Part shown: positions 1 through 64,000 of the stretch, one piece after another | How positions within the stretch are numbered: position 1 is the stretch's first letter | How the letters are laid out: each line of letters opens with the position of its first letter | Origin: Streptomyces sp. ML-6 | GTDB taxonomy: Bacteria > Actinomycetota > Actinomycetes > Streptomycetales > Streptomycetaceae | Direction of reading: 5' to 3' | Length of the DNA stretch: 64,000 nt | Assembly: GCF_030116705.1 (NCBI RefSeq) | Contig: NZ_JAOTIK010000004.1 | Span: 1 to 64,000, forward strand | The notes under the pieces: generated by a model | The model's database searches: none | What the model saw: only the letters and a program-made list of their open reading frames with translations | What the model was told of the DNA's origin: nothing | Made by a program: the position numbers and the translations under genes

Positions 1-30
1 CTGAACCGACGGCACCAGCCACAACAGGGC

Positions 31-61
31 GTGCCCGGGGGGCGGAGCGCCCCGGGCACGC
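31..61. repeat. GC-rich hairpin with GGA triloop
   Basis: A 14-bp stem with one mismatch closes on a GGA triloop. It lies in gene-free DNA at the window edge. It could be a terminator of a gene left of the window or a foldback of the kind found near linear-replicon ends; the sequence alone does not decide. Confidence 0.55.
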
Positions 62-404
62 CCGGGGCGGCGCGGCACCGGCCCCAGCCCCCCGGGAAAG
101 GTCCTCAGGCGCGCCCCAGCACGCCCGCGCCGCTCCCCGCCCCTGTGCCCCGTCCCGTCGACGGCTGCATGCTGCGCCCGTCATGCCGTCAGGCACGGCC
201 CCCTCTGCACCCTGCCCCGCAGCCGGGCGGAATTCGGGCCGTCAGGCGCGGCTGAAGAGCCGTCAGGCTCTCCAGCCCGTGCTTGGGCGCTCCCCAGCCC
301 CCGCATCGCCGCGCCTTGGCCCCCGCACTCCGCGTTCCGGGCCTGCGCTGCGGCCTGATCGTGGCGGGTAGTAAGGCCGGTAGCGCGGAGGGGCGCAGCG
401 GTGT

Positions 405-522
405 GACGGGCGGGGTGTGGGTGTGGGCCTCGGCGAGGTGCTGGCCGACGACAGTTCGGCGCTAGCGGGCGGCCGCGCTCGGCCAGGGCCGCGCCGAGGC
501 CCACACCCACACCCCGCCCGTC
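405..522. repeat. long inverted repeat, 31-bp perfect arms
   Basis: Arms 405-435 and 492-522 are perfect inverse complements of 31 bp. Pairing resumes inside the loop through a shared CTGGCCGA core, so nearly the whole 118 bp can fold. Far longer than a normal terminator and with no flanking transposase. Candidate replication, recombination or telomere-type structure, or the fused ends of a lost element. Confidence 0.8.
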
Positions 523-685
523 GGTTCGCTGTCGTGTCAGGTGCGCCTGCCTCCTCGGCACGCCCTCCCAGCGGGTACGTGCAGGTGCACCATGGCCGGC
601 CTTGTCGGACCGTCGACGCCGAGTGGTCGCGTCGCTGCCTCCGGGGAGGGCCCGCCCCGGAAAAACAGGATTAGGCAAAATGGGG

Positions 686-713
686 TGGAAAATGCTCCCG
701 AGTCCGGGATAAT
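686..713 (+). promoter_or_regulatory. possible promoter of the 765 gene
   Basis: TGGAAA (686-691) and GATAAT (708-713) are spaced 16 bp apart in an unusually AT-rich tract about 55 bp upstream of the start at 765. Assigned on consensus match only. Confidence 0.35.
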
Positions 714-764
714 TAATTTCCGCTGCACTGCCTGGATCGCTCGACAAACAGTTAGGAATATCCG

Positions 765-1295
765 ATGAAGAAGATCGCCTTATTCGGCCCTCCTGCGAGC
801 GGGAAAACGACGATCGCGAAAGAACTTTCCGCTTCGCTGGAAATTCCTTGCACTGACCTTGACAATGTGCTGTTCACCGAGAACGGTCCTCTTCCACTCG
901 ATGAATTCCGGGGCAAGGCCGAGCGGATCACGCGGGGGGAATCGTGGGTGGTCGAGGGGAATTACTCAAAGCTTGCAGACGTGGTGTGGCACCGGGCGGA
1001 TGTCCTGGTCTGGCTCGACCTCCCGTTGCCCCTGATCGTGCGCCGGATCGTGTACCGGAGCCTGCGCCAGCTCACCGGCCTGGACGCGAGCATCCAGGCG
1101 CAGCGGCTCACGTGGAAGCGTGCCTTCTTCGGGCGGCGGTCCCTGCTGCGCACGGCTGTCCGGAAGTATCGCAACAACCGCCCCCGGTATGCCCGGCAGG
1201 TCGCCGAGACGGCCGAGCTGGGCGTCCGTGTCGTACGGCTCCGCAGTGGGCGGGAGGCGGATGCATGGCTCGCGCGGCAGCTCTCGGGACGGTGA
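765..1295 (+). CDS. P-loop kinase-like protein (topology-modulation/adenylate-kinase type)
   Basis: A 176-residue protein with Walker A GPPASGKTT at residues 8-16 directly after a first beta strand, and a hydrophobic strand ending in VWLDLPLP near residue 88. This is the layout of small nucleoside-monophosphate-kinase-like proteins annotated as FlaR/topology-modulation proteins or AAA family ATPase. The substrate is unknown. The ATG at 765 follows an AGGAAT ribosome-binding site. The gene stands alone, with gene-free DNA before it and 225 bp of intergenic DNA after it. Size and motif fit the family well; the biological role is not inferable here. Confidence 0.75.
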   Translation: MKKIALFGPPASGKTTIAKELSASLEIPCTDLDNVLFTENGPLPLDEFRGKAERITRGESWVVEGNYSKLADVVWHRADVLVWLDLPLPLIVRRIVYRSLRQLTGLDASIQAQRLTWKRAFFGRRSLLRTAVRKYRNNRPRYARQVAETAELGVRVVRLRSGREADAWLARQLSGR

Positions 1296-1520
1296 GCGGG
1301 TCGCAGGGGATGAAGGCGGCACCGAAGAGTCTTAGATACTGTAATGTTGTAACTGTCGAATGCTGGGTCGGGAAAAGGTCGAGGCCGACGGAGAGCCGCT
1401 CTGAGAGCGACCCGGCACACCGCCGGCCTCGTAACCACGTCGCAGGCCCGGAAAAGGAACCAGCCTGCACCCAAACTCTACAGGTCGCACCTGCGGCACA
1501 GCAGCCCTCGAGGAGACGAT

Positions 1521-2141
1521 GTGATCCCCCGTAACCGGCCGGTCATCAACGAAGCCGACGTCGCCCGCCGCATCGGCGTGCCGCTGGCCACCTGGCGCCG
1601 CCGCGACGCTCCTGGCTTCCGCAGCCGCGTCCCCAGCCTGCTCCCTGAGAGTCGCTACCTGGTCTACGACCTGGCCCAGGCCGAGGCCTACATCGACGGC
1701 AAGCCGATCCCCGCACTGCCGCAGGACGAGCACCCCGAGGACCTGCTCACCGCCGACGAGGCCGCCGCGGTCCTCGGCATCAACCCGGGCACTGTCCGCG
1801 CCTACGCCGTTCAGGGCTACCTCTCGGCCGGCACGACCGTCTACGGAGCCCGGCTGTGGCCCCGCCGCGAAGTCAACAAGCGCCGCGACAACCCGCCGGG
1901 CCAGGGAAAGGGCGGCGGCCGCCGCGCCGGCGAACCTCAAGTCCCCCGCAAACAGCACTCCTACGAAGGAGACCCGCGGCTCCGTACCGCCAGTGAGGCC
2001 CTCGCTGCGGCGAACAGCGCGCCCAAGAGCCGCATCGCCGCCGAACTGGCCGCAGAGCACGGAGGTACACCCCGCACCTGGGAACGGCTCCTCACCGCAG
2101 CCGCGGCGCTCCAGGACGGCGCCCCCGAGGCCCGTGCCTGA
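1521..2141 (+). CDS. DNA-binding protein with two MerR/excisionase-like HTH modules
   Basis: Starts at GTG 1521 after GAGGAG; the ATG two bases upstream is followed at once by a stop, so GTG is the only reasonable start. Two similar helix-turn-helix segments are visible. The first (about residues 8-60) begins INEADVARRIGVP; the second (about 75-120) begins LTADEAAAVLGINPGTVRAY, and each ends in an aromatic/Arg wing. The rest is basic and Ala-rich. Tandem AlpA/excisionase-type HTHs suggest binding to repeated DNA sites, as in plasmid or integrative-element regulators. It lies about 110 bp upstream of the helicase and may be co-transcribed with it. Confidence 0.65.
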   Translation: MIPRNRPVINEADVARRIGVPLATWRRRDAPGFRSRVPSLLPESRYLVYDLAQAEAYIDGKPIPALPQDEHPEDLLTADEAAAVLGINPGTVRAYAVQGYLSAGTTVYGARLWPRREVNKRRDNPPGQGKGGGRRAGEPQVPRKQHSYEGDPRLRTASEALAAANSAPKSRIAAELAAEHGGTPRTWERLLTAAAALQDGAPEARA

Positions 2142-2251
2142 GAGACCACCCCTGACAACGAGCGCACGGAAGCGGGCCTCCCCGAGGCGGGGCACCGCAT
2201 CGGTGCTTCCTTCCTGATTACGCGTCACCCGCGAAAAGGAGAACACGGGAC

Positions 2252-4695
2252 ATGACCGTGATGAAGCTGCGTGACCACCAGATCGAGGCCGTGAGCGCGA
2301 TTGTGCGCGGTCTCGATATCCCGCCGGGCGGTATTCCCTGGAATGGTCTGCGCGGCCAGGTGCACGCCGCGTGCGGAACGGGAAAGACCATCATCGCGGC
2401 GGCCTCCGCGAAAAGGATTGTTCCCAAGGGCCGCGTTCTCGTGGTGGTGCCGACCCTCGATCTCCTGGCGCAGACCGTGAAGGCGTGGAGCAGCGTCGGG
2501 CACAGAGGGCCGGCGGTCATGGTGTGCTCGCCGCTGGAGGATCCGGAGCTGTGGCACCTGGGAGTGCGGTGCACCACGAACCCCGTGCAGCTGGCGCTGT
2601 GGCACGCCACGGGGCCAGTGACCATCTACGCCACCTACGCCTCGCTGGGCGTGCTCAGGGAAGCCTTTGAGGGCGCCTACGGCCAGAAACTCGGCCCGGT
2701 GGACCTCGCCTGTGTCGATGAGGCGCACCGGACGTCGGGGTCGATGGGGAAGGCGTGGGCGGACATCCATGACCAGACGAAGATCCTGGCGCGCCGGCGG
2801 CTGTATCTGACGGCGACGCCGCGGATCTGGGAGGAGCGGCTGAACCGTGAAGTGGCCGAGGGGTGCGTGACCCGTTGCCGCGGGAGATGGCGGCCTCGAT
2901 GGATGACGAGAAGGTCTTCGGGCCGGTCCTCTACAAGCTGTCGCTGGCGTCGGCGGTGTCGCGCAAGTTGCTGGCGCGGTACCAGATCATCGTTCTGGAG
3001 CTCCAGGACCCGGTCGTGACGCCGGAGCGGCTGATGGGTGAGGAGCGGCACACCGAGGAGGTCCGCGGGCAGCGCCTGGGTGCCCTCCAGGCTGCGCTGC
3101 TGCACACGATGGAGCAGCACAACCTGTCGACGTGCATCACCTTCCACCACCGGACCATAGAGGCCGCGGCGTATGCGGAGGGTCTGGAGCGGGTGGCCGA
3201 GCGGCTGCACGCCGACCGGCCCGAGAAGTACCCGGCTCGGATCTGGGCGGACTGGCTGTGCGGTGAGCACGTGCCGGAGCGTCGGCGGGAGGTGCTGCGC
3301 GGGTTCGGCTCCACCGCCCGGCGGGCTGTGCTCTCGAACTGCCGCGTCCTGGGTGAGGGCGTGGATATCCGGGCCGTGGACTCGGTGGCCCTGCTGGACC
3401 CCAAGGGGGCCCCGCACGACATCGTGCAGGCGATCGGCCGCGCTCTACGTCAGAAGCCCGGTGAAGGAAAGCTCGCTTCCCTGATCGTGCCGGTATTCCT
3501 CCGGCCTGACGAAAGCCCGGAGGATATGTTCACCTCTGGTTCGTACCGGCCTTTGGTGAAGGTATTGGAAGGTCTGCGGGCTCACGATGAAGAGGCAATC
3601 GAGTTGCTGGCTATTCCGCAGGAGCCGCAGAAGGACGTCGTGCAGCCCTCCAGATACCTCGGTGCTGCGCCTGGTGATAACGAGGAGGAAACCCGGTTGC
3701 TGCTCCGTTTCGCGGCTCCCAGGGACCCTGTGATGGTCGCGGACTGGGTCAGCTTCAACGTGATCGACACGGAGCGGCAGGACTGGGCTCGTGGCTGGGC
3801 GGCGCTCAGGGGCTTCGTCGAGCGCGAGGGGCACGCCCGGGTGCCGTACGAGCACCGCGAGAGGGCGTTTCCTCTGGGGCGGTGGGTCGCGGAGCAGCGG
3901 CGGGCGTTCGGGGCGGGGCAGATGGCCGGGGTGCGTGCCCGGCGGCTGGAGAAGCTGGGCATGGCCTGGTCGGCCGCTGATGCGCGGTTCCAGGAGAATC
4001 TGGCGGCGGCGAGGGTGTACTACGAGCAGCACTGGACGCTGTGCGCGCCCCGGTCGGCGGCGGTGCTGGACAGGCCGGTGGGGCAGTGGCTGTCCAACCT
4101 GCGCCGTCCCGGCGCGCTGGCCGGGCACCCGGAGTGGGAGGCCGCGCTGGTGGCCCTGGACGAGGACTGGAATCCGTCGTGGCCGGCGCAGTGGCAGCGG
4201 CACTTCGCCGCGCTGCGGGAGCTGGTGCGCGACGAGGAAGGGCCGGCGGAGGTTCTGCCCGGGTTCACCGTGCACGGCATGGACGTCGGCAAGTGGCTGG
4301 CCCAGCAGCGCAGGCCCGAGGTCTGGGCGGCCCTGGTACAGGGTCAGCGCGAGCGCCTGGAGGCGGTCGGTGTCACCCCGCTCCCGGTGACCGTGCTCCC
4401 GGAAGTCCCTGCCCCGGCCCCGGCCCTGGCGGAGCCAAGCATGCCCGCCGAGTCGTCCACGGCGCCTGTGAGCGCCTTCGAGAGGGGCGTGGCGGCCCTG
4501 GAGCAGTACAAGGCCCGCACGGGCTCTGTGAAGGTGCCCAGGGCTCACGTGGAGGTGTTGCCGGACGGGTCGGAGGTCAAGCTCGGAGTCTTCCTGTCCA
4601 ACACCAAGTCCAGGCGCGCGAAGCTGACCGTCGACAAGCTCGTCGCGTTGGCCGGCCTCGGGCTGGAGTGGGCGGCCATGGAAGGAGCGGCGTGA
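2252..4695 (+). CDS. DEAD/DEAH-like helicase with helicase-associated repeats (frameshift in this sequence)
   Basis: Superfamily-2 helicase of about 814 residues once a frameshift is repaired. The N-terminal part (from ATG 2252, AAGGAG upstream) has Walker A ACGTGKT at residues 40-46, Walker B VDEAHRT, and motif III LTATPR. The part after 2863 has motif VI QAIGRALRQK. The C-terminus has two or more helicase-associated (HA) repeats built around GRWVAEQR and LEKLGMAW. Frame 2 passes to frame 1 at the G4 run 2860-2863; one added G restores GVRDPLPREMA and then MDDEKVFGP, which matches MDDTKVFGP in the intact paralogue at 34.6-37.1 kb. HA helicases of this type, like TtrA, are often found near the ends of linear Streptomyces replicons; the function here is inferred from family only. 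Confidence 0.8.
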
Positions 4696-5081
4696 TGATC
4701 GCAGCCGCGGAAGAGCGGGGTGTGCAGGATGCTGTGCGGCGGCACGCCCGCACCAGGGCCTTCGCGGAGGCGGAGGGCTTCGTCTCGGCTGTGCTGTCCG
4801 ACCCTCGGGTGCAGGTGACGCGGGGGCGGGTGGACGGCGGAGACGGAGCTCGGCATGGAGCTGTGCATCCGTCTCCAGTCGTTCCAGGACCGCTATGACC
4901 AGGCCGTGGCGGGTGGCGACGTGGCCCGGCTCCCGGGATCTGCCCGGGCAAGCACGGCCGCTGGGGGCGGATCTGCGTCCTGCCCGACGGGCATGAGACC
5001 TCGATGGAGGAACCGCACTGGGGCCGCAACAGCGAGGGCCAGCCGATAGCGTGGGTGGGCAGCACACCTGACGACTGGTGA
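4695..5081 (+). CDS. small conserved protein coupled to the helicase (frame-broken here)
   Basis: ATG 4695 overlaps the helicase stop as TGATG, implying translational coupling. The reading moves through three frames: an N-terminal piece rich in Ala/Arg/Glu, a middle piece containing MELCIRLQSFQDRYDQAV, and a protein-like C-terminus with CPGKHGRWGRIC, PHWGRNSEGQPIAWVG and a final DDW. Adding bases to G runs near 4820-4830 (two) and to GGG 4935-4937 (one) would give one protein of about 129 residues. Not recognised. The tight coupling suggests it acts with the helicase. Confidence 0.5.
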
Positions 5082-5105
5082 GCGGCGGTGGTAAGACCGG
5101 CGGAG

Positions 5106-5136
5106 GGACCCCGGGGCGCAGGGCGGCCCGGGGTCC
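5106..5136 (+). terminator. hairpin terminator after helicase operon
   Basis: Perfect 10-bp arms GGACCCCGGG / CCCGGGGTCC around an 11-base loop, 25 bp after the operon's last stop. No T-tract, as is usual in Streptomyces. Confidence 0.65.
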
Positions 5137-5162
5137 TCCACTGTCCGGGGCCGGGGACGCCT

Positions 5163-5246
5163 CTCCCAGGTCCTACACGCACTGAGGTGCGATGCCCGGG
5201 GTTCCGAGCTGCGGCATCGCACTGGTGTGCGTGTAGGGCCTGGGAG
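5163..5246. repeat. 84-bp near-perfect palindrome
   Basis: Outer arms 5163-5182 and 5227-5246 pair at 19 of 20 positions. An inner stem built on GTGCGATGCC/GGCATCGCAC continues the pairing, so almost the whole segment folds with a short GC-rich loop. It sits between a normal terminator and a helicase relic, so it is not needed for termination. Possible recombination site, structured RNA, or scar of a lost element. Confidence 0.7.
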
Positions 5247-5305
5247 CTTGGGCCGCTCCCCTCACCGAACTGCGGCGCGGCCAGGACCAGTTCAGTTCGG
5301 AGTGA

Positions 5306-5365
5306 GACGACCTGACCGACAAGCGCCAGGCGCTGGCTGGCCTCGGGCTGGAGTGGGCGCAGTAG
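5306..5365 (+). pseudogene. relic of an HA-helicase C-terminus
   Basis: Eighteen codons ending in TAG read LTDKRQALAGLGLEWAQ, closely matching the end of the helicase at 4695 (LTVDKLVALAGLGLEWAA). An in-frame stop lies directly upstream, so only the tail remains. It suggests a third helicase copy or a tandem duplication, since deleted. Confidence 0.6.
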
Positions 5366-5473
5366 CGCAATGGGGGCTCTATGGGTCCTGCTTTCGGTGC
5401 CCTTCTACATGCTGTGCAGCTAGTCGGGGGAGCGGCAGCGGAAAGCTGCGGTTGGCGCGACTCCACCGCGAGC

Positions 5474-5517
5474 AACTTTCAGTGACACTTGAAGCGGTAC
5501 TGAAAGTTGGCTACGGT
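5474..5517 (+). promoter_or_regulatory. promoter with overlapping inverted-repeat operator
   Basis: TTGAAG (5489-5494) and TACGGT (5512-5517) are spaced 17 bp apart. The 10-bp arms AACTTTCAGT (5474-5483) and ACTGAAAGTT (5499-5508) flank the -35 box symmetrically. A repressor dimer bound there would block polymerase. It lies 60 bp before the gene at 5577. Confidence 0.55.
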
Positions 5518-5576
5518 GGGGGCTGCACCAACCGCACGGGCAAGCCCTGCGGCATCGCCCCGGAAGGACCTGTGGA

Positions 5577-7235
5577 ATGACCGTGAGCAAACTCCCGACA
5601 CCCGTGTCTGAGACGGCGACTGTGGCGGTGCGCAACGCCCGGAACACCCTTGCCATGGTGGCCAAAGGGCCGATCCTCCGAACGGGCAACCCTGATGACT
5701 CCGCGCGTGTGGTGCTGTGCTGGGGCGAAGGCGGCGCCGGGGCCCTGAACAGGTGGGAGGTCACGGCCTCATGGCGCGGTCACGGCTTCTGGGTGGCACA
5801 ACACAAGGGGAGTGGTTCATCACTCGCGAGCGAATGCACCCGGCGGACCTCAGTAAGAACCCGAAGCAGTGGCGCAAGTCTGAGCAGGTCCGACACTCGG
5901 ACCGCCGCCCGATCCGGAGCCGGGCAGAGGCGGAAGCCCTGATGATCGCCCGGGTAGAGGAGCGGCGTGGCCGTGAGTCCAAAGTGCGTGGGATCATCAA
6001 GGCCGCGGCCGATGGCCCGGCTCCGAAGTGGACCCCGGCCCCGAGCATCATCAAGCCGCGCAAGGCCCCGCGTGCGGACTGGTCCCCGGCTGACGTACTG
6101 GCCAAATGGGGCGACTCGGTGAGCTACGAGGAGATCATCGAGGAGGAGGCCGAGGACGTCGCCACTTTTGAAGGGGCTGCCGGTCCCTCGGGGCTCGTCG
6201 AGTGCCAGGCAGCGGCCGAGACCACAATCAGCCAGAGCGCGGAGGCCGGAGAGATCAAGACCGGAGCACCGACGGGGCCAGCACGCCGGCGCCTACCAGG
6301 GTGTCCGACCCGGGCAGTGTCCAGACGTGGGAGGGCGGCGGCACGGTTCCGGGCGTCGATGATCCCTGCCCGACAGCGCCCTGTCAGGGCGTTAATGCGA
6401 ACGGGTCGAGCGAGATTCTCCTGCAGGTGGCAGAACCTGTCTCCGACGCGCCCGTAGTACCAACACCCGTCAAAGGCGTGCCCCGGTACCGATTCAGGCG
6501 ATGCGACGACCGGGGATGCTACCCGGTGACGGTCGATGGCGCGTTTGTCGGCCACGTCTACCGAATTCGCTGCACATGGTTGGCCATCGGCCTTTCCGAA
6601 GAGCATGCGACCAGTCACACCAGCCGCGCGGCAGCAGCGGCCCGACTCGTAGCGCTGATTGACATGCGGGTCGCTGCTGAAGCCGACATGGCGCGCAACA
6701 TGCGGCGGCGCACTGAGCCACCCCAGGGATGGCGCTTCACCATGTGGGACGCGGTCGGTCCGGGCGACATCGTCCGAACCCCGGCCCGGTGCCAGCCCGT
6801 ACAGGGAGCCTCGGACGGCGGTCCGTTGTATCCGGAAGTGTGGAGCGCCCCGGTGACCTTGACCGGTGTCGACTATCTGTCCAGCGGGGCCATTGTGGCG
6901 CGTGGACAGGAGGAGGGCGCGCCTGCATGGTCCGGAATGGGTGTCCTCCTGTCCACGCCAAAGTTCGCTGAGGTCGGCGTCCTGGTGCCGGAGACGACCC
7001 CGGCGCGGACGACCCCGGCACAGTGGGTCGGCGCCCAGGCCGAGGGAAAGGGAAAGGTGCTCTTCCCCTTCGGGGGAAGAGGTGTCGGCGGCTGCGTCAC
7101 GCTGACCCATGCCGCTGACCTGCGAGGACAGCGGGCAAGCGAATCCACCGTTGGCAACCTGTTGAGCAACCCGTTGCGCAACCTGTTAGGCAACCCGTTA
7201 CGCAACCTGTTGAGCAACCGGTGGGCCTGCGGGCT
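5577..7235 (+). CDS. large unknown protein (two frameshifts in this sequence; 3' end uncertain)
   Basis: Starts at ATG 5577 after GGAAGGACC. Reading runs in three frames joined at G4 runs 5807-5810 and 6274-6277. One added G at each restores continuous protein (QHKGEWFITRERM and TGASTPAPTRV). The N-terminal third contains a Trp-rich segment (WEVTASWRGHGFWVAQHK) followed by a basic stretch (WRKSEQVRHSDRRP). The C-terminal part has a Cys-containing segment (YRFRRCDDRGCYPVTV). The last frame stays open to 7506, but beyond 7220 the translation is the antisense of the acetyltransferase gene, so the true stop probably lies near 7230 and a further error may hide it. No family recognised. Expression is probably repressor-controlled via 5474-5508. 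Confidence 0.5.
7154..7219. repeat. 12-bp tandem repeat, five and a half copies
   Basis: Units GCAACCYGTTRN at 7154, 7166, 7178, 7190 and 7202, with a half unit at 7214. Adjacent units create the palindrome GTTGCGCAAC, so the array is also a row of inverted repeats. In the forward frame it encodes repeated NLL/NPL tripeptides. Iteron-like; it sits between two convergent genes. Confidence 0.75.
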
Positions 7236-7817
7236 TTACGTCGACATGGTGGCGACGGTTCCGTCGTGTGGTGGGAGATCGAGCAGCATGGCGTGGAAGA
7301 GCGGGGCGGCCGGGAGGGTCGGGCGTAGGCCGCCCAGTGTCTGCCAGCCCCATGATTCGTACAGTGCCCGGACCTTGGGGTGCTCCTGGAGGACCAGGAG
7401 CGTGGCGCGTTGTTCGGGCCGGGGTATGAGCAGTGCGTCGTGGAGTCGGCGGGCGGTGCCGGTCTTGCGCCAGGGGGCGCGGACCATGAGCTCGCTGAGT
7501 GCGTAGGTGCGAGTGCCGGTCTCGGTGATGGTGTCGGCGGGTGTGTCGGTGAGCAGTCCGCTCCACCACCGGCTGGCGGGAGGCAGCGGGGCTCCGTAGG
7601 CGTAGCCGACGGGCTGGTCGTGGTCGTAGGCGACGGTGCAGGTCCAGCCGGGGCGGGTCATCCAGCTGTCGAGTCCTTCGGCGAACCGGTCGAGGGCGCA
7701 GAACGGGTCGCTCTGTGCCTCCTTCGCGTAGACCTCGGCGTAGATGTCCAGCAGGAGCGGGCGCAGGCGGGGGGTGTGGCGGGTGGTGTAGTGGCGGATT
7801 TCTATGCCGGTGGTCAC
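7236..7817 (-). CDS. GNAT family N-acetyltransferase
   Basis: A 193-residue protein read from GTG 7817 (AGGAG upstream). It starts IEIRHYTTRHTPRL and has the GNAT core: a hydrophobic strand QPVGYAYGAPL, then ALSELMVRAPWRKTGTARRL, which fits the acetyl-CoA binding segment (R/Q-x-x-G-x-G/A), and a C-terminal ALYESWGWQTLG. The substrate is not predictable. It begins 14 bp after the XRE/TPR regulator gene on the same strand, so the two form one transcript. It is convergent with the gene ending near 7235. Confidence 0.75.
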   Translation of the reverse strand: MTTGIEIRHYTTRHTPRLRPLLLDIYAEVYAKEAQSDPFCALDRFAEGLDSWMTRPGWTCTVAYDHDQPVGYAYGAPLPPASRWWSGLLTDTPADTITETGTRTYALSELMVRAPWRKTGTARRLHDALLIPRPEQRATLLVLQEHPKVRALYESWGWQTLGGLRPTLPAAPLFHAMLLDLPPHDGTVATMST

Positions 7818-7831
7818 TTCGGGTGGTTCTC

Positions 7832-9069
7832 CTATGCGGTGGCGAGGGCGCGGTGGAGGGTGGCAAGCCGGTCGGTGATGGCGCGGCTGCCGATGTGTGT
7901 GGTGTCGATGGCGGCTGTGGTGGTGTGGGCGTCGGTGGTGTTTCCCTGGGCGAGCTGGAGTTCGGCGAGCTGGACGGTGTAGTACGCGTGGCTGCGGCGC
8001 AGGCCGGGTTCGAGGAGGGTGAGGGCCTGGGCGGTGGCGGTCTCGGCGTCGGCGAGATGCCCCATCGCCTGGTGGGTGATGGCGGCGAGTCCGCTGATCT
8101 CGGCCGTGGTGAGGAAGTTCAGCCACCGGGGTGCGGGCTGGGTGGGGTCGATGCGGTCGTGTGCGGTCTGGGCGGCGAGCAGGGCGCGGGCTGCGGCGGG
8201 GCGGTTGCCGGTGTGGGCGTGGCTGATGGCCAGGCGGGATTGGAGCAGGGCGGTGTAGCGGGGGTTCTGGCGGGCTGCGCGGCTGGTGAGGGCGGTCTGG
8301 CTGATGCGCAGAGCTTCGCGGTGGTGGCCGCCGCGGCGGGCGTGGATGGCGAGGTCGGACCAGGCTCGGGCCTGGGCCTGCGGGTTGGATCCGAGGATGG
8401 CTCTTTGCAGGGCGGTGGTGCGCCACCGGTGTGCTGCGTCCAGGTTGCCGGCGTCGTCGGCGGCCCATCCGGCAGAGCTGCACAGCGATGCGATCGTGGT
8501 GTGGAGTGCCTGTTCGACGCGGGGGCCGTAGGTGCAGTGGTCGGCTGCGGTGGTCAGGCGGTCGAGGTAGGTGGTGGCGACGGTCAGGAGGGGTTCGCCG
8601 CCGATCGCTGCGAAGTGGGCGTCGAGGCGGTTGATCCTCTCCCGGGCGCGGGTGATGTCGCTCATCGCGAGGCGGCCGCCGGTGGGGGTTTCGTCGATGC
8701 TGAGGGCGAGGGCGACTGTGGTGGCGGCGGTGGCGATGATGAAACGGCGGCGGCGCACGGCACCTCCTTCGTCGGTGCGGGAGGCCTTGGGGGGGTGGGC
8801 AGGTTCGCGCTGTTTTTGCCTCGGGGGATGAAGCCGAGTGCCTGCGCCGGGCGGTCGAAGAGCTGTTCCAGGGCGTGAAGGTAGCGGGTCCAGGGCCATC
8901 GGACCTCGCCGCTGATCCAGCGCCGTACGTGGCGGTCGGTGCACTTGCGGGGGTGGTTCTCCCCGAAGATCCGGGCGGTGACCTGGTTGATCTCGTCGGC
9001 TAGGCCCTGGTGTGTGAAGCCGTACTCGGCCATCACCGCCTCGAGCCGGGTGTTCCGCTGCCTGTCCAT
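7832..9069 (-). CDS. XRE-like regulator with C-terminal TPR-type repeats (frameshift in this sequence)
   Basis: About 412 residues once repaired. Residues 1-85 (MDRQRNTRLEAVMAEYGFTH..., HVRRWISGE) form an HTH-type domain, followed by a short linker and a single RRRRFIIATAATTVALAL hydrophobic segment. The rest is Ala/Arg/His-rich helical repeats of TPR type (AITHQAMGHLADAETATAQAL). The break is at the G7 run 8789-8795; one added base restores LPTPPKASRTDEGG. Start ATG 9069. This architecture is very common in Streptomyces as pheromone- or signal-dependent regulators. It is divergent from 9242 across 172 bp, the likely shared control region. Confidence 0.75.
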
Positions 9070-9241
9070 CAGGTCCCCCCGTAAGTACCGGTCGCGGCGC
9101 GGACGGTAGTCCTGCCGGTTTTCTCCTGTTGGTAAAACTGTCCGGTCCCTGGCCGGTACTTGCCCGGAATCCGGCCTGAGCCCACCCGAACGTGTCGCGG
9201 TTGTCTGGGAGTACGCCGACAACCGTCCCGGGGAGGCCCTC

Positions 9242-9703
9242 ATGCCGAACTCGTCCGGCCACCACCGCACCGCCCGGCCCTTACCGGCCCGGGTGCGCAG
9301 GAAGATCGCAGCGCTCCGCGCCCCGGCATCAGACGGGCCCCTCGTCGTCCCGGTGACCGCGGTGGCGCTGTATGCCGTGGTACCGGTGCCGGGCACCGAA
9401 CACCTGGTGCTGCCTCCTCTGGCCGCGCACGCAGAGGCACGGGACTGGAGGGTTCCGGCCGGGTGTGCGGTGACCGACACCGGGCCACTCGACCAGGAGA
9501 CGGAGCTGCGGCCGGGCTGGGCACGCATCCGCGCAGCGGTGGACGGCGGCCGGATTTCCGGGATCGTCGTCCCTTCGTTCGCGCACATCGCCTACCGCTG
9601 GCACGACTGGAACGCGCAACGGTCCTGGCTGCTGGGCCGCAATCTGTTCGTCACCGCCACCGACACGGTCACGGGTCTGGAACCGGAGGAATCACGGGCA
9701 TGA
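9242..9703 (+). CDS. conserved Streptomyces protein of unknown function
   Basis: A 153-residue soluble protein from ATG 9242. The centre (VPVTAVALYAVVPV) and the later RPGWARIRAAVDGGRISGIVVPSF echo the core strand of serine-recombinase-like folds, but no catalytic Ser is placed as in a resolvase, so this is only a resemblance. Its stop overlaps the next gene's start as ATGA. It is divergent from the XRE/TPR regulator, which may control it. Confidence 0.55.
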   Translation: MPNSSGHHRTARPLPARVRRKIAALRAPASDGPLVVPVTAVALYAVVPVPGTEHLVLPPLAAHAEARDWRVPAGCAVTDTGPLDQETELRPGWARIRAAVDGGRISGIVVPSFAHIAYRWHDWNAQRSWLLGRNLFVTATDTVTGLEPEESRA

Positions 9704-10119
9704 GCTACGGCGTGCTGCACGACCCCGAGGCGCTCCTGGCCGAGGAGCTGCCGCTCGACCGTACCCCCGTCACGGCGCTGGCCGACGCGATTCTGGCCCG
9801 GAAGAACGTGAAGGGTCTACGGGCGGGCGACTGCGCGCAGATCGCGCTGCTCCTCACAGGGCACGCCCGCGTCGTCGCCGCCGAAGTGGGCCGGCGCTTC
9901 GAAAACCTGCCCAAGGACAGTGACCTGCGGCCGCTGATCGACCAGGTCCTCCAGGAAGCGGAGCGCCGCCTGTCGGTCACTTCCCGGACCACCCTTGCGT
10001 ACGCCCAGCAACGGGCCCGGCTGGTGAAAGCGCTGTACCGGGCGCTGGACCGGCTCCCCAACCCCGGCCCGCGCCCGAGGACTCCTGACCTCTGCGGCTC
10101 CCCCGGTGGCACGGGATGA
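9700..10119 (+). CDS. small conserved protein, DUF6415-like
   Basis: A 139-residue all-helical protein from ATG 9700, translationally coupled to the upstream gene. Features are LADAILARKNVKGLRAGDCAQIALLLTGH near residue 25 and a basic C-terminus with YAQQRARLVKALYRAL. It resembles proteins annotated as DUF6415 that accompany XRE regulators in Streptomyces (recalled, not checked). Ends into a hairpin terminator. Confidence 0.55.
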   Translation: MSYGVLHDPEALLAEELPLDRTPVTALADAILARKNVKGLRAGDCAQIALLLTGHARVVAAEVGRRFENLPKDSDLRPLIDQVLQEAERRLSVTSRTTLAYAQQRARLVKALYRALDRLPNPGPRPRTPDLCGSPGGTG

Positions 10120-10165
10120 AGGAACCCTCGGGTCGGAGAAGGTTTCCATCCCCGGGGGTTCCTTC
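10118..10165 (+). terminator. hairpin terminator
   Basis: Arms GAAGGAACCCTCGG (10118-10131) and CCGGGGGTTCCTTC (10152-10165) pair except at one position. Starts at the stop codon of the preceding gene and lies between convergent genes. Confidence 0.7.
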
Positions 10166-10199
10166 GTCTCGTGAGGACGGCCGGATGCTCGGGCCTCGG

Positions 10200-10430
10200 T
10201 CAGCCCGCCCACCCGATGTCACGGACCTCCAGACCGTCGCGGTAGGCCACGTACGAGACCCAGCACCGGCTCCCGAACACGTCGACAACGTCCTCGCCGC
10301 CGGGCGTCGGCCACCGGTCGGGTCGCTTCGCGACGTCGACGATCAGGTCCTGCACAGTGCTCCGCGCCGCGGCGGACGGCAGCCCGTCCATCACCTCCGC
10401 GGCCAGCCACTCCAGCCGTACGTACCGCAT
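10200..10430 (-). CDS. small hypothetical protein
   Basis: A 76-residue protein from ATG 10430 (MRYVRLEWLAAEVMDGL). It has mixed charge, no signal or membrane segment, and a protein-like composition (RPDRWPTPGGEDVVDVFGSRCWVSYVAYRDG). Preceded by a G-rich but weak ribosome-binding site. Not recognised. Convergent with the gene pair ending at 10119 and divergent from the secretion operon starting at 10695. Confidence 0.45.
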   Translation of the reverse strand: MRYVRLEWLAAEVMDGLPSAAARSTVQDLIVDVAKRPDRWPTPGGEDVVDVFGSRCWVSYVAYRDGLEVRDIGWAG

Positions 10431-10694
10431 TCTGCGCACCCCCGGTGATCGGCAGGAGAGCACGCTACGACGGAACGTCTGGGCTTGCCGGGGCCTGTGG
10501 ATATCCCGGTGATGGGCCTGTGGCGGCCAACGGCAGTAGTGGCATCTGGTGGTTACCCGGGTCAGCGCGAGCGCTCAGTGCGACGTGGGTCTGCTTTTGG
10601 GCAACCTTCTGACCTGCGCATTTGATGGTTTGGGTCAGCGGTCGGGTCAGGGGTGCTGAGAAGAGTTCACGGCATCACCTGAACGGGAGCTGTC

Positions 10695-11534
10695 GTGACT
10701 GGAACGCGGGTTTTTGAGTCGCTGGATGCCGAATGGGCGCTGGTCTGCGCCGAGGCCGGGAGCGCCGAGATGGTGCTGGGCTGGTTGCAGGAGGGCGGGG
10801 TGGTCCTCAGCTGCGGGCGAGCAGCAGGTCTCGAGGATGTGCTGGCCGAACTGGGGGGTCGGGACCGGGGGCAGGGGCGTGTGCACAGTGACCGGTGGAT
10901 GCGGGTGCTGCTGGAGCGGGCGGCCGGTGAGGGTGTTGGTGCGCAGTTGGCTGCGCGGGTGGTGGTGCAGGCGATGGTGCCGGGTGCGGTGCGGCTGACG
11001 CAGCGGCTGTTGCGGGCCGGCCGGGATTTCGACGAGGTGGGGCAGGTCGTCGTCGCGTGCCTGTACCAGGTCGTACGCCGGTACCCGTTGCAGAGGGCGG
11101 GCGGGGTCGCGGCGAACCTCCTTTTGGAGACGCTGCATCTGGCGAGCCGTGAGCTGAGGGCGGATGCGGAGACGGACGCGCTGCCGTGGCACCCGGCCCT
11201 CGAATCGGCGGTGGTGTTTGACGGGCCGGTGGCCGATCCGGCGGAAGAGGTCTGGCAGACGGTCGTCGGACGGCAGGCTGTTGAGGCCGGGCTCCTCGCA
11301 GCTGGTGAGGTCCCGGACGGTGCGCGGGGCGAGCTGGTCGAGCTGCTGGTGTGGGCTGTGGCTGCCGGACTGCTCGAGGTGGTACGGGCTCGGGTGATCG
11401 CGGAAGAGTCCCGGGCTGGGGCGCGGGAGAGCGCGGAGCGGGCTGGTGTGTCCGCGATTGCGTGGCGGCAGCGTCGGAGCCGGACCGTGCGGCAGCTGCG
11501 GTCGGTCGCGGACCGGTGGGTGCAGGCGGCGTGA
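10695..11534 (+). CDS. first gene of conjugation operon, unknown function
   Basis: A 279-residue soluble, mostly helical protein from GTG 10695 with GGGAGC upstream. Segments RWMRVLLERAAGEGVGAQLAARVV and ACLYQVVRRYPLQRAGG, and a C-terminal RQRRSRTVRQLRSVADRW, resemble a sigma-70 region 4-like HTH, so a DNA-binding role is possible. Overlaps the next reading frame as TGATG. Proteins of this kind head the T4SS operons of actinomycete conjugative elements (recalled, not checked). The 230-bp upstream region should carry the operon promoter. Confidence 0.55.
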   Translation: MTGTRVFESLDAEWALVCAEAGSAEMVLGWLQEGGVVLSCGRAAGLEDVLAELGGRDRGQGRVHSDRWMRVLLERAAGEGVGAQLAARVVVQAMVPGAVRLTQRLLRAGRDFDEVGQVVVACLYQVVRRYPLQRAGGVAANLLLETLHLASRELRADAETDALPWHPALESAVVFDGPVADPAEEVWQTVVGRQAVEAGLLAAGEVPDGARGELVELLVWAVAAGLLEVVRARVIAEESRAGARESAERAGVSAIAWRQRRSRTVRQLRSVADRWVQAA

Positions 11535-11650
11535 TGACGATTTCTCAGATTTCTCGGCTGTGGCTGTCACGTCTGGGGGGCGGGCGCTCCTTGGTCTGGG
11601 TGTGCGGCGGAACGGCTGCCGTACTCGGGCTTGGAAGGGGTGAGCGGGAC

Positions 11651-11899
11651 ATGGCGGATCCGGTGCTCGCGGCGGAGGACGGCGGGGACATCGAGCTGCT
11701 GGTGCGGGCGCGTCGACGGTTGCGTGATCTGGTGGTGCAGCTGGAGGTGGCGCCGTTCGCTGACCGAACGGCGCGGTCCATGCGCGCCTACCTCGATGAG
11801 GATGCGGCACCGGCCCAGGCCGCGTTCGCCCGCTGGGCCGCGTTGCCGAAAGCGGCTCGGGACACGCTGGCCGCCCGGATGCGGCAGGAGCAGCCGTGA
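11651..11899 (+). CDS. small T4SS-operon protein
   Basis: An 82-residue, strongly helical, soluble protein from ATG 11651 (AGGGG ten bases upstream): ELLVRARRRLRDLVVQLEV and TARSMRAYLDEDAAPAQAAF. The frame is open back to ATG 11534, which overlaps the previous stop. That start would add 39 residues of poorer composition, so 11651 is preferred but not certain. Stop overlaps the TcpC-like gene start. Confidence 0.5.
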   Translation: MADPVLAAEDGGDIELLVRARRRLRDLVVQLEVAPFADRTARSMRAYLDEDAAPAQAAFARWAALPKAARDTLAARMRQEQP

Positions 11900-12875
11900 A
11901 GCGCCGCAAGGAGCAGCCGCAGGATGTGCTGCCTGCCGAGGCGGGTGGTTGGGCGCTGGGTTCCCTGGGCGGTGCGGCGAACGCGGTAACGGTGATCCGC
12001 CGTACGGCCTGGGTGCTGTTGGTGGCCGGGCCGGTTCTGGCGGGGTGGGCGCTCGTGTCCCGGCCTGCGGTCACGGCGCCTGCGGCCCCGGTGCGCCAGG
12101 AGCAGCCGGCGGCCGGGCAGCCTGCGGGGCCGGGTGGGTTCGCCGAGTTGTTCGTGAGCGCGTATTTGACGGCTGGGGAGGGCACCGAGGAGTTCTTGGC
12201 GCCGTTCTTGCCGAATGCCCGCGAGGTGAGTCTGACGGCTGATCCGGGCGTGCAGCGGGCGCAGGAGGTCGCGGCGGTAAGGGTGCGGGCCGTGTCTGCC
12301 GGGTACTGGTCGGTGACCGTGGCTGCCCGGGTGGTCTCGGCCGGTGCCGCGGGCGGGAAGAAGACAGGGCTGGAACCGGGTGGGGCCGGGCCGGTGCTGC
12401 GGTATTTCCAGGTTCCGGTCAGGGCCGGTGCGGGCGGGGTTTGGCGGCTGTGGCGCTCCCGGCCGAGGTGGGTGCGCCGTTGTCGGGTGAGGCTCCGTCG
12501 CTGGCGTATGGGCAGTCGGTCCCGGTCCGCAGTACCGATCCTGCTGCGCAGACGCTCACGGGGTTCTTTGCCGCCTATCTGGCCGGCCGCGGCGAGCTCG
12601 ACCGCTACTTGTCCCCCGGGACGGCCCTGGCCGCGGTGTCGCCTGCCCCGTACGGGCGGGTCGAGGTGGCCCGGTTCGCCGAGGTCGGCACGAACGACCC
12701 GTTTGGCACCGACGAGCGGGGCGTTCCCGTGTCCGACGGGGAGCGCAGGCAGCTCCTCGTCGATGTCACCGCATCCGATGCCGGCGGGCAGGAACGGCCG
12801 CTGACGTACGCCGTCACGATCACCGCGCGGGACGGGCGCTGGGAGATCGCATCCGTGGAAGGGGCCCCGTGCTGA
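11896..12875 (+). CDS. TcpC-like conjugal transfer protein (frameshift in this sequence)
   Basis: About 326 residues once repaired. An N-terminal cytoplasmic part is followed by one membrane span (about 37-54, AWVLLVAGPVLAGWAL). Two extracytoplasmic NTF2/VirB8-like domains follow, each starting with a helix such as FAELFVSAYLTAGEGTEEFL or LTGFFAAYLAGRGELDRYL and ending in strands. That is the TcpC layout known from Gram-positive conjugation systems. The break is at the G4 run 12436-12439; one added G gives AGGGLAAVALPAEVG. TcpC-type proteins are core parts of the membrane-spanning conjugation channel. Confidence 0.8.
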
Positions 12876-12915
12876 GCAAGGAGCCGGTCGGGGCCGGGAC
12901 GAAGGAGAGCGCGCA

Positions 12916-13239
12916 GTGATGGACGTGACGGTACTGGCTGGGGCGATCGACGACGTCGACCAGCTCACCCAGAGGATCACCGGTTTGCTGGTCGGCTCGG
13001 TGATGTCGTTCATGGTGGTTGCGGCAGTGGTGACTGCCTGGGCCAAGTCGAAATCGATTCTGGCTGCCGGTGTGGCGCTCGCCGGTGGCGTGGCGTTGTG
13101 GTTCGCGGTGATGAATGCTGCGGTGTTCCGCGACAGTGTGGGCGAGGACATCGCTCCGAACAGCGGCTCCGTGAAGAACGCGGGCGCTGTTCATGCGGTG
13201 GTCCGAGTCGTCGAACCGGTGGACGGTGCGCGGCGATGA
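12916..13239 (+). CDS. small T4SS membrane protein, copy 1
   Basis: A 107-residue protein from GTG 12916 (an ATG follows as the next codon; GGAG upstream). Two transmembrane helices (about 22-42 and 48-68), then AAVFRDSVGEDI and a C-terminal GSVKNAGAVHAVVRVVEP. Overlaps the next gene as ATGA. Its size and topology resemble VirB2/VirB3-type small subunits, but the assignment rests on position. Confidence 0.6.
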   Translation: MMDVTVLAGAIDDVDQLTQRITGLLVGSVMSFMVVAAVVTAWAKSKSILAAGVALAGGVALWFAVMNAAVFRDSVGEDIAPNSGSVKNAGAVHAVVRVVEPVDGARR

Positions 13240-13493
13240 CCAGCGTTCTCGCCGTCTTCCTGACGGCAGTTGTGGTGCTCTTCTCGGTGTCGCATGTATG
13301 GGCCAAGGTCCGCTCACTGTTTTCTTCGGTCGCAGTACTCGTCGGCACGGCGCTCTTCTTGTACGTGCTCCTGGCGGCCGTGTTCCACGACAGCGCCGGT
13401 GTCGAGATCGTCTTCGACGGTTCCGTGAAGAGCGCGGGCGCCGGTCACACGGTGGTCCGGGGCATCGAACCTGCGGCCGGTGAGCAGCGGTGA
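13236..13493 (+). CDS. small T4SS membrane protein, copy 2
   Basis: An 85-residue protein with two transmembrane helices. Its second half (AAVFHDSAGVEI, GSVKSAGAGHTVVRGIEP) is clearly homologous to the preceding gene, so the pair arose by tandem duplication. Start ATG 13236 overlaps the previous stop. The two may form a hetero-oligomer in the transfer channel (inference). Confidence 0.6.
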   Translation: MTSVLAVFLTAVVVLFSVSHVWAKVRSLFSSVAVLVGTALFLYVLLAAVFHDSAGVEIVFDGSVKSAGAGHTVVRGIEPAAGEQR

Positions 13494-14176
13494 GCGGCGT
13501 TGCGGCGCCGGAAGTGCTGGTTGGCCGGTGCTACACCCGGGCGCGCCGTCACCCTTTGATGATCGGGAAGTGGCCGGGTGGGCGGGGCCGGATCTGGGGT
13601 GGTCCGTACACGGTGCCGCAGATCGTGGTCCTGGCCGCCTCGCTCGCGGGCCTGGTGCTGACGCGGGGGGTGTGGGCTCATTTCGGGCTGTTCAACTATG
13701 CGATCGCGATCGGTGGGCCCTATGGGTTGTCGCTGCTGGTGCGCCATATCCGGGTCGACGGCCGTAATCCGCTGGCGGTGGCCGCGAGTTCCGCCTCGCT
13801 GGTGGCGCGGCCGCGGGGAGGGCGGCTGGGCGGTCGTCCGCTCAGGTCGCGGGGTGGTCACCAGCCGCTGATCGGGGTGTGCAGCGTGACCTGGGCCGCA
13901 CCGCAGCCCGGGGCAGGTGCCAGGGGCGCGGGCCGCCCCGTGCTCCGCCCGGTCCGGTCTCAGGCTGCGGCCTCCCGTGTGATGGGCGCCGGCCGCACCA
14001 CCACAAGCGCTTCTGTGTCCGAGAGCCCTGTGCCCGTCGGCCGGAAGGACGTCGGCGCAGCCCGTGGAGCGGTTGGCCGTCGGCCGGCGCCGGTCGCGGC
14101 TTCGTTGCTCGCCGCCCGGCGCCGCGGCCGCCAGTTCAGCACGAGTGATGCGCCTGTGGCGCAGCGAGGGGAGTGA
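13490..14176 (+). CDS. T4SS inner-membrane protein, PrgI/TcpE-like position
   Basis: A 228-residue protein from GTG 13490. Two hydrophobic segments near residues 45-60 and 65-82 (VPQIVVLAASLAGLVLT, FNYAIAIGGPYGLSLLV) are followed by a long, basic, low-complexity Arg/Ala/Gly tail. Lies immediately before virB4, where PrgI/VirB3-like proteins sit in Gram-positive systems. The exact family is uncertain. Confidence 0.55.
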   Translation: MSGVAAPEVLVGRCYTRARRHPLMIGKWPGGRGRIWGGPYTVPQIVVLAASLAGLVLTRGVWAHFGLFNYAIAIGGPYGLSLLVRHIRVDGRNPLAVAASSASLVARPRGGRLGGRPLRSRGGHQPLIGVCSVTWAAPQPGAGARGAGRPVLRPVRSQAAASRVMGAGRTTTSASVSESPVPVGRKDVGAARGAVGRRPAPVAASLLAARRRGRQFSTSDAPVAQRGE

Positions 14177-14179
14177 CCT

Positions 14180-16771
14180 GTGATGCGGATGCCGATCCGG
14201 CATGTGGCCGGGAATGTGATGTGGACGGTGCACGGTCAGGTCTGGGCGGTCTACCGGGTGGCGGGGGCGGATGCCGCTCATGCCTCGCGGCGGGCGAAGG
14301 AGCAGCGGCTGGGGCAGCTGGAGGCGCTGGTCAAGGCGCTCAAGGGTGAGTCGATGCTGCTGAGTCTGTGCCCGGCCGTCGACCCGGCGAGTGTGGTCGC
14401 GAAGATGACCGAGGGGATCGATCTGGCGGGCTGTGGCCGGTACCGGCAGGCCATCGGTGTGCTGCGGGGGCAGTTGGAGCAGTTGGAGCTGACGGGGCGT
14501 ACGGACTGGCTCGCAGTTCCGCTTGCGATGACGCGCGGGGAGTCGGTACGGGAGGTTTTCGCGGCGGCGCGTGCGGATGTTGCTCTGCAGCTGGGGCTGC
14601 TTCCGCGGCCGGTGTCGGCGCGCGAGGAGGACGAGCGCCTGGCCCAGGCGCAGCGGATGGCGTCGGTGTGGCCGCCGGGTATTGCTCTGCGTCCGGCGAC
14701 GACGGCGGAGGTTTTGTGGATCTACGGGCACAGTGCCCGTCGTGGGGTGTTCGAGCCGGTGCTGCCGGAGGGTGCGGGGCCGGGGATGCGGGGCCGGGGG
14801 CGGGGTGCGGCGGCGCTCGGCCAGGTGGTGCTCGCCGAGGGCGGCAACCTGTTCGACGAACTCGACGGGCAGGGCCTGGGCGGTGGCGGGGCCGGTTCTG
14901 TCCGGGCGGGGAGGCAGAAGGCAGGGCGAGCGAATCCGTTCGCGCGGCGCTGGCTGGAGGTGACCACGGAGTGGGGGCCCTCGTATCAGGTGATGCTCGC
15001 GCTCTCCGAGATGCCCGAGGCGTTCGCGTTTCCCGGGTCGGAGTATCTGTCCTCCCTGGATGCGTTCTCGTTCCCGGTGGACTGGGTGGTGCGCCTGAGC
15101 GTCTCCTCCGGTACCGAGGCGGAGGCGAAGACGCGGCGTCAGGCGCGTGAGCTCGCCAACCAGTACAGCGAATACGACGGTGAGACCGCGGGTGTCCCGG
15201 CCAGCGTCGACAAGGCAGTGGGCGGGCTGGACGAGTACCGCGAGCGGCTGACCGCCTCGCAGACGGAGGTCGAGGTCCGTGCCATGACCGCCCTGTGCGT
15301 GTGGGGCGGCACCCCGGAGGAGGCCGAGCGGCGGGCCGGGGAGCTCGCCGGGCACTTCACCGGCAACGAGTACACCTTCACCCGGCCGCACGGTGAGCAG
15401 GAGAACCTCTGGTACGGGATGCTGCCTGGTACCCGCACTCCGCGGGTCATGGCCCAGTACGCGCAGTACCTGGTGGCGCGGGACTTCGCGATGGCCGGCC
15501 CTTTCACGGGCAGCGGGCTGGGGGATGCCTCGGGGCCGTTGTTCGGGCTGCAGCTGGCCGGCGGCGGGGTCAGGCCGGTGCTGACGGACTGGGCGCGCGG
15601 CCCGCGGGAGAACACCTCGGCGACCGCGGCGTTCATCGGGGAGCTCGGTGCGGGCAAGACGACCGCGATGAAGTCGGCCGTGTATTCCGTGCTCGCCGCG
15701 GGCCGGCGGCTGCGGGGCGGTACCCGGCGGGGCCGGGCCGTGATCGTGGACCGGACCCCGCGCCAGGAATGGCTCCGCTACGCGCAGGCGTGCCCCGGCG
15801 AGACCGAGTGCATCACCATCGACGACCAGGCGGCCGTTTCTCTCGATCCTTTGCGGCTGTTCGCCGGGCGGGAAGCGCAGCGGTTCACCGAGTCGTTCTT
15901 GACACTGCTGCTGGGGCTGGCTCCCATGAGCGATGAGGGCATCGCCCTGTCGGAGGCGGTCGAGGCGGTGCTGGCCGAGCCGCATCCCTCGATGCGGGTC
16001 CTGGTCGAGGAGCTCACCAACCGCGGCGCCTCGGGTGATACGCATTCGGCGATGGCTGCCCGCCGCCTGTCGGCGGTGAGGCGCAAGGACCTGGCTCGCG
16101 CGGTGTTCGACGAGTCGCTGCCCGTGGTCCGCGGCTCGTCGGCCGACACCCTGGTCTTCTCGGTGTCCTCGCTGGCGTTGCCCACCAAGAGCGAACTGCG
16201 CGGCGGGGAGCGGCTGGAGAAGATGGAGTTCGAGAAGATCTTCGGGCGTGCGGTGATGTACCTGATCGCCGCCCTGTCCCGGAAGGTCGCCTATGCGGAC
16301 CTGGACGAGTTCGCGCTGGTGGTGTGGGACGAGTGCTGGTGGCTGACGTCCAGCCCGGAGGGCCTGGCGCTGGCGCTGGAGCTGGTCAAGGACGGGCGTA
16401 AGCACAATGCCGGTGCTCTCTTCGGCGGGCACGACGATGACGACATCGGCCCTGACGACGAGGGCGGGCAGATCCTGCGCGGGCTGATCCCCCGCAAGTT
16501 CGTCTTCCGGCAGACGGACCGCAATCTCGCCCGCCGTACCCTGCTCTTCCTCGGCTGCAACCCGGACGACGAGGACCTCCTCGCCCTGGTCATGACCGGG
16601 CTGTCGCCCAACAGCGCCGAGTTCGGTGACGAGGAACGGGCGGCGCGGGCCGGTGAATGTCTGCACCGCGACCTGACCGGCCGAATCGGTGCCATGCAGG
16701 TCACACTGCCCGCCGACGAGCAGGCTGTGGCCCACATCCATTCCCAGCCCATGCAGAGCGCAGCAGCATGA
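14180..16771 (+). CDS. VirB4-like conjugation ATPase
   Basis: An 863-residue cytoplasmic ATPase from GTG 14180. Walker A GELGAGKTT lies near residue 487 and Walker B LVVWDECWW near 712. The N-terminal half is the VirB4/TraE-type domain seen in Gram-positive and actinobacterial ICEs, with a Gly-rich insert near residues 200-245. It powers substrate transfer and channel assembly. Intact, coupled to both neighbours (stop overlaps the VirB6-like start as ATGA). The clearest marker that this operon is a conjugative type IV secretion system. Confidence 0.9.
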   Translation: MMRMPIRHVAGNVMWTVHGQVWAVYRVAGADAAHASRRAKEQRLGQLEALVKALKGESMLLSLCPAVDPASVVAKMTEGIDLAGCGRYRQAIGVLRGQLEQLELTGRTDWLAVPLAMTRGESVREVFAAARADVALQLGLLPRPVSAREEDERLAQAQRMASVWPPGIALRPATTAEVLWIYGHSARRGVFEPVLPEGAGPGMRGRGRGAAALGQVVLAEGGNLFDELDGQGLGGGGAGSVRAGRQKAGRANPFARRWLEVTTEWGPSYQVMLALSEMPEAFAFPGSEYLSSLDAFSFPVDWVVRLSVSSGTEAEAKTRRQARELANQYSEYDGETAGVPASVDKAVGGLDEYRERLTASQTEVEVRAMTALCVWGGTPEEAERRAGELAGHFTGNEYTFTRPHGEQENLWYGMLPGTRTPRVMAQYAQYLVARDFAMAGPFTGSGLGDASGPLFGLQLAGGGVRPVLTDWARGPRENTSATAAFIGELGAGKTTAMKSAVYSVLAAGRRLRGGTRRGRAVIVDRTPRQEWLRYAQACPGETECITIDDQAAVSLDPLRLFAGREAQRFTESFLTLLLGLAPMSDEGIALSEAVEAVLAEPHPSMRVLVEELTNRGASGDTHSAMAARRLSAVRRKDLARAVFDESLPVVRGSSADTLVFSVSSLALPTKSELRGGERLEKMEFEKIFGRAVMYLIAALSRKVAYADLDEFALVVWDECWWLTSSPEGLALALELVKDGRKHNAGALFGGHDDDDIGPDDEGGQILRGLIPRKFVFRQTDRNLARRTLLFLGCNPDDEDLLALVMTGLSPNSAEFGDEERAARAGECLHRDLTGRIGAMQVTLPADEQAVAHIHSQPMQSAAA

Positions 16772-19366
16772 CCAGGCGGGCTGCCGCATCGGCGGGGACA
16801 CCGAGGGCGCGCGCCCGGGCCCGGGGCGTGGGGGTGCTGCAGGGGGTGAAGCGGTGGGCGCGCCCCGGGCGGTCCATGGCTGCGGGGCTGATGCTGCTGG
16901 TGCTGTCGTTCCTGGTGTCGCTGGTGCTGGCGGGCGTGTCGGCGAGCGCGGCCCCCACACCGACGCCGGCGCCTTCGCCTTCGGTGGGTCCGACGCTGCC
17001 CGGCCCGCAGAACCCGCTCGAGCCGAGCCCGCTCGTCCCCCAGCCGGGTACGTCGGGCCGGCCGGATGACTCCCCGCTGATCCGGGACGGGATCAAGGAG
17101 GCCGAGAAGGAGGAGAAGGCCGCCCGCGCCGAGTTCGACAAGCTGGTGGAGAAGTACAAGAAGGACCGGGCCGCGCAGGGCGGGGTGCTGTCCGCGTTCG
17201 AGGTGACCGACCGGGACGGGAATCCGGTCAGCTCGTACCGCATCTACTCCGACACCGGGGACTGGAACGACTGGGACCTGAGTGTGCAGGGGTTCCTCGT
17301 CGAGATGATGTTCATGGGGAACAAGTGGATCGTCAGCTTCGCCTGCTTCCTCTTGACCTGGAGCCTGGCGTTCTCCCTGGCCGGGCTGATGCTCAAGCCG
17401 GCGCTGCAGGTGTCGACGTCGCTGTACGGGAGCGTTGTCGTGCAGATGGGTCTGCCGGTGCTGTTCCTCACCTTCACGATGGTCGTCGCGTCGTGGCATC
17501 TGCTGTTCGGAAACCGGGTGCGCGGCTGGGGCGAGATGGCGGCTGCCCTGGTCATCTCCGCACTCGCGCTCGGTGCTCTCGCCTCTCCCCGCAGCTCCTG
17601 CTCAGCAAGGACACCGGGGTGGTGGGCGTGGTGCGGGACCTGGCGGTCGAGACCGCCGCCCTGGTCCTGGACAAGGAAGCCATCGACACGGCCCGGCCGA
17701 CCACTGAGAGCGGATGGGAGAAGAAGCCGTCCGGGTCGACCGTGGGTGCGCAGGTCCGGTCCTCGCCGAGCGCGCTGGCCCGCCCCATCACCGACGCCCT
17801 CGTGGACGCGTTCGTGGCCCGGCCGGCCATGCTCCTGTCCTACGGGCGGACCTTCGAGGGCAGGTGCGGGAAGAAGTTCCGCGATTCACGGGTCCAGCAG
17901 GCCGTGTTCGACCAGCTGGTCGACACCAAGATGGAGAAAGGCAAGTCCTTCCTCAAGGACCTGCCGGGCTTCGGGATCGCGCTGCCCGACAGCGTCAAGA
18001 ACTGGATGGTCGACACCACCGTCGACGCCGCCACCTCCCAGATGCTGGAACAGGTCCACGCGTCCGGCCCCATCAAGGCGTTCGAGAAGGCCTGCGTCCA
18101 AAACGCCGGCACACTGAAGAAGGCGTCGATGGACAAGGTCGGCGGCGCGCTCTTCATGCTCCTGGCCGCGTTCCTCACCTGCATGTTCGTCATCGTCCTG
18201 GACGGTGCATTCCTCTTCGCCCAGCTACAGATCGCCATCGAGGCGATGATCGCAAAGGTGGCCCTCGCGGCGGGGATCCTGCCCGGCCCCGGCCGGGCCT
18301 GGCTGTGGGGCCGGGCCGCGGCCATCGCCCGCGGCCTCGCCCTGATGCTCGCCTCCATCGCCTCCATGTCCGTCTTCATCGTCGTCGTCAACGCCGTGCT
18401 GAACACACCGGAAAGCGACCTGCCGGGCGGTCTCACCGTCCGGTTCGTCCTTTTGGACTGCGTCTGCGTCGCCGCGTTCATCTACCGCAAGAAGCTCGCC
18501 CGCTCCACCCGCGGAGCGGTGGCACGCGCCCGTCACCGCCTCGGCAACTCGCCCCTGGGCGGATCCGTCTCCCCCGCCCCCGTCGACATGCCGAGGCGCG
18601 GCGGGCTCGGCAAGGGCCTGCTGCTCGGCGGGCTCATGCTCGGCGCGGCCGCCGCCACCGGGGAACCGGTGCTGTGCTCGGCGGCGCCGGACGCATCGGC
18701 TCCACCCGGCTCGCCGGACGCATCGGCGGCTGGCTCGCTCACGGCGGGGGCCGTGCCGTGGCGGGGCTGACCCGGCTCACCGGCCGCACCATCGAGGCCG
18801 GGGCGAAAGGCACCGTGAAGGCCGGGGTGTTCGGCCTCAAAGCCACTGTCGGACTGCCGGTGTACGGGCCGCGCGCGGCCCGCAGGGTCGGCGCGGCTGC
18901 GACCGCTCTGCCCGCCCAGGCCGCAGGCCGGGTCAGCAGCGCCGTCCAGAACCTCCAGCAGAGCGCGCAGAGTTTCCACCGGAGCTACGTCCAGCCCGCC
19001 CAGCAGTTCGCCGGGGAGTACCGGCACAACGTGCGCTCCCTCGGCCGGATCGTCCGGGGCCGGCCCGGGCTCGGCCCCTACACCCCGCCCCGGGCCGCTG
19101 TTCCCGGTCCCCGGCGGGCACCGGCGCCCCGCCCCGCCCGGCCGGCTCCTGCACCCCAGCCGGCCCCCGCACCGCCCGTCCGGCGGCGCCCTGCGCCGCC
19201 GCGCGTCGCCCAACCGCCCTCCAGCGCGGCCCAGGCCATGCTCCAGCAGCGCCTGCACCGCATGCGCCAGCCGCGGAACACCGGGAGCAGCACCCCGCCT
19301 GCGCCCGTCCCCTCCGCCCCTGCGCGTCGTTCGCAGGCCGCGCCGCGCCTGGGAGGGCGCTCATGA
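16768..19366 (+). CDS. VirB6/TrbL-like polytopic channel protein (two frameshifts in this sequence)
   Basis: About 867 residues after repair. It has a signal-like N-terminal helix, a Pro-rich and then charged coiled-coil-like extracellular segment (KEAEKEEKAARAEFDKLVEK), a block of five or more transmembrane helices, and a long Ala/Pro/Arg-rich cytoplasmic tail. Breaks are at the C4 run 17586-17589 (restores ALASPQLLLSKDTG) and the G4 run 18660-18663 (restores AATGGTGAVLGGAGR). Start ATG 16768 overlaps the virB4 stop. VirB6-family proteins form the inner-membrane DNA channel. Family assigned on topology, size and position. Confidence 0.75.
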
Positions 19367-20473
19367 GCGGCGCACGGAAAGTGGCCTTGGCCGTTTCCCT
19401 GTACTGGTTTCGGCTGTGGGTGTCGTCGGCGTCCTGGTGCTGTTCATTGCCGCTGTCGCAAACGGGGCGGCCGGACACGAGAAGGAGGCCGCCGCCCCGC
19501 CGTCCGTGTCCGGGGCGGCCCCGGGGCGGTGGCCGGCATCAGTCCGGTGATGCTGTCCGCCTACACCCGCGCCGCCGCGAACGTGCGCGCCCTGCGGCCG
19601 AAGTGCACGGGCATGCGGTGGTCCGTCATCGCTGGGATCGGCAAGGTCGAGTCCAACCACGCCTCCGGGCGCACCATCACAGTCGGCGGGGATGTCCGCC
19701 CGCGTATTCTCGGGGTCCGGCTCAACGGATCCGGGGCCGGGGGGAACACGAGCGTCTTCTCCGACACCGACCACGGCCGGCTCGACGGCGACACCGCGTA
19801 CGACCGGGCAGTCGGCCCCATGCAGTTCCTGCCCTCCACCTGGAACGGCCCCAGCGGCCAGGACGGAAACGGTGACGGGGTGAAGGACCCGCACAACGCG
19901 TTCGACGCCGCGCTCGGAACCGCCGTCTACCTGTGCGGAACCGGGACCACCGACCTGTCCCGGACCGACCAGCTGCGCAAGGCGGTCTACCGCTACAACC
20001 GTTCCGAGGCGTACGTGGGCGACGTCACCGGCTACGTCGACGAGTACGACCACCTCCCCGCCGCCCAAGACAGCACGGCGGGGTCGGCGACCGGCCGGGC
20101 CGGCGCCGTCGTCGACGCCGCGCTGGCACAGCGCGGCACTCCCTACGTGTGGGGCGGCGGCAGTACCACGGGCCCCACCAAGGGCGGCTACGACTGCTCG
20201 GGCCTGATGCTCTACGCCTTCTACCAGGGCGCCCGGGTCACGCTTCCCCGCACCTCCCAGCAGATGCGGCACTCCGGTACCCGGGTCCCCCGCTCGCAGA
20301 TCCGGCCCGGCGACCTCATCGTCATCAACAACGACGGAAACTGGGGACACGTCGGCCTCTACACCGGCAACAACACCATGGTCCACGCGCCCCGGCCCGG
20401 AAAGACCGTCGAGACCACCTCAACGTCCGGGTACTGGGAGCGGTACGACTGGGACGTACGCCGAGTGCTATGA
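19363..20473 (+). CDS. VirB1-like lytic transglycosylase / NlpC-P60 hydrolase (two frameshifts in this sequence)
   Basis: About 370 residues once repaired. An N-terminal membrane anchor (GVVGVLVLFIAAVANG) leads to a lytic transglycosylase domain with catalytic Glu in GIGKVESNHASG and PMQFLPSTW. An NlpC/P60 endopeptidase domain follows with Cys in GYDCSGL and His in WGHVGLY. Breaks are at 19394-19399 (TTT/CCC) and the G4 run 19523-19526. It opens the peptidoglycan for the transfer apparatus. Last gene of the operon; the Tn7-like element begins directly after it, so downstream transfer genes may have been displaced. Confidence 0.85.
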
Positions 20474-20691
20474 AGTCGTGTAGATTCTCATTGGAGATGT
20501 CGTTGTCTCAGTGTTCTGTCATCAACTTGTCGTCCAGCAGCCCGAGTTACAGGACGGGCTCGACGTAAACGACGAACGTCATCTCGGTTCGAGAACCAGC
20601 CTTTCGCTTGGTTTTCCATGCCTTCCGTGCAGATTCCCGCTGGCCACGCGCCATCGTCCCGGTGTCGGTTCCGCCTACACAAGGGGTCGCT
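20474..20691. promoter_or_regulatory. putative left end of the Tn7-like element
   Basis: About 220 bp between the T4SS operon and tnsA. It has an AT-richer start and recurring short motifs (GAGATGTCGTTGTC, CTTGTCGTCC, and the inverted CGACGAACGTCATCTC) that look like degenerate TnsB-binding sites. No matching right end could be identified by eye, so the outer boundary is not fixed. Confidence 0.35.
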
Positions 20692-21443
20692 GTGGCACGC
20701 GCTTCGAGCCAGAAGAGCACGACAGAAGGTGAGACGGTCTCGGTCCGCTACCGGCAAGCGGATGGCCAGTTCGTTGAAGCGGTCCTGGACCGCCTCATCG
20801 TTCCCGAGGTGACCGGCGGCCTGCCGGTACGGGATTTCCGCTGGTACAAGGGCCGTCGTCATTACTCGGGCTGGTACCACGCCGCCACAGTGGGGCGGCT
20901 GGTGGCCTACGAGAGCCGGTTGGAGCTGGCTCGGATTCTGCTGGCCGATTTCGACCGCGGTGTCGTGGAGATCGCCTCCCAGCCCTTCCAGCTGGCCGGT
21001 CGTGACGGTGACCGGCTTCGGCGGCACATCCCTGACCTGCTGCTTGTCCACTCTGACGGTCTGGTGACCGTCGTCGATGTCAAAGCCCCTCACGCATGAA
21101 GGACCCGAAAGTGACTGCACAGTTCGCCTGGACGAAGCGCATCTGCGCTCGTCGCGGCTGGTCCTACGAGACCTGGTCGGGCGGCGATCGGGCCGTGGTG
21201 GAGAACGTACGGTTCCTCGCGGGCTACCGGCGCCCTCAGCTGCTGGAGATGGACCGGGCGCCGGCAGTGCTCGCGGCGGCCCGGGGCCAGTCGACCATCG
21301 GCGGCATCGAGGCGGCCCTGGCCGCTCGGTTTCCGGCACATGCGGTCCGTCCGCTGGTGCTGCACCTGATCTGGTCGGGAGCCCTGGTCGCGGACCTGCG
21401 GCGCCCCCTGGCGGCGGCCACCTCGATCGAGGTGGCGTCATGA
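20692..21443 (+). CDS. tnsA: TnsA-like transposon endonuclease (frameshift in this sequence)
   Basis: About 250 residues after repair. The N-terminal half is a restriction-endonuclease fold with catalytic residues Glu74 (YESRLELARILL), Asp115 (RHIPDLLLVH) and Lys131 (VVDVKAP), matching TnsA's E-D-K spacing. The C-terminal half (FAWTKRICARRGWSYETWSG, VRFLAGYRR) is the TnsA C-terminal domain. The break is at the C4 run 21086-21089; one added C gives VDVKAPSRMKDPKV. GTG 20692 with AAGGGG upstream is preferred over longer starts. It cuts the 5' strands at transposon ends; overlaps tnsB. Confidence 0.85.
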
Positions 21444-23494
21444 CCGGCCGGGCAGTGACCGTCTTCCCGGGGGTGCGGCTGCTCTACTGCGGCGACGTGG
21501 CCGAGGTTGTCGAGCTGGAAGGACTCACGGCCACGCTGCGCAACGAGCGGACGGGTGAGTTCAGCACACTGCCGCTCGGGCGGTTGGCGGCCGACGCCCG
21601 GTCCCTGGGGGCGGGGAGTGAGCCGGAGACGCAGGATGGGTCTGTCCTGCTGGCGAACCTGTCCCCGGCCCGGCGGGCGAGGCTGCATGAGAGGGCTCGG
21701 CATGTCCGGGAGGTGCTGACCGGCTTCCGAGCCGGGCACCCGGACGGCGCCGCGGCCGACGAGCCGCGCCCGCAGTTCCAGCCGGATCTGCCGCTCGGGG
21801 ACCGCACCGCGGCCAAGGCGACGGAGCTGAAGGTCTCACCTCGGACGATCGACCGGTGGGTGGCTGCCTACCGTGAAGCAGGCGAGGCCGGGCTGGTGGA
21901 CGCCCGAGCCGTCAAGGGCCGGGGTTCGCGGGTGGATCCGCGCTGGGAGGAGGCCCTGCGCTGGGTGCTGGCCGAGTTGGTGAACGCCTCTACCCCCACC
22001 CGGTCCGCGGTGCTGCGCCGCACCGAAGATCGACTGGAAGAGGAGTTCGGGGCCGGGACGGTGCCTCTTCCCTCGCGCGCTACGGCCTACCGGCGCCTGG
22101 CGGAGCTGACGAAGGGCACGAGCGCGGTGTCCGGCAGTGCCAAGTCCCGCCGCTCGATCGCGGACCGGCCCCGCGGCGCCTACGGTCGGCTGCGGGCGAC
22201 GCGGCCGGGTGAGTACGTGGTGCTCGACACGCAGGACCTGGACATCTACGCGATGGAGCCGGTCACCTGCCGCTGGGTTCCCGTCCAGCTCACTGTCGCC
22301 CAGGACCTGTTCTCCCGCTGCATCGTGGGCCTGCGGGTGACAGCGTGCTCCACCAAGGCGGTCGACGTCGCCGGGGTGCTGTTCGAAGCCGTCTGCCCGC
22401 CCATGGACACTGCGGACCGCCCCGAGCTCGCTCCCTATCACGGGCTGTGGGACCACGTGGTGTTCACCGAGGAGGACGCGGTTCCCGGGCGGGGGCTGTG
22501 TCCGCCGGAGACGCTGGTCGTCGACCACGGCAAGGCATTCATGTCGGCCCACGTGATCAGTGTCTGCACCCGGCTGGGCATGTCGATCCAGCCTGCCCAG
22601 CCGAAGAAGCCCACCGACAAGCCAACCGTCGAGCGCTTCTTCCGAACGCTGCGGGAGGGGCTGATCCAGCATCTGCCCGCCTACAAGGGCCCGGACATCC
22701 ACAGCCGCGGGGAGAGGATCGAGGACCAGGCGTTCTTCTACCTCCACGAGGTCGAGGAGATCGTCCGCGAGTGGATCAGCGAGGTGTTCCACCGCCGCGC
22801 CCATGAGGGACTCACCGTCCCGCACTGGCCCCACCTGCAGTTGTCCCCGCTGGAGATGCTCCGCGTCGGAGTGCACCGGGCCGGACGGCTGCGGATGCCC
22901 GCCACCGCCGAGCTGGCCTTCGAGTTCCTGCAGGTCAGGCCGCGCACCATTCAGCACTACGGCGTCGATGTCGACGGGCTGCGTTACAACGGGCCCGCGC
23001 TGGACGGGCTGCGCGGGACGACGAGCCCCTACGGCGGGCGTCTGGCCGGGCGGTGGCCGATCCGCGTCAACCCCGACGACGTGCGGTTCGTCTACTTCCA
23101 GGACCCCGACGACGGCTCCTGGCATGCCCTGGAATGGGAACACGCTCCCGCGCTGAACATGGCCTTCAGCACCGAGGCCGCCGCCTACGCCCGGCGGCTG
23201 GCCGCCCGCACCGGACGGCACATCGATGCCTCGAAGGCTCTGGGAGATCTGCTGGCCCGCTGGGACCAGGGGCTGGTCACCGACCGCCGCGAGCGTCGCA
23301 TGGCGGTGCGGCTGTCGGCCGAGCGGGCCGCGCTGTCCCTGCCCACCCTGCCGGACCAGGCCACGGCCACGAGCCGGCCGGAGCTGACGGTGGTGCCAGA
23401 TCCTCCCCTCGGCGACAGCGACGACGAGGACGAGCTCTTCGATGCCCCGCAGGGCGAGGACTACTACGCCGATGCCTTCGAGGTGATCGAATGA
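21440..23494 (+). CDS. tnsB: TnsB-like DDE transposase
   Basis: A 684-residue Mu/TnsB-family transposase from ATG 21440. An N-terminal HTH region (KVSPRTIDRWVAAYREAGEAG) precedes the catalytic core. The core triad is Asp263 (VVLDTQDLD), Asp362 (LVVDHGKAF) and Glu398 (KPTVERFF), with exactly 35 residues between the second Asp and Glu. The C-terminal part carries the Mu-type beta-barrel region and an acidic tail (DSDDEDELFD) that probably contacts TnsC. Intact. It cuts 3' ends and joins strands. Overlaps tnsC as ATGA. Confidence 0.92.
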   Translation: MTGRAVTVFPGVRLLYCGDVAEVVELEGLTATLRNERTGEFSTLPLGRLAADARSLGAGSEPETQDGSVLLANLSPARRARLHERARHVREVLTGFRAGHPDGAAADEPRPQFQPDLPLGDRTAAKATELKVSPRTIDRWVAAYREAGEAGLVDARAVKGRGSRVDPRWEEALRWVLAELVNASTPTRSAVLRRTEDRLEEEFGAGTVPLPSRATAYRRLAELTKGTSAVSGSAKSRRSIADRPRGAYGRLRATRPGEYVVLDTQDLDIYAMEPVTCRWVPVQLTVAQDLFSRCIVGLRVTACSTKAVDVAGVLFEAVCPPMDTADRPELAPYHGLWDHVVFTEEDAVPGRGLCPPETLVVDHGKAFMSAHVISVCTRLGMSIQPAQPKKPTDKPTVERFFRTLREGLIQHLPAYKGPDIHSRGERIEDQAFFYLHEVEEIVREWISEVFHRRAHEGLTVPHWPHLQLSPLEMLRVGVHRAGRLRMPATAELAFEFLQVRPRTIQHYGVDVDGLRYNGPALDGLRGTTSPYGGRLAGRWPIRVNPDDVRFVYFQDPDDGSWHALEWEHAPALNMAFSTEAAAYARRLAARTGRHIDASKALGDLLARWDQGLVTDRRERRMAVRLSAERAALSLPTLPDQATATSRPELTVVPDPPLGDSDDEDELFDAPQGEDYYADAFEVIE

Positions 23495-24048
23495 GGCAGC
23501 CGCATCTGTTCAGCCTCTCCCGCAAGGAGGGCTGGCGCCGCTTCGTCGACGAGCCGGCCCGGCAGCGCCCCGCGACCCTCACCCGGCGCCAGCTGGCGGC
23601 CCTGGGCGAGGAGGCGGCCGAGGACTACAACGACGCCCGGCACGACTGGCATGCCAACTTCGGCATCGTGCAGACACCCCAGCTGGCCTCCGTCCACGAT
23701 GCGTTGGACGAGATCGTCGCGTCCAACCGGCAAGACGGCGACCGCATCCGTTCCGCGGCCGTCATCGACGCCCTGCCGGGTCTGGGCAAGACCACCATCG
23801 CCAACCTCTTCGGCCGCACCTTCGACCGCCAGCAGATGCGCCGCCTGGGCCAGGTCACCGACGCCGGGCACGAGCGCATCCCCGTCTTCCGTGTCGGGCT
23901 GACCTCCAACACCACACTGCGGACCCTGAACCGGATGATCTGCGAGTTCTACGGCCACCCGGCCGCCGACCGCGCCAATGCCGCCACCTTGGCCAGTCAC
24001 GCGCTCGACTGCGTTCTATCCTGCGAGTCCCAGCTGGGGATCATCGAC
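23491..24048 (+). pseudogene. tnsC: tnsC, 5' part (split by Tn554-like insertion)
   Basis: The first 186 codons of an AAA+ TnsC/TniB-like ATPase: Walker A LPGLGKTT at about residues 95-102 and the sensor-region phrase IPVFRVGLTSNTTLRTL. The frame ends just inside the Walker B strand (QLGIID) and then meets the inverted end of the inserted element, reading FTDRP and a stop at 24066. The missing continuation, DDIHLLD onward, lies at 31318. In the family this ATPase links TniQ target recognition to TnsAB; here it is inactivated. Confidence 0.88.
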
Positions 24049-24060
24049 TTTACCGACCGC
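24049..24060 (+). repeat. left terminal inverted repeat of Tn554-like element
   Basis: TTTACCGACCGC directly after the last tnsC codon; perfect inverse complement of 31303-31314. The first 11 bases recur at 24117-24127 in the same orientation, giving a double left end as in recombinase-bound att sites. Confidence 0.88.
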
Positions 24061-24171
24061 CCGTAGTCCTGCCCGTGATGTCCGTCTGGGACTGTGACCA
24101 GCACGTCCTGGGCTTGTTTACCGACCGGGTCCGGGACGTCTGTCATGTTCTGGAGTCGGTACGGAGGACAA

Positions 24172-25350
24172 GTGGTACGGCACGTTGTGGTGGGGGACCT
24201 GAGGGTCCAGCGGATCGAGCGGAAGGACGGGCAGCGGTCATGGACGATCGTCTGGCCCGAGGGAACACTGCACGCGGAGGCGGACCGGTTCCTGCGTGAG
24301 CACGAGGGCTCGGGCACGCAGAGGACGTACGCGTACTACCTGGTGGACCACCTGCGGTGGCTGGAGCGCGAGTGCCTGGCCTTCGACACGGTCCAACTGC
24401 GTGACCTGGAACGGTATATGGGGATCGTCGGCGCCGAGGTCCGCATACCGCTCGGGGAACCGTGGCGGGTGGGCAAGCGCCCCTACGGCCGCTCGGCGCT
24501 GTCGACCGCGGCGGCCTGCTTGAAGGGCTTCTACCTGCAGCAGGCTTCTCGCGGCATCAACGGCGAACTCGGCAAGAAGCTCGACAAGTCCCGTCTGCCG
24601 ACGCGGGCCGACAAGCGCCGCTCGTTCCTCGGGCACGTGAAGAACAAGCTGCCGACCAACCCACTGGCACCGAAGGGGCCGCACCGCCGGCACCCGAAGA
24701 TGCTGCCGGAAAAGGCCAGGGAGAGGCTGCTGGGGACAGTGAACGCCGCCCGGGACCGGCTGGTTATCGACTGGCTCGCCGACGGCGGACTTCGGATCGG
24801 CGAACTCTGCGGGCTGCACCTGGTCGACCTGCACCTGCGCGAGAACGCGGCCTGCGGCGAGTGCCGCACCCCGCACCTGCACGTCTGCCACCGGCCCGGC
24901 AACCCGAACCGGGCCGAGGCCAAGACCAAACATCCCTGGCGGGTCGAGCGCGGGACGGTGACCGGCGGGCTGATCAAGCGGGTCAGCCCGGCGATGGTGC
25001 ACTCCTACTTCGAGTACATGACGACCGAGTACCCGCGGGGCGCCGGGCACGGCATGCTCCTGGTCCAGCTGCACGGCGCCGATAGCGGCCAGCCGTGGGC
25101 TCCGGTCGGCGCCCGCCGGATGCTCGGCCGGGCCGGGAAACGCGCCGGGTTGGGGCTGGTGAAACCCCATGCCTTCCGGCACACCTTCACCTCGGCGGTT
25201 CTCGATGCCGCGGACGGCAACACCCTGATCGCCCGGGACGCCGGCGGCTGGGCGTCGGCCGCGATGGTCGATGAGGTCTACGGGCACGTCGATGTCCACG
25301 ACCCGGTCTTCGATGCCGCGCTTCGCACGGTCTGGGGTGAGACGAAGTGA
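24172..25350 (+). CDS. tnpA: tyrosine recombinase, Tn554 TnpA-like
   Basis: A 392-residue integrase from GTG 24172, chosen because GGAGG sits at 24163-24167; longer frames run back to 24094. SAM-like N-terminal domain, then a catalytic domain with Arg in DGGLRIGELCGL, HAFRH as the H-x-x-R box, GGWASAAMVDEVYGH with the probable Tyr nucleophile, and a Cys-rich insert (CGECRTPHLHVC). First of three coupled genes (ATGA-type overlap with tnpB). Acts with TnpB and TnpC in excision and integration of the element. Confidence 0.85.
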   Translation: MVRHVVVGDLRVQRIERKDGQRSWTIVWPEGTLHAEADRFLREHEGSGTQRTYAYYLVDHLRWLERECLAFDTVQLRDLERYMGIVGAEVRIPLGEPWRVGKRPYGRSALSTAAACLKGFYLQQASRGINGELGKKLDKSRLPTRADKRRSFLGHVKNKLPTNPLAPKGPHRRHPKMLPEKARERLLGTVNAARDRLVIDWLADGGLRIGELCGLHLVDLHLRENAACGECRTPHLHVCHRPGNPNRAEAKTKHPWRVERGTVTGGLIKRVSPAMVHSYFEYMTTEYPRGAGHGMLLVQLHGADSGQPWAPVGARRMLGRAGKRAGLGLVKPHAFRHTFTSAVLDAADGNTLIARDAGGWASAAMVDEVYGHVDVHDPVFDAALRTVWGETK

Positions 25351-27967
25351 CCGCGAACTCGCTGCTGCCCCTCTACACCGAACGTTCCGACCGCGAGGGC
25401 CGTGACAGGCTGGAGATCCTCACCGCGCTGATCAGTGCCCCCTTTTTCGACCCGATCTTCCGTGGAGTACTCGTCCGGGTTCCCCAAGACCACTCCGTCT
25501 ACCAGTGGGGATGCGTCGTCGGCGCCTGCGAACGCGTCCGCTCCGGAGGGACGGACCTGTGCTCCAACCATCTCCGGCAGTGGGGAAAGGCGCGGGAATC
25601 GGGCACGACCCGGGCGGAGTTCCTCACTGCGGCACAGCCGCTGTCCCGGGCCGAGTTCGAGCGCGAGGGCCCGTGCTCGATCTGCCCCGATCGGCCGGCG
25701 GAGCCGCGAACCGACCTGCGGTTGTGCCGCGCCCACTACAGCTCCTGGAAGTACTACGTCGCCCCGCGCGATTCCGGGGCGGACTTTGAGCAGTGGGCTG
25801 CTGAACAGGAGCCCCGCGGGGGTTACGGCAACTGCAAGGTCACGGTCTGCCCCGGGCTGGCGGAGTCGCCGCTGGGTTTGTGCAGCTGGCACTGGCACCG
25901 TTACAAGCGCGACCGCCGCCCCGGCGGGGCGGCCCTTCCGGCCAGCTGGTGGCAGCGATACGAGAGCCAGGGACGCTCCGTCCCCGTCTCCTGCACGGAC
26001 GAGAACGCCTTCCGCACCTGGTGCGCGAGGGTCGATCCGGCCCCGAGGCCGGGACTGGTCAACCTGCGCGGTCTGCGGCCGCTGCTGCGAGCCGAGATCC
26101 AGTACACCCTGTTCGCCCACACCCAGCAGGACCGGCACAGCATCTGGCGCCTGGACTGGATCCAGAAGCTCGTCAACCTCGCGCGAGAGCGCGACGCCGG
26201 CTCGCTGACCGACCTGGACTTGGACGACTTCCCGCGGTTTCACACCTCGATTGTGAAGAAGATGCTCCACTACCTGCGGCTGGTCTACTTCACCCCGAGC
26301 AGACGCGGGACGCCGGGTTCCTCGAGACCGACCACTTCGGCATCCGCTTCCCTCACCGGGCCAGCCACATCGACCTGACCCGCATCACCCAGCGCTGGCT
26401 GCGTGACCTGCTCTGGGACTACACCGCCGAGCTCATCCGCTCGCCCCACCGCCCACGCACCGCAGTGCCCATCGACGGCATCCGCCGGGCCTGCACCGAG
26501 CTGAGCGCGTTCATAGAGGTCGACGCCCCCGGCGGCGGCCACGACCCGAGCGCCTTGCGGGTGGAGCACATGCACCGGTTCATCGCCGATCAGCGCCATC
26601 GTGAACGCCACGGGCTGCCCTCGCTGGTGATGAAGGGGCTCTACGGAAAGCCGTCGACGGTCACCTCCGTCACCCGCACCGACGTGTTCAACGGCGTCCG
26701 CAAGCTGCTGCGGAACGCGATGGAGAACGGCGCCGCCGAACGGCTCGGCCTGGACCGCGAGTTCATCATCGCCATGCCATTCGCCGGCGGCGAGCCGCTG
26801 CGAGCCCGGCGTCCGTTTCCCGACGAGGTCGCCCGAGCCCTGGCCGACGAGGCCAACCTCGCCCAGCTCACAGAGCAGTACGACCCCGATGACCAGGGGA
26901 TGCGGGACGTCTGGGAGACCATCGTGCTGACCGGCCGCCGCGTGAACGAGGTCCTCAAGCTGCGCTGGAACTGCATCGGCCGCTACGGCGGCCTGCCGAT
27001 GTTCTGGCACGACCAGACCAAGGTCGGCAACTACGACACCGCAATCCGTATCCCCGACCGGCTCTACGACCTCCTCGCCGAACGGCAGCGCAAGACACTG
27101 GACCGGTTCGTCGCCCGGCACGGACGCCGCCCGACCGGCACCGAACGCGCTCAGCTTGCCCTGTTCACCAGCAAGGTCCGCAACCCCGACGGCGCTACCG
27201 CTCTGTCCTACCAGTGGTTCCACCGAAGGTTCCGGGAGTGGGCCACCGAGCTCGACCTCGGCCAGCTCGTCCCCCATCAGGCTCGCCACACTCTGGCCAC
27301 CAGCCTGCTTCGGGCCGGGGCGAGCCTCACCCACATCCGCCGCTATCTCGGCCAGGTCTCGGACCGGATGGCCGAGCACTACGTCCACCTGACCAGCGAA
27401 GACCTGGAGAACGTCCTCCAGCACGTCTGGGTCACCGGCCCCGGCACCGCCCAACCCGGCGAACTCCTCGCCGGAGAGACCACCCCACTCACCCGAGAGC
27501 AGGCCCAGGCCCTCGCCATCGACCTCTCACGCCGCAGCACCCCCTCCGAGGGCGGGTTCTGCACCTTCCAGCCCGTCGTCGACGGCGGCGCCTGCCCCTG
27601 GAACCTCGACTGCCACAACTGCGACAAGTTCGTCCTCTCCGGCGCCGACCTCCTCTACTGGCGGCGCAAACGCGAACAGTGGCGGCTGCTGGCCGAAGGC
27701 GCCCCGGACGACGCGATCGCCGACTATCTCCACCGCTACTTCGAGCCCACAGCCCGCGCCATCGACGGCCTGGAGAAGGCCCTGGTCGGCCTCGGCCTCC
27801 TCGGCGACGCCCTCGCCCTTGACCTGCGCAAACCCCAGGACTACTTCCACCGCGTGTGGTCCACGGCCTTCCGCGCCGCCGACCTCGCCGACGCGGGCGA
27901 CGACGAGCAGAGCGAGTACAGCGATACGTGCACAACCGACAACGACCCCGAGCAGGACATCGCATGA
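25347..27967 (+). CDS. tnpB: large tyrosine recombinase, Tn554 TnpB-like (frameshift in this sequence)
   Basis: About 873 residues after repair, longer than Tn554 TnpB (about 630). The N-terminal 200 residues hold three Cys/His knuckles of similar pattern (C-x4-C...C-x2-H: CVVGAC/CSNH, CSIC/CRAH, CKVTVC/CSWH), probably zinc-binding. The C-terminal catalytic domain has Arg in LTGRRVNEVLKL, HQARH as H-x-x-R, and DRMAEHYVHL with the Tyr. A final CPWNLDCHNC cluster may bind another metal. The break is at the C4 run 26293-26296 (restores FTPEQTRDAGF). Overlaps tnpA and tnpC. Confidence 0.85.
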
Positions 27968-28551
27968 AGACCTCTGCCGTTCCAGAACCCCGCACGGCCG
28001 CCGCCCTGGCCGCCCGCCGCCACAAGACCGAGACCGCCCTGAAGCGGGTCCGTGAAGCCATCATCCGGCTCCGGCGTGAGAAGGCCCAGGTCAGCGTGAC
28101 CGCCGTCGCCCGTCGAGCGGACGTCTCCCGCACCTTCCTCTACGACAATCCCGAGGCCAGAGCCGTCATCGCCTCCGCGATGGCCGAGGCTGGAGAGCGC
28201 CGGACCCAGTTGCTCGCCGACCAGGGCGAGGAACGTGAGGCGACCTGGCGTGAACGCGCTCTGAATGCCGAAGACGCCCTCAAGACCGCTCACAGCGAGA
28301 TCCTCGCCCAGCGGAATCGCATCGGTGAACTCATCGGCCAGGTGCGGGACTTGGAGGCCGAATGGGCCGAGGAGGCCGTCCAGCGGATCACTACCGAGAA
28401 CACCACCCTCAAACAGCGAGTCCGTCAGCTCACGGCCGACAACCGCAGCCTTGACGAGCGGCTCAAGGCGGCCCGCTCCAACCTCCGCTTCCAGGACCGC
28501 CGCGTCGCTGACCTCGAAGCCCGGATCGTTGACCCAGCGTCAGGCATCTGA
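27964..28551 (+). CDS. tnpC: TnpC-like coiled-coil accessory protein (DUF6262 type)
   Basis: A 195-residue protein from ATG 27964, overlapping tnpB. A short HTH-like segment (VTAVARRADVSRTFLYDNPEAR) is followed by a long coiled coil of about 100 residues (ENTTLKQRVRQLTADNRSL). This is the third member of the recombinase trio. In Tn554, TnpC affects orientation and efficiency of transposition. Ends into a hairpin shared with ptuB. Confidence 0.8.
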   Translation: MKTSAVPEPRTAAALAARRHKTETALKRVREAIIRLRREKAQVSVTAVARRADVSRTFLYDNPEARAVIASAMAEAGERRTQLLADQGEEREATWRERALNAEDALKTAHSEILAQRNRIGELIGQVRDLEAEWAEEAVQRITTENTTLKQRVRQLTADNRSLDERLKAARSNLRFQDRRVADLEARIVDPASGI

Positions 28552-28574
28552 CCTCGCCTTCGCTCTTCCGGCCT

Positions 28575-28608
28575 CATGGCCCGTTCTCCGTCCGGTGGAC
28601 GGGCCATG
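28575..28608. terminator. bidirectional terminator between tnpC and ptuB
   Basis: Perfect 10-bp stem CATGGCCCGT / ACGGGCCATG in the 85-bp gap between convergent genes. Confidence 0.65.
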
Positions 28609-28636
28609 TCGGCGTACACGTGAAAGTGGCCTGCAG

Positions 28637-29478
28637 TCACTCCAGGAATCCTCCGTTACAGAAGGCACCATCCGCTGCGAGGGTCCGGTAGGTCACGCCT
28701 TCCCACCCGTTGGGTTGGACAGCGAGTCGAGTGGCGGCTTCGGCCGCGAGGTATTCGTGCACGAGCTCCTTGCCGCCAGCCTTGAACTGTCCTTCGAGGG
28801 TGTGTTGGATGTTCCTCAGGGTCCGGTTGGCCTGCACTGCGTAGGTCTTCGCCAACCCGAACATAGTGAAGTGGTGCGTGGCCCGGGCTATGAGGCCCTG
28901 CCCCCATGTTGGTGGCGGGGTCACGAAGAACTCCAGCCGCACGGGGGCGTCGTGAATGACTTTGGCCTGCAGCCAGGTCACGTCGTCGATACGGTCGAGA
29001 TACGGGTGTAAAGGTGTGGTCTCAACCGTGGTCGGCTTTTGATCGCCTTTGATGTGGTTGCAGTCGCTGCAGGCTGGCACCAGATTGAGTGGGGCCACGC
29101 AAAGAGCGGGGAAGGACATCTTAGGCAGGACGTGGTCGAGCTGACGGACGGTTCCGTGCCCGCACAGGGGGCACCTCTCGTCGACGGGGGCGCCCATGAG
29201 CTTGTCATAGATTAGGCGGCCCTTTTGGTTCCCCGCATCCCGTTCTCGTACGCCCAGGTCACGGCGGCCTTGTCGTCGATGCCTGGAACCTTGAACTCGG
29301 CGGCTTCCAGGGCGTGCAACGTCTGGCTGTGGGCTGCTTCCCGGAAGCGCTCTCCTGCAGCTTCGACGGCTTCGGCCGCGGCTGTCAACTTCTCTTGCCG
29401 ACTGGTGTCCCGGGTGCTGCTCACACATGCGTCGTAGCTCTCGCGGGCTGTCTCGGCGGGGGGCTCCAGCGGCCACAT
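28637..29478 (-). CDS. ptuB: PtuB-like HNH nuclease, Septu defence (frameshift in this sequence)
   Basis: About 280 residues after repair. The helical N-terminus (ARESYDACVSSTRDTSRQEK) leads to an HNH domain with zinc Cys pairs CPLC and CSDC, the HNH His in QLDHVLPKMSFP and Asn in PLNLVPACSDCN. The break is at the plus-strand C4 run 29231-29234; one added base restores MRGNQKGRLIYDK. ATG 29478 overlaps the ptuA stop as TGATG. In Septu, PtuB is the effector nuclease activated with PtuA during phage infection. Confidence 0.78.
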
Positions 29479-31036
29479 CAGCGGCTCTCTCCTGCGGCCT
29501 TGTCTGCGAGGAGGATCCGCACCAGCCCTTGGCCTCGCCGCCCAGCTGGCCGCCGAAGTGGGCAAGGACTTCTTCGTAGGTGCCATGGGCCCTGACCGCC
29601 CTTTTGACTTCCGCGTAGAAGCCGGACTCCTTCACCTCCAAGCCGAAGATCTCGTGTGTGAGGACACCGACGTTCTCACCGAAAGTCTCGATGGTGGGCC
29701 GCTCGGCCTGACGGTTGCCCCAACGGCTCAGTTTCCAGATGCAGGAGCGGGGGACCTCTTGGAGGACGACAGGGGAGTGGGTGGCGATGACCGCGACTGC
29801 GTTGCGGTCATCCATCAGGTACGACAACGTCCTGATGAAGGAAGATAGGAGCGGTGGGTGCAGGTGGGCCTCGGGTTCGTCTAGGAGCACCAGGGACTGC
29901 TCGGCCACGAGCGTGGCCAGCTTCGTGATGGTCAGCAGCACGATCGAGTGGCCTGAACTGAGTTGGCCAAAGATCCTTCGGGCTGCCTCTTGATCGCTCT
30001 CCGTGAATGTCTGTGGCGACTGCTCACGGAGGCGTCGAGCGAAGTCATGGACGGGGGAGGCGGCGAAATGCGGGTCACTGCTCAGAATGCGCAGGGCATG
30101 GACCCACCGTCCGAGCCGTCCGGCCGCCCAAACCTCTTTGAGGCAACTGGCGAACTCCGAGCCCAGTTGTTCATGTGATTTGGGCTCGCCGAGGTTGTTC
30201 CCAGCGCTAGCGAGCCCCACGTACGCGTACGTGGTCGCTGCGTGGTCGGGGTCGCCAACCACACTGACGAAGGGGTCGAAGGCACTGAAGGTGACGGAGA
30301 CGACGTTGACGAAGGGTTCACCGTCCTCCGCGGTGGGGGTGGGGAGGTGTTCGATTCGGCCGGCATTGACGTCGGCGCGGTCAGGGTGGACGGCCGCTTG
30401 GGCCATGTTGCGCAGCAGGGTGGTTTTGCCGACTCCGTTGCGTCCGATCAGGACGTGAATGTTGCTGGACGGGGTGGTGCGGGGGGTGACCACGAAGCTG
30501 AGTGGCGGGGGCGGCGGGACGTCGCTGTCTGGCGCGGGAACGAGGTAGTTGAAGCGGTACTCGGTGAGCCGGGAACCACCGCTGGCGATGCGCTTGAACT
30601 GGGCCATGACCGTACGCTTCTCGACGCTGCGCAGCAGCGAGAGGGCCGTCACGTCGTATTGGAGGGCGAAGTCCAGACGCTTTGATGAGAGAGCGATATC
30701 ACCCAGTCCGATGAGGATCTCCAAGCGTACCTGGGTGCCGAGTTTCCTGATGCTGTCGTAGTACAGGTCGTCTTGGCCCAGGGAGAACAACTCGGGCCTG
30801 CGGAGGGAGTCAAGGTGCTCGAACTGCCCTACGGGGAGGGGACTGGGCCCCGGTTCCTGGGCGCCGAGGGCGATCTTGACGCGGCCCAGGCGCTGGATCT
30901 GTCTGTTTTCGTCCCGAAACCAGAGGTCGTAGCTGGTCTGGTAGCCGTGGTCGTCCCCGGCAACTGGGACGAGGATGGCTTCTTGGGGGCCTTCGTCCGA
31001 CGGGGACTGTCGATCGGCTTGGACCACGAATCGCAC
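29478..31036 (-). CDS. ptuA: PtuA-like AAA/SMC-type ATPase, Septu defence (frameshift in this sequence)
   Basis: About 519 residues from GTG 31036 with AGGAG five bases upstream. Walker A GRNGVGKTT lies near residue 202, the ABC-type signature region in QLSSGHSIVLLTI, Walker B LVLLDEPEAHLHPP, and the His switch ATHSPVVLQEVP, as in AAA_15/21 ATPases. The break is near the end at plus-strand CCC 29526-29528; one added base gives KGLVRILLADKAAGESR and a stop overlapping ptuB. The pair matches Septu type I gene order and domain content. Other ATPase-HNH systems cannot be fully excluded. Confidence 0.78.
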
Positions 31037-31302
31037 AGGGTCTCCTGGGAGCCACTCAGGGGCGCCGAGCCTTGACGAAGCGGATGCGGCGCCGGGACTC
31101 GTGAACGGTATCTGGTCCTGGGGCCTGGTAGCGGCGTGTATTCAACTGCCGTGAGTTGAGCCCGTTCATCAATACTCGGCTGAACTTCGGGGAGTACGCG
31201 GACAGCCGTCTCACGAGACCACACAGACGAACGACAGCAACTCTCCATCACGGACATGTAGTCTATGAATCGTCGCAGTTCAGAGCCGGTTTCCGAGCTC
31301 CT

Positions 31303-31314
31303 GCGGTCGGTAAA
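31303..31314 (-). repeat. right terminal inverted repeat of Tn554-like element
   Basis: GCGGTCGGTAAA, inverse complement of the left end. Three bases (CTG) separate it from the GAC where tnsC coding resumes. Confidence 0.88.
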
Positions 31315-31317
31315 CTG

Positions 31318-31821
31318 GACGACATCCACCTCCTGGACACCCGCACCCGCGTGGGCGCCGAGACGTCCGACCAGATGAAGTACCTGTCCGAACGTGTCGG
31401 CGCCACCTTCGTCTACGCCGGAGTCGCCGTCGAGGACTCGCCCCTGCTGAGCGGAATCCGCGGGGCGCAGCTGGCGGGGCGGTTCAAGCTCCTGTCCAAC
31501 CCTCCCCTGGCATACGGGAGTCGGGAGCAGCAGGCAGCGTGGCGCGGGCTGCTGGACGGCATGGAGAACGCGCTGCGTCTTGAGCGGCACCGTCCCGGAT
31601 CGCTGGGGCGCATGGCCCGCTATCTGCACGAGCGCACCGGCGGGCGGCTCGGGAGTCTGTCCGCGCTGATCCGCGAAGGAGCGATCACCGCGATTCTGGA
31701 CGGCACCGAGAAGATCACCAAGAAACAACTCGATGCCGTCCGTCTCGACCATCTCGCTGAGCAGGATGCACGGCCCCCAGCCGAGCAGGCCCCGTCCGGC
31801 CACTCCCGGACGGCCGCCTGA
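31318..31821 (+). pseudogene. tnsC: tnsC, 3' part (split by Tn554-like insertion)
   Basis: Resumes at Walker B (DDIHLLD) and continues through FVYAGV (sensor I region), RFKLLSNPPLAYGS and GSLGRMARYLHERTGG to the C-terminal KITKKQLDAVRLDHL, ending at 31821. Joined to 23491-24048 it gives an ATPase of about 353 residues, the usual TnsC/TniB size. It has no start or ribosome-binding site of its own. tniQ follows after 98 bp. Confidence 0.88.
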
Positions 31822-31919
31822 ACAGCACGTACTCGCCCCTGCCTCTTGTTCTGCTTGTTTGGTGGACGTCCCCATCTGCGGGCGTCCACCGGCCAGTCGA
31901 AAGCTGACCTCACCACGCT

Positions 31920-33023
31920 ATGCCCCTGTCCCCACCTGTCCAAAGCCGCCTGGCCGCGGGCGCGATACGCACCGCGCCCCTCGAAGGCGAGACGACCGCT
32001 TCATGGATCACCCGGTGCGCAGCCCGCTACCACCTGCCCGCAAGTCCTTACCTCCGAGCCGTCCTTCAGCAAGAGGGCCGCGCCACTGTGAGCGGCCGGA
32101 GCGCGCTGGGCGCCGAGCTCTACCTCAATGCCGCGGCCCGCGAACGCGTGGCCGCCTACAGCCGCATCGAGGAGCAGGTCCTGGCACGCGTACTGCCCGC
32201 CTGGCCGCTCGACCTGGATGTTCTACGGCACCACACCGGGCCGGCCGCGCACTGGCAGTCCCCCACCACGCACACGGCCGCGTCGGTCATGGCCGGGTGC
32301 CTCAAATGCACCGCACCACGCAGCCGCGGACAGCAGGTATGGCAGTACCGGGGCCGGCACCAGCGCGTCTGCCACACGCATCGCATCTGGCTCGTCGGCG
32401 GCGAGGCGGGCTACACCGGACCGACCCAGATACCGCTCGATCACCTGGGCCAACACGAAGCCGCCCGCATCCTGGCCGCACACCGACGCCACCAGGACCT
32501 CACCGACCCAGGCGGCATAGCCGCCGAGGCGTGGCTGTGGGCCCGCGGCACCATCCAACACCTCTACACCGACCAGAAATTGATGTCGGGCACTGTGCCG
32601 GTTTCGTGGAACAAGCGCCTTGACGCCCTGGCCGCACAGGCCGGTCGTATGGGCAAGGTGTGGCCGTGGTGGATCATCGCCCGCGACCTGGTCACCTATC
32701 CCGAGACCTTCGCTCTGGCCGAAGCCCTCACCGCGATGACCGCGGACGCGGACGCGTACCAACACGCCGCAGCCGAAGAGCACTTGGCTGGCCTTCTGTC
32801 CGACGCACTCCGGACGAACACCGGCCCAGACCCCGCCGACGAGGCGGGAACCCTCGCTCGATGGCTCGCCCGACACGCACGCAGCGAACTACAGCGCTGG
32901 CTGAACAGCCGCCACGGCGACGCGAGCGCGGCACCCCTGCACGTGGCGCCCCTGACCTGGGCCCTCAAACGACACGCCGACCGTCAGGGCTGCGAGGCGG
33001 ACGGGGTGTCCGGCCCGGTGTAA
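31920..33023 (+). CDS. tniQ: TniQ/TnsD-like target-selection protein
   Basis: A 367-residue protein from ATG 31920. The N-terminus has the TniQ phrase PLEGETTASWITRCAARYHLP. A zinc motif follows with C127-x2-C130 (CLKC) and C151-x2-H154 (CHTH), then a helical C-terminal region. TniQ proteins bind target DNA and recruit TnsC. A single, mid-length TniQ with no CRISPR genes nearby implies sequence-directed rather than RNA-guided targeting. The last 40 bp overlap the convergent acetyltransferase gene. Confidence 0.85.
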   Translation: MPLSPPVQSRLAAGAIRTAPLEGETTASWITRCAARYHLPASPYLRAVLQQEGRATVSGRSALGAELYLNAAARERVAAYSRIEEQVLARVLPAWPLDLDVLRHHTGPAAHWQSPTTHTAASVMAGCLKCTAPRSRGQQVWQYRGRHQRVCHTHRIWLVGGEAGYTGPTQIPLDHLGQHEAARILAAHRRHQDLTDPGGIAAEAWLWARGTIQHLYTDQKLMSGTVPVSWNKRLDALAAQAGRMGKVWPWWIIARDLVTYPETFALAEALTAMTADADAYQHAAAEEHLAGLLSDALRTNTGPDPADEAGTLARWLARHARSELQRWLNSRHGDASAAPLHVAPLTWALKRHADRQGCEADGVSGPV

Positions 33024-33883
33024 GAGAACCGGTACCCGGCGAAGTCGCCGACGTGGATGTATCCGAGGCGCTGATAGAGAGCGTTACTGGTGGGGTTGTC
33101 CGGGTCCGTGAACAGGACAACGTCCGTCGCGCCCGCGGCCAACGCGGCGCGGCTCGCCTCGGCGGTCACGGCGCCCGCGAATCCGCGGCCCCTCAGGTGG
33201 GATGGGGTGTAGACGGGGTCCAGCCGGATCATGCCGCCGACAAGCGAGGTCGTGGCTGCCATGGAGACGGGAGTGCCGTCCGAGGTATGCCAGAACGTGA
33301 AGTGCCGGTCACCGAAACGCGAGTCGACCCAACGACCGGCATCGATCAAATCGATGGAGGACTGCTCTTTGACATCCACGCAGAACTCGCGGCACCAGCG
33401 CACAACTTGCTCATGGTCTGTCCCGTCCGCGATACGCCCCTGTCCCTCGGGGCGGGGCTGCGGTGGGGTGAGCGTACCGAGACGGTAGAGGTGAGTCCGC
33501 CAGAAGATCTCCGATACTGCTCCTGTGCGCTGCTGCCATGCCCGTGCGAAAACGGTGGCGGTGTCGTGGTCCGCAATGACGTTCACCGGCAAGTGGCCCT
33601 GCCGGGTCAGACGGGCAGCGAGGCCATCGGCCTGCGAGGCAGAGAGCGGGGTAAGGCCCAAACGGCCACGCGGAGTGCGGTAGAAGATGGCGCGGACCTC
33701 GCCTTGTGACGCAAACCAGCCGAAGACGGCCGCCTCGGCCTGTGCGCCTGTACCGCTGACACGCAGCTTCTCGATGTCCGTCAACGGCGTGTTGTGGAGA
33801 GCAGGCCGCGAGCGCAGAAAGTCCCCGGTGTGAGCGAGGAAGACATCGATGTCTTCAGTGAGTTGCCAGTCATCCGTGAGCAT
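32984..33883 (-). CDS. GNAT family N-acetyltransferase
   Basis: About 299 residues from the ATG near 33883 (MLTDDWQLTEDIDVFL); the frame is open further upstream but the added sequence is not protein-like. Two-lobed arrangement: an N-terminal degenerate GNAT-like half and a C-terminal catalytic half with MIRLDPVYTPSHLRGRGFAGAVTAE (acetyl-CoA loop) and NALYQRLGYIHVGDF. Substrate unknown. Convergent with tniQ and inside or just outside the right part of the Tn7-like element, so possibly cargo. Confidence 0.75.
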   Translation of the reverse strand: MLTDDWQLTEDIDVFLAHTGDFLRSRPALHNTPLTDIEKLRVSGTGAQAEAAVFGWFASQGEVRAIFYRTPRGRLGLTPLSASQADGLAARLTRQGHLPVNVIADHDTATVFARAWQQRTGAVSEIFWRTHLYRLGTLTPPQPRPEGQGRIADGTDHEQVVRWCREFCVDVKEQSSIDLIDAGRWVDSRFGDRHFTFWHTSDGTPVSMAATTSLVGGMIRLDPVYTPSHLRGRGFAGAVTAEASRAALAAGATDVVLFTDPDNPTSNALYQRLGYIHVGDFAGYRFSYTGPDTPSASQP

Positions 33884-34559
33884 GCTGCATGGTCCACCAA
33901 GGCAGTAGCCCCACGCACCCCTCCGTGTGGGTTCCAGCACACGCTTCATACCCACACTCGGTAGAGCTGACCAGCCGCCCAACCAACCTGCACACCCGCC
34001 ACACCACACAAGCCACAGGCCTACGCGGCGCCCGCAGTGCACCACCAGGACGTCATCCCGCTGATCAGGAAAACTGACTCAGCTCCCATGGGCTATCACT
34101 CAGCCCATCTGAAAAACACCAGGCCACACCACCACCCAAAGATCAACTAAACCAAGCCCCGACAGCTACGCGGCGGTTCCGGCTCCGCCGGAAACCTCAC
34201 GACTCCGTCGTGAGTAGGCGTCACTCCGTGACGCCTTGCCGGTCCACTCCGTGGCCCAGCGGCTCGGATCGCTCCGCGATCCGGCCTGAACGGCCTGCGC
34301 TCCGCGCTGGCCTGAAAACGCAGCAGCAAGGGGTGGGTGGTGTTTGACGCCTGGTCAAGCACACGGTCTTGCATGGCCTGCTTGTGTTCGCTTCACGAAC
34401 TCCTGTGCTAGCTGTGAAGCTCTGGGGTCTGCTGACGAGGTTCTGGGCCGGCCGCTCTCGTGTCGGAGGTGCGGGCCTTCCGGGTCCGGAGGGCCTTCCT
34501 GTCGGTCTCTATCGTAGTGCTTCCGGGGTGCTTCCTTAGTCGAGTTGTGGGCAAAAAAT
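33884..34559. other. gene-free stretch with hairpin array
   Basis: About 675 bp with no credible gene. AT-richer than its surroundings around 33960-34140; contains the six-hairpin array (34175-34312). The right end of the Tn7-like element probably lies here but could not be recognised. Confidence 0.6.
34175..34312. repeat. array of six hairpins with identical TCC triloops
   Basis: Consecutive foldbacks at 34175-34196, 34197-34213, 34217-34235, 34241-34257, 34266-34282 and 34292-34312. Each has a 7-9 bp stem closing on TCC (GGA on the other strand); 2, 3 and 5 are perfect. The stems differ in sequence while the loop is constant, so this is selection for shape. GNA triloop foldbacks in series are a hallmark of Streptomyces telomeres; here the array is internal and faces the 3' end of a helicase gene. 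Confidence 0.75.
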
Positions 34560-37067
34560 TTACGGGATCTCTGAGTTTTCGGGGCGCTCCTCTTCGGCGG
34601 GGGCGGTGTCGGCTTCGCGGAGGATGCTTTGGATCAACTTGCTTCTGCTGTCGGAGAGTTGGTCGTTCTTCTGGCTGGTGCGGATCTTGCAGAGCCAGGG
34701 GCCGATCATGACGCGTTCCCCGTCGACCTCGATCCCCTCCCGGGCTCCGGGAAGACGGCCGTGCCGCTCGATGAAGGCGCGCAGCAGTGTGGCTGTCTGT
34801 TCGAAGGAGCGGCGTTTTCTGGTCTTGAGGGTGCTGGGTGTGGCGGGGGCGGGGGTGGTGGTTTTCTTCGTTGTCAGGGTGACGTGGTCCGGGGTGAGGC
34901 CAAGGCGGGCCAGGAGGTGGCGTTGACCGTCGTCAAGGGTGTTCCAGGTGGTGAGCTGACGGTGTAGCCAGGTGCCGGCTTTCATTCCGTCAATCACTGT
35001 GTCGCGGCGCAGTTTTGCTGGGTCGTGTCCGTCCTGGATGTGGCGGGCCAGGAGGTGGTACTTGCGGTGCCAGTCGGGTCCGTACGGGAGAAGCCAGTTG
35101 GGGTCGAGGGCGGTGAGGCGTGTGTGACGGGTTGTGGGGAGTTGGTCTTTGCGGGCCAGGCCGCGTTGGTCGACGAGGAACTGGCCGCCGGGATCGTGGG
35201 CAGGGATGGCGAGATGGCCGTGCTCGGCGTGGAAGGCCTCGACGAGGGTCATGTTGCCTTCGAAGGCGGCTTCGTGCTCGTCCCAGATCATGCCGAGCTC
35301 GTCGAGTTCGGCGGTCCAGTGGGCAGTCAGGGTGCCGCGGCGGTGGGCGGTGCGCTGGCCGGCGATGAAGGGGCCGAGGCGGTAGCCGTAGGCGTCGGTG
35401 TAGTCGACCGGGACCTTCAGGTGACCGTGTTCTGTGTGGTAGCGGGTGGCGGCGGCCAGGCCGGCACGGCGGGGTGCGGAAAGGACTGCGCCGGCCGACG
35501 GCCAGGCCAGCAGGTCCATCGCGCGGGCGATCGTGCCCGGGTCGAGGGTGAAGTCGAAGCGGAACCGGCGTGTGAGGAGGCGGTGGGTGTCGGCGTCCAG
35601 GCGGTGCGCGGTGGCCTTGCGCGGGGCGCGGGCAGCAATCGTCTGGTCGTGGTGGCGCAGTGCTGCGGTGATCAGCCAGAGGGCTTCGTAGGGGGTGTCG
35701 AGGAGGTCGGTGGGGTCGGAGTCGGGTGGGATGTAGGCGGGGATGATCAGGCTCGCGGTCTTCACATCGGTGGTGGGAGGTTTGCGCAGGGCGCGGCCCA
35801 GGGCCTGGACGATGCGGCGCACGCTTTCGGTGCGGGAGGCGAACACGATTGCGTCCACAGCTGGCAAGTCGATGCCCTCGGACAGTACTTGGGCGTTGGT
35901 GATCACGGCGCGGTCGGCGTTCGCGAACCGGTCGAGGAGTTTCGCGCGCTGGTCGGGGGTGTGGTTGCCGTTGATCGAGGAGACGGACAGGGTGCCGGCC
36001 CAGGAGGGGCGTTGGTCGGGTGGGAGGGTGCGCAGGGTGTGGGGGAACTGGCGGGCGAAGTCTTCTGCGTCGGCGACCTGTTGGAAGTAGACGATCACAT
36101 GTTTGAGGTCGTGTTCGGTCATCGCTTTGAGGATCGCCAGGTGCAGGGCGGTCGTCCGGCGTGCGGTCGGGGCGAAACCGGTGTGCGCGTGGTCGGGGTC
36201 GGTCAGGACCGTGCGCAGGTCGGTGTCGGTGATGGTGGGGACCAGGAGCTGGTAGTCGGCCAGGACGCCGTCCTCGATCGCAGCCGCGTGGGTGTAGGTG
36301 TGCAGGCGGGGGCCGAATACCTTGGTGTCGTCCATGGAGGCGATCAGGGACGGGGACTCCCATGCCGGTGCGGTCGATGCGGTCCGCTTGGGGCGCGGGC
36401 GGGTGTCCGGGGCCTCGGCCAGGCGCGGCGCCTCCCACTCATAGGGCGTGGCGGTCAGGTACAGACGGCGGTCGGTGCGGATCCGGGAGGAATCGTGGAC
36501 CATCGTCCATTCCTTGTCCCAGGAGCCCGCGGTGCGATGCGCCTCGTCGATGACTGCGAGGTCGAAGGCGGGTGCGGTGAAGACGGAGTGCTGGATTTCC
36601 TCGATCCGCGGGAGGGAGTCGAGGGTCACGAGCACGATCGCCTTCTCGTTCTTCCTGGCGCGCTGGACCAGCCAGTACGCCAGGTACTCCCCCGAACCCG
36701 TACTGCTCGCGCCCGCCTTGGCCAGCACGGGGTGCTTGTCCGCGTTCAGCGACGACACCGCCATCAACGCCTCGGTACGGCCGTCAGCGCGGGCCGCGGC
36801 CGCCCACTGGCCGATCAAATCCCTCGACGGCACCACCACCAGCAGAAACCGGACGTCCAGGGCCTCGGCCGTGCGCAGCGCGATCAGCGTCTTGCCCGTA
36901 CCGCACGCCGACACCATGTGCCCGCGACTCCCGGGTTTCCTCAGACCTCTTACCCCGCTGTCCACCGCCGCCTGCTGATCCGTGCGCAGCGTCCGGCGGG
37001 CAGGCGCGAAAGCGTCGGTCAGGGGCGGGTGGCTGCCCGGGACAGCGGGGCTGGGGTTGGTGGCCAT
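34560..37067 (-). CDS. DEAD/DEAH-like helicase with helicase-associated repeats (intact)
   Basis: An 835-residue superfamily-2 helicase from ATG 37067 (AAGGAACC upstream; a longer frame starts at 37151). Walker A SACGTGKT lies at residues 53-60, Walker B VIDEAHRT, motif III LTATPYEWE, and motif VI QALGRALRKP. At least three HA-type repeats follow (RLGPFIAGQRTAHRRG, FLVDQRGLARKDQ, WLHRQLTTWN). Paralogue of the gene at 2252-4695, sharing SMDD-KVFGP and the same domain order. Two such helicases within 35 kb, each beside palindromic DNA, suggest terminal or plasmid origin. The following minus-strand DNA holds the hairpin array. Confidence 0.85.
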   Translation of the reverse strand: MATNPSPAVPGSHPPLTDAFAPARRTLRTDQQAAVDSGVRGLRKPGSRGHMVSACGTGKTLIALRTAEALDVRFLLVVVPSRDLIGQWAAAARADGRTEALMAVSSLNADKHPVLAKAGASSTGSGEYLAYWLVQRARKNEKAIVLVTLDSLPRIEEIQHSVFTAPAFDLAVIDEAHRTAGSWDKEWTMVHDSSRIRTDRRLYLTATPYEWEAPRLAEAPDTRPRPKRTASTAPAWESPSLIASMDDTKVFGPRLHTYTHAAAIEDGVLADYQLLVPTITDTDLRTVLTDPDHAHTGFAPTARRTTALHLAILKAMTEHDLKHVIVYFQQVADAEDFARQFPHTLRTLPPDQRPSWAGTLSVSSINGNHTPDQRAKLLDRFANADRAVITNAQVLSEGIDLPAVDAIVFASRTESVRRIVQALGRALRKPPTTDVKTASLIIPAYIPPDSDPTDLLDTPYEALWLITAALRHHDQTIAARAPRKATAHRLDADTHRLLTRRFRFDFTLDPGTIARAMDLLAWPSAGAVLSAPRRAGLAAATRYHTEHGHLKVPVDYTDAYGYRLGPFIAGQRTAHRRGTLTAHWTAELDELGMIWDEHEAAFEGNMTLVEAFHAEHGHLAIPAHDPGGQFLVDQRGLARKDQLPTTRHTRLTALDPNWLLPYGPDWHRKYHLLARHIQDGHDPAKLRRDTVIDGMKAGTWLHRQLTTWNTLDDGQRHLLARLGLTPDHVTLTTKKTTTPAPATPSTLKTRKRRSFEQTATLLRAFIERHGRLPGAREGIEVDGERVMIGPWLCKIRTSQKNDQLSDSRSKLIQSILREADTAPAEEERPENSEIP

Positions 37068-37123
37068 CGGGTGGTTCCTTGGGAGGCTCGGCTGAAGGTT
37101 CGCAGGGGGCGCGGGGCGAGGGG

Positions 37124-37675
37124 TCACTGGTAGAGGAAGTCTGTCCACCACACCTGAAGCCCGTCGACCAGGGCGACAGCATTGTCTGCCACCTGACGGC
37201 GCTGGACGGTTTCATACGTGGCGTATACGGCGTCAAAGGCCGGCCCGGGATTGTGGTAGTCGGCGGCAAGCCGACAGAAAAGGGGTGAAGGACTGAAGAC
37301 GGTTGTCGCCGCCTCGTCTTCGTCCACCAGCTCCGCGGGAAGCCCGCCGTACACCTCGGAGGCGATCCAGCATGCCCAGTCCACCAGCCTGCGTGTCGCC
37401 CCCACGTCGGCCGCGACGCGGTCGAGCAGCAGCGGGCGGCAGTGGGGATCAGGGCATTCGTCCACCGTCGCGTAGAACAACCGGTCCGGCAAGGCGTCAC
37501 CCGACCGGGCCTGAGGGTCTGACAGGTACGCCCCGGACGGCGGCACGAACGTGCGTTGCCGACGGCGGACCGTGGCCGCAGTGTGCACATGGTCCACGCC
37601 GCTCACGATTCTTTCCACGGGCCCCTCCAGCAAAGTTCGTTCCGGTATCACGGTTCGTCTGTCGGCGTCGCGCAA
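37124..37675 (-). CDS. hypothetical protein upstream of helicase
   Basis: About 183 residues if started at the TTG at 37675; a GTG about 60 bp further in (VERIVSGVDHV) is also possible. Soluble, Trp/Cys-containing (LVDWACWIASEVYGGLP, LFCRLAADYHNPGPAFDAVY), ending VWWTDFLYQ. Not recognised. Lies 56 bp upstream of the helicase on the same strand and may form an operon with it. Confidence 0.5.
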   Translation of the reverse strand: MRDADRRTVIPERTLLEGPVERIVSGVDHVHTAATVRRRQRTFVPPSGAYLSDPQARSGDALPDRLFYATVDECPDPHCRPLLLDRVAADVGATRRLVDWACWIASEVYGGLPAELVDEDEAATTVFSPSPLFCRLAADYHNPGPAFDAVYATYETVQRRQVADNAVALVDGLQVWWTDFLYQ

Positions 37676-38037
37676 AGTCCGGGTTCAAACGGCGCTCGCG
37701 CTTATCCTCGCGTGTCCCCACGCACGACAGTGGAGGAGCGACGAACATGCCTCATGGCAGCGGATTTTCCGGTAGGGAGACAGACCCTCGAAAGCGCGGA
37801 ATCCGCCCGCGTAGCTCTGTTGCCTGCCCTTGTCCTGCCGAAGCAGCCGCGAGAGCGCCAGGCTCGTGCATGGTCGTCAGGATGCCCACCGGGCCTGGAA
37901 CCGCCCTTCTCCTCGCCGGCTGACAGCCAGGACGCCCGGCAGATCCTCACTCCGGCGACGAAAAGTGAGCTGTACTGAGATTCGTGGAGTCCCTGATGCC
38001 AGGGTTACGATCCTGGCGAAGGAGATCCACGAGCAAC

Positions 38038-39011
<974 letters not shown>

Positions 39012-39050
39012 ACCATCAAGATCGGACTCTACGAAACTTGGGGCGGTTCA

Positions 39051-39181
39051 CCAATAAACCCCCCTCCCAGCGTCAATCTCGCGGACGCCTCCGGCGACGA
39101 GTGCGTCGGCCACAGGGCGGTAGCGGTCCGCCGGCGGGCGCGGAGGACCGCGACGACCTTCGACAGGGGTGTGGTCGGCAT
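39051..39181 (-). pseudogene. KDPG/KDPGal aldolase, N-terminal remnant
   Basis: ATG 39181, two bases after the dehydratase stop, reads MPTTPLSKVVAVLRA. After a one-base break it continues with DRYRPVADALVAGGVREI, the start of a 2-dehydro-3-deoxy-6-phosphogluconate/galactonate aldolase. It stops at the IS3 edge, so about 80% of the gene is lost. The intact gene would have cleaved the phosphorylated product of the adjacent dehydratase pathway. Confidence 0.75.
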
Positions 39182-39183
39182 GC

Positions 39184-40323
39184 TCACGCCTCCGGGTCCG
39201 CGAACGCGGGCCGGGTGCCGTACTCCTCGACCGCTCCGGGGTCGAGGGACACGCCGAGTCCGGGGCCGGAGGGGATGTCGAGGCATCCGTCGGCACCAAG
39301 TCGCCAGCCCCCCGCGACCAGGTCGTCCACATAGGCCGAGCCGGTCTTGTACTCGACGAGGTCGGTGGACGCGAGCGCCGACGAGAGCTGCAGATCGGCG
39401 GCGAGACCGATGGCCGTGTTCCATCCGTGCGGGATCAGGCGGATGCCGAGGTCCTGGGCCTCCCAGCCGATCCGTCGCGACTCGCTCAGACCGCCTCCCT
39501 TGGTGGTGTCGGGCTGGACGATGTCGAAGGCGCGGCGCCGCAGGTAGGGGGAGAAGCTCTGCCTGCGGGTGAGGACCTCGCCGCCGCTGATGGGGACGGG
39601 TGAACCCGCGCGGAGTTCGGCGAAGCCTTCCAGGTCGTCCGGCGCGAGGGCCTCCTCGAACCAGGCGACGTCATAGTCGGCGAGCATCCGCGCGGTTCGC
39701 TTCGCCCATGCCAGGCCGCCGGGGAAGAACCCTTCGGAGCCGCCGGCGTCGACAGCGAGCAACCGGTCGCCTATCGCGGCGCGGGCGGCGGCGACGGTGC
39801 GCTCGTCGGTGGCGGCGTCCACCCGTCCGAACTTCCACCAGCCGATCTTGAACGCGGTGAATCCCTGCTCCACGAGTTCGGTGAGGTGGTCCGTCATCGG
39901 TCCGGCCTCGTCCATGAGCACCGACGCGTAGGGGCGCACCCGGGTACGGTGGCGCCCGCCGAGCAGCCGGCCGACCGGCTGACCGAGCGCCTGACCGGCG
40001 ATGTCCCACAGGGCGATGTCGATGGCGCTCGTCGCGTGCGTGAGCGCCCCGCCCCGGCCCATCCAGAACGCGGTCTGGTGCAGCGTCTCGGTGATCCGCT
40101 CGACCTCCACCGGGTCCTGTCCGACGAGGTGCGGGAGCAGAAGGTCGATCGCTCCCCGGACGAGATTCTCGGTGGTGAACGCGCTTCCGATGCCCGTGAC
40201 GCCTTCGTCGGTGTGGACGGCGACAAGCGTGTGCACGACATCGTCCGGGCGCAGTTCGTTCGACCAGCCACCCTCGGGAGTCGCCCCGCGAAGACCGCAT
40301 GTCTCGACCCTGGTGATTCTCAT
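39184..40323 (-). CDS. enolase-superfamily sugar-acid dehydratase (mandelate racemase/MLE type)
   Basis: A 379-residue protein from ATG 40323 with the full two-domain layout. Metal ligands are in LLAVDAGGSEGF (Asp), WFEEAL (Glu) and SGGEVLTR (Glu). The barrel Lys lies in TAFKIGWWKFG and the acid/base His in RLIPHGWNTAIG; the last strand has LVEYKTG. The His-based active site fits acid-sugar dehydratases such as galactonate or fuconate dehydratase, though substrate cannot be fixed. Divergent from the GntR gene across 281 bp bearing two operators. The downstream aldolase remnant supports an Entner-Doudoroff-like route. Confidence 0.85.
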   Translation of the reverse strand: MRITRVETCGLRGATPEGGWSNELRPDDVVHTLVAVHTDEGVTGIGSAFTTENLVRGAIDLLLPHLVGQDPVEVERITETLHQTAFWMGRGGALTHATSAIDIALWDIAGQALGQPVGRLLGGRHRTRVRPYASVLMDEAGPMTDHLTELVEQGFTAFKIGWWKFGRVDAATDERTVAAARAAIGDRLLAVDAGGSEGFFPGGLAWAKRTARMLADYDVAWFEEALAPDDLEGFAELRAGSPVPISGGEVLTRRQSFSPYLRRRAFDIVQPDTTKGGGLSESRRIGWEAQDLGIRLIPHGWNTAIGLAADLQLSSALASTDLVEYKTGSAYVDDLVAGGWRLGADGCLDIPSGPGLGVSLDPGAVEEYGTRPAFADPEA

Positions 40324-40408
40324 GAGTGCCTCTCGTGACGGGTACTATCGCCGCGGGCGCCGACGAGGCGGGCGGCTGTGTTCGGGACCGTACCCGACCG
40401 AGAGGGTC

Positions 40409-40420
40409 ATTGTCGACAAT
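40409..40420. promoter_or_regulatory. GntR operator 1
   Basis: Perfect palindrome ATTGTCGACAAT, near the dehydratase side of the divergent region. Same core as the sites at 40569 and 42519. Confidence 0.7.
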
Positions 40421-40568
40421 CGACTATTTGGCTACAGTCTGCCGGACCGCCTGCCGCACCCGCCCCGGGAGGCGCCACCGGAAGGCCCCGCGCGACAAAG
40501 CCCCGCTCCCCCGCCCTCCGACCCCCCGACCCACCTCCCCTCCGCACCCCCGGGAGCCGCCGAACTTG

Positions 40569-40580
40569 ATTGTCGACAAA
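40569..40580. promoter_or_regulatory. GntR operator 2
   Basis: ATTGTCGACAAA, one base off the perfect palindrome, 25 bp before the GntR start. Placement suggests autoregulation. Confidence 0.7.
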
Positions 40581-40604
40581 GTGCGATCCTGCTACGCTCC
40601 GGCC

Positions 40605-41282
40605 ATGTCTGGTCTTTCCGCGCTTCCCGCGCTCCCCTCCGCCGCCCTCGCCTCCCGCCGCGAAACCGTGGCGGACGTCCTCCGCGAGGCCATCACCTCG
40701 GGCCGTCTCCAAGCGGGCCAGAAGCTCACGGAGTCGGGGGTCGCCGAACAGCTGGGAACCAGCAGGGCGCCGGTCCGCGAGGCGCTGCGCCAGCTGGAGC
40801 AGGAGGGCCTGGTGGTCTCCTACCCGTACCGCGGTACGGAGGTGCTCGGCGTCTCCCAGGAGGAGATCGAGAACGTTCTCGTACCGGTCCGCGTCTCCCT
40901 GGAGAAGTTCGCCTTCCGCAAGGCGATGCCCCGTCTGACCGACGCGGATTACGCCCATCTCCAGTCGCTCGTCCACAACATGGAGGAAGCGGCCGACGCG
41001 TCCGACGCGGCGCTGCTCGCCGACGAGGACATCCGCTTCCACGAGGCGGTCGTGACCTTGTCGGGGCAGCAGCACTGCCTGCAGATCTGGCGGTCGATCC
41101 AGCCCCGCGTGCGCGCCTACTTCCGGCGCGACGCGAACCACTACCCGGACGCGACCGTGGTCGCCGGGCAGCACCTCGAGCTCATCGACGCACTTCGCGC
41201 GGGCGACGAGCACGCACTGGACCGCGCCGTCACCGCCCACATCCAGACCCATTTCAAAACCACCGAGGACTCCTCCGAATGA
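40605..41282 (+). CDS. GntR/FadR-family transcriptional regulator
   Basis: A 225-residue protein from ATG 40605. The winged HTH at residues 19-80 contains LREAITSGRLQAGQKLTESGVAEQLGTSRAPVREAL in overlapping parts and the wing QEGLVVSYPYRGTEV. The FCD effector domain (about 90-220) has metal-binding-type His/Asp residues in DIRFHEAVV and the C-terminal HIQTHF. It probably binds the GTCGAC palindromes at 40409, 40569 and 42519 and responds to a sugar acid. Overlaps the SDR gene as ATGA, so it is the first gene of an operon. Confidence 0.9.
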   Translation: MSGLSALPALPSAALASRRETVADVLREAITSGRLQAGQKLTESGVAEQLGTSRAPVREALRQLEQEGLVVSYPYRGTEVLGVSQEEIENVLVPVRVSLEKFAFRKAMPRLTDADYAHLQSLVHNMEEAADASDAALLADEDIRFHEAVVTLSGQQHCLQIWRSIQPRVRAYFRRDANHYPDATVVAGQHLELIDALRAGDEHALDRAVTAHIQTHFKTTEDSSE

Positions 41283-42067
41283 CTAGAACGATCTTGATCA
41301 CCGGCGGCGGAAGCGGCATCGGCCGCGCCACCGCGTTCGAAGCCGCACGCCGGGGCTGGGCCGTCGGCGTCCTCGACCGTGACGGCGAGAGCGCCGAACG
41401 GGCGGCGGCCGAGGCCCGGCGCGTGGGCGCCCACAGAGTCTGGTCGGCCGCGGCGGACGTCACCGGCGAACGGGAGCTCGTCGACGCGTTCGGCGCGGCG
41501 AGCACCGCACTGGGCCCGGTGGACGGGGTGATCGCGAGCGCCGGCATCGAGGTCAACGCGCCCCTGCCACAGATGCCTCTCGACACATGGCGCCGCGTTC
41601 TCGACGTGAATCTCACCGGCGCCTTCCTGACCGTACGCACGGCCGCGCAGGCTCTGCGGGACGCCGGGAGGCCGGGCTCCCTCGTGTGCGTGTCCTCCCC
41701 TTCCGCCTTCGTCGGCTTCGCGGGCGGCTCGAACAGCGCGTACGGAGCGTCCAAGGGCGGAGTCTCCGCGTTCGTGCGGGCGGCCGCCATCGACCTCGCC
41801 CCTCACGGCATCCGCGTCAACGCGGTCGTCCCCGGCGCCACCGACACTCCGATGCTCTACTTCGGTCTCGACGGTGACGCGCTCGAAGCGGAGCGCGCGC
41901 GCCTGAGGGACGCCGCGGCACGGCAGATCCCGCTCGGGCGGATGGCCGACCCCGCCGAGATCGCGCGTGCCGCCGCCTGGCTGCTCTCCGAGGACGCCTC
42001 GTATGTCACGGGCAGTCACCTGGTCTGCGACGGCGGCCTCATGGCCAAGAGCGCGAACGATTTCTGA
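41279..42067 (+). CDS. SDR-family NAD(P)-dependent oxidoreductase
   Basis: A 262-residue classical short-chain dehydrogenase from ATG 41279. Cofactor motif TGGGSGIG at residues 8-15, DV near 63, and ASAGIE for the usual NNAG. The catalytic Ser lies in CVSSPSAF and the YGASK box carries Tyr and Lys. PGATDTPM follows. Likely oxidises or reduces a sugar or sugar-acid carbonyl in the same pathway as the dehydratase; substrate not predictable. Confidence 0.88.
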   Translation: MTRTILITGGGSGIGRATAFEAARRGWAVGVLDRDGESAERAAAEARRVGAHRVWSAAADVTGERELVDAFGAASTALGPVDGVIASAGIEVNAPLPQMPLDTWRRVLDVNLTGAFLTVRTAAQALRDAGRPGSLVCVSSPSAFVGFAGGSNSAYGASKGGVSAFVRAAAIDLAPHGIRVNAVVPGATDTPMLYFGLDGDALEAERARLRDAAARQIPLGRMADPAEIARAAAWLLSEDASYVTGSHLVCDGGLMAKSANDF

Positions 42068-42117
42068 CCGGACTTCCGACCAAACCCGAGAACCCACCGC
42101 AGAAAGGCCGAACTCAC

Positions 42118-42501
42118 ATGACAACTCAGGCGATCGGCGCCACGACATGGGTGGTCGCGGACGGCTACATCCCCCCGAGCAGCACCGGACCGGCACCCGC
42201 GATGACCAGCCATGACAGCATCTGCATGCTCAACGCCGGCGACGACCCCGCACACGTCGCCGTCGAGGTCTTCTACACCGACCGCGAGCCGGTCGGACCC
42301 TATGAACTCACCGTTCCCGCACGCCGCGCACACCACCAGCGGATCAATGATCTCCGCGGCCCCGAGCCGATCCTTCCGGGCGTCGACTACTGCCTCGTGA
42401 TCCGGAGCGACCACCCCATCGTCGTCCAGCACACCCGCCTCGACTCCCGACAGGCGGAGAACGCCCTGATGTCCACCATCGCCTACCCCTCCTCCCGGTG
42501 A
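42118..42501 (+). CDS. sensory-rhodopsin-transducer-like beta-sandwich protein
   Basis: A 127-residue protein from ATG 42118: TTWVVADGYIPP near the start, DSICMLNAGDDPAHVAVEVFYTDREPVGPY in the middle (overlapping motifs), and YCLVIRSDHPIVVQHTRLDSRQ at the end. This matches the small family typified by Anabaena sensory rhodopsin transducer, whose members in rhodopsin-free bacteria sit in sugar-utilisation operons and may bind carbohydrates. No rhodopsin is present here, so a ligand-binding or regulatory role is more likely. Lies 50 bp after the SDR gene. Confidence 0.75.
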   Translation: MTTQAIGATTWVVADGYIPPSSTGPAPAMTSHDSICMLNAGDDPAHVAVEVFYTDREPVGPYELTVPARRAHHQRINDLRGPEPILPGVDYCLVIRSDHPIVVQHTRLDSRQAENALMSTIAYPSSR

Positions 42502-42518
42502 TCTTCCCTGTGAGCAAT

Positions 42519-42530
42519 TTGGTCGACAAT
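42519..42530 (+). promoter_or_regulatory. GntR operator 3, upstream of sugar porter
   Basis: TTGGTCGACAAT with central GTCGAC at 42522-42527, 27 bp before the transporter start and 18 bp after the preceding gene. The transporter can thus be controlled separately by the same regulator. Confidence 0.6.
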
Positions 42531-42556
42531 CTACAATCGATAAGGATCGGTTCATC

Positions 42557-44002
42557 ATGTCCCACGCACGCCCCGGAGAGAGCGGCCGCCTGACCCGTCG
42601 GGTGGCCGCGATGGCGGTGGCCGCCGCCATCGGCGGCTTCCTCTTCGGATTCGACACCGCCGTGATCAACGGCGCCGTGAACGCCATCGAGACCAACTTC
42701 GCGCTGGACTCCATCGGACTCGGCACCATCGTCGCCGTCACCCTGCTGGGCGCCACACTCGGCTCCTTGAGCGCCGGCTGGCTCGCCGACCGCATCGGGC
42801 GACCCCGCACCATGGCGGTCGCCGGCGCCGTCTTCCTCGTCGCCGCGATCGGCTGCGGCCTCGCCCAGGGCCTCTGGGACCTGGCGATCTGGCGCCTGCT
42901 CACCGGCTACGGCGTCGGATTCGCGACAGTGATCGGACCGCTCTACATCTCGGAGATCGCTCCGGCGAACGTGCGCGGCCGCCTCGCGTCGCTCCAGCAG
43001 ATGGCCATCGTCCTCGGCATCTTCGCCGCTCTCCTCTCCGACAGCTCGATCGCGCTCGCGCTCGAAGGCGCGGACGCGCGGGCGTTCCTCGGGCTCCCCG
43101 CGTGGCGGTGGATGTTCCTCGTGGGCATCGTGCCGGCCCTCGTCTACCTGGTCATCGCGCTCGCGGTCCCCGAGTCGCCGCGGTTCCTCGTCGCGCGCGG
43201 GCGGGCCGCCGAAGCGCGCGACGTGCTGCAGAGGCTCCAGGACATCACGGCCGAAGAAGCCGCCGCGCTGACCGACCGCATGGCCGCGACGCTGCGGACC
43301 GACCGCTCCGCCCGCTTCCAGGACCTCCTCGACCGGCGGCACGTCCTCCTCCCCGTCGTCTGGGTGGGGATCGGGCTCGCGGCCCTTCAGGCCCTGGTCG
43401 GCGTCGACGTCATCTTCTACTACTCCACGTCGCTGTGGCAGTCGGTCGGCTTCGGCGAGTCGGCGGCGTTCGCGCTGTCGGTGCTGAGTTCCTTCGTGAA
43501 CGTGGCCGCGACGGTGGTCGCGATTCTGCTCATCGACAAGGTGGGCCGCCGCCGGCTGCTGCTCGCCGGATCGACGGGCATGTTCCTGAGTCTCGTCACG
43601 GTGGCGGTGGGCTTTTCCACCGCCACCATCGCCGCGGACGGTGAGCCCGCGCTGTCCGGGATCTGGGGGCCGGTCACTCTTGTCGGCGCGAACCTGTTCG
43701 TCGTGGCCTTCGCCGTCTCCTGGGGTCCGGCCGTCTGGGTCCTTCTCGGCGAGATGTTCCCCAACCGCATACGCGGCCTTGCGCTGTCGGCGTGCGCCGC
43801 CGCCAACTGGCTCGCCGGCGTCCTGCTCAACTTCACGTTCCCGAGCCTGCGCGACCTCTCCTTGGCGGGAAGCTACGGGGTCTACGCGTTCATGGCCCTG
43901 CTCTCGTGGCTGCTCGTGTTCTTCTTCGTCGGTGAGACGAAGGGGCGTTCACTGGAGGACGTGCAGGAAGACGCCACACCCGTGACCAGCCCGCTGAAGT
44001 GA
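42557..44002 (+). CDS. MFS sugar porter
   Basis: A 481-residue, 12-helix transporter of the sugar porter (SP) family. GFDTAVINGAV in helix 1, the loop motif LADRIGRPRT between helices 2 and 3, VPESPRFLV after helix 6, and DKVGRRRLLL between helices 8 and 9. Takes up the sugar or sugar acid of this cluster by proton symport (family knowledge). ATG 42557 has AAGGA 12 bases upstream. Last intact gene of the cluster. Confidence 0.9.
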   Translation: MSHARPGESGRLTRRVAAMAVAAAIGGFLFGFDTAVINGAVNAIETNFALDSIGLGTIVAVTLLGATLGSLSAGWLADRIGRPRTMAVAGAVFLVAAIGCGLAQGLWDLAIWRLLTGYGVGFATVIGPLYISEIAPANVRGRLASLQQMAIVLGIFAALLSDSSIALALEGADARAFLGLPAWRWMFLVGIVPALVYLVIALAVPESPRFLVARGRAAEARDVLQRLQDITAEEAAALTDRMAATLRTDRSARFQDLLDRRHVLLPVVWVGIGLAALQALVGVDVIFYYSTSLWQSVGFGESAAFALSVLSSFVNVAATVVAILLIDKVGRRRLLLAGSTGMFLSLVTVAVGFSTATIAADGEPALSGIWGPVTLVGANLFVVAFAVSWGPAVWVLLGEMFPNRIRGLALSACAAANWLAGVLLNFTFPSLRDLSLAGSYGVYAFMALLSWLLVFFFVGETKGRSLEDVQEDATPVTSPLK

Positions 44003-44019
44003 AACGCGCCGACGAGGCG

Positions 44020-45066
44020 CCGGACGCCGCGGCACTCATGCCCGGCCCCCCGCCCCGGATCCGGAACGTGCTCCGGGGCGCCTGCGGGGCTGCCCACCCT
44101 GTTGTCCGACGCCGAGACGCAGGCACGCGACCCGACCGAACAGCTCCAGACGCAGGTATCGAGCGCGACGACGAGGACCCTGGCCGTCCAACCTGGAACG
44201 CGCGGCCAGGAGCCTGCGCCACGTGCTGCAGGAAGCACCTGGCGCCCCGCCCGGTACGCGGCGCCCGGCTTCACGGCCGCCATGCCGGCCTTCCGGGACT
44301 CGTGCACCGCGTCGTAGACATCGCGCTGGAGCGGGGCGAAGGAACCGCTGATCGGCAGGGTGCGCGTCACGTCGGCGGTGCAGAGGGGGTGGGTCTCCGC
44401 TCCGGCGTCGAGCAGGAGCAGTTCGCCAGGGCGCACCGGTCCGTCGTTGTCCGTCCAGTGCGTGATCGTGGCGTGCTCGCCGACGGCGCAGATCGTGCCG
44501 TGGCCGACGGCGTTGCCCTCCAGACGCGCGCGGCGGAAGAAGGTGCCCTCGATCCACCGCTCGGCACGAGGCGACCGCCCCGGAGAGTTCGCCGACCACA
44601 TCGGTGAAGCCGGGCACCGTGGACTCCACGGCCTTGCGGAGTCCGGCAATCTCCCAGTCGTCCTTGACGAGGCGGAGATCGCTCAGCGCCTTCCCCGCTC
44701 CAGCGGCGCGCTTCCCCTCGGTGGTGACGCCGGCCTCCAGGGAGGGGGCGACGCCCCGGACGATCCGGGTCGGCACGCCGGGGGCGGCGGCCAGGACACC
44801 GGCCGCCGTGCGGACGGCCCGGCAGGGCAGGCCGAGCACCCGCTCCGACTCGGCGAGGGAACGCCGCCAGCCCATCCACAGCTCGGCCGTGGCCACGGTC
44901 CAGAACTCGTCGTCGTCCCCGCTGTCCCGCGGCAGCTGATAGCAGTGGGCGTCGTGGCCGCCGTCCGCGCGGGGTTCGAGGACGAGGGCGCCGTCCCGGG
45001 CCTGATCTCCCGTCATGTGGACGTAGCCCGAGGACGGACGGAACGGGTAACTGTTGTTGTGTAAGC
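44020..45066 (-). pseudogene. Xaa-Pro aminopeptidase fragment
   Basis: Both ends are missing. Begins at the N-terminal-domain phrase LHNNSYPFRPSSGYVHMTGDQ, runs through VKDDWEIAGLRKAVE, shifts frame near 44560, and continues with RWIEGTFFRRARLEGN and GELLLLDAGAET (metal Asp region) to ADVTRTLP, fading after RKAGMAAVKPGAAY. The catalytic His/Glu C-terminal half is gone. The shift here needs a base removed or two added, unlike the under-calls elsewhere, so it is true decay. The IS1182 remnant abuts its 5' side. Confidence 0.8.
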
Positions 45067-45104
45067 GGACTTTGAGGCGTCCGGAGACTCTGTTGCCGAA
45101 TTCG

Positions 45105-46450
45105 TCAGCCGGCGAGCTGGTAGCTGAGGCGTTCGAGTCGGCTGGTGCGTGGTTTGCGCAGTGGGTCTGTGGTCCACCGGGCGTCGAGGCGGACGAGGTT
45201 GCGGGCGGTGGCGGAGAAGGCGTGCTGGAGGGTGACTTTCGGCGGGCCGCGGTAGCGGGCCCGGCGGATGCCGGTGACGTCGCGGGCCTGGCTGATGATT
45301 CCCTCGATGCCCCCGCGGAGGGCGTACTTGGCTCTCCAGGACTCGGTGTGCTGCCCGGCGCGGGCCGTGGTGGTGTGTTCGTGGAGTTCACAGGGCCGCA
45401 GGGTGAGCAGGCGGGTGCCGCGGACGGAGGCGGTGCATGCGGTGCGGGAGGGGCAGGGGCGGCAGTCGGGGCGGGCGAAGTCGATCACGATGGCGTCGCG
45501 GCCGTGCTGGGTGACCGGGTACCAGCCGGCGCTGGTGGCGCCCTGGGGGCAGTGGACCTGACGGGCCTTCCAGTCGATGCGGAACGCGCTCTTGTCGAAG
45601 CCTTCGGCGGCCTTGGCCTGGGGCGAGTGGTCGGCCAGGAGCGGGGTGATCATGCTGATGCCCCGGCCTGCCGCTTCCACGACCAGGTCGGCAAAGGGGT
45701 ATCCGGAGTCGAGGTAGTGCTCGCCGGGTGCGACCTGCCGCTCGGCCAGGTTCTGCTGGATGGGCGCGGTGGCCCTGACGTCGAAAACCGTCGCCGTGGT
45801 GGTGTGCACATCGGTGATCAGCCGCAGCACGCTCGTACCGGTTTCGGTTTCGGCTTCGGCTTCGGCTTCGGCTTCGGCTTCGGCTTCGGCTTCGGCTTCG
45901 GCTTCGGCTTCGGCTTCGGCTTCGGCTTCGGCTTCGGCAGGAGTGTCGCAGGTCTCGGTGAGGTGGACCTTGTAACCCATCCAGAACACCTTGTCGCCCT
46001 TGGCCGACCAGCGGGCGTCGGGGTCGTACGGGGAGGCCAGGCGGATATGGCCGGGCGGGACGCCCTCGTCGTCGGCGTCCCGCTTCCTGATCACCTCCCA
46101 TCCCCGGGTATCGGTACGGATGGTGCAGGTCTGTATCAGGACCTGCCGCAGCAGGGCCGCCGCCTCGATCTCGCGGACCCACACCGGGGCGGTGTCGGAC
46201 CAGGCGGCCCGGCACACAGCCGGCGCGTCCTGGCCGAAGACCTGGCCGAAGACCTGGGCGAGCCGGTCCCGTTCGGTCTTCGAGCGCGGCATCGTCCAGC
46301 CATCGACACGCGGCCCGTAGCGTTCGGCGAACTCGGCGACGTCGATCACTCCGGCCGGCCAGGACGGCGCCGCGACGGCCAGGGCCTCCAGGGCGGCCCG
46401 CACGCTCTCCCCCGCCAGTTCGGTGCGGTTCAGTCCGGCGTGGGTTCGCT
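45105..46450 (-). pseudogene. IS1182-family transposase, 5'-truncated
   Basis: Open from about 46450 to the stop at 45105, but the first 170 or so residues of a normal IS1182 transposase are missing; it starts inside LNRTELAGESVRAAL. The DDE-type domain follows (KVFWMGYKVHLTETC, EHYLDSGYPFADLV) with the Cys cluster CRPCPSRTAC and C-terminal YALRGGIEGIISQ. Contains the expanded Glu-Ala repeat described separately. Lacks a start and is non-autonomous. Confidence 0.8.
45849..45938. repeat. hexanucleotide microsatellite (TTCGGC)15
   Basis: Fifteen perfect TTCGGC units preceded by one TTCGGT. On the coding strand it makes an Ala-Glu dipeptide repeat of about 16 units inside the IS1182 transposase, just after ETCDTPAEA. 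A slippage-prone expansion within the catalytic domain. Confidence 0.9.
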
Positions 46451-46834
46451 TGCGTGTGTGGGCGAGATTCTTCCGCCAGCCGCAGGGTCGATCTGATGTG
46501 CGAAGACATAGAGGCGGCGCGGGACGGCTGAGGATCCTCGGGCTGGACCCGAGTGAGCCGTAGAAATTGCCTTCAACGACAGACCCGCCTCAGCTGCCGC
46601 GACCGAGTCGGCGGTGGGTTCTCGTCGGACCGTTCCAAGATGGTGTGGCCGACGCGCCGCAGCGTACGCCAAGCCCGCAACGCTTTGGAAGGCCGATTCC
46701 GTCGGCCGGAAAACCCGTACGAGATCTTCGGCCAGTGGATCGAAGCGACCCCCGGACTAGGTTCTGTCTCGTAATCGATCTTGCAGGTGGAAATTGTCGT
46801 TGAGCTCGCGGTCAGCGGCCGGAAGACTGCGGCC
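46451..46834. other. gene-free stretch with insertion-sequence debris
   Basis: No credible gene. The segment near 46755-46780 (GGTTCTGTCTCGTAATCGAT) looks like the terminus of an IS5-family element whose transposase tail lies at 47263. The rest is unassigned. Confidence 0.45.
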
Positions 46835-47253
46835 ATGAGTTCTCGACGTTTCGTCTCCCTCGGTCCTGACGGCATGAGTGCCGGTGGTTGGCTGCATGTG
46901 GTGGTCGAGGCGAAGACGGGGGTCTTCTATCAGAAGCAGTACGGCGGAACCGCCTGTCGGCAGGGGCAGGTCGAGGGCTTCCTGGTGCCGCTGTTCGGCC
47001 CTGATGAGCTGGACGCATTGCGCGAGTTGTTCGAGAAGGACTTCCGCGGTGTCGGCACCTGGAACTACGCGTGGCCGGATGACGAGCGGGATGGGCTCCG
47101 CGAGATCATCGGAGCCATCCGCTACTGGGCGTACGACGGGACCACCGAGGAGCCGCGCCCTTTTCGCCTGGACGAGAGCCGGATGAGTGAGGCCGATGAG
47201 GCCTGGTCACGCCGGACGGGCCGGCAGTGCTGGTGTGGTTCGACTCGGACTGA
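46835..47253 (+). CDS. DUF6210-like protein (frameshift near 3' end in this sequence)
   Basis: About 139 residues from ATG 46835: WLHVVVEAKTGVFYQKQYGG, GFLVPLFGPDELDALRELF and TWNYAWPDDERDGLREII. Adding one G at 47205-47206 turns the Arg-rich tail into VTPDGPAVLVWFDSD and a stop at 47251. Resembles the DUF6210 family of Streptomyces (recalled, not checked). Function unknown. Lies between remnants of IS elements, so it may have been carried by one. Confidence 0.6.
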
Positions 47254-47262
47254 ACCCGGCGA

Positions 47263-47412
47263 TCAGTCGTCCGCCCTGAAGCGGATCAGCGCTGCGATGA
47301 TCACCCCGGCCCGGTAGCGGGCCGCCAGTTTGTCGAACCGGGTTCCCACGGCACGGAACTGCTTCAACCGGGAGAAACACCACCCGACAACGTTCCGCCC
47401 CCGGTAGACACC
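47263..47412 (-). pseudogene. IS5-family transposase, C-terminal fragment
   Basis: About 48 codons ending at 47263: YRGRNVVGWCFSRLKQFRAV, TRFDKLAARYRAGVII and a final RFRADD. This is the conserved tail around the E of the DDE triad in IS5/IS1647-like transposases. Everything upstream is missing. Confidence 0.75.
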
Positions 47413-47479
47413 TCAGGCGCGTAAGAAGTCAAGTTCGTTGCGCTGCGTCCGTGTGTAGCCTGTCGATCTGTTCGAACGG

Positions 47480-47923
47480 ATGAGGGGGCTGAGGGTGGAC
47501 GCGGAGTGCGGGCACGTGGGCATGCAGCTCCCTGAGGGGTCCTGGTGGGACTGGGACGTCATCGCCTGGGATGCTGCTGAGCTCCGGCTGGCGGCCGCGC
47601 ATGACCTCACCTATTACCACGGCTTGGAGTTGGTCTTCGGCGATCCGACCCTCGTCAGCTGCCCGGCGAAGTTCCTCGATCCGGTGTTCCGCGCGCCGAC
47701 GAGCGAGGAGCTCGCGAGAGTCACCCGTCAGATCGGCGAAGAACCGCTTGTTCTCGTCGCCTTCGAAGCGGATGCGGGCGGGCTGGAGCCCGTCTCCTGT
47801 CTCGTCGCTGCGGAACGGGTCGAAGTCGTGCAGGAAACCGTTCTGCGGTACTGGCGCGACGACGTAGCTCCTGGTCAGCGTTTCGCTCCGTGGGTGCGGC
47901 CTCCGGCCCCGCAGGCGAGCTAA
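47480..47923 (+). CDS. hypothetical protein
   Basis: A 147-residue soluble, acidic protein, starting at ATG 47480 or GTG 47495: WWDWDVIAWDAAELRLAAAHD, YYHGLELVFGDPTLVSCPAKF and APTSEELARVTRQIGEEPLV. Composition is protein-like and codon use normal. Not recognised; possibly an immunity-type protein by general character. Its stop abuts the IS110 fragment on the other strand. Confidence 0.55.
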   Translation: MRGLRVDAECGHVGMQLPEGSWWDWDVIAWDAAELRLAAAHDLTYYHGLELVFGDPTLVSCPAKFLDPVFRAPTSEELARVTRQIGEEPLVLVAFEADAGGLEPVSCLVAAERVEVVQETVLRYWRDDVAPGQRFAPWVRPPAPQAS

Positions 47924-48640
47924 GCGGCCGCCGCCACGGCAGACGGAGGCGGAAAGGCAACAGCCTCGTCGAAGCGGCTGCCGTGCTGAAGGCAGTGGTA
48001 GAGCTGTCCGATCATGCGGTTGAAGAGGTTGCGCTGGGCGGCGGCGTGCCAGTCTCCGTGGTCGTCTCGGCGCCGACGGTAGTGGGCCTTTGCGCCGGGC
48101 GAGGCGGTGATGGAGGCGAAGGCCCAGAGGTAACCGGCGTGGTTGAGACGGTCGTTCTTCACCCACCTGCGGGTGATGCTCGACTTCTTGCCGGAGGCCC
48201 GAGTGATGGGCGAGGCGCCGGCGTATGCCTTCAGGCCGCGGGCGTCCGCGAAGCGGGTCCGGTCGTCTCCGATCTCAGCGAGCACCCGGGCGCCGAGCTG
48301 GACGCCGAGGCCGGGGAAGCTGAGGATGATCTCAGCGTCCGGGTGCTGAGGGAAAGCCTCTTCGACCGCCGCGGCGAGGTCGTCGGCGGCGGTGCAGGCT
48401 GCCTCCAACTGGACCAGGAGCGCGAGCATTTGCTTGCCCAGCGCGTCTTCGACCAACGCTGGCTGGTGGGCCCATTCGGAGCGGAAGACGTCACGGAGCC
48501 GTTCGGCCTCGGCCGCGATGCCTCGCTTGCGGCCGGCCCGTTTGAGCGCTGTTTCCAGCTGTGTGCGGGTCAGCCGCGCGGCCCGGGTCGGGGTCGGGGC
48601 CGCCTTGATGTTCCGGCCCAGCGGCTCGTCGATGGTCCCG
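47920..48640 (-). pseudogene. IS110-family transposase, C-terminal half
   Basis: Retains the Transposase_20 domain (ILSFPGLGVQLGARVLAEIG, LKAYAGASPITRASGKK, with the catalytic Ser region) and the usual tail (MIGQLYHCLQHGSRFDE). The N-terminal RuvC-like DEDD domain is absent. It begins where the fragment at 48650 starts, marking the breakpoint. Confidence 0.8.
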
Positions 48641-48649
48641 CTGATATGC

Positions 48650-48922
48650 AGTCGGCAGCAAGTGGTCGTTGCCCCGGTCGATCCGTCGAAGTTGGAGGTC
48701 GGCGACATCGTTCTCGCTCGTGTCGCCGGGACGGTTCATTTGCACTTGGTGTCGTCCGTGGACCGCGTCAGGAAGCGGGTGCAGATCAGCGACAACCGTG
48801 GCCGTATCAACGGTTGGACCGGTCACGATCGTGTCTTTGGTATATGTGTGGCAGTTGGTGGCGTCCCCCGGTCAGGAATCGCGGGCAAGACGCTCGCGGT
48901 GGGATCCGATGATTCCTCCTGA
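48650..48922 (+). pseudogene. 5'-truncated peptidase-S24/S26-like protein
   Basis: In-frame sequence VVVAPVDPSKLEVGDIVLAR followed by HLHLVSSVDRVRKRVQI and GRINGWTGHDRVFGI. This resembles the strand-rich end of a LexA/signal-peptidase-like domain. No start of its own; the 5' part is lost at the IS110 junction. The stop is at 48920-48922. Confidence 0.55.
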
Positions 48923-49003
48923 ACCTGACGCTCCAGCGGCATCGGTCCGCCAAGCCATGAGGGTGGCAGAACGAGTGCGTGTCAGCGAGATCGATGGGCG
49001 GGA

Positions 49004-49038
49004 CCGGTGCCCCTGCGGATCATCCGCAGGGGCACCGG
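49004..49038 (-). terminator. strong hairpin terminator
   Basis: Perfect 17-bp arms around a single central base (CCGGTGCCCCTGCGGAT and complement), 67 bp downstream of the esterase stop. Confidence 0.75.
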
Positions 49039-49104
49039 GTCGGTGGTGACCTGGCGGCGCGTGGATGGTGCGTGCCCGCCCTCACACGAGGGGCTGCGAA
49101 CAGC

Positions 49105-50244
49105 TCAGCGGAAGGGACCGTGGGGCGCGAAGGCGTGGGCAGCGAAGCGCTTGCCCATGCGGCGGTACGCGGTGGCGGTGGGGTGGAGGCCGTCGGGCAA
49201 GTCGTCTGTCTCTTCCGGGCCGAGCAGTGCTCGTCCGTCGAGACAGTGGAGGTGGGGATCGGACGTCTGTCGTGCTGCGGCGATCCGGGCCAGTTCGGCG
49301 CGGACCACTGTCAGCGTCAGTGCGCCGTCGGCCACATCGGCCGGGTCGCCCAGGGCGGTGATCCTCCCGTCCGGTCCGGTCCTGGTCGGGCCGGGAACCT
49401 GTTCCAGGGCCGGGCAGCTCACCGGGGAGATCAGCAGCAGCGGGGTGTCCGGGTGACCGTCCCGGATCGTGTCCAGAAATCCGTGTACCGCCGGGCCGAA
49501 GGTCCGCAGCCGGAAGGCGGACAGGCTCACGATGTTGATGCCCACCTTCAGGCTGATCAGGTCGGCGGGCGTGTTGCGGATCGTCCGGGCGACGTAGGGG
49601 TCCAGCAGGGCGTTGCCCGCCTGGCTGAGGTTGATCACCTCCACCCCGCCGAGCGCGGCTGCCACCACCGGCCAGGTCCCGGTCGGGCCGTCGGCCTCGA
49701 TGCAGTGGCTGATGGAACTGCCGTGGTGCACCCAGCGGCGGCGCCCGTCCGGCAGCGGTGCCAGCACGTCGCCGTCGGCACGCAGTGCCACCAGTTCTGT
49801 GGGGGTCTGCTGCGGAAGCCACAGTTCGACGTTCTTCATGCCGGCCGCCAGTCCGGCGAACCGTACGGTTTTGGGTTTGCCCGGGATGAGTCGCTGGGCG
49901 GCTCCGGGGCCCGCCATTCTCAGCACGTTGCCCACCGGCGCCTGCCGGCGCCGGGCCAGGGCACCGTCCACCAGCAACTCCAGCATTCCGGTCGGGCGGG
50001 GGTGGGGGTCGGTGGCGAGTTGGCCGGTGGAGGTGAGTACCTCCAACTCCAGTGCGCGTGCATCGGTGCGGAACACCAGCCGCACCCCTGAAGGCATCAC
50101 GGTCACCCCGTGGACCGACGGGTTCTGGTACTGGTCCTTGGTCCACGCCGGCAACCGGCGCGGCATCACCCCTGCCGCTGTGGTCTCCAGGTCCAGCGCA
50201 CCCCGTAACTCCACCGGTCCGCCCACCAACGGGACCGTCCGCAT
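49105..50244 (-). CDS. SGNH/GDSL-type esterase
   Basis: A 379-residue protein; ATG 50244 preferred over GTG 50250 because AGGAG is eight bases upstream. An N-terminal beta-sandwich (about 1-165) precedes an SGNH hydrolase domain. Block I is HHGSSISHC with the nucleophile Ser, Gly is in NLSQAGNALLD, block III is LKVGINIV (Asn), and the catalytic Asp/His is in LPDGLHPTATAYRRM. The two-domain form resembles CE2/CE3-type carbohydrate esterases. No signal peptide, so it acts in the cytoplasm or by another export route. Confidence 0.85.
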   Translation of the reverse strand: MRTVPLVGGPVELRGALDLETTAAGVMPRRLPAWTKDQYQNPSVHGVTVMPSGVRLVFRTDARALELEVLTSTGQLATDPHPRPTGMLELLVDGALARRRQAPVGNVLRMAGPGAAQRLIPGKPKTVRFAGLAAGMKNVELWLPQQTPTELVALRADGDVLAPLPDGRRRWVHHGSSISHCIEADGPTGTWPVVAAALGGVEVINLSQAGNALLDPYVARTIRNTPADLISLKVGINIVSLSAFRLRTFGPAVHGFLDTIRDGHPDTPLLLISPVSCPALEQVPGPTRTGPDGRITALGDPADVADGALTLTVVRAELARIAAARQTSDPHLHCLDGRALLGPEETDDLPDGLHPTATAYRRMGKRFAAHAFAPHGPFR

Positions 50245-50308
50245 CGTCACCGCTCCTGTTCCAGGTCGAGGTGTTCCGGAGATGGCATCGGCCCGGTGTC
50301 TTCGTGGT

Positions 50309-50854
50309 TCATCGGCGCCCGCCGGGCTCCCAGTTGTGGACCTCGATGTCCGCGTACCGGTCCGGGGTCAGGACGGCGCGTGCCGTATCCGGGTTCGGGG
50401 CCCGGAGCAGTGCGGCCGTGCCGAGCCAGGTGTCGCCGTCGTCGGACAGCAGCGGCCCGTACGCGATCAGCTCGTCCTGGTCCGGTGGGGTGAGGTCTGC
50501 GGCCGGGCCTTCGCCGAGGCCGAGCAACAGGTACTGGTTGCCGCCGCTTCGGCCGCCGGGGAAATCCCACATGGTGCGTCCCAGCACGTTGCGCCACCGG
50601 CGCAGCAGCACGTCCCGGTACGCACCGGCCTGGTAGTTGGGTTCGTCGAAGGCGAACGCGCGGGCAGCGGCGGGATCGGGCAGGTCGATGATGTGCACGC
50701 TTCCGGTGGGTGTTTCACCGTCTTCGGCGAAGGTCGGGCCGCGGGCGATCAGTTCCTTCGCGTACCGGTCCATGTAGGACCAGTGTTTCTCCAGCAACTC
50801 TTCGCGCAGCGCGAGGGAGGCCGGCCGGTCTCGGTGGTAGCAGAAGTACTCCAT
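50309..50854 (-). CDS. YciI-family protein, two tandem domains
   Basis: A 181-residue protein from ATG 50854. Two YciI-like halves: MEYFCYHRDRPASLALREEL with ARGPTFAEDGETPTGSVHII, and YLLLGLGEGPAADLTPPDQD with AYGPLLSDDGDTWLGTAALL. His/Asp pairs typical of the fold are partly kept. Role unknown, perhaps a small-molecule-binding or catabolic enzyme. The esterase gene follows 64 bp downstream. Confidence 0.75.
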   Translation of the reverse strand: MEYFCYHRDRPASLALREELLEKHWSYMDRYAKELIARGPTFAEDGETPTGSVHIIDLPDPAAARAFAFDEPNYQAGAYRDVLLRRWRNVLGRTMWDFPGGRSGGNQYLLLGLGEGPAADLTPPDQDELIAYGPLLSDDGDTWLGTAALLRAPNPDTARAVLTPDRYADIEVHNWEPGGRR

Positions 50855-50923
50855 GGCCACCAACCTTTCCTCACCAAGGGCGCCGTCTCAACCGGCTTTG
50901 CCGTCGAAGGCCCTCGTGTTCCC

Positions 50924-51502
50924 TCAGGCCATGGCGAGTCGGTCCACCAGCAGTTGCACTCTCGGTCCGGTGTGTTCCGGTGGCAGTCGTCCCGTTCGGG
51001 TCAGGGTGGCCAGCCCGTGGAGGGATGCCCAGAACACCTCGGTGAACAGTCCTGGGGCGATGCCGTTGCCGGCGACTTCTTCGAGGCATTCCAGCAGTGC
51101 GGCGAAGGCGTCCTTGAGGGGTTCGGGGGTTTCTTCCCGGGCGTATGCGAGGCCGCCGTCGAGTTGGAAGAGGGCGTCGTAGACCGCCGGGTTGCGGGCG
51201 GCGAAGTCGAGGTAGGTGCGGGCGAGGGCGTACACCCGGGCGCGGGGGGTGTCCGCGGCGGCGGTCGCGGCCCGTACCTCTGCGGCCATTTCGGTGGCGC
51301 CCTGGAGGGCGACGGCGCCGATGATCTCGCGTTTGCCGCGGAAGTGGCTGTAGAGGACGGGCTGGCTGTATTCGATGCGTTCGGCGAGCCGGCGGGTGGT
51401 GACCGCGTCCCAGCCCTGCTGCTCGGCGAGTTCGCGGGCCGTCGCCACGATGAGGCGTTCGCGCTCCGCCCGTTCGCGCTGCTTGCGTTCCTGTACCGAC
51501 AT
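50924..51502 (-). CDS. TetR-family transcriptional regulator
   Basis: A 192-residue protein from ATG 51502. N-terminal HTH (ARELAEQQGWDAVTTRRLAE, then YSQPVLYSHFRGKREII) and a C-terminal ligand domain with LFQLDGGLAYAREET. Divergent from the DUF1772 gene across 91 bp holding two CTAGC-N3-GCTAG palindromes, so it very likely represses that gene and itself. Confidence 0.88.
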   Translation of the reverse strand: MSVQERKQRERAERERLIVATARELAEQQGWDAVTTRRLAERIEYSQPVLYSHFRGKREIIGAVALQGATEMAAEVRAATAAADTPRARVYALARTYLDFAARNPAVYDALFQLDGGLAYAREETPEPLKDAFAALLECLEEVAGNGIAPGLFTEVFWASLHGLATLTRTGRLPPEHTGPRVQLLVDRLAMA

Positions 51503-51511
51503 GACTCGATC

Positions 51512-51575
51512 CTAGCACCGCTAGACATACGAGCGTCAGCAGAACTAGCGTTGCCTCATCAGCTAGCAACGCTAG
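51512..51575. promoter_or_regulatory. paired TetR operators
   Basis: CTAGCACCGCTAG (51512-51524) and CTAGCAACGCTAG (51563-51575) are near-identical 13-bp palindromes, with an additional half-site ACTAGCGTTG near 51543. They frame both divergent starts. Confidence 0.7.
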
Positions 51576-51593
51576 ATTCTCAGGGGGATCGTC

Positions 51594-52040
51594 ATGCTCA
51601 ACGCGCTCGAGATCGTCACCACCGTGGTCGTCGGCGTGATGGTGGGGGTGGAGTTCTCCGTCGCCTTCGTCATCGGCCCGATCCTCAATGCCCTCCCGGA
51701 GGACAGCGGCCAGCTCGGCCACGCCCACGGGGGCCGGATGCTCGGCGCCGTGATGCCGTTCTGGTACATCGGCTCGCTCGTCCTCGTCGGCATCCGGGCC
51801 GCCGCCGGGTGGCCCCACCACGGCACCGGCCTCCTCGTCACCGCCGGTGCGCTCCTGGCCCTCAGCGTGGTCATGTCGGTCCTGCTGCTCGTTCCGATCA
51901 ACAACCGGAACAAGAACTGGACCCCCGAGAACCGGCCCGAGGACTGGAAGGAGCAGAGGAACCGCTGGGACCGCCGGCACTACGTCCGCGTCGCCGTCAT
52001 CGTCGCCGCCTTCGCCCTGCTGGCCGCCGCCCCCGCCTGA
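51594..52040 (+). CDS. DUF1772-like integral membrane protein
   Basis: A 148-residue protein with four transmembrane helices (starts near residues 3, 45, 75 and 128) and the signature VGVEFSVAFVIGPIL plus VPINNRNKNW between helices. ATG 51594 has GGGGGATC upstream. Commonly paired with a divergent TetR regulator in Streptomyces. Function unknown. Confidence 0.8.
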   Translation: MLNALEIVTTVVVGVMVGVEFSVAFVIGPILNALPEDSGQLGHAHGGRMLGAVMPFWYIGSLVLVGIRAAAGWPHHGTGLLVTAGALLALSVVMSVLLLVPINNRNKNWTPENRPEDWKEQRNRWDRRHYVRVAVIVAAFALLAAAPA

Positions 52041-52286
52041 GCCCACGGGCTCCCCCGCCCCCGGCCGCCCCGGCCACGCCCGCCGCTGGACCCCGCCCGC
52101 CCCAGCCCCTCGGTTCCAAGGGGCACGGCGGGTTCCCGGCCGGTGACGGGCGCGGTCGGGCCTGCCGGTTCGGCGGCCGGTGTCGAAACCGGCTCAAGGA
52201 CGGCCGGCCGGCGGGCACGGCCGGGGATCGCCGCCCGTGCCGCCGGGCGGGCTGACAAGGACCGTGGACGTCAGCACACTGAACCC

Positions 52287-52604
52287 ATGCGGCATGAGGA
52301 AAGGGCGAAGACCGCCGTCGTGAGAGCCCTCGTCCCGGCGGGCATCCTCGTCTTCTCACCGGTGCTGCTGATCGCCGGAGCACCGATCCGCCGCCGGTAT
52401 CTCCGTCACGTCCACCGGGACGGGGCCCCGCCGCTCATCGACAAGGAGCGGGGCCAGGTCGGCGTTCACTGGTTCGTGGTCACCAGCCCTCTTCTCGGCC
52501 TGCTCTGCCGGCCCACGGAGTGGCTCGCCCGTCTCGTCCCCCGCCGCAGCCGAAGGACGGGGCGAGGACGTGGTCCGAAGTCCCCGGGCCCCGCTGTGCG
52601 GTGA
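52287..52604 (+). CDS. small basic membrane-associated protein
   Basis: A 105-residue protein from ATG 52287: one clear transmembrane helix (ALVPAGILVFSPVLLIAGA) and a second weaker one (WFVVTSPLLGLL), ending in a Arg/Gly-rich tail. Not recognised. Preceded by about 245 bp of GC-rich DNA without features. Confidence 0.4.
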   Translation: MRHEERAKTAVVRALVPAGILVFSPVLLIAGAPIRRRYLRHVHRDGAPPLIDKERGQVGVHWFVVTSPLLGLLCRPTEWLARLVPRRSRRTGRGRGPKSPGPAVR

Positions 52605-52665
52605 TGTGCTCCGCCCGCGCTCTCCACCTGCCCGGGTGCGGGGGGCTGTGGCAGGGTGGGGCGGC

Positions 52666-53097
52666 ATGGACTGCGTCTTTTGCCGGCTCATTCGTGAAGA
52701 CACCGCCCGCTGGGTGGCCCGGGGGGACGAGGCCTGCGCCTTCGCCCCGTTGGACCCGCTCGCGCCGGGGCACACCCTGGTGGTTCCCACCCGTCATCAC
52801 GCGGATGTGTTCGACACCCCGCCCGATGTCCTGGCCGCCTCGACGCTGCTGGTCCAGCGCGTGGCGGGGGCCATGCGGACGGCTCTGGGCGCCTCGGGTG
52901 TCAACGTCCTGCACGCGAGCGGGCCCGGCTCGGAACAGTCCGTCGCCCATCTGCATTTCCATGTCGTCCCGCGGTGGGCGGACGACGGGATCTCCACATG
53001 GCCGGCCGGCCGCTCCCGTCACCGCCCTGCCGGTGACCCGGTCGCACGGCTGGCCGGGGAACTCGACCGGGACCAGCCGCCCCGCCCCGGGGACTGA
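52666..53097 (+). CDS. HIT-family nucleotide-binding hydrolase
   Basis: A 143-residue protein from ATG 52666. Zinc-type start CVFCRLI, HTLVVPTRHHADVF in the middle, and the histidine triad HLHFHVVPRW near residue 103. HIT proteins hydrolyse or transfer nucleotide phosphoramidates. Intact, single gene, ending at a bidirectional terminator. Confidence 0.9.
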   Translation: MDCVFCRLIREDTARWVARGDEACAFAPLDPLAPGHTLVVPTRHHADVFDTPPDVLAASTLLVQRVAGAMRTALGASGVNVLHASGPGSEQSVAHLHFHVVPRWADDGISTWPAGRSRHRPAGDPVARLAGELDRDQPPRPGD

Positions 53098-53109
53098 CCC
53101 CGCGGTTGT

Positions 53110-53159
53110 CCGGCCCGGCGCGCCGGCGCGGGCCGCCCGTGCACGCCGCGCCGGGCCGG
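53110..53159. terminator. bidirectional terminator
   Basis: Perfect 13-bp arms CCGGCCCGGCGCG / CGCGCCGGGCCGG between the convergent HIT and VOC genes. Confidence 0.7.
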
Positions 53160-53163
53160 GTGC

Positions 53164-53568
53164 TCAGTTGGCCGGCGCGGGGGATGCGGAAGTCTCGGCG
53201 CGTTCGGCCGCGCTGCGCAGGACGCAGAACTCATTGCCCTCGGGGTCGGCGAGGACGGCCCAGCCCGTGCCGTCGGGTTCCCGGCGGTCGGCGACGAGGG
53301 TGGCACCGAGGCCGAGCAGCCGCTCGACCTCCTCCTCGCGCGAGGTCTCCGGGCGCAGGCACAGGTGGATTCTGTTCTTGGTGGTTTTGGGTTCGGGTAC
53401 CTGGTTGAAGTGCAGCAGCGGGCCCTGGGGCAGCATCACTTCCGTTTCCGTGGTGCCGGGTTCGGCTTCCGGGTGCAGGGGGCTGCCCAGGGCCCGGCTC
53501 CAGAACCGGGCCAGTTCGTAGGCGTCGGCGCAGTCGATCGCCACGTTCTGTATCACTGATGAAGTCAT
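53164..53568 (-). CDS. VOC-family (glyoxalase-like) protein
   Basis: A 134-residue protein from ATG 53568. One glyoxalase/bleomycin-resistance fold with two beta-alpha-beta units: VAIDCADAYELARFWSRALG and RIHLCLRPETSREEEVERLL; ends LADPEGNEFCVL. Usual for the many Streptomyces VOC proteins of unknown substrate. Confidence 0.85.
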   Translation of the reverse strand: MTSSVIQNVAIDCADAYELARFWSRALGSPLHPEAEPGTTETEVMLPQGPLLHFNQVPEPKTTKNRIHLCLRPETSREEEVERLLGLGATLVADRREPDGTGWAVLADPEGNEFCVLRSAAERAETSASPAPAN

Positions 53569-54437
53569 GGGGGTGAGCCTGCCCGGCCGGCGCCCGGTCC
53601 GCCACCGGCCGAAGGGGGCTGTTGCTGTTCGTGTCCGGGGGCCGGGCGGGGGCGAGTTCGCGCCATTCTCGTCGGGGCAGCCTGGACGGGCCGGCGGTCA
53701 GTGCCTGGAGACAGCCGTGGGCGGCTCCGGCCCGCAGGTGCTGCCAGGCATCCGGCGCGGGTGGGGCGTCCATGGCTTCCAGGCAGGAGCGCGGGGTGGT
53801 CACGGCTCTGGGGCGGTCCGGTACGGGATGGCCGTCCCCGGGGTGGACGGTGTCGTCGACGCGGTGTTTGCCCCGGCCCTGGGCGTAGCGGCCGGGGAAT
53901 GCCTCGCCCGGGATGCCGGCCGCGGCGGCGGTCGGGCGGCGGTGCGGGGTGGTTGGTCGACGGCCTTTGCCCCGGGCCCGGACAGCAGCACGACGAGCGG
54001 CACGACGGCACGACGGCGGCGGCATGGAGCGGTGAGACGGGAGTCGGCGGCGGCATGGAGCGGTGAGGCGGGAGTCGGGGGCGGCACGGCAGGAGCCGGA
54101 GGCCGGTCATGGGACAGGGGAAGCAGCGACGGGGCTGCCGGGCCCCGGCAGCCGCGGGACAGGGCCGGTACGGCGGCCTCATCCCGCGAACGGGCCGGGA
54201 GCGGTTGGCGGTCGGGGGCGGGGCAGCCGTCGCTCACACCTGCCGGGGTCGTGCCGTGCCCGGTTGCCCCCCGCACCACCGTCGCAAAGCGGCTCCTCCG
54301 CATCAGGGTTGTGGGGGTGCTCTGCCGGGGGACGGTCGTCGCGCAGACTCGGGTCCGCCCGGGTGGGAATTGCGCACGGGCCGAGGGGGTGGGGCGGCGG
54401 GTCGTGTGCCCTAGAGTGGCCGTACCCCTGAACGGGC
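53569..54437. other. gene-free stretch
   Basis: About 870 bp. Open frames exist on both strands but are Gly/Arg/Pro-rich, lack ribosome-binding sites and have no recognisable domain, so no gene is called. Holds a 31-bp tandem duplication at 54015-54076. Confidence 0.5.
54015..54076. repeat. 31-bp tandem repeat, two copies
   Basis: GGCGGCGGCATGGAGCGGTG begins both units (54015, 54046). They differ by one base (GAGACGG versus GAGGCGG). Recent slippage duplication. Confidence 0.7.
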
Positions 54438-54830
54438 GTGGGAGCGATGATGAGGCGGGCGAGCGCGTACGGACCGGTGCACACCGGTTTTCGTGCTGCC
54501 CTGTCCCTGCTTGTGGCCGTCGTGGCCCTGCTGTGCGTGTTCGGCCACGTGCCGCGTGACGGTTCGCTCCCCCGGGCATCTGCCGCGGAGTTCGCCCACC
54601 CCTCCTCCTTTCTCGAAGCGTCGTCCGGAACGGCTGCGCCGTGCGGCAAGAAGGCCGTCGCCGATCAGACCCCGCAGCGGGCCGAGAACGCTTCGCAGGT
54701 GTCCGGCTGCTCCGGCTGCCCGACGCCCCGGGCCGGAGCGGTGACGTTCCATGAGCCGTGCTCCGGCACGTACTCGGCAGGCCCCGCCCCGCCGCCTCCT
54801 CCCCCACTTCACTCCGTTCTGCGGATTTAG
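54438..54830 (+). CDS. small exported or membrane-anchored Cys-containing protein
   Basis: About 126-130 residues, starting at the GTG/ATG near 54438-54450. One N-terminal membrane helix (LSLLVAVVALLCVFGHV), then an extracellular segment with CGKK and SGCSGCP cysteines and a Pro-rich tail. The stop is 50 bp before the CxxC membrane protein. The C-x2-C pattern suggests metal or redox function with that neighbour (inference). Confidence 0.5.
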   Translation: MGAMMRRASAYGPVHTGFRAALSLLVAVVALLCVFGHVPRDGSLPRASAAEFAHPSSFLEASSGTAAPCGKKAVADQTPQRAENASQVSGCSGCPTPRAGAVTFHEPCSGTYSAGPAPPPPPPLHSVLRI

Positions 54831-54880
54831 AGCGGCCCGTTGGTCGCGTCCCTGAATCCTCCAGAACGGAGTCATCTCAC

Positions 54881-55375
54881 ATGTCCTCTTCCCCGCGCTC
54901 ATGGAGCCGGGCCGGTGCGGCACTGCGTGGTTGGCGGACCCGGCAGTGGACGGTGGCGGGCCTCGGTGCCCTGGCCACCGCGGTCCTGGTCGGCGCGCCC
55001 ACCGACGTGGTGCCCAACCCCCTGTTCGGCCGGTCCGTCCCCGTCCAGTGGTGGAACTATCCCGCTCTCGTCGTCACGGCGGCACTGGCGGGCATTGTCC
55101 TGAGCACCTATGTGCGGCAGCCTTCCCCGGCCGGGACGGCACCGGCCCGCGACGGCGGTCGTCTGGGTGCGGCCGGCGGTGTGCTGTCCTTCTTCGCCGT
55201 CGGCTGCCCGGTGTGCAACAAGCTCGTTCTCGTGCTTCTCGGGGCCTCCGGCGCCATGAGCTACTGGGCTCCCCTGCAGCCCCTGCTGGCGGTCCTTTCC
55301 GTGGGCCTGCTGGCGGAGGCCGCGCTGCGCCGCCTGTCCCTCCAGGCCGTGTGCCCGGTGACGGCTTCCGCCTGA
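54881..55375 (+). CDS. membrane protein with CxxC motif
   Basis: A 164-residue protein from ATG 54881 (GGAG upstream). Four hydrophobic helices; the third is preceded by the motif VGCPVCNKLVLVLLGASGAM. GCPVC at a membrane surface is typical of thiol-redox or metal-handling proteins. No family can be named with confidence. Confidence 0.6.
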   Translation: MSSSPRSWSRAGAALRGWRTRQWTVAGLGALATAVLVGAPTDVVPNPLFGRSVPVQWWNYPALVVTAALAGIVLSTYVRQPSPAGTAPARDGGRLGAAGGVLSFFAVGCPVCNKLVLVLLGASGAMSYWAPLQPLLAVLSVGLLAEAALRRLSLQAVCPVTASA

Positions 55376-55816
55376 CCGGCGTTCCTGATCAACGGAGTTC
55401 GCCCGGGAGGAGCGCCTGTCGGTCGTCGGATCCGCCGTGTCCGAGCGGATCGTGCTTCTGTTCCTGGCGGTTCTGTTCGCATCGGCAGGGCTGCCGGCGT
55501 TGTTCCGTCCGGCGGCGGGGCCGGACGGCGCGGTCCTCGCCCCGGGAGCCGTCGAGGCACGGTGACGCGCCCCGCCCCGTGTCGGTCGAGACGAATGCGG
55601 GGATCCGTTGGAGAGTTCGTGCGGTGGTCTTCGAGGCGAGTCTCTTGCCGTCCCGGGTGGCAGGGGTGGGGTGTGCCGCCTTCCGGGGTCCGGGCTCCCG
55701 GGGTGTGGGGTTGCGGGGGCGGGGTGGGGCGGGGTGCGAGGGGGTATTTGTTCCGGCTGCGGGGTGGTGGTTTTCCGGAACGGGGCGGGACCGGCACGGT
55801 ATGCTGATGCAGATTG
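55376..55816. other. mostly gene-free stretch
   Basis: About 440 bp. The only candidate is a 42-codon ORF at 55437-55565 (GTG; IVLLFLAVLFASAGLPALF membrane helix), possible as a small membrane peptide but without a clear ribosome-binding site. The rest is G-rich and featureless. Confidence 0.4.
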
Positions 55817-55831
55817 TGCAAGCGATTTGCA
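55817..55831 (+). promoter_or_regulatory. IclR operator, autoregulatory site
   Basis: Perfect inverted repeat TGCAA-GCGAT-TTGCA, 15 bp upstream of the IclR start. The TGCAA-N5 layout recurs at 59151, 59333 and 62860. Confidence 0.7.
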
Positions 55832-55845
55832 AAATGAGGAGGGTC

Positions 55846-56634
55846 ATGGCTACTCGGGCGGCTGACGCCGGTACGAACCAGAGTGTCGAACGGGCGGTCG
55901 CGGTGCTGCGTGCACTCGACTCCGGCCGTGCTGAACTGCGTGTTTCCGATGTCGCCGAGCTCACCGGGCTGGGTTCCTCCACCACGTCCCGGCTGCTGTC
56001 CACCCTCGAGCGCCTCGACATGGTCGAGCGCGATCCGGTCAGCAATCTCTACCGGCTCAGTCTCGGGATGCTTCCGCTCGCCGCCACCGCCCTGAACCGC
56101 CATCCCGTGCACCGGGCCGCCCGCATGGTGCTCCAGGACCTCGCCGGCCGCACCGGGCTGGGGGCCAACGTCGCCATCCGCCGCGGCACCGAGCTGATGT
56201 TCCTGTGCAACTTCGAGGGGACGCGGGCCCCGAAGTCCTACACGCAGGCCGGGCACGGCGCCCCGCTGCACGCCACCAGCATCGGCAAGTGCCTGCTGAC
56301 CGGGCTGACGCCCAAGGAGCGCCGCAGGCTGCTTCCCGAGCCGCTGGCGGCGCACACCGAGTACACGACCACCAGCCATGACCTGCTGGACGGGGAGATC
56401 GACACCGTGCGGCGCACCGGGTACGCCGTGGAGGCCGAGGAGCGTGCCCTGGGGCGGGCTTCGCTGGCCGCGCCGGTCCGGGACGCGTCGGGCGAGGTCG
56501 TGGCCGCGATCTCGCTGTGGGGGCCCACCTCCCTGCTGGGCAGCCGGACCGAGGCCGAGGGGCAGCGGCTGGCCCTGACCCGGGAGGTCATCGAGGCCGC
56601 CGACGTCATCAGCCAGGCGCTCGGCGCCCTCTGA
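55846..56634 (+). CDS. IclR-family transcriptional regulator
   Basis: A 262-residue protein from ATG 55846 with AGGAGGG upstream. N-terminal winged HTH (SVERAVAVLRALDSG, LTGLGSSTTSRLLSTLER) and the C-terminal effector domain with LHATSIGKCLLTGL and GYAVEAEERALG. Likely controls the FAD oxidoreductase, ABC transporter and secreted BNR protein through the TGCAA-N5 sites. Convergent with the oxidoreductase gene across a strong terminator. Confidence 0.9.
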   Translation: MATRAADAGTNQSVERAVAVLRALDSGRAELRVSDVAELTGLGSSTTSRLLSTLERLDMVERDPVSNLYRLSLGMLPLAATALNRHPVHRAARMVLQDLAGRTGLGANVAIRRGTELMFLCNFEGTRAPKSYTQAGHGAPLHATSIGKCLLTGLTPKERRRLLPEPLAAHTEYTTTSHDLLDGEIDTVRRTGYAVEAEERALGRASLAAPVRDASGEVVAAISLWGPTSLLGSRTEAEGQRLALTREVIEAADVISQALGAL

Positions 56635-56716
56635 CCCACCGCACGCCCCGCGCGTTCCGCGCCCCGCAGGCGCCCCGGACGGGAATGCCCCCGGCGGGGG
56701 GCTCCGGGCGGGAAAG

Positions 56717-56763
56717 GAAAGGAGGGTGGTGCAGGCCCGCGGGCCTGCACCACCCCTCCTTTC
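56717..56763. terminator. strong bidirectional terminator
   Basis: A 22-bp stem with one bulged base and a two-base centre, flanked by GAAAGG / CCTTTC. Lies between convergent iclR and oxidoreductase genes. Confidence 0.85.
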
Positions 56764-56772
56764 GTCTGCCGG

Positions 56773-59070
56773 TCAGGCGCCGTATGCCTTGAACGCGATC
56801 ACATGGGCGTGCCGTGCCCCGTGCGTGGCGTCCACGACGAGGCGCAGCGCGTCGGTGCGCACGGGGCCGCCGTCGGGGTTTTCGAGCCGGTGCACGCGGT
56901 GGCGGCGGCGGTTGTCCGTCACCGTGAGCAGGGTGTGCCAGGTGCCGTCGGGTTCGCGGCTCTGGACGCGGTAGTCGCGGACCAGTTCCGGCATGATCTC
57001 GAACGGGGTGCGGTGGCGGTGCAGGTTGTTGAGGTACTCGTCGACGTCGTCGTCGAACACCACGCGTGTTTCGGTGAGCTGCTGTTGTTCGTCCCAGTCC
57101 AGGAGCAGCCACTGGGCGGCCTGTTCGGGGTCGGGCAGGGGTGCGGAGGACCACATCTGGGGGCCCTTGTAGGGCCGCTGGTATCCGCCGACGGCGCGCT
57201 GGGGCAGGAAGGCGGTGGTGTCGGGGGTGGCGCGGAAGGCGAAGGTGTGGCGGCGCAGGCCGCGGGCCTGCCATTCCAGGACGAGCTGGCCGTCCTCTTC
57301 GGGGATGTCGTGGTCGACGGCTGCGTCTCCTTCGGCCCTGCTGCGCAGGGCGAGGACGCCGTCGGTGCGTTCGGGGAGCAGGACCAGGGCGGTGTCCGGG
57401 CAGGCGCGGACGATCAGGACGGCGTTGTGCGGGGTGTCGGGGCGGTGGTCGAGGCGGGCGGTGACCCAGTGGGGGCCGTCGGCCGGGGCGGTGACGGTGG
57501 TGGTGAGGAGGTGGTCGGTGGGGACGGCGTTCTCGGGGCGGCCGGTGTTCCACAGTTCCACGGTCAGTTCGCGGGCCTGGCCGGGGGCGCCGTGGACGAG
57601 CAGGTCGACCGTGTCGAGTGCGGGGTCCACGGGGAGGAGCAGGGCGAGGTCGCGGGTGAGGGGGTAGGGCTCGCCGGGGGTGGCGGGTGCGGGTTCGGCG
57701 GCCAGGCGGGTCTGGTGCGAGGAGGCGGTGACGCGGGCGGTGCGGGCGAGGTTGTCGGGGTCGTCGTCGGCGAGGCCGATGACGGAGGCGTCCTGGCGCA
57801 GGAGGGTGCGGCGGACCAGGTCGGGGTGCTGGGTGGCCAGTTCGCGGGGGGTGAGGTTCTTGGTGGTGCACAGGGCGGCGGCGGTGCCGGCGGCTTCGCC
57901 GAGGGTGGCGCAGGTGGCCATGACGCGGGTGGCGCCGAAGGCGATGTGGGTGGCGGAGATGTTGCGTCCGGCGAACAGGAGGTTGGTGACGTTGGCGGAG
58001 TAGAGGCAGCGCAGGGGTATGTGGAAGATGCCGTCGGCGTAGCGCTGGCGGGCGCCGGGTTCATCGGCGTACATGCCTTGTGCGGGGTGGAGGTCGACGG
58101 ACCAGCCGCCGAAGGCGACGCGGTCGGTGAACTGGCGTTGTTCGAGGATGTCCTGCTGGGTGAGGATGTGGTCGCCGAGGAAGCGGCGGTATTCGCGTTT
58201 GCCGGGGAGGCTGCCGACCCATTCGAGGGTGAGGTTCTCGGCGTCGGGGAACTGGCCGGAGTTCTTGATGTGGTCCCAGATGCCCATGATCACGGCCTGG
58301 AGTTCGTCGCGGATGCGTTCGTTGTCGTGGACGGTGTCGAGTTCGCCGCCCCATTCGATCCACCAGTAGTCGCAGCCGTTGTCGCCGGTGCGCAGGACGC
58401 GGTTGCGCAGGATGGGGGTGGTGGTGAGGTCGCGGGCGTAGGTGGGGGGGACGAATTTGACGGGGCGGCCGGTGTCCTTGGTGTGGAAGAGGATGGTGGA
58501 GCCGAGGAGGGCTCCGTCGGCTTCCTGGGGGGCCCAGGGTTCGCCGAATTCGGCTTGTGCTTCGCGGCCGATGCGGTGGTGGGCGCCGGCGAGGTGGCCG
58601 AGCAGGCCGTCGCCGGTGCAGTCGAGGAACTGCTGGGCGTGGAAGGTGATGCGGCGTTCGGAGCCCATCATCCAGCCGGTGCAGGAGTGGATCTGGCGTG
58701 CGTCGTCGGGGCCGGTGGTGTGGGCTTCCCGGACGTCGGTGTTGAGGTAGAGGTCGATGTTGGGTTCGGCGCGTACGGCGTCGAGGACGACCTGGTCCCA
58801 GTAGTAGGGGTTGCCTTCGGGGTTGCGGTACTGGTTCTCGGTGTACAGCTCGCCCATGATGCCGGTTTCGCGGGCCCAGCGGTGGACGCCGTGTGCGGTG
58901 GCGCCGCAGACCCAGACGCGGATCTCGCTGCTGGCGTTGCCGCCCAGGACGGGGCGGTTGTTGACCAGGGCGACGCGCCGGCCGAGGCGGGCGGCCGCGA
59001 TGGCCGCGCAGGTCCCGGCCAGGCCGCCGCCGATGACGGCGATGTCGTAGTGGGCGTCTTCTTCCCGCAC
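56773..59070 (-). CDS. FAD-dependent oxidoreductase with C-terminal carbohydrate-binding-like domain
   Basis: A 765-residue protein; GTG 59070 chosen because GGAGG precedes it by seven bases. The N-terminal FAD_oxidored domain has the dinucleotide motif IAVIGGGLAGTCAAIAAARLG, then VLGGNASSEIRVW, QFLDCTGDGLLGHLAG and LLFAGRNISATHIAFGATR. The last 250 residues are beta-rich (TAFLPQRAVGGYQRPYKGP, WLLLDWDEQQQLTETRVVF), like a discoidin-type binding domain. Such proteins accompany sugar-uptake loci and probably oxidise a sugar or uronide. No signal peptide. Divergent from the ABC operon. Confidence 0.85.
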   Translation of the reverse strand: MREEDAHYDIAVIGGGLAGTCAAIAAARLGRRVALVNNRPVLGGNASSEIRVWVCGATAHGVHRWARETGIMGELYTENQYRNPEGNPYYWDQVVLDAVRAEPNIDLYLNTDVREAHTTGPDDARQIHSCTGWMMGSERRITFHAQQFLDCTGDGLLGHLAGAHHRIGREAQAEFGEPWAPQEADGALLGSTILFHTKDTGRPVKFVPPTYARDLTTTPILRNRVLRTGDNGCDYWWIEWGGELDTVHDNERIRDELQAVIMGIWDHIKNSGQFPDAENLTLEWVGSLPGKREYRRFLGDHILTQQDILEQRQFTDRVAFGGWSVDLHPAQGMYADEPGARQRYADGIFHIPLRCLYSANVTNLLFAGRNISATHIAFGATRVMATCATLGEAAGTAAALCTTKNLTPRELATQHPDLVRRTLLRQDASVIGLADDDPDNLARTARVTASSHQTRLAAEPAPATPGEPYPLTRDLALLLPVDPALDTVDLLVHGAPGQARELTVELWNTGRPENAVPTDHLLTTTVTAPADGPHWVTARLDHRPDTPHNAVLIVRACPDTALVLLPERTDGVLALRSRAEGDAAVDHDIPEEDGQLVLEWQARGLRRHTFAFRATPDTTAFLPQRAVGGYQRPYKGPQMWSSAPLPDPEQAAQWLLLDWDEQQQLTETRVVFDDDVDEYLNNLHRHRTPFEIMPELVRDYRVQSREPDGTWHTLLTVTDNRRRHRVHRLENPDGGPVRTDALRLVVDATHGARHAHVIAFKAYGA

Positions 59071-59150
59071 GGTGCGGCCTCCTTGGTGTGAAGCTCGGAT
59101 ACGCTCCGGTGTAACGGAGCGGCCTTGAACGTACATCACATGCATATAGT

Positions 59151-59165
59151 GCAACCACTATTCAG
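59151..59165 (+). promoter_or_regulatory. IclR-type operator 2
   Basis: TGCAA-CCACT-ATTCA, the same 5-5-5 layout as the autoregulatory site, with the second half degenerate. It is followed 21 bases later by GCTGTAG, as at 62860. Confidence 0.6.
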
Positions 59166-59332
59166 CTAGTGGGATGTGCTGTAGATTTCCGGCGCAGTCG
59201 ACGATGCCGTCGCCGTGGGCCGACGGCTGGATTCGGCCTGTTCGGCGATGCCGCCGTCCTGCTATGGAACCGGCGTTTCGCCAGCCAGAAGGGTTGACGC
59301 CGTCGCGCGATATGGAGAACGATCCCGCATGC

Positions 59333-59347
59333 TGCAACTTGCGTTCA
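59333..59347 (+). promoter_or_regulatory. IclR-type operator 3
   Basis: TGCAA-CTTGC-GTTCA, 158 bp before the first permease gene. Shares TGCAACTT and GTTCA with the site at 62860. Confidence 0.55.
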
Positions 59348-59504
59348 ATGGAGCATGCATGGCATTCACACAGGGGCCCGGCCGGGACTGGGGACGGGGC
59401 GCGTCGGCGCCCGCGCCCGGCCGTGCCGCGCCCGCCCTCCGGCGCGCGGCCCGTCGTGCCATGCCCCGTACCACCGCTCCCGCACCGTTCGAGAGGACAC
59501 ACCC

Positions 59505-60452
59505 ATGAGTACGGCCGCACCTCCTCACAAGGCCGCACCCCCCCGCACAGCCCCCGCGCGCCGCGGGCGCCTCGGCGGGCGGCTCTCCAACGGCGCGTTC
59601 GCACTGCTGCTGACCGCACCGGGGCTCGCCCTGTTCGCGACGATCATCATCTATCCGCTGGTGTCGGCGCTCTTCACGGGTTTCTTCAAGCAGGACCTGC
59701 GGCTGCCGGGCCGTGAGTTCGTCGGTCTGGAGAACTTCGCGCACTGGCTGGACGGCGACTTCCTCACGATCCTCGAGCAGACGATGGTCTTCACCGTCGG
59801 CGCGACGATCGTGCCCTTCGTGATCGGCTTCGCGCTCGCGCTCGCGCTGAACTCGGGCCTGAAGGGCAGCGGCTTCCTGCGCGGCCTGTTCCTGTTCCCG
59901 TGGGTGATCCCGGGCGTGGTGATCTCCTTCCTGTGGATGTGGATCTTCAACGCGAACTACGGCGTGCTCAACGGCATCCTGATGAAGGCCGGGATCATCG
60001 AGGAGTCCGTCTCCTGGCTCGGCCAGCCCGGCACCGCCATGCTCGCCGTCATCATCACCAAGACCTGGGCGAGCTTCCCCTGGATGATGGTGATGCTGCT
60101 GGCCGGCCTGCAGACCGTGCCCAAGGAGCTGCACGAGGCGGCCGCGATGGACGGGGCGGGAGCGGTGCGGCGCTTCTTCGCCGTGACCTGGCCGCAGGTG
60201 CGCGGGGTCGCCTCGATCGTGCTGCTGCTGGAGTTCATCTGGAACTTCCAGCACTTCGACACCATCTACGTGCTCACCGGCGGCGGCCCGGCCGGCGCCA
60301 CCGAGACCTTCGCGACCGCCGTGTACCAGACCGCCTTCAAGGGCTTCGACATCGGCCGGGCGACCGCGCTGGGCGGCCTGTGGATGCTGCTCCTGCTGCT
60401 CCTGGTCGTCGTCTACATCCGGATCACCGAGCGGAAGGGCGACGCCCGATGA
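59505..60452 (+). CDS. ABC sugar transporter permease 1 (MalF type)
   Basis: A 315-residue membrane protein from ATG 59505. Six transmembrane helices after a basic N-terminus. The EAA loop is LHEAAAMDGAGAVRRFFAVTWP and the last segment is IYVLTGGGPAGATETFATAVY, both characteristic of CUT1 sugar permeases. Overlaps permease 2 as ATGA. No ATPase gene is in the operon; in Streptomyces the shared ATPase MsiK usually serves such systems. Confidence 0.92.
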   Translation: MSTAAPPHKAAPPRTAPARRGRLGGRLSNGAFALLLTAPGLALFATIIIYPLVSALFTGFFKQDLRLPGREFVGLENFAHWLDGDFLTILEQTMVFTVGATIVPFVIGFALALALNSGLKGSGFLRGLFLFPWVIPGVVISFLWMWIFNANYGVLNGILMKAGIIEESVSWLGQPGTAMLAVIITKTWASFPWMMVMLLAGLQTVPKELHEAAAMDGAGAVRRFFAVTWPQVRGVASIVLLLEFIWNFQHFDTIYVLTGGGPAGATETFATAVYQTAFKGFDIGRATALGGLWMLLLLLLVVVYIRITERKGDAR

Positions 60453-61372
60453 CCTCCACGACCTCCACGACCCCGCTGTCGGGCACCGGACGGCACCGCA
60501 CGCGCACCGCACCCGCCGGGCGCACCTCGCGGCGCCGGATCCGCAAGGACCTGCTGCGTTCGCGGATCGCCGCCTGGAGCGCGGTCCTGGTGATCGGCGC
60601 GTTCGGCATGCTGCCGGTGTACTGGCTGCTGGCCACCGCCCTCAGCAGCCCCGAGCAGACCTTCCAGTTCCCGCCGAAGCTGGTCCCCACCGACATCACC
60701 TTCGACAACTTCACGGCCCTGGCCGAGAACGAGCAGCTGATCTCGTACCTGGTCAATTCCCTGATCGTGGCCTCGATCACCGCCGTGCTGAGCGTGGTGG
60801 TCGCCACGTACATGGGCTACTCGTTCTCCAAGTTCCGCTACCGGGGGCGGCGCTCGCTGATGCACCTGGTGCTGGCCTCCCAGATGTTCCCCCAGGCGCT
60901 GCTGCTGGTGACGCTGTACGCGGTGTTCTCCAGTTTCGGGCTGCTGAACACGTACACCGCCCTGGTGCTGTCCTTCACCACGTTCACGATGCCGCTGTGC
61001 GTGTGGATGCTGAAGGGCATCTTCGACACCATCCCCGACGCCCTGCTGGAGGCCGCCTCCATCGACGGCGCGTCGCGGTGGCGGACGCTGCACTCCGTGG
61101 TGGCGCCGCTGGCCGCGCCCGGGATGATCGCGGCAGGCCTGTTCGCCTTCGTCCGCGGCTGGAACGACTTCATCTTCGCCGTCACGCTGGCCGACAAGGA
61201 GAAGCAGACCCTGCCCCCCGGCCTGGTCTCCACCTACATCGGCGAGTTCCAGACCGCGTGGCCCGAGCTGATGGCCGCCTCGCTCGTCGTGTCGGTCCCG
61301 GTGGTCATCGCCTTCATGTTCCTCCAGCGCTACCTCGTCGGCGGCATGACCGCCGGCTCGGTCAAGAGCTGA
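60449..61372 (+). CDS. ABC sugar transporter permease 2 (MalG type)
   Basis: A 307-residue membrane protein from ATG 60449 with a Thr/Arg-rich N-terminal tail, six helices and the EAA loop LLEAASIDGASRWRTLHSVV. GWNDFIFAVTL and TYIGEFQTAWPELMAASLV near the end are typical of CUT1 MalG-type subunits. Partners with permease 1. Confidence 0.92.
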   Translation: MTSTTSTTPLSGTGRHRTRTAPAGRTSRRRIRKDLLRSRIAAWSAVLVIGAFGMLPVYWLLATALSSPEQTFQFPPKLVPTDITFDNFTALAENEQLISYLVNSLIVASITAVLSVVVATYMGYSFSKFRYRGRRSLMHLVLASQMFPQALLLVTLYAVFSSFGLLNTYTALVLSFTTFTMPLCVWMLKGIFDTIPDALLEAASIDGASRWRTLHSVVAPLAAPGMIAAGLFAFVRGWNDFIFAVTLADKEKQTLPPGLVSTYIGEFQTAWPELMAASLVVSVPVVIAFMFLQRYLVGGMTAGSVKS

Positions 61373-61450
61373 AGCCGGCGGGCCCCGTCCCCCGCCCCCC
61401 CTCCCCCCACCTGCCCCTTTTCCGCCCACTCCCCCATCCATGGAGACACC

Positions 61451-62752
61451 ATGACCACCTCTGGCATCAGCCGGCGCGGCGCGCTGCGCATGTTCGGCAT
61501 CGGCGCGCTCGGCGTGGCCGGCGCCGGCGTGCTGGGCGCCTGCGCGCCGTCCGGCGCGAGCTCCTCCTCCAACGGAGGCGACACGAAGTCCAAGGACTTC
61601 GACTTCACCTCCTGGTCGCTCAACGAGGAGGCCGCCAAGCCGGCGATCGAGAAGATCATCAAGGCGTGGGAGAAGGCCGAGGGCTCCAGGATCCGCGCGG
61701 TCTCGTACCCCTACAACGAGTACCTGAGCCAGCTCACCCTCAAGCTCGGCGGCGGGGAGACCACCGGCGCGGTGCACCTGGACATCGCCTGGCTGGCCGC
61801 GGTGGCGCAGATGGGCAAGCTCGCCGACCTGAGCGCGGTGGCCCTCAAGGGCGGCTACACGAACGTGGCGCTGGACAGCGGCATGTACGACGGCAAGCAG
61901 TACGGCCTGCCGTGGAACACCGGCTCGATCGGTGTGATCGCCAACTCCAAGCTCCTGGCGAAGGCCGGAATCAAGAAGCACCCCACCACCATCGAGGAGT
62001 TCGAGGACGCGCTGCGGGAGCTGAAGGGGCTGGGCGGCGGCATCGTGCCCTACGCCGCGGCCACCAAGGTCGCGCAGCTCAAGGACATCTTCCCGTGGAT
62101 GCAGACCTTCGGGTGCACGCTGCTGGAGGGCAACAAGGTCACCATCGGCGACGACGCCTCCGTCGACGCGGTCACCTGGTACAAGAAGCTGCACGACGAG
62201 AAGCTGATCGCCGCGGACGTGGACCGCTTCGACGCGCGTGCCCTGTTCGGGCAGGGCAAGGCCGCCTTCTACGACGACGCCATCATCGGCAAGGGCGTGA
62301 CCGCGGCCCAGTCCAAGGACAAGACGCTGGCCGACGCGATGCAGCCGATGAAGCGCCCGGTGCTGCGCGCCGGTGACAAGCCCCAGGCGCTGCTGTGGGG
62401 CGGTGTGATCGCCATCGTCAAGGGCAAGGGGCAGGACGCGGCGACGCAGTTCGCGCTGCACGCCACCTCCGACCGGGCCACCACCACCCAGTACTTCACC
62501 GAGCGCGCCCTGCCGCCGTCGACCACCGCGGGCCTGTCCGACCCGAAGGTCGCCGAGGACACCTTCACCACCCAGTGGACCGAGAAGATCACCGACACGG
62601 CCACCGGCAGCCCCTTCTGGCAGTACGCGCAGAACGCCCAGATCGAGGAGGCCGTGGCCAAGCAGGTCCAGGCCGTCCTGGTGGGCAAGGAGAAGCCGAA
62701 GGACGCGATGAGGAAGGCCGCCGAGGAGGTCACCGACCTCATCAAGCGCTGA
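61451..62752 (+). CDS. ABC sugar-binding lipoprotein
   Basis: A 433-residue protein from ATG 61451. N-terminal Tat/lipoprotein signal with Arg8-Arg9 and lipobox LGAC31, then a family-1 extracellular solute-binding domain (IIKAWEKAEG, YGLPWNTGSIGVIAN, AFYDDAIIGKG). Anchored outside the membrane to deliver an oligosaccharide to the permeases. The permease-permease-binding-protein order is less usual than binding protein first. Confidence 0.92.
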   Translation: MTTSGISRRGALRMFGIGALGVAGAGVLGACAPSGASSSSNGGDTKSKDFDFTSWSLNEEAAKPAIEKIIKAWEKAEGSRIRAVSYPYNEYLSQLTLKLGGGETTGAVHLDIAWLAAVAQMGKLADLSAVALKGGYTNVALDSGMYDGKQYGLPWNTGSIGVIANSKLLAKAGIKKHPTTIEEFEDALRELKGLGGGIVPYAAATKVAQLKDIFPWMQTFGCTLLEGNKVTIGDDASVDAVTWYKKLHDEKLIAADVDRFDARALFGQGKAAFYDDAIIGKGVTAAQSKDKTLADAMQPMKRPVLRAGDKPQALLWGGVIAIVKGKGQDAATQFALHATSDRATTTQYFTERALPPSTTAGLSDPKVAEDTFTTQWTEKITDTATGSPFWQYAQNAQIEEAVAKQVQAVLVGKEKPKDAMRKAAEEVTDLIKR

Positions 62753-62775
62753 ACCGGCACCCGGCGCCCCAGGGG

Positions 62776-62806
62776 CCCGGCACGGACCGCGACGGTCCGT
62801 GCCGGG
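62776..62806 (+). terminator. hairpin terminator of ABC operon
   Basis: Perfect 14-bp arms CCCGGCACGGACCG and complement with a CGA loop, 24 bp after the stop. Confidence 0.8.
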
Positions 62807-62859
62807 CCTCTGGCCTTTCCGCACACGTATTCCTCAGGGCGTATTTCAGATCCGTATTG

Positions 62860-62874
62860 TGCAACTTCTGTTCA
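62860..62874 (+). promoter_or_regulatory. IclR-type operator 4
   Basis: TGCAA-CTTCT-GTTCA, 114 bp before the BNR gene start. Sits in the 40-bp block shared with 59148-59190, including the trailing GCTGTAG. Confidence 0.6.
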
Positions 62875-62987
62875 TGATCCGGGATCCGCTGTAGGCTCCC
62901 GGCGCGGCGGAGGGGCGGGCCGGCCTGCGGGGCCGCTTCCCGCCCCGCCCGCACCGTCTCCACCCCACGCCCGCGAAGGAGTTCACC

Positions 62988-64000
62988 TTGCGACGTCCCA
63001 CGGCACGCGCGTACGCCGCCTCGGCCGCGGCCCTGGCCGCCCTGCTCACGGCCCTGCCGGCCGCCCACGCCGACAGCACCGACAGCGCCGGGGGCACGGC
63101 GGCCGCGGCGACGGTGATCGAGAAGGTCCCGTACGCGATGGACTCGTCGAACCAGGCCGCCTGGTGGACGCCGGTCGCCACGTACAAGGGCCGCGGCCAG
63201 TACACGTACTTCGCCTTCAACGAGCCCGGCTCGACGGCCGCCACGCACCGCCCGGCCATCGCCCGGCGCGACCCCGACGGGGTCTGGAGCCGGCTTCCGC
63301 TGCTGAACAGCAACGGGCAGCAGGCCGAGTTCCCCGACGACAACGGGCACAACCAGCCCTCCGTGGCGCGCGACGGCAGCGGCCGCCTGCACGTGTTCGC
63401 CTCCATGCACGCCAGCTCCTGGCGCTACTTCCGCACCGAGGCCCCCGGCACCGACGTCACCGACCACGCGGCCGAACTGCCCGACCAGGGCGTGGGCATC
63501 ACCTACCCCGTCGTGACCACCGCGCCCAACGGCGACCTGTACCTGGCCGCCCGGGTCGGCTCCGGCGCCGACCAGCGGCCCGGCAAGCTGTACCGCTGGG
63601 ACAACGCCGCCGCGCGCTGGAGCACGGTCGCCACCTTCGCCGGGGCGCTGAACCGCTCCGTGTACCCCGACGACCTGACGGTGGACGCCGCCGGGCGCGT
63701 GCACCTGCTGTACGAGTGGGCCAAGGCCCCGGCGACCGCGTTCCGCCACCAGCTGTCCTACCTGCGCTACGACCCGGCGACCGGCGCCTTCGCCGACAGC
63801 ACGGGCGCGGCCGTCACCACCCCGGTCACCCCCGCCACCTCCGACGTGATCCAGGACCTCACCGCGGGCGAGGAGTGGAGCATCGACAACGCCTACACCG
63901 GCCCGGCGGTGCAGAGCGCCAAGCTCACCCTGGACGGCTCCGCCCCGAAGGTCGCCTACCGCTACCGCTCGGCCGACAGCGGCGGCAACTTCCGCGTGCA
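62988..64000 (+). CDS. secreted BNR-repeat protein, possible polysaccharide lyase (runs off window)
   Basis: Starts at TTG 62988 with GAAGGAG nine bases upstream; 337 codons present and still open at the window end. A Sec signal peptide (basic RRPTARAY, hydrophobic core, cleavage after AHA) is followed by a beta-propeller: PDDNGHNQPSVARDGSGRLH (the DGHNxP-like motif), FASMHASSWRYFR, GITYPVVTTAPNGDLYLAAR and LYEWAKAP. This matches the BNR_4-type family that includes PL24/PL25 ulvan and related lyases. It probably releases the oligosaccharide imported by the ABC system. Family membership is likely; lyase activity is inferred. Confidence 0.75.
   Translation, partial: MRRPTARAYAASAAALAALLTALPAAHADSTDSAGGTAAAATVIEKVPYAMDSSNQAAWWTPVATYKGRGQYTYFAFNEPGSTAATHRPAIARRDPDGVWSRLPLLNSNGQQAEFPDDNGHNQPSVARDGSGRLHVFASMHASSWRYFRTEAPGTDVTDHAAELPDQGVGITYPVVTTAPNGDLYLAARVGSGADQRPGKLYRWDNAAARWSTVATFAGALNRSVYPDDLTVDAAGRVHLLYEWAKAPATAFRHQLSYLRYDPATGAFADSTGAAVTTPVTPATSDVIQDLTAGEEWSIDNAYTGPAVQSAKLTLDGSAPKVAYRYRSADSGGNFRV

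Follow-up and report, generated by a model that had tools for sequence, protein, structure and literature searches.

The present locus raises the question of how a tnsC-like gene of a Tn7-like system came to be split by another mobile element, and of whether the two halves flanking this element belong to one gene. In the window analysed, i.e. the first 64,000 nucleotides of Streptomyces sp. ML-6 contig NZ_JAOTIK010000004.1, a tnsC-like frame ends in LGIID at position 24048 and a DDIHLLD frame resumes at 31318. The original prediction took these for one split tnsC with a rejoined frame; both frames are present, but their halves come from two genes, and a single interrupted gene was found only on another contig of the genome (C3). 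The predicted 7.27-kb element with perfect 12-bp inverted ends is borne out. This Tsy/Tn554-type element occupies 24049..31314 (+; 7,266 bp) and has relatives with the same ends, its left terminal repeat being TTTACCGACCGC (24049..24060, +; consensus of 63 loci) and its right terminal repeat, at 31303..31314 (-; consensus of 49 loci), reading GCGGTCGGTAAA on the plus strand. The two form an exact inverted pair, each occurring once in a scan of 24001-31400. Just upstream of tnpA, the TTTACCGACC end was recovered with at most one mismatch in 64 of 78 TnpA-related loci (exactly in 50); in the same stretch the best match carried 2-3 mismatches in 11/78, and none was found in 3/78. Given this recurrence, the 12-bp inverted ends are beyond chance.

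Within the element, adjacent genes for a short and a long tyrosine recombinase run in one direction, with tnpC third in the same direction. TnpA (24163..25350, +; ORF open from 24094, start approximate) is the short recombinase, with a Phage_integrase match of 50 bits. TnpB (25347..27967, +), the long one, is frame-shifted in a homopolymer in the window copy and open in the C2 and C3 copies (875 aa). Three N-terminal Cys/Cys/Cys/His quartets (C56-C61-C72-H75, C110-C113-C126-H129 and C162-C167-C178-H181, numbered as in the TnpB of locus L011) and the catalytic set R530, K558, H643, R646 and Y678 are invariant in 43/43 aligned relatives. With zinc-finger-like quartets in its first ~200 residues and a putatively active tyrosine recombinase, TnpB is thus TnsF-like. 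Of the recombinase trio originally proposed, TnpA and TnpB are indeed tyrosine recombinases, but TnpC (27964..28551, +) is by Pfam a DUF6262 (PF19776) accessory protein, which we take to be the TnpC of Tn554. DUF6262 is annotated after the recombinase pair in 5/5 plasmid records with annotation at that place (two further records carry none there), and PF19776 appeared in 1/14 control genomes, below cut-off. NCBIfam held no Tn554-named family for the three proteins; TnpA and TnpB matched only Xer-type models, far below cut-off, and TnpC gave a weak SMC match. The cargo, on the minus strand at 28637..31036, is of Septu type, i.e. a PtuA ATPase and a PtuB HNH protein (PADLOC PDC-M01A, 552.6 bits; PtuA, 475.6 bits; PDC-M01B). 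Its frames are interrupted in the window copy, at homopolymers that vary between sister copies. As a minor feature of the left end, TTTACCGACCG, at 24117, is an inner direct copy of the terminal repeat.

The proposed placement of this element in the Tn554 family, at Walker B codons, holds and can be made more precise as Tsy-like, a likeness drawn from gene layout, domains and published descriptions. As Tsy (ZooTsy) is described in passages of Faure et al. 2023 (PMC10293859), both elements carry a short tyrosine recombinase, a second one with zinc fingers (putative in ours) and a small accessory protein, both insert into Walker B codons (of comM in Tsy, of tnsC here), and the likeness extends to a long functional end near the tyrosine recombinase (135 bp) and a short other end (20 bp). 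By the same passages, the two differ in that (i) TnpC follows TnpB here, whereas HTH lies upstream of TnsF in Tsy; (ii) the 12-bp inverted ends are clear here, with none found for Tsy; (iii) no GIY-YIG gene is among those identified in our element, unlike Tsy; and (iv) our element is actinobacterial, unlike Tsy. Since the tyrosine recombinase gene lies upstream, and the small-protein gene downstream, of tnpB, we term the element Tsy-like and do not class it as Tsy. The Tn554-related transposons that Van Houdt et al. 2012 (PMC3414803) report from Streptomyces, Rhodococcus and Mycobacterium, on plasmids as well as chromosomes, likewise combine a long and a short tyrosine recombinase with a TnpC-like protein; ends, cores and targets are defined here, whereas the abstract and passages of that paper define none. 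According to passages of PMC10214605, staphylococcal Tn554 shares tnpA-tnpB-tnpC and target specificity and leaves a 6-bp footprint, and the 6-bp fingerprint/footprint rule of SE elements (intA-tfp-intB-srap) fits the left and right cores seen here, although SE elements have four core genes and are reported only from Gammaproteobacteria.

The left tnsC half (23491..24048, +), which runs up to Walker B, is 91-92% identical to intact genes that we call tnsC-alpha; the right halves of these genes are 84-96% identical to that on C3 and only 37-40% identical to that in the window. Compared directly, the native alpha counterpart on C3 and the right half in the window are 40% identical. The latter (31315..31821, +, from the core on), assigned to tnsC-beta by similarity to intact TniB-family proteins, has no Pfam match of its own and shares 91% identity with an intact beta protein (P0121), whose left half is 29% identical to that of the window. 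At the DNA level, two intact alpha loci (L135/L136) match the left flank in the window at 86.5/85.8% over 3,049 bp and the right flank on C3 at 81.4/79.1% over 2,989/2,947 bp, with no DNA match for the window's right flank. Among the matches listed, the right half is nearer to that of C3 than to that of the window in 114/120 relatives retrieved with the joined query, and 0/240 (120 per search) are at least 60% identical to both window halves; hence intact tnsC genes free of the insert exist, as had been expected, for alpha and beta singly, including for the C3 pair of halves, but none listed joins the halves in the window. Judged by these similarities, the two halves come from two different genes, alpha and beta, and as each matches a separate intact gene, one element would occupy an identical codon position in two tnsC genes. 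The joined frame reads through because both break points share codon and phase. The host genes follow the order TnsB, TnsC and TniQ: a tnsB-like DDE transposase gene of the alpha system (21077..23494, +; 84% to L135) precedes the left half, and a TniQ-like gene (31920..33023, +; PF06527) stands beside the beta half. On the question of tnsA, Pfam gave no match in six upstream ORFs (10647-21099), nor in 20488-21441 or 19933-20568.

Intact alpha genes (L135/L136; L098/L099) read CTGGGCATC-ATCGAC-GAC, and the left core in the window (24043..24048, +) is this native ATCGAC. The right core, CTGGAC (31315..31320, +), is foreign to tnsC-beta, the nearest intact beta relative with DNA at hand (L154) having GTCGAC. 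Across the related loci, left and right cores agree in at least 5/6 bases in 25/39 cases versus 7.6 when shuffled (maximum 15 of 2,000), while agreement at offsets of -6, -3, +3 and +6 is 0 of 39-40 and at +9 is 3/39. Insertion thus obeys a 6-bp core rule, the left core being native and the right core foreign. The core statistics and the alpha empty site mark this as a 6-bp core footprint and not an ordinary target duplication. Abutting LGIID to DDIHLLD yields an extra Asp where intact genes read LGIIDDIH; a 6-bp core on each side is therefore the proper unit. On C3, the alpha copy has GTCGAC, the native beta core, as its right core; since GTCGAC is the commonest core (27/58 tnsC rows, some places fetched twice), this match is weak.

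Target choice was followed across the 78 related loci found with TnpA. The tnsC/TniB genes hold eight of them and other AAA_22 ATPases three; a further 45 lie in assigned genes of other kinds, and 22 are unassigned. Tn554 itself goes into radC, a target that differs from the tnsC target here. Nine further ATPase loci are struck at the same Walker B point, and profile position 91 is where the Pfam AAA_22 match stops, both in the window and in the scanned flanks of 9/10 relatives. The expectation that the trio would recur in other tnsC genes is upheld in so far as independent relatives occupy this same point of TniB/AAA_22 ATPases, but they also occupy unrelated sites. Sister elements strike many other conserved motifs, and 6/78 relatives are placed in comM (by peptide, with Pfam on one, L067); the names of HAD-like and PD-(D/E)XK-like targets are motif-based alone, Pfam being silent in their scanned flanks. 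Left cores that do not encode a hydrophobic residue followed by Asp/Glu number 17/40.

Within the genome, the same element occurs on four contigs (C1-C4), with a different tnsC right half on C3. There the element lies between the two halves of a single gene, alpha; the alpha-left/element/beta-right arrangement is shared by the window, C1 and C2. Near-identical sequence of 31-34 kb is common to the four contigs, C1 and C2 diverging from the window at 34,079 and 34,164, respectively. In the interval 23991-31330, the only differences among the four copies are single-base homopolymer indels and, on C3, two right-core bases; the first C3-versus-window substitution there falls at 31315, just outside the right end. 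The homopolymer differences point to limited polishing of the assembly, in which repeats of more than 30 kb may also have been joined wrongly. A search with P0121 found no close tnsC-beta left half in this genome; its matches were the window-type halves, C3, an intact C1 gene and a 60-residue stretch at C1:131 kb, which, at 47% identity, is probably another tnsC type. For want of a close beta-left copy, occupancy of tnsC-beta is inferred.

We consider it highly likely that a Tsy/Tn554-type element entered tnsC-alpha and, presumably, tnsC-beta at the same codon, and that a crossover between copies produced the chimera in the window. TnpB, the long TnsF-like tyrosine recombinase with its putative zinc fingers, would find DNA encoding a hydrophobic beta-strand that ends in an acidic catalytic residue, here the Walker B motif of tnsC. 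TnpA and TnpB would then exchange strands across the 6-bp core, as suggested by the sequences and by published Tsy and SE work, the left core coming from the target and the right core being brought along from the previous site. Recombination between two near-identical copies is the most likely origin of the alpha/beta chimera on three contig ends; it would be homologous and would accompany replicon-end exchange, telomere exchange in Streptomyces being reported in passages of PMC7205883. This would join the telomere-side tnsB and tnsC-alpha left half to the tnsC-beta right half and tniQ, as in the window, C1 and C2.

Instead of homologous recombination, recombinases encoded by the element could have exchanged the arms, working on one element end and a tnsC site, whether empty or occupied. 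The C3-versus-window substitution just past the right end would suit this route; however, as the copies carry no substitutions inside the element, the crossover may lie anywhere in its 7.27 kb, and we regard such an exchange as unlikely. An assembly artefact, in which a shared telomere/element repeat was joined to the wrong right flank, seems to us equally improbable. The long near-identity of four contigs and the homopolymer indels would favour it, but such a swap would be expected to leave behind a contig with beta-left and the element, for which the search with P0121 found no close beta-left in the genome, and the chimera recurs on three contigs, two of which leave the window at different points. 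More doubtful still is a natural alpha-left/beta-right mosaic older than the insertion. Intact genes with an alpha-like left and another right half do exist (P0018, P0021, P0025, P0028, P0027 and P0032), yet none of the 240 matches listed reaches 60% identity to both window halves, the native alpha gene on C3 holds the same element with a near-identical 31-kb telomere side, and the right core is not native to beta. Finally, interruption of one tnsC by a lineage specialised on transposon ATPases, as originally proposed, is very improbable: C3 does hold one interrupted gene and 11/78 relatives lie in tnsC/TniB or AAA_22 targets, but the window halves come from two genes, 45/78 relatives lie in other assigned genes, the nearest (97%) is in an HD-domain gene, and on the TnpA tree (a quick build with 24/68 inner branches open) the tnsC label of 9 rows requires 7 changes versus 8.5 when shuffled, with values as low in 41/500 shuffles.

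By inserting at a fixed codon of many tnsC genes, such elements might serve as movable sites of crossover, bringing tnsC fronts (with tnsB) and backs (with tniQ, the target selector) into new combinations and exchanging telomere arms, later element loss leaving a full-length chimeric tnsC; we advance this tentatively. In P0027, the alpha-like left and foreign right halves join at VGKVDE, as encoded by GTCGGTAAA-GTCGAC (the element right end), and this gene could be a product of element loss after reshuffling. Outside this genome, ten tnsC matches start at residue 177 or later; of the seven opened (L127-L133), the element end is present in L127, L128 and L129 and absent in four. L137 and L138, whose matches start earlier, have no element end. 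A mosaic-breakpoint scan of 224 tnsC proteins peaked near Walker B but also elsewhere; it was dropped as evidence of many events, being biased by a set collected in part with the chimeric query.

In passages of PMC10293859, the Walker B motif of comM is the target of Tsy, whose selector seems to have been acquired by the Tn7-like Tn6022. The present locus reverses this relation: the Walker B codons of Tn7-like tnsC genes are struck by a Tsy-like element, and several lineages share the point struck. The element may act as a parasite of another transposon, or as a means to disable it. Neither tnsC as a Tsy-type target nor a tnsC chimera was found in the literature searched. The related loci tie many targets to one kind of DNA, which codes for a beta-strand whose last residue is Asp/Glu. 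That one genome combines an occupied tnsC-alpha, an alpha/beta chimera and shared replicon ends suggests a way in which nesting of elements could shuffle both transposon modules and telomere arms. The chimeric locus lies near a chromosome end. At the right end of the element, an open frame crosses into the 3' half of the target; over 49 loci its median length is 48 codons, compared with 0 and 17 for the other frames. This may only mirror fixed stops in those frames, and we thus claim no function for the open frame.

In the window, a tnsB-like gene (21077-23494) and a tnsC-like frame terminating at LGIID (24048) are followed by the element itself (24049 to 31314), and a second tnsC-like frame starts at 31318; a TniQ gene is also present. 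Both frames and the exact 12-bp inverted ends of the element were as originally predicted. The short and long tyrosine recombinases (TnpA and TnpB) both match Pfam Phage_integrase and TnpC matches DUF6262, while the Septu defence genes PtuA/PtuB (28637-31036) are cargo encoded on the opposite strand of the element. Frame breaks in TnpB and Septu fall at homopolymers that vary among the sister copies on contigs C1-C3 of the same genome; TnpB is uninterrupted (875 aa) on C2 and C3, with PtuB covered by a 280-aa frame on C3, where PtuA is not a single frame either. The right end of the element (31156-31314) is in frame with the 3' half of the target, reading HVVYESSQFRAGxRAPAVGK.

The original prediction of a single split tnsC proved true of C3, where one gene (alpha) flanks the element, but not of the window, whose halves belong to two genes. 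The right halves on C3 and in the window are just 40% identical. Intact tnsC loci lacking the insert, for which a search had been proposed, were found in two other genomes (L135/L136) and join alpha-left to a C3-type right half; they match the left flank of the window at 86.5/85.8% over 3,049 bp and the right flank of C3 at 81.4/79.1% over 2,989/2,947 bp, with no DNA match in either to the right flank of the window. Among the 120 joined-query relatives listed (of 1,030), 114 share 71-92% identity with the window over the left half; over the right half they share 65-96% with C3, yet just 33-42% with the window. The remaining six are mosaics. Conversely, protein P0121 is 91% identical to the right half of the window and 29% to its left half, and the top left-half identity among the 120 matches listed for the right half is 33%. 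No protein among the 240 matches listed (120 per search) reaches at least 60% to both window halves. On the basis of these half-by-half identities, C3 retains the native alpha gene interrupted by the element, and the element bridges alpha-left to the right half of a second gene (beta) in the window, C1, and C2. A search of this genome gave no close beta-left half. An intact, more distant tnsC (37%) lies on C1 at 5.5 Mb, and ~60 residues around a Walker A (C1, 131154-131333; 47% to P0121) probably represent another TniB type.

The element is flanked by 6-bp cores. At the intact alpha site the sequence is CTGGGCATC-ATCGAC-GACATCCAC, and the C3 cores are ATCGAC (left) and GTCGAC (right); among intact beta genes with DNA to hand, the nearest (L154) has CTGGTCCTC-GTCGAC-GACATCCACCTC, unlike the window right core, CTGGAC. 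Read from these alleles, the left core is thus native and the right core foreign, a pattern also described for SE and Tn554-related elements (PMC10214605). The right core of the alpha copy is identical to the native beta core, which weakly fits a beta copy having been its donor, since GTCGAC is also the most frequent core (27/58 rows, some sites counted twice). For 39 relatives with whole cores and both ends located (at most 1 mismatch each), the two cores are alike at 5 or more of 6 bases in 25, compared to a mean of 7.6 and a maximum of 15 in 2,000 shuffles of the pairs; control offsets gave 0 of 39-40 (-6, -3, +3, +6) and 3/39 (+9). The other 14/39 have cores mismatched at two or more positions, which the carry-over rule permits without requiring. 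By class consensus, examples with the deviant core on the right include L015, L019, L067, L074, and L086; for L015 the consensus is ATCGAC in 8/8 loci sharing a like motif (L175-L182).

The six mosaics (P0018, P0021, P0025, P0028, P0027, and P0032) are full-length tnsC proteins from metagenome sources; measured against P0001, their left half is alpha-like (68-71%) and their right half foreign (32-37%). The P0027 join reads SRVGKVDELH, in which VGKVD is the reading of the element right end plus core on C3; P0032 has one residue fewer at the join, and a further search (120 listed of 403) yielded no second full-length protein with a P0027-type join among 295 proteins. These mosaics may be products of element-mediated shuffling; known as protein sequences only, they may also reflect unrelated recombination or assembly errors. 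Metagenomic P0157 and P0187 carry tnsC right halves fused to the right-end peptide of the element and are probably more insertions at the same codon.

A TnpA scan of genome contigs gave 78 loci, from the best 80 of 91 confirmed candidate stretches. Targets were called by junction peptides, with Pfam on at least one member of most classes (matches partly under the curated cut-off; L025, rve), and HAD-like, PD-(D/E)XK-like, and PHP named from motifs only: PD-(D/E)XK-like (10), transposase rve domain (9), tnsC/TniB (8), HAD-like (6), comM (6), ATP-grasp (4), other AAA_22 ATPase (3), creatininase (2), kinase-like (2), DnaE/PHP (2), and one each of HD, 3HCDH, IS5 transposase, and unnamed, with 22/78 unassigned. 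L015 and L016 are two copies within one genome. The anticipated relatives in other tnsC genes thus exist, but the proposed specialisation on transposon ATPases stands only in part, given the other targets and the closest TnpA to that of the window among the rows compared (L011, 97%), which sits in an HD-domain gene. The AAA_22 match stops at profile position 91 (Walker B) in the window and in 9/10 relatives scanned, the exception being L045, grouped with tnsC by motif only. None of seven plasmid loci inspected (of 108 records with a match) has a junction recognisable as tnsC. In a quickly built tree with 73 TnpA rows, target labels cluster (17 changes versus 40.8 shuffled; 0/200 as low), yet the tnsC label by itself takes 7 changes for 9 rows (shuffled 8.5; as low in 41/500). 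A class-weighted left-flank profile (40 loci) prefers T mid-codon in the codons preceding the core and, in the acidic codon, GA, a feature common to codons for hydrophobic residues then Asp/Glu. Such a preference would explain insertion into unrelated catalytic motifs, but in that frame 17/40 left cores do not encode Val, Ile, or Leu with Asp/Glu. In Rhodococcus opacus (L185, ~7838 and 12550), a related element lies between ...TVSD and DTQM, adjoining a gene annotated as ADP-ribosylglycohydrolase.

Actinobacterial Tn554-related transposons are defined as carrying two tyrosine recombinases, one long and one short, with a TnpC-like gene (Van Houdt et al. 2012, PMC3414803), and Tsy as YRec, HTH, and TnsF inserting at comM Walker B (Faure et al. 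2023, PMC10293859). Across 43/43 aligned relatives, TnpB has invariant catalytic residues and three invariant Cys/Cys/Cys/His quartets in residues 1-181, at the sequence level the same layout as TnsF; Tsy has another gene order and another target, hence "Tsy-like". GInt elements (PMC5385486) were also considered. Among the papers listed by searches of a library of openly licensed literature, no title or abstract opening mentions an element of this kind in tnsC.

The genome comprises five contigs (9.13-Mb), with the window as the opening 64 kb of C4. C1 and C2 match it at 99.9% up to 34,079 and 34,164, respectively, and C3 only up to 31,329, at the element's right end. Within 23991-31330, base substitutions separate C3 from the window at just two positions, 31315 and 31317, both part of the right core; a handful of further substitutions lie elsewhere within the first 20 kb of the contig copies. 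The same 31-34 kb (window 1-34164) opens C1-C4, as though the termini of chromosome and linear plasmids had been homogenised. These contigs look like linear replicon ends, and Streptomyces is known to exchange telomeres between its chromosome and plasmids (PMC7205883). Among the beta-kind TniB/TnsC genes listed, many are within ~50 kb of linear replicon ends in the genus, e.g., in genomes G117, G151, G154, G108, G066, G047, and G082.
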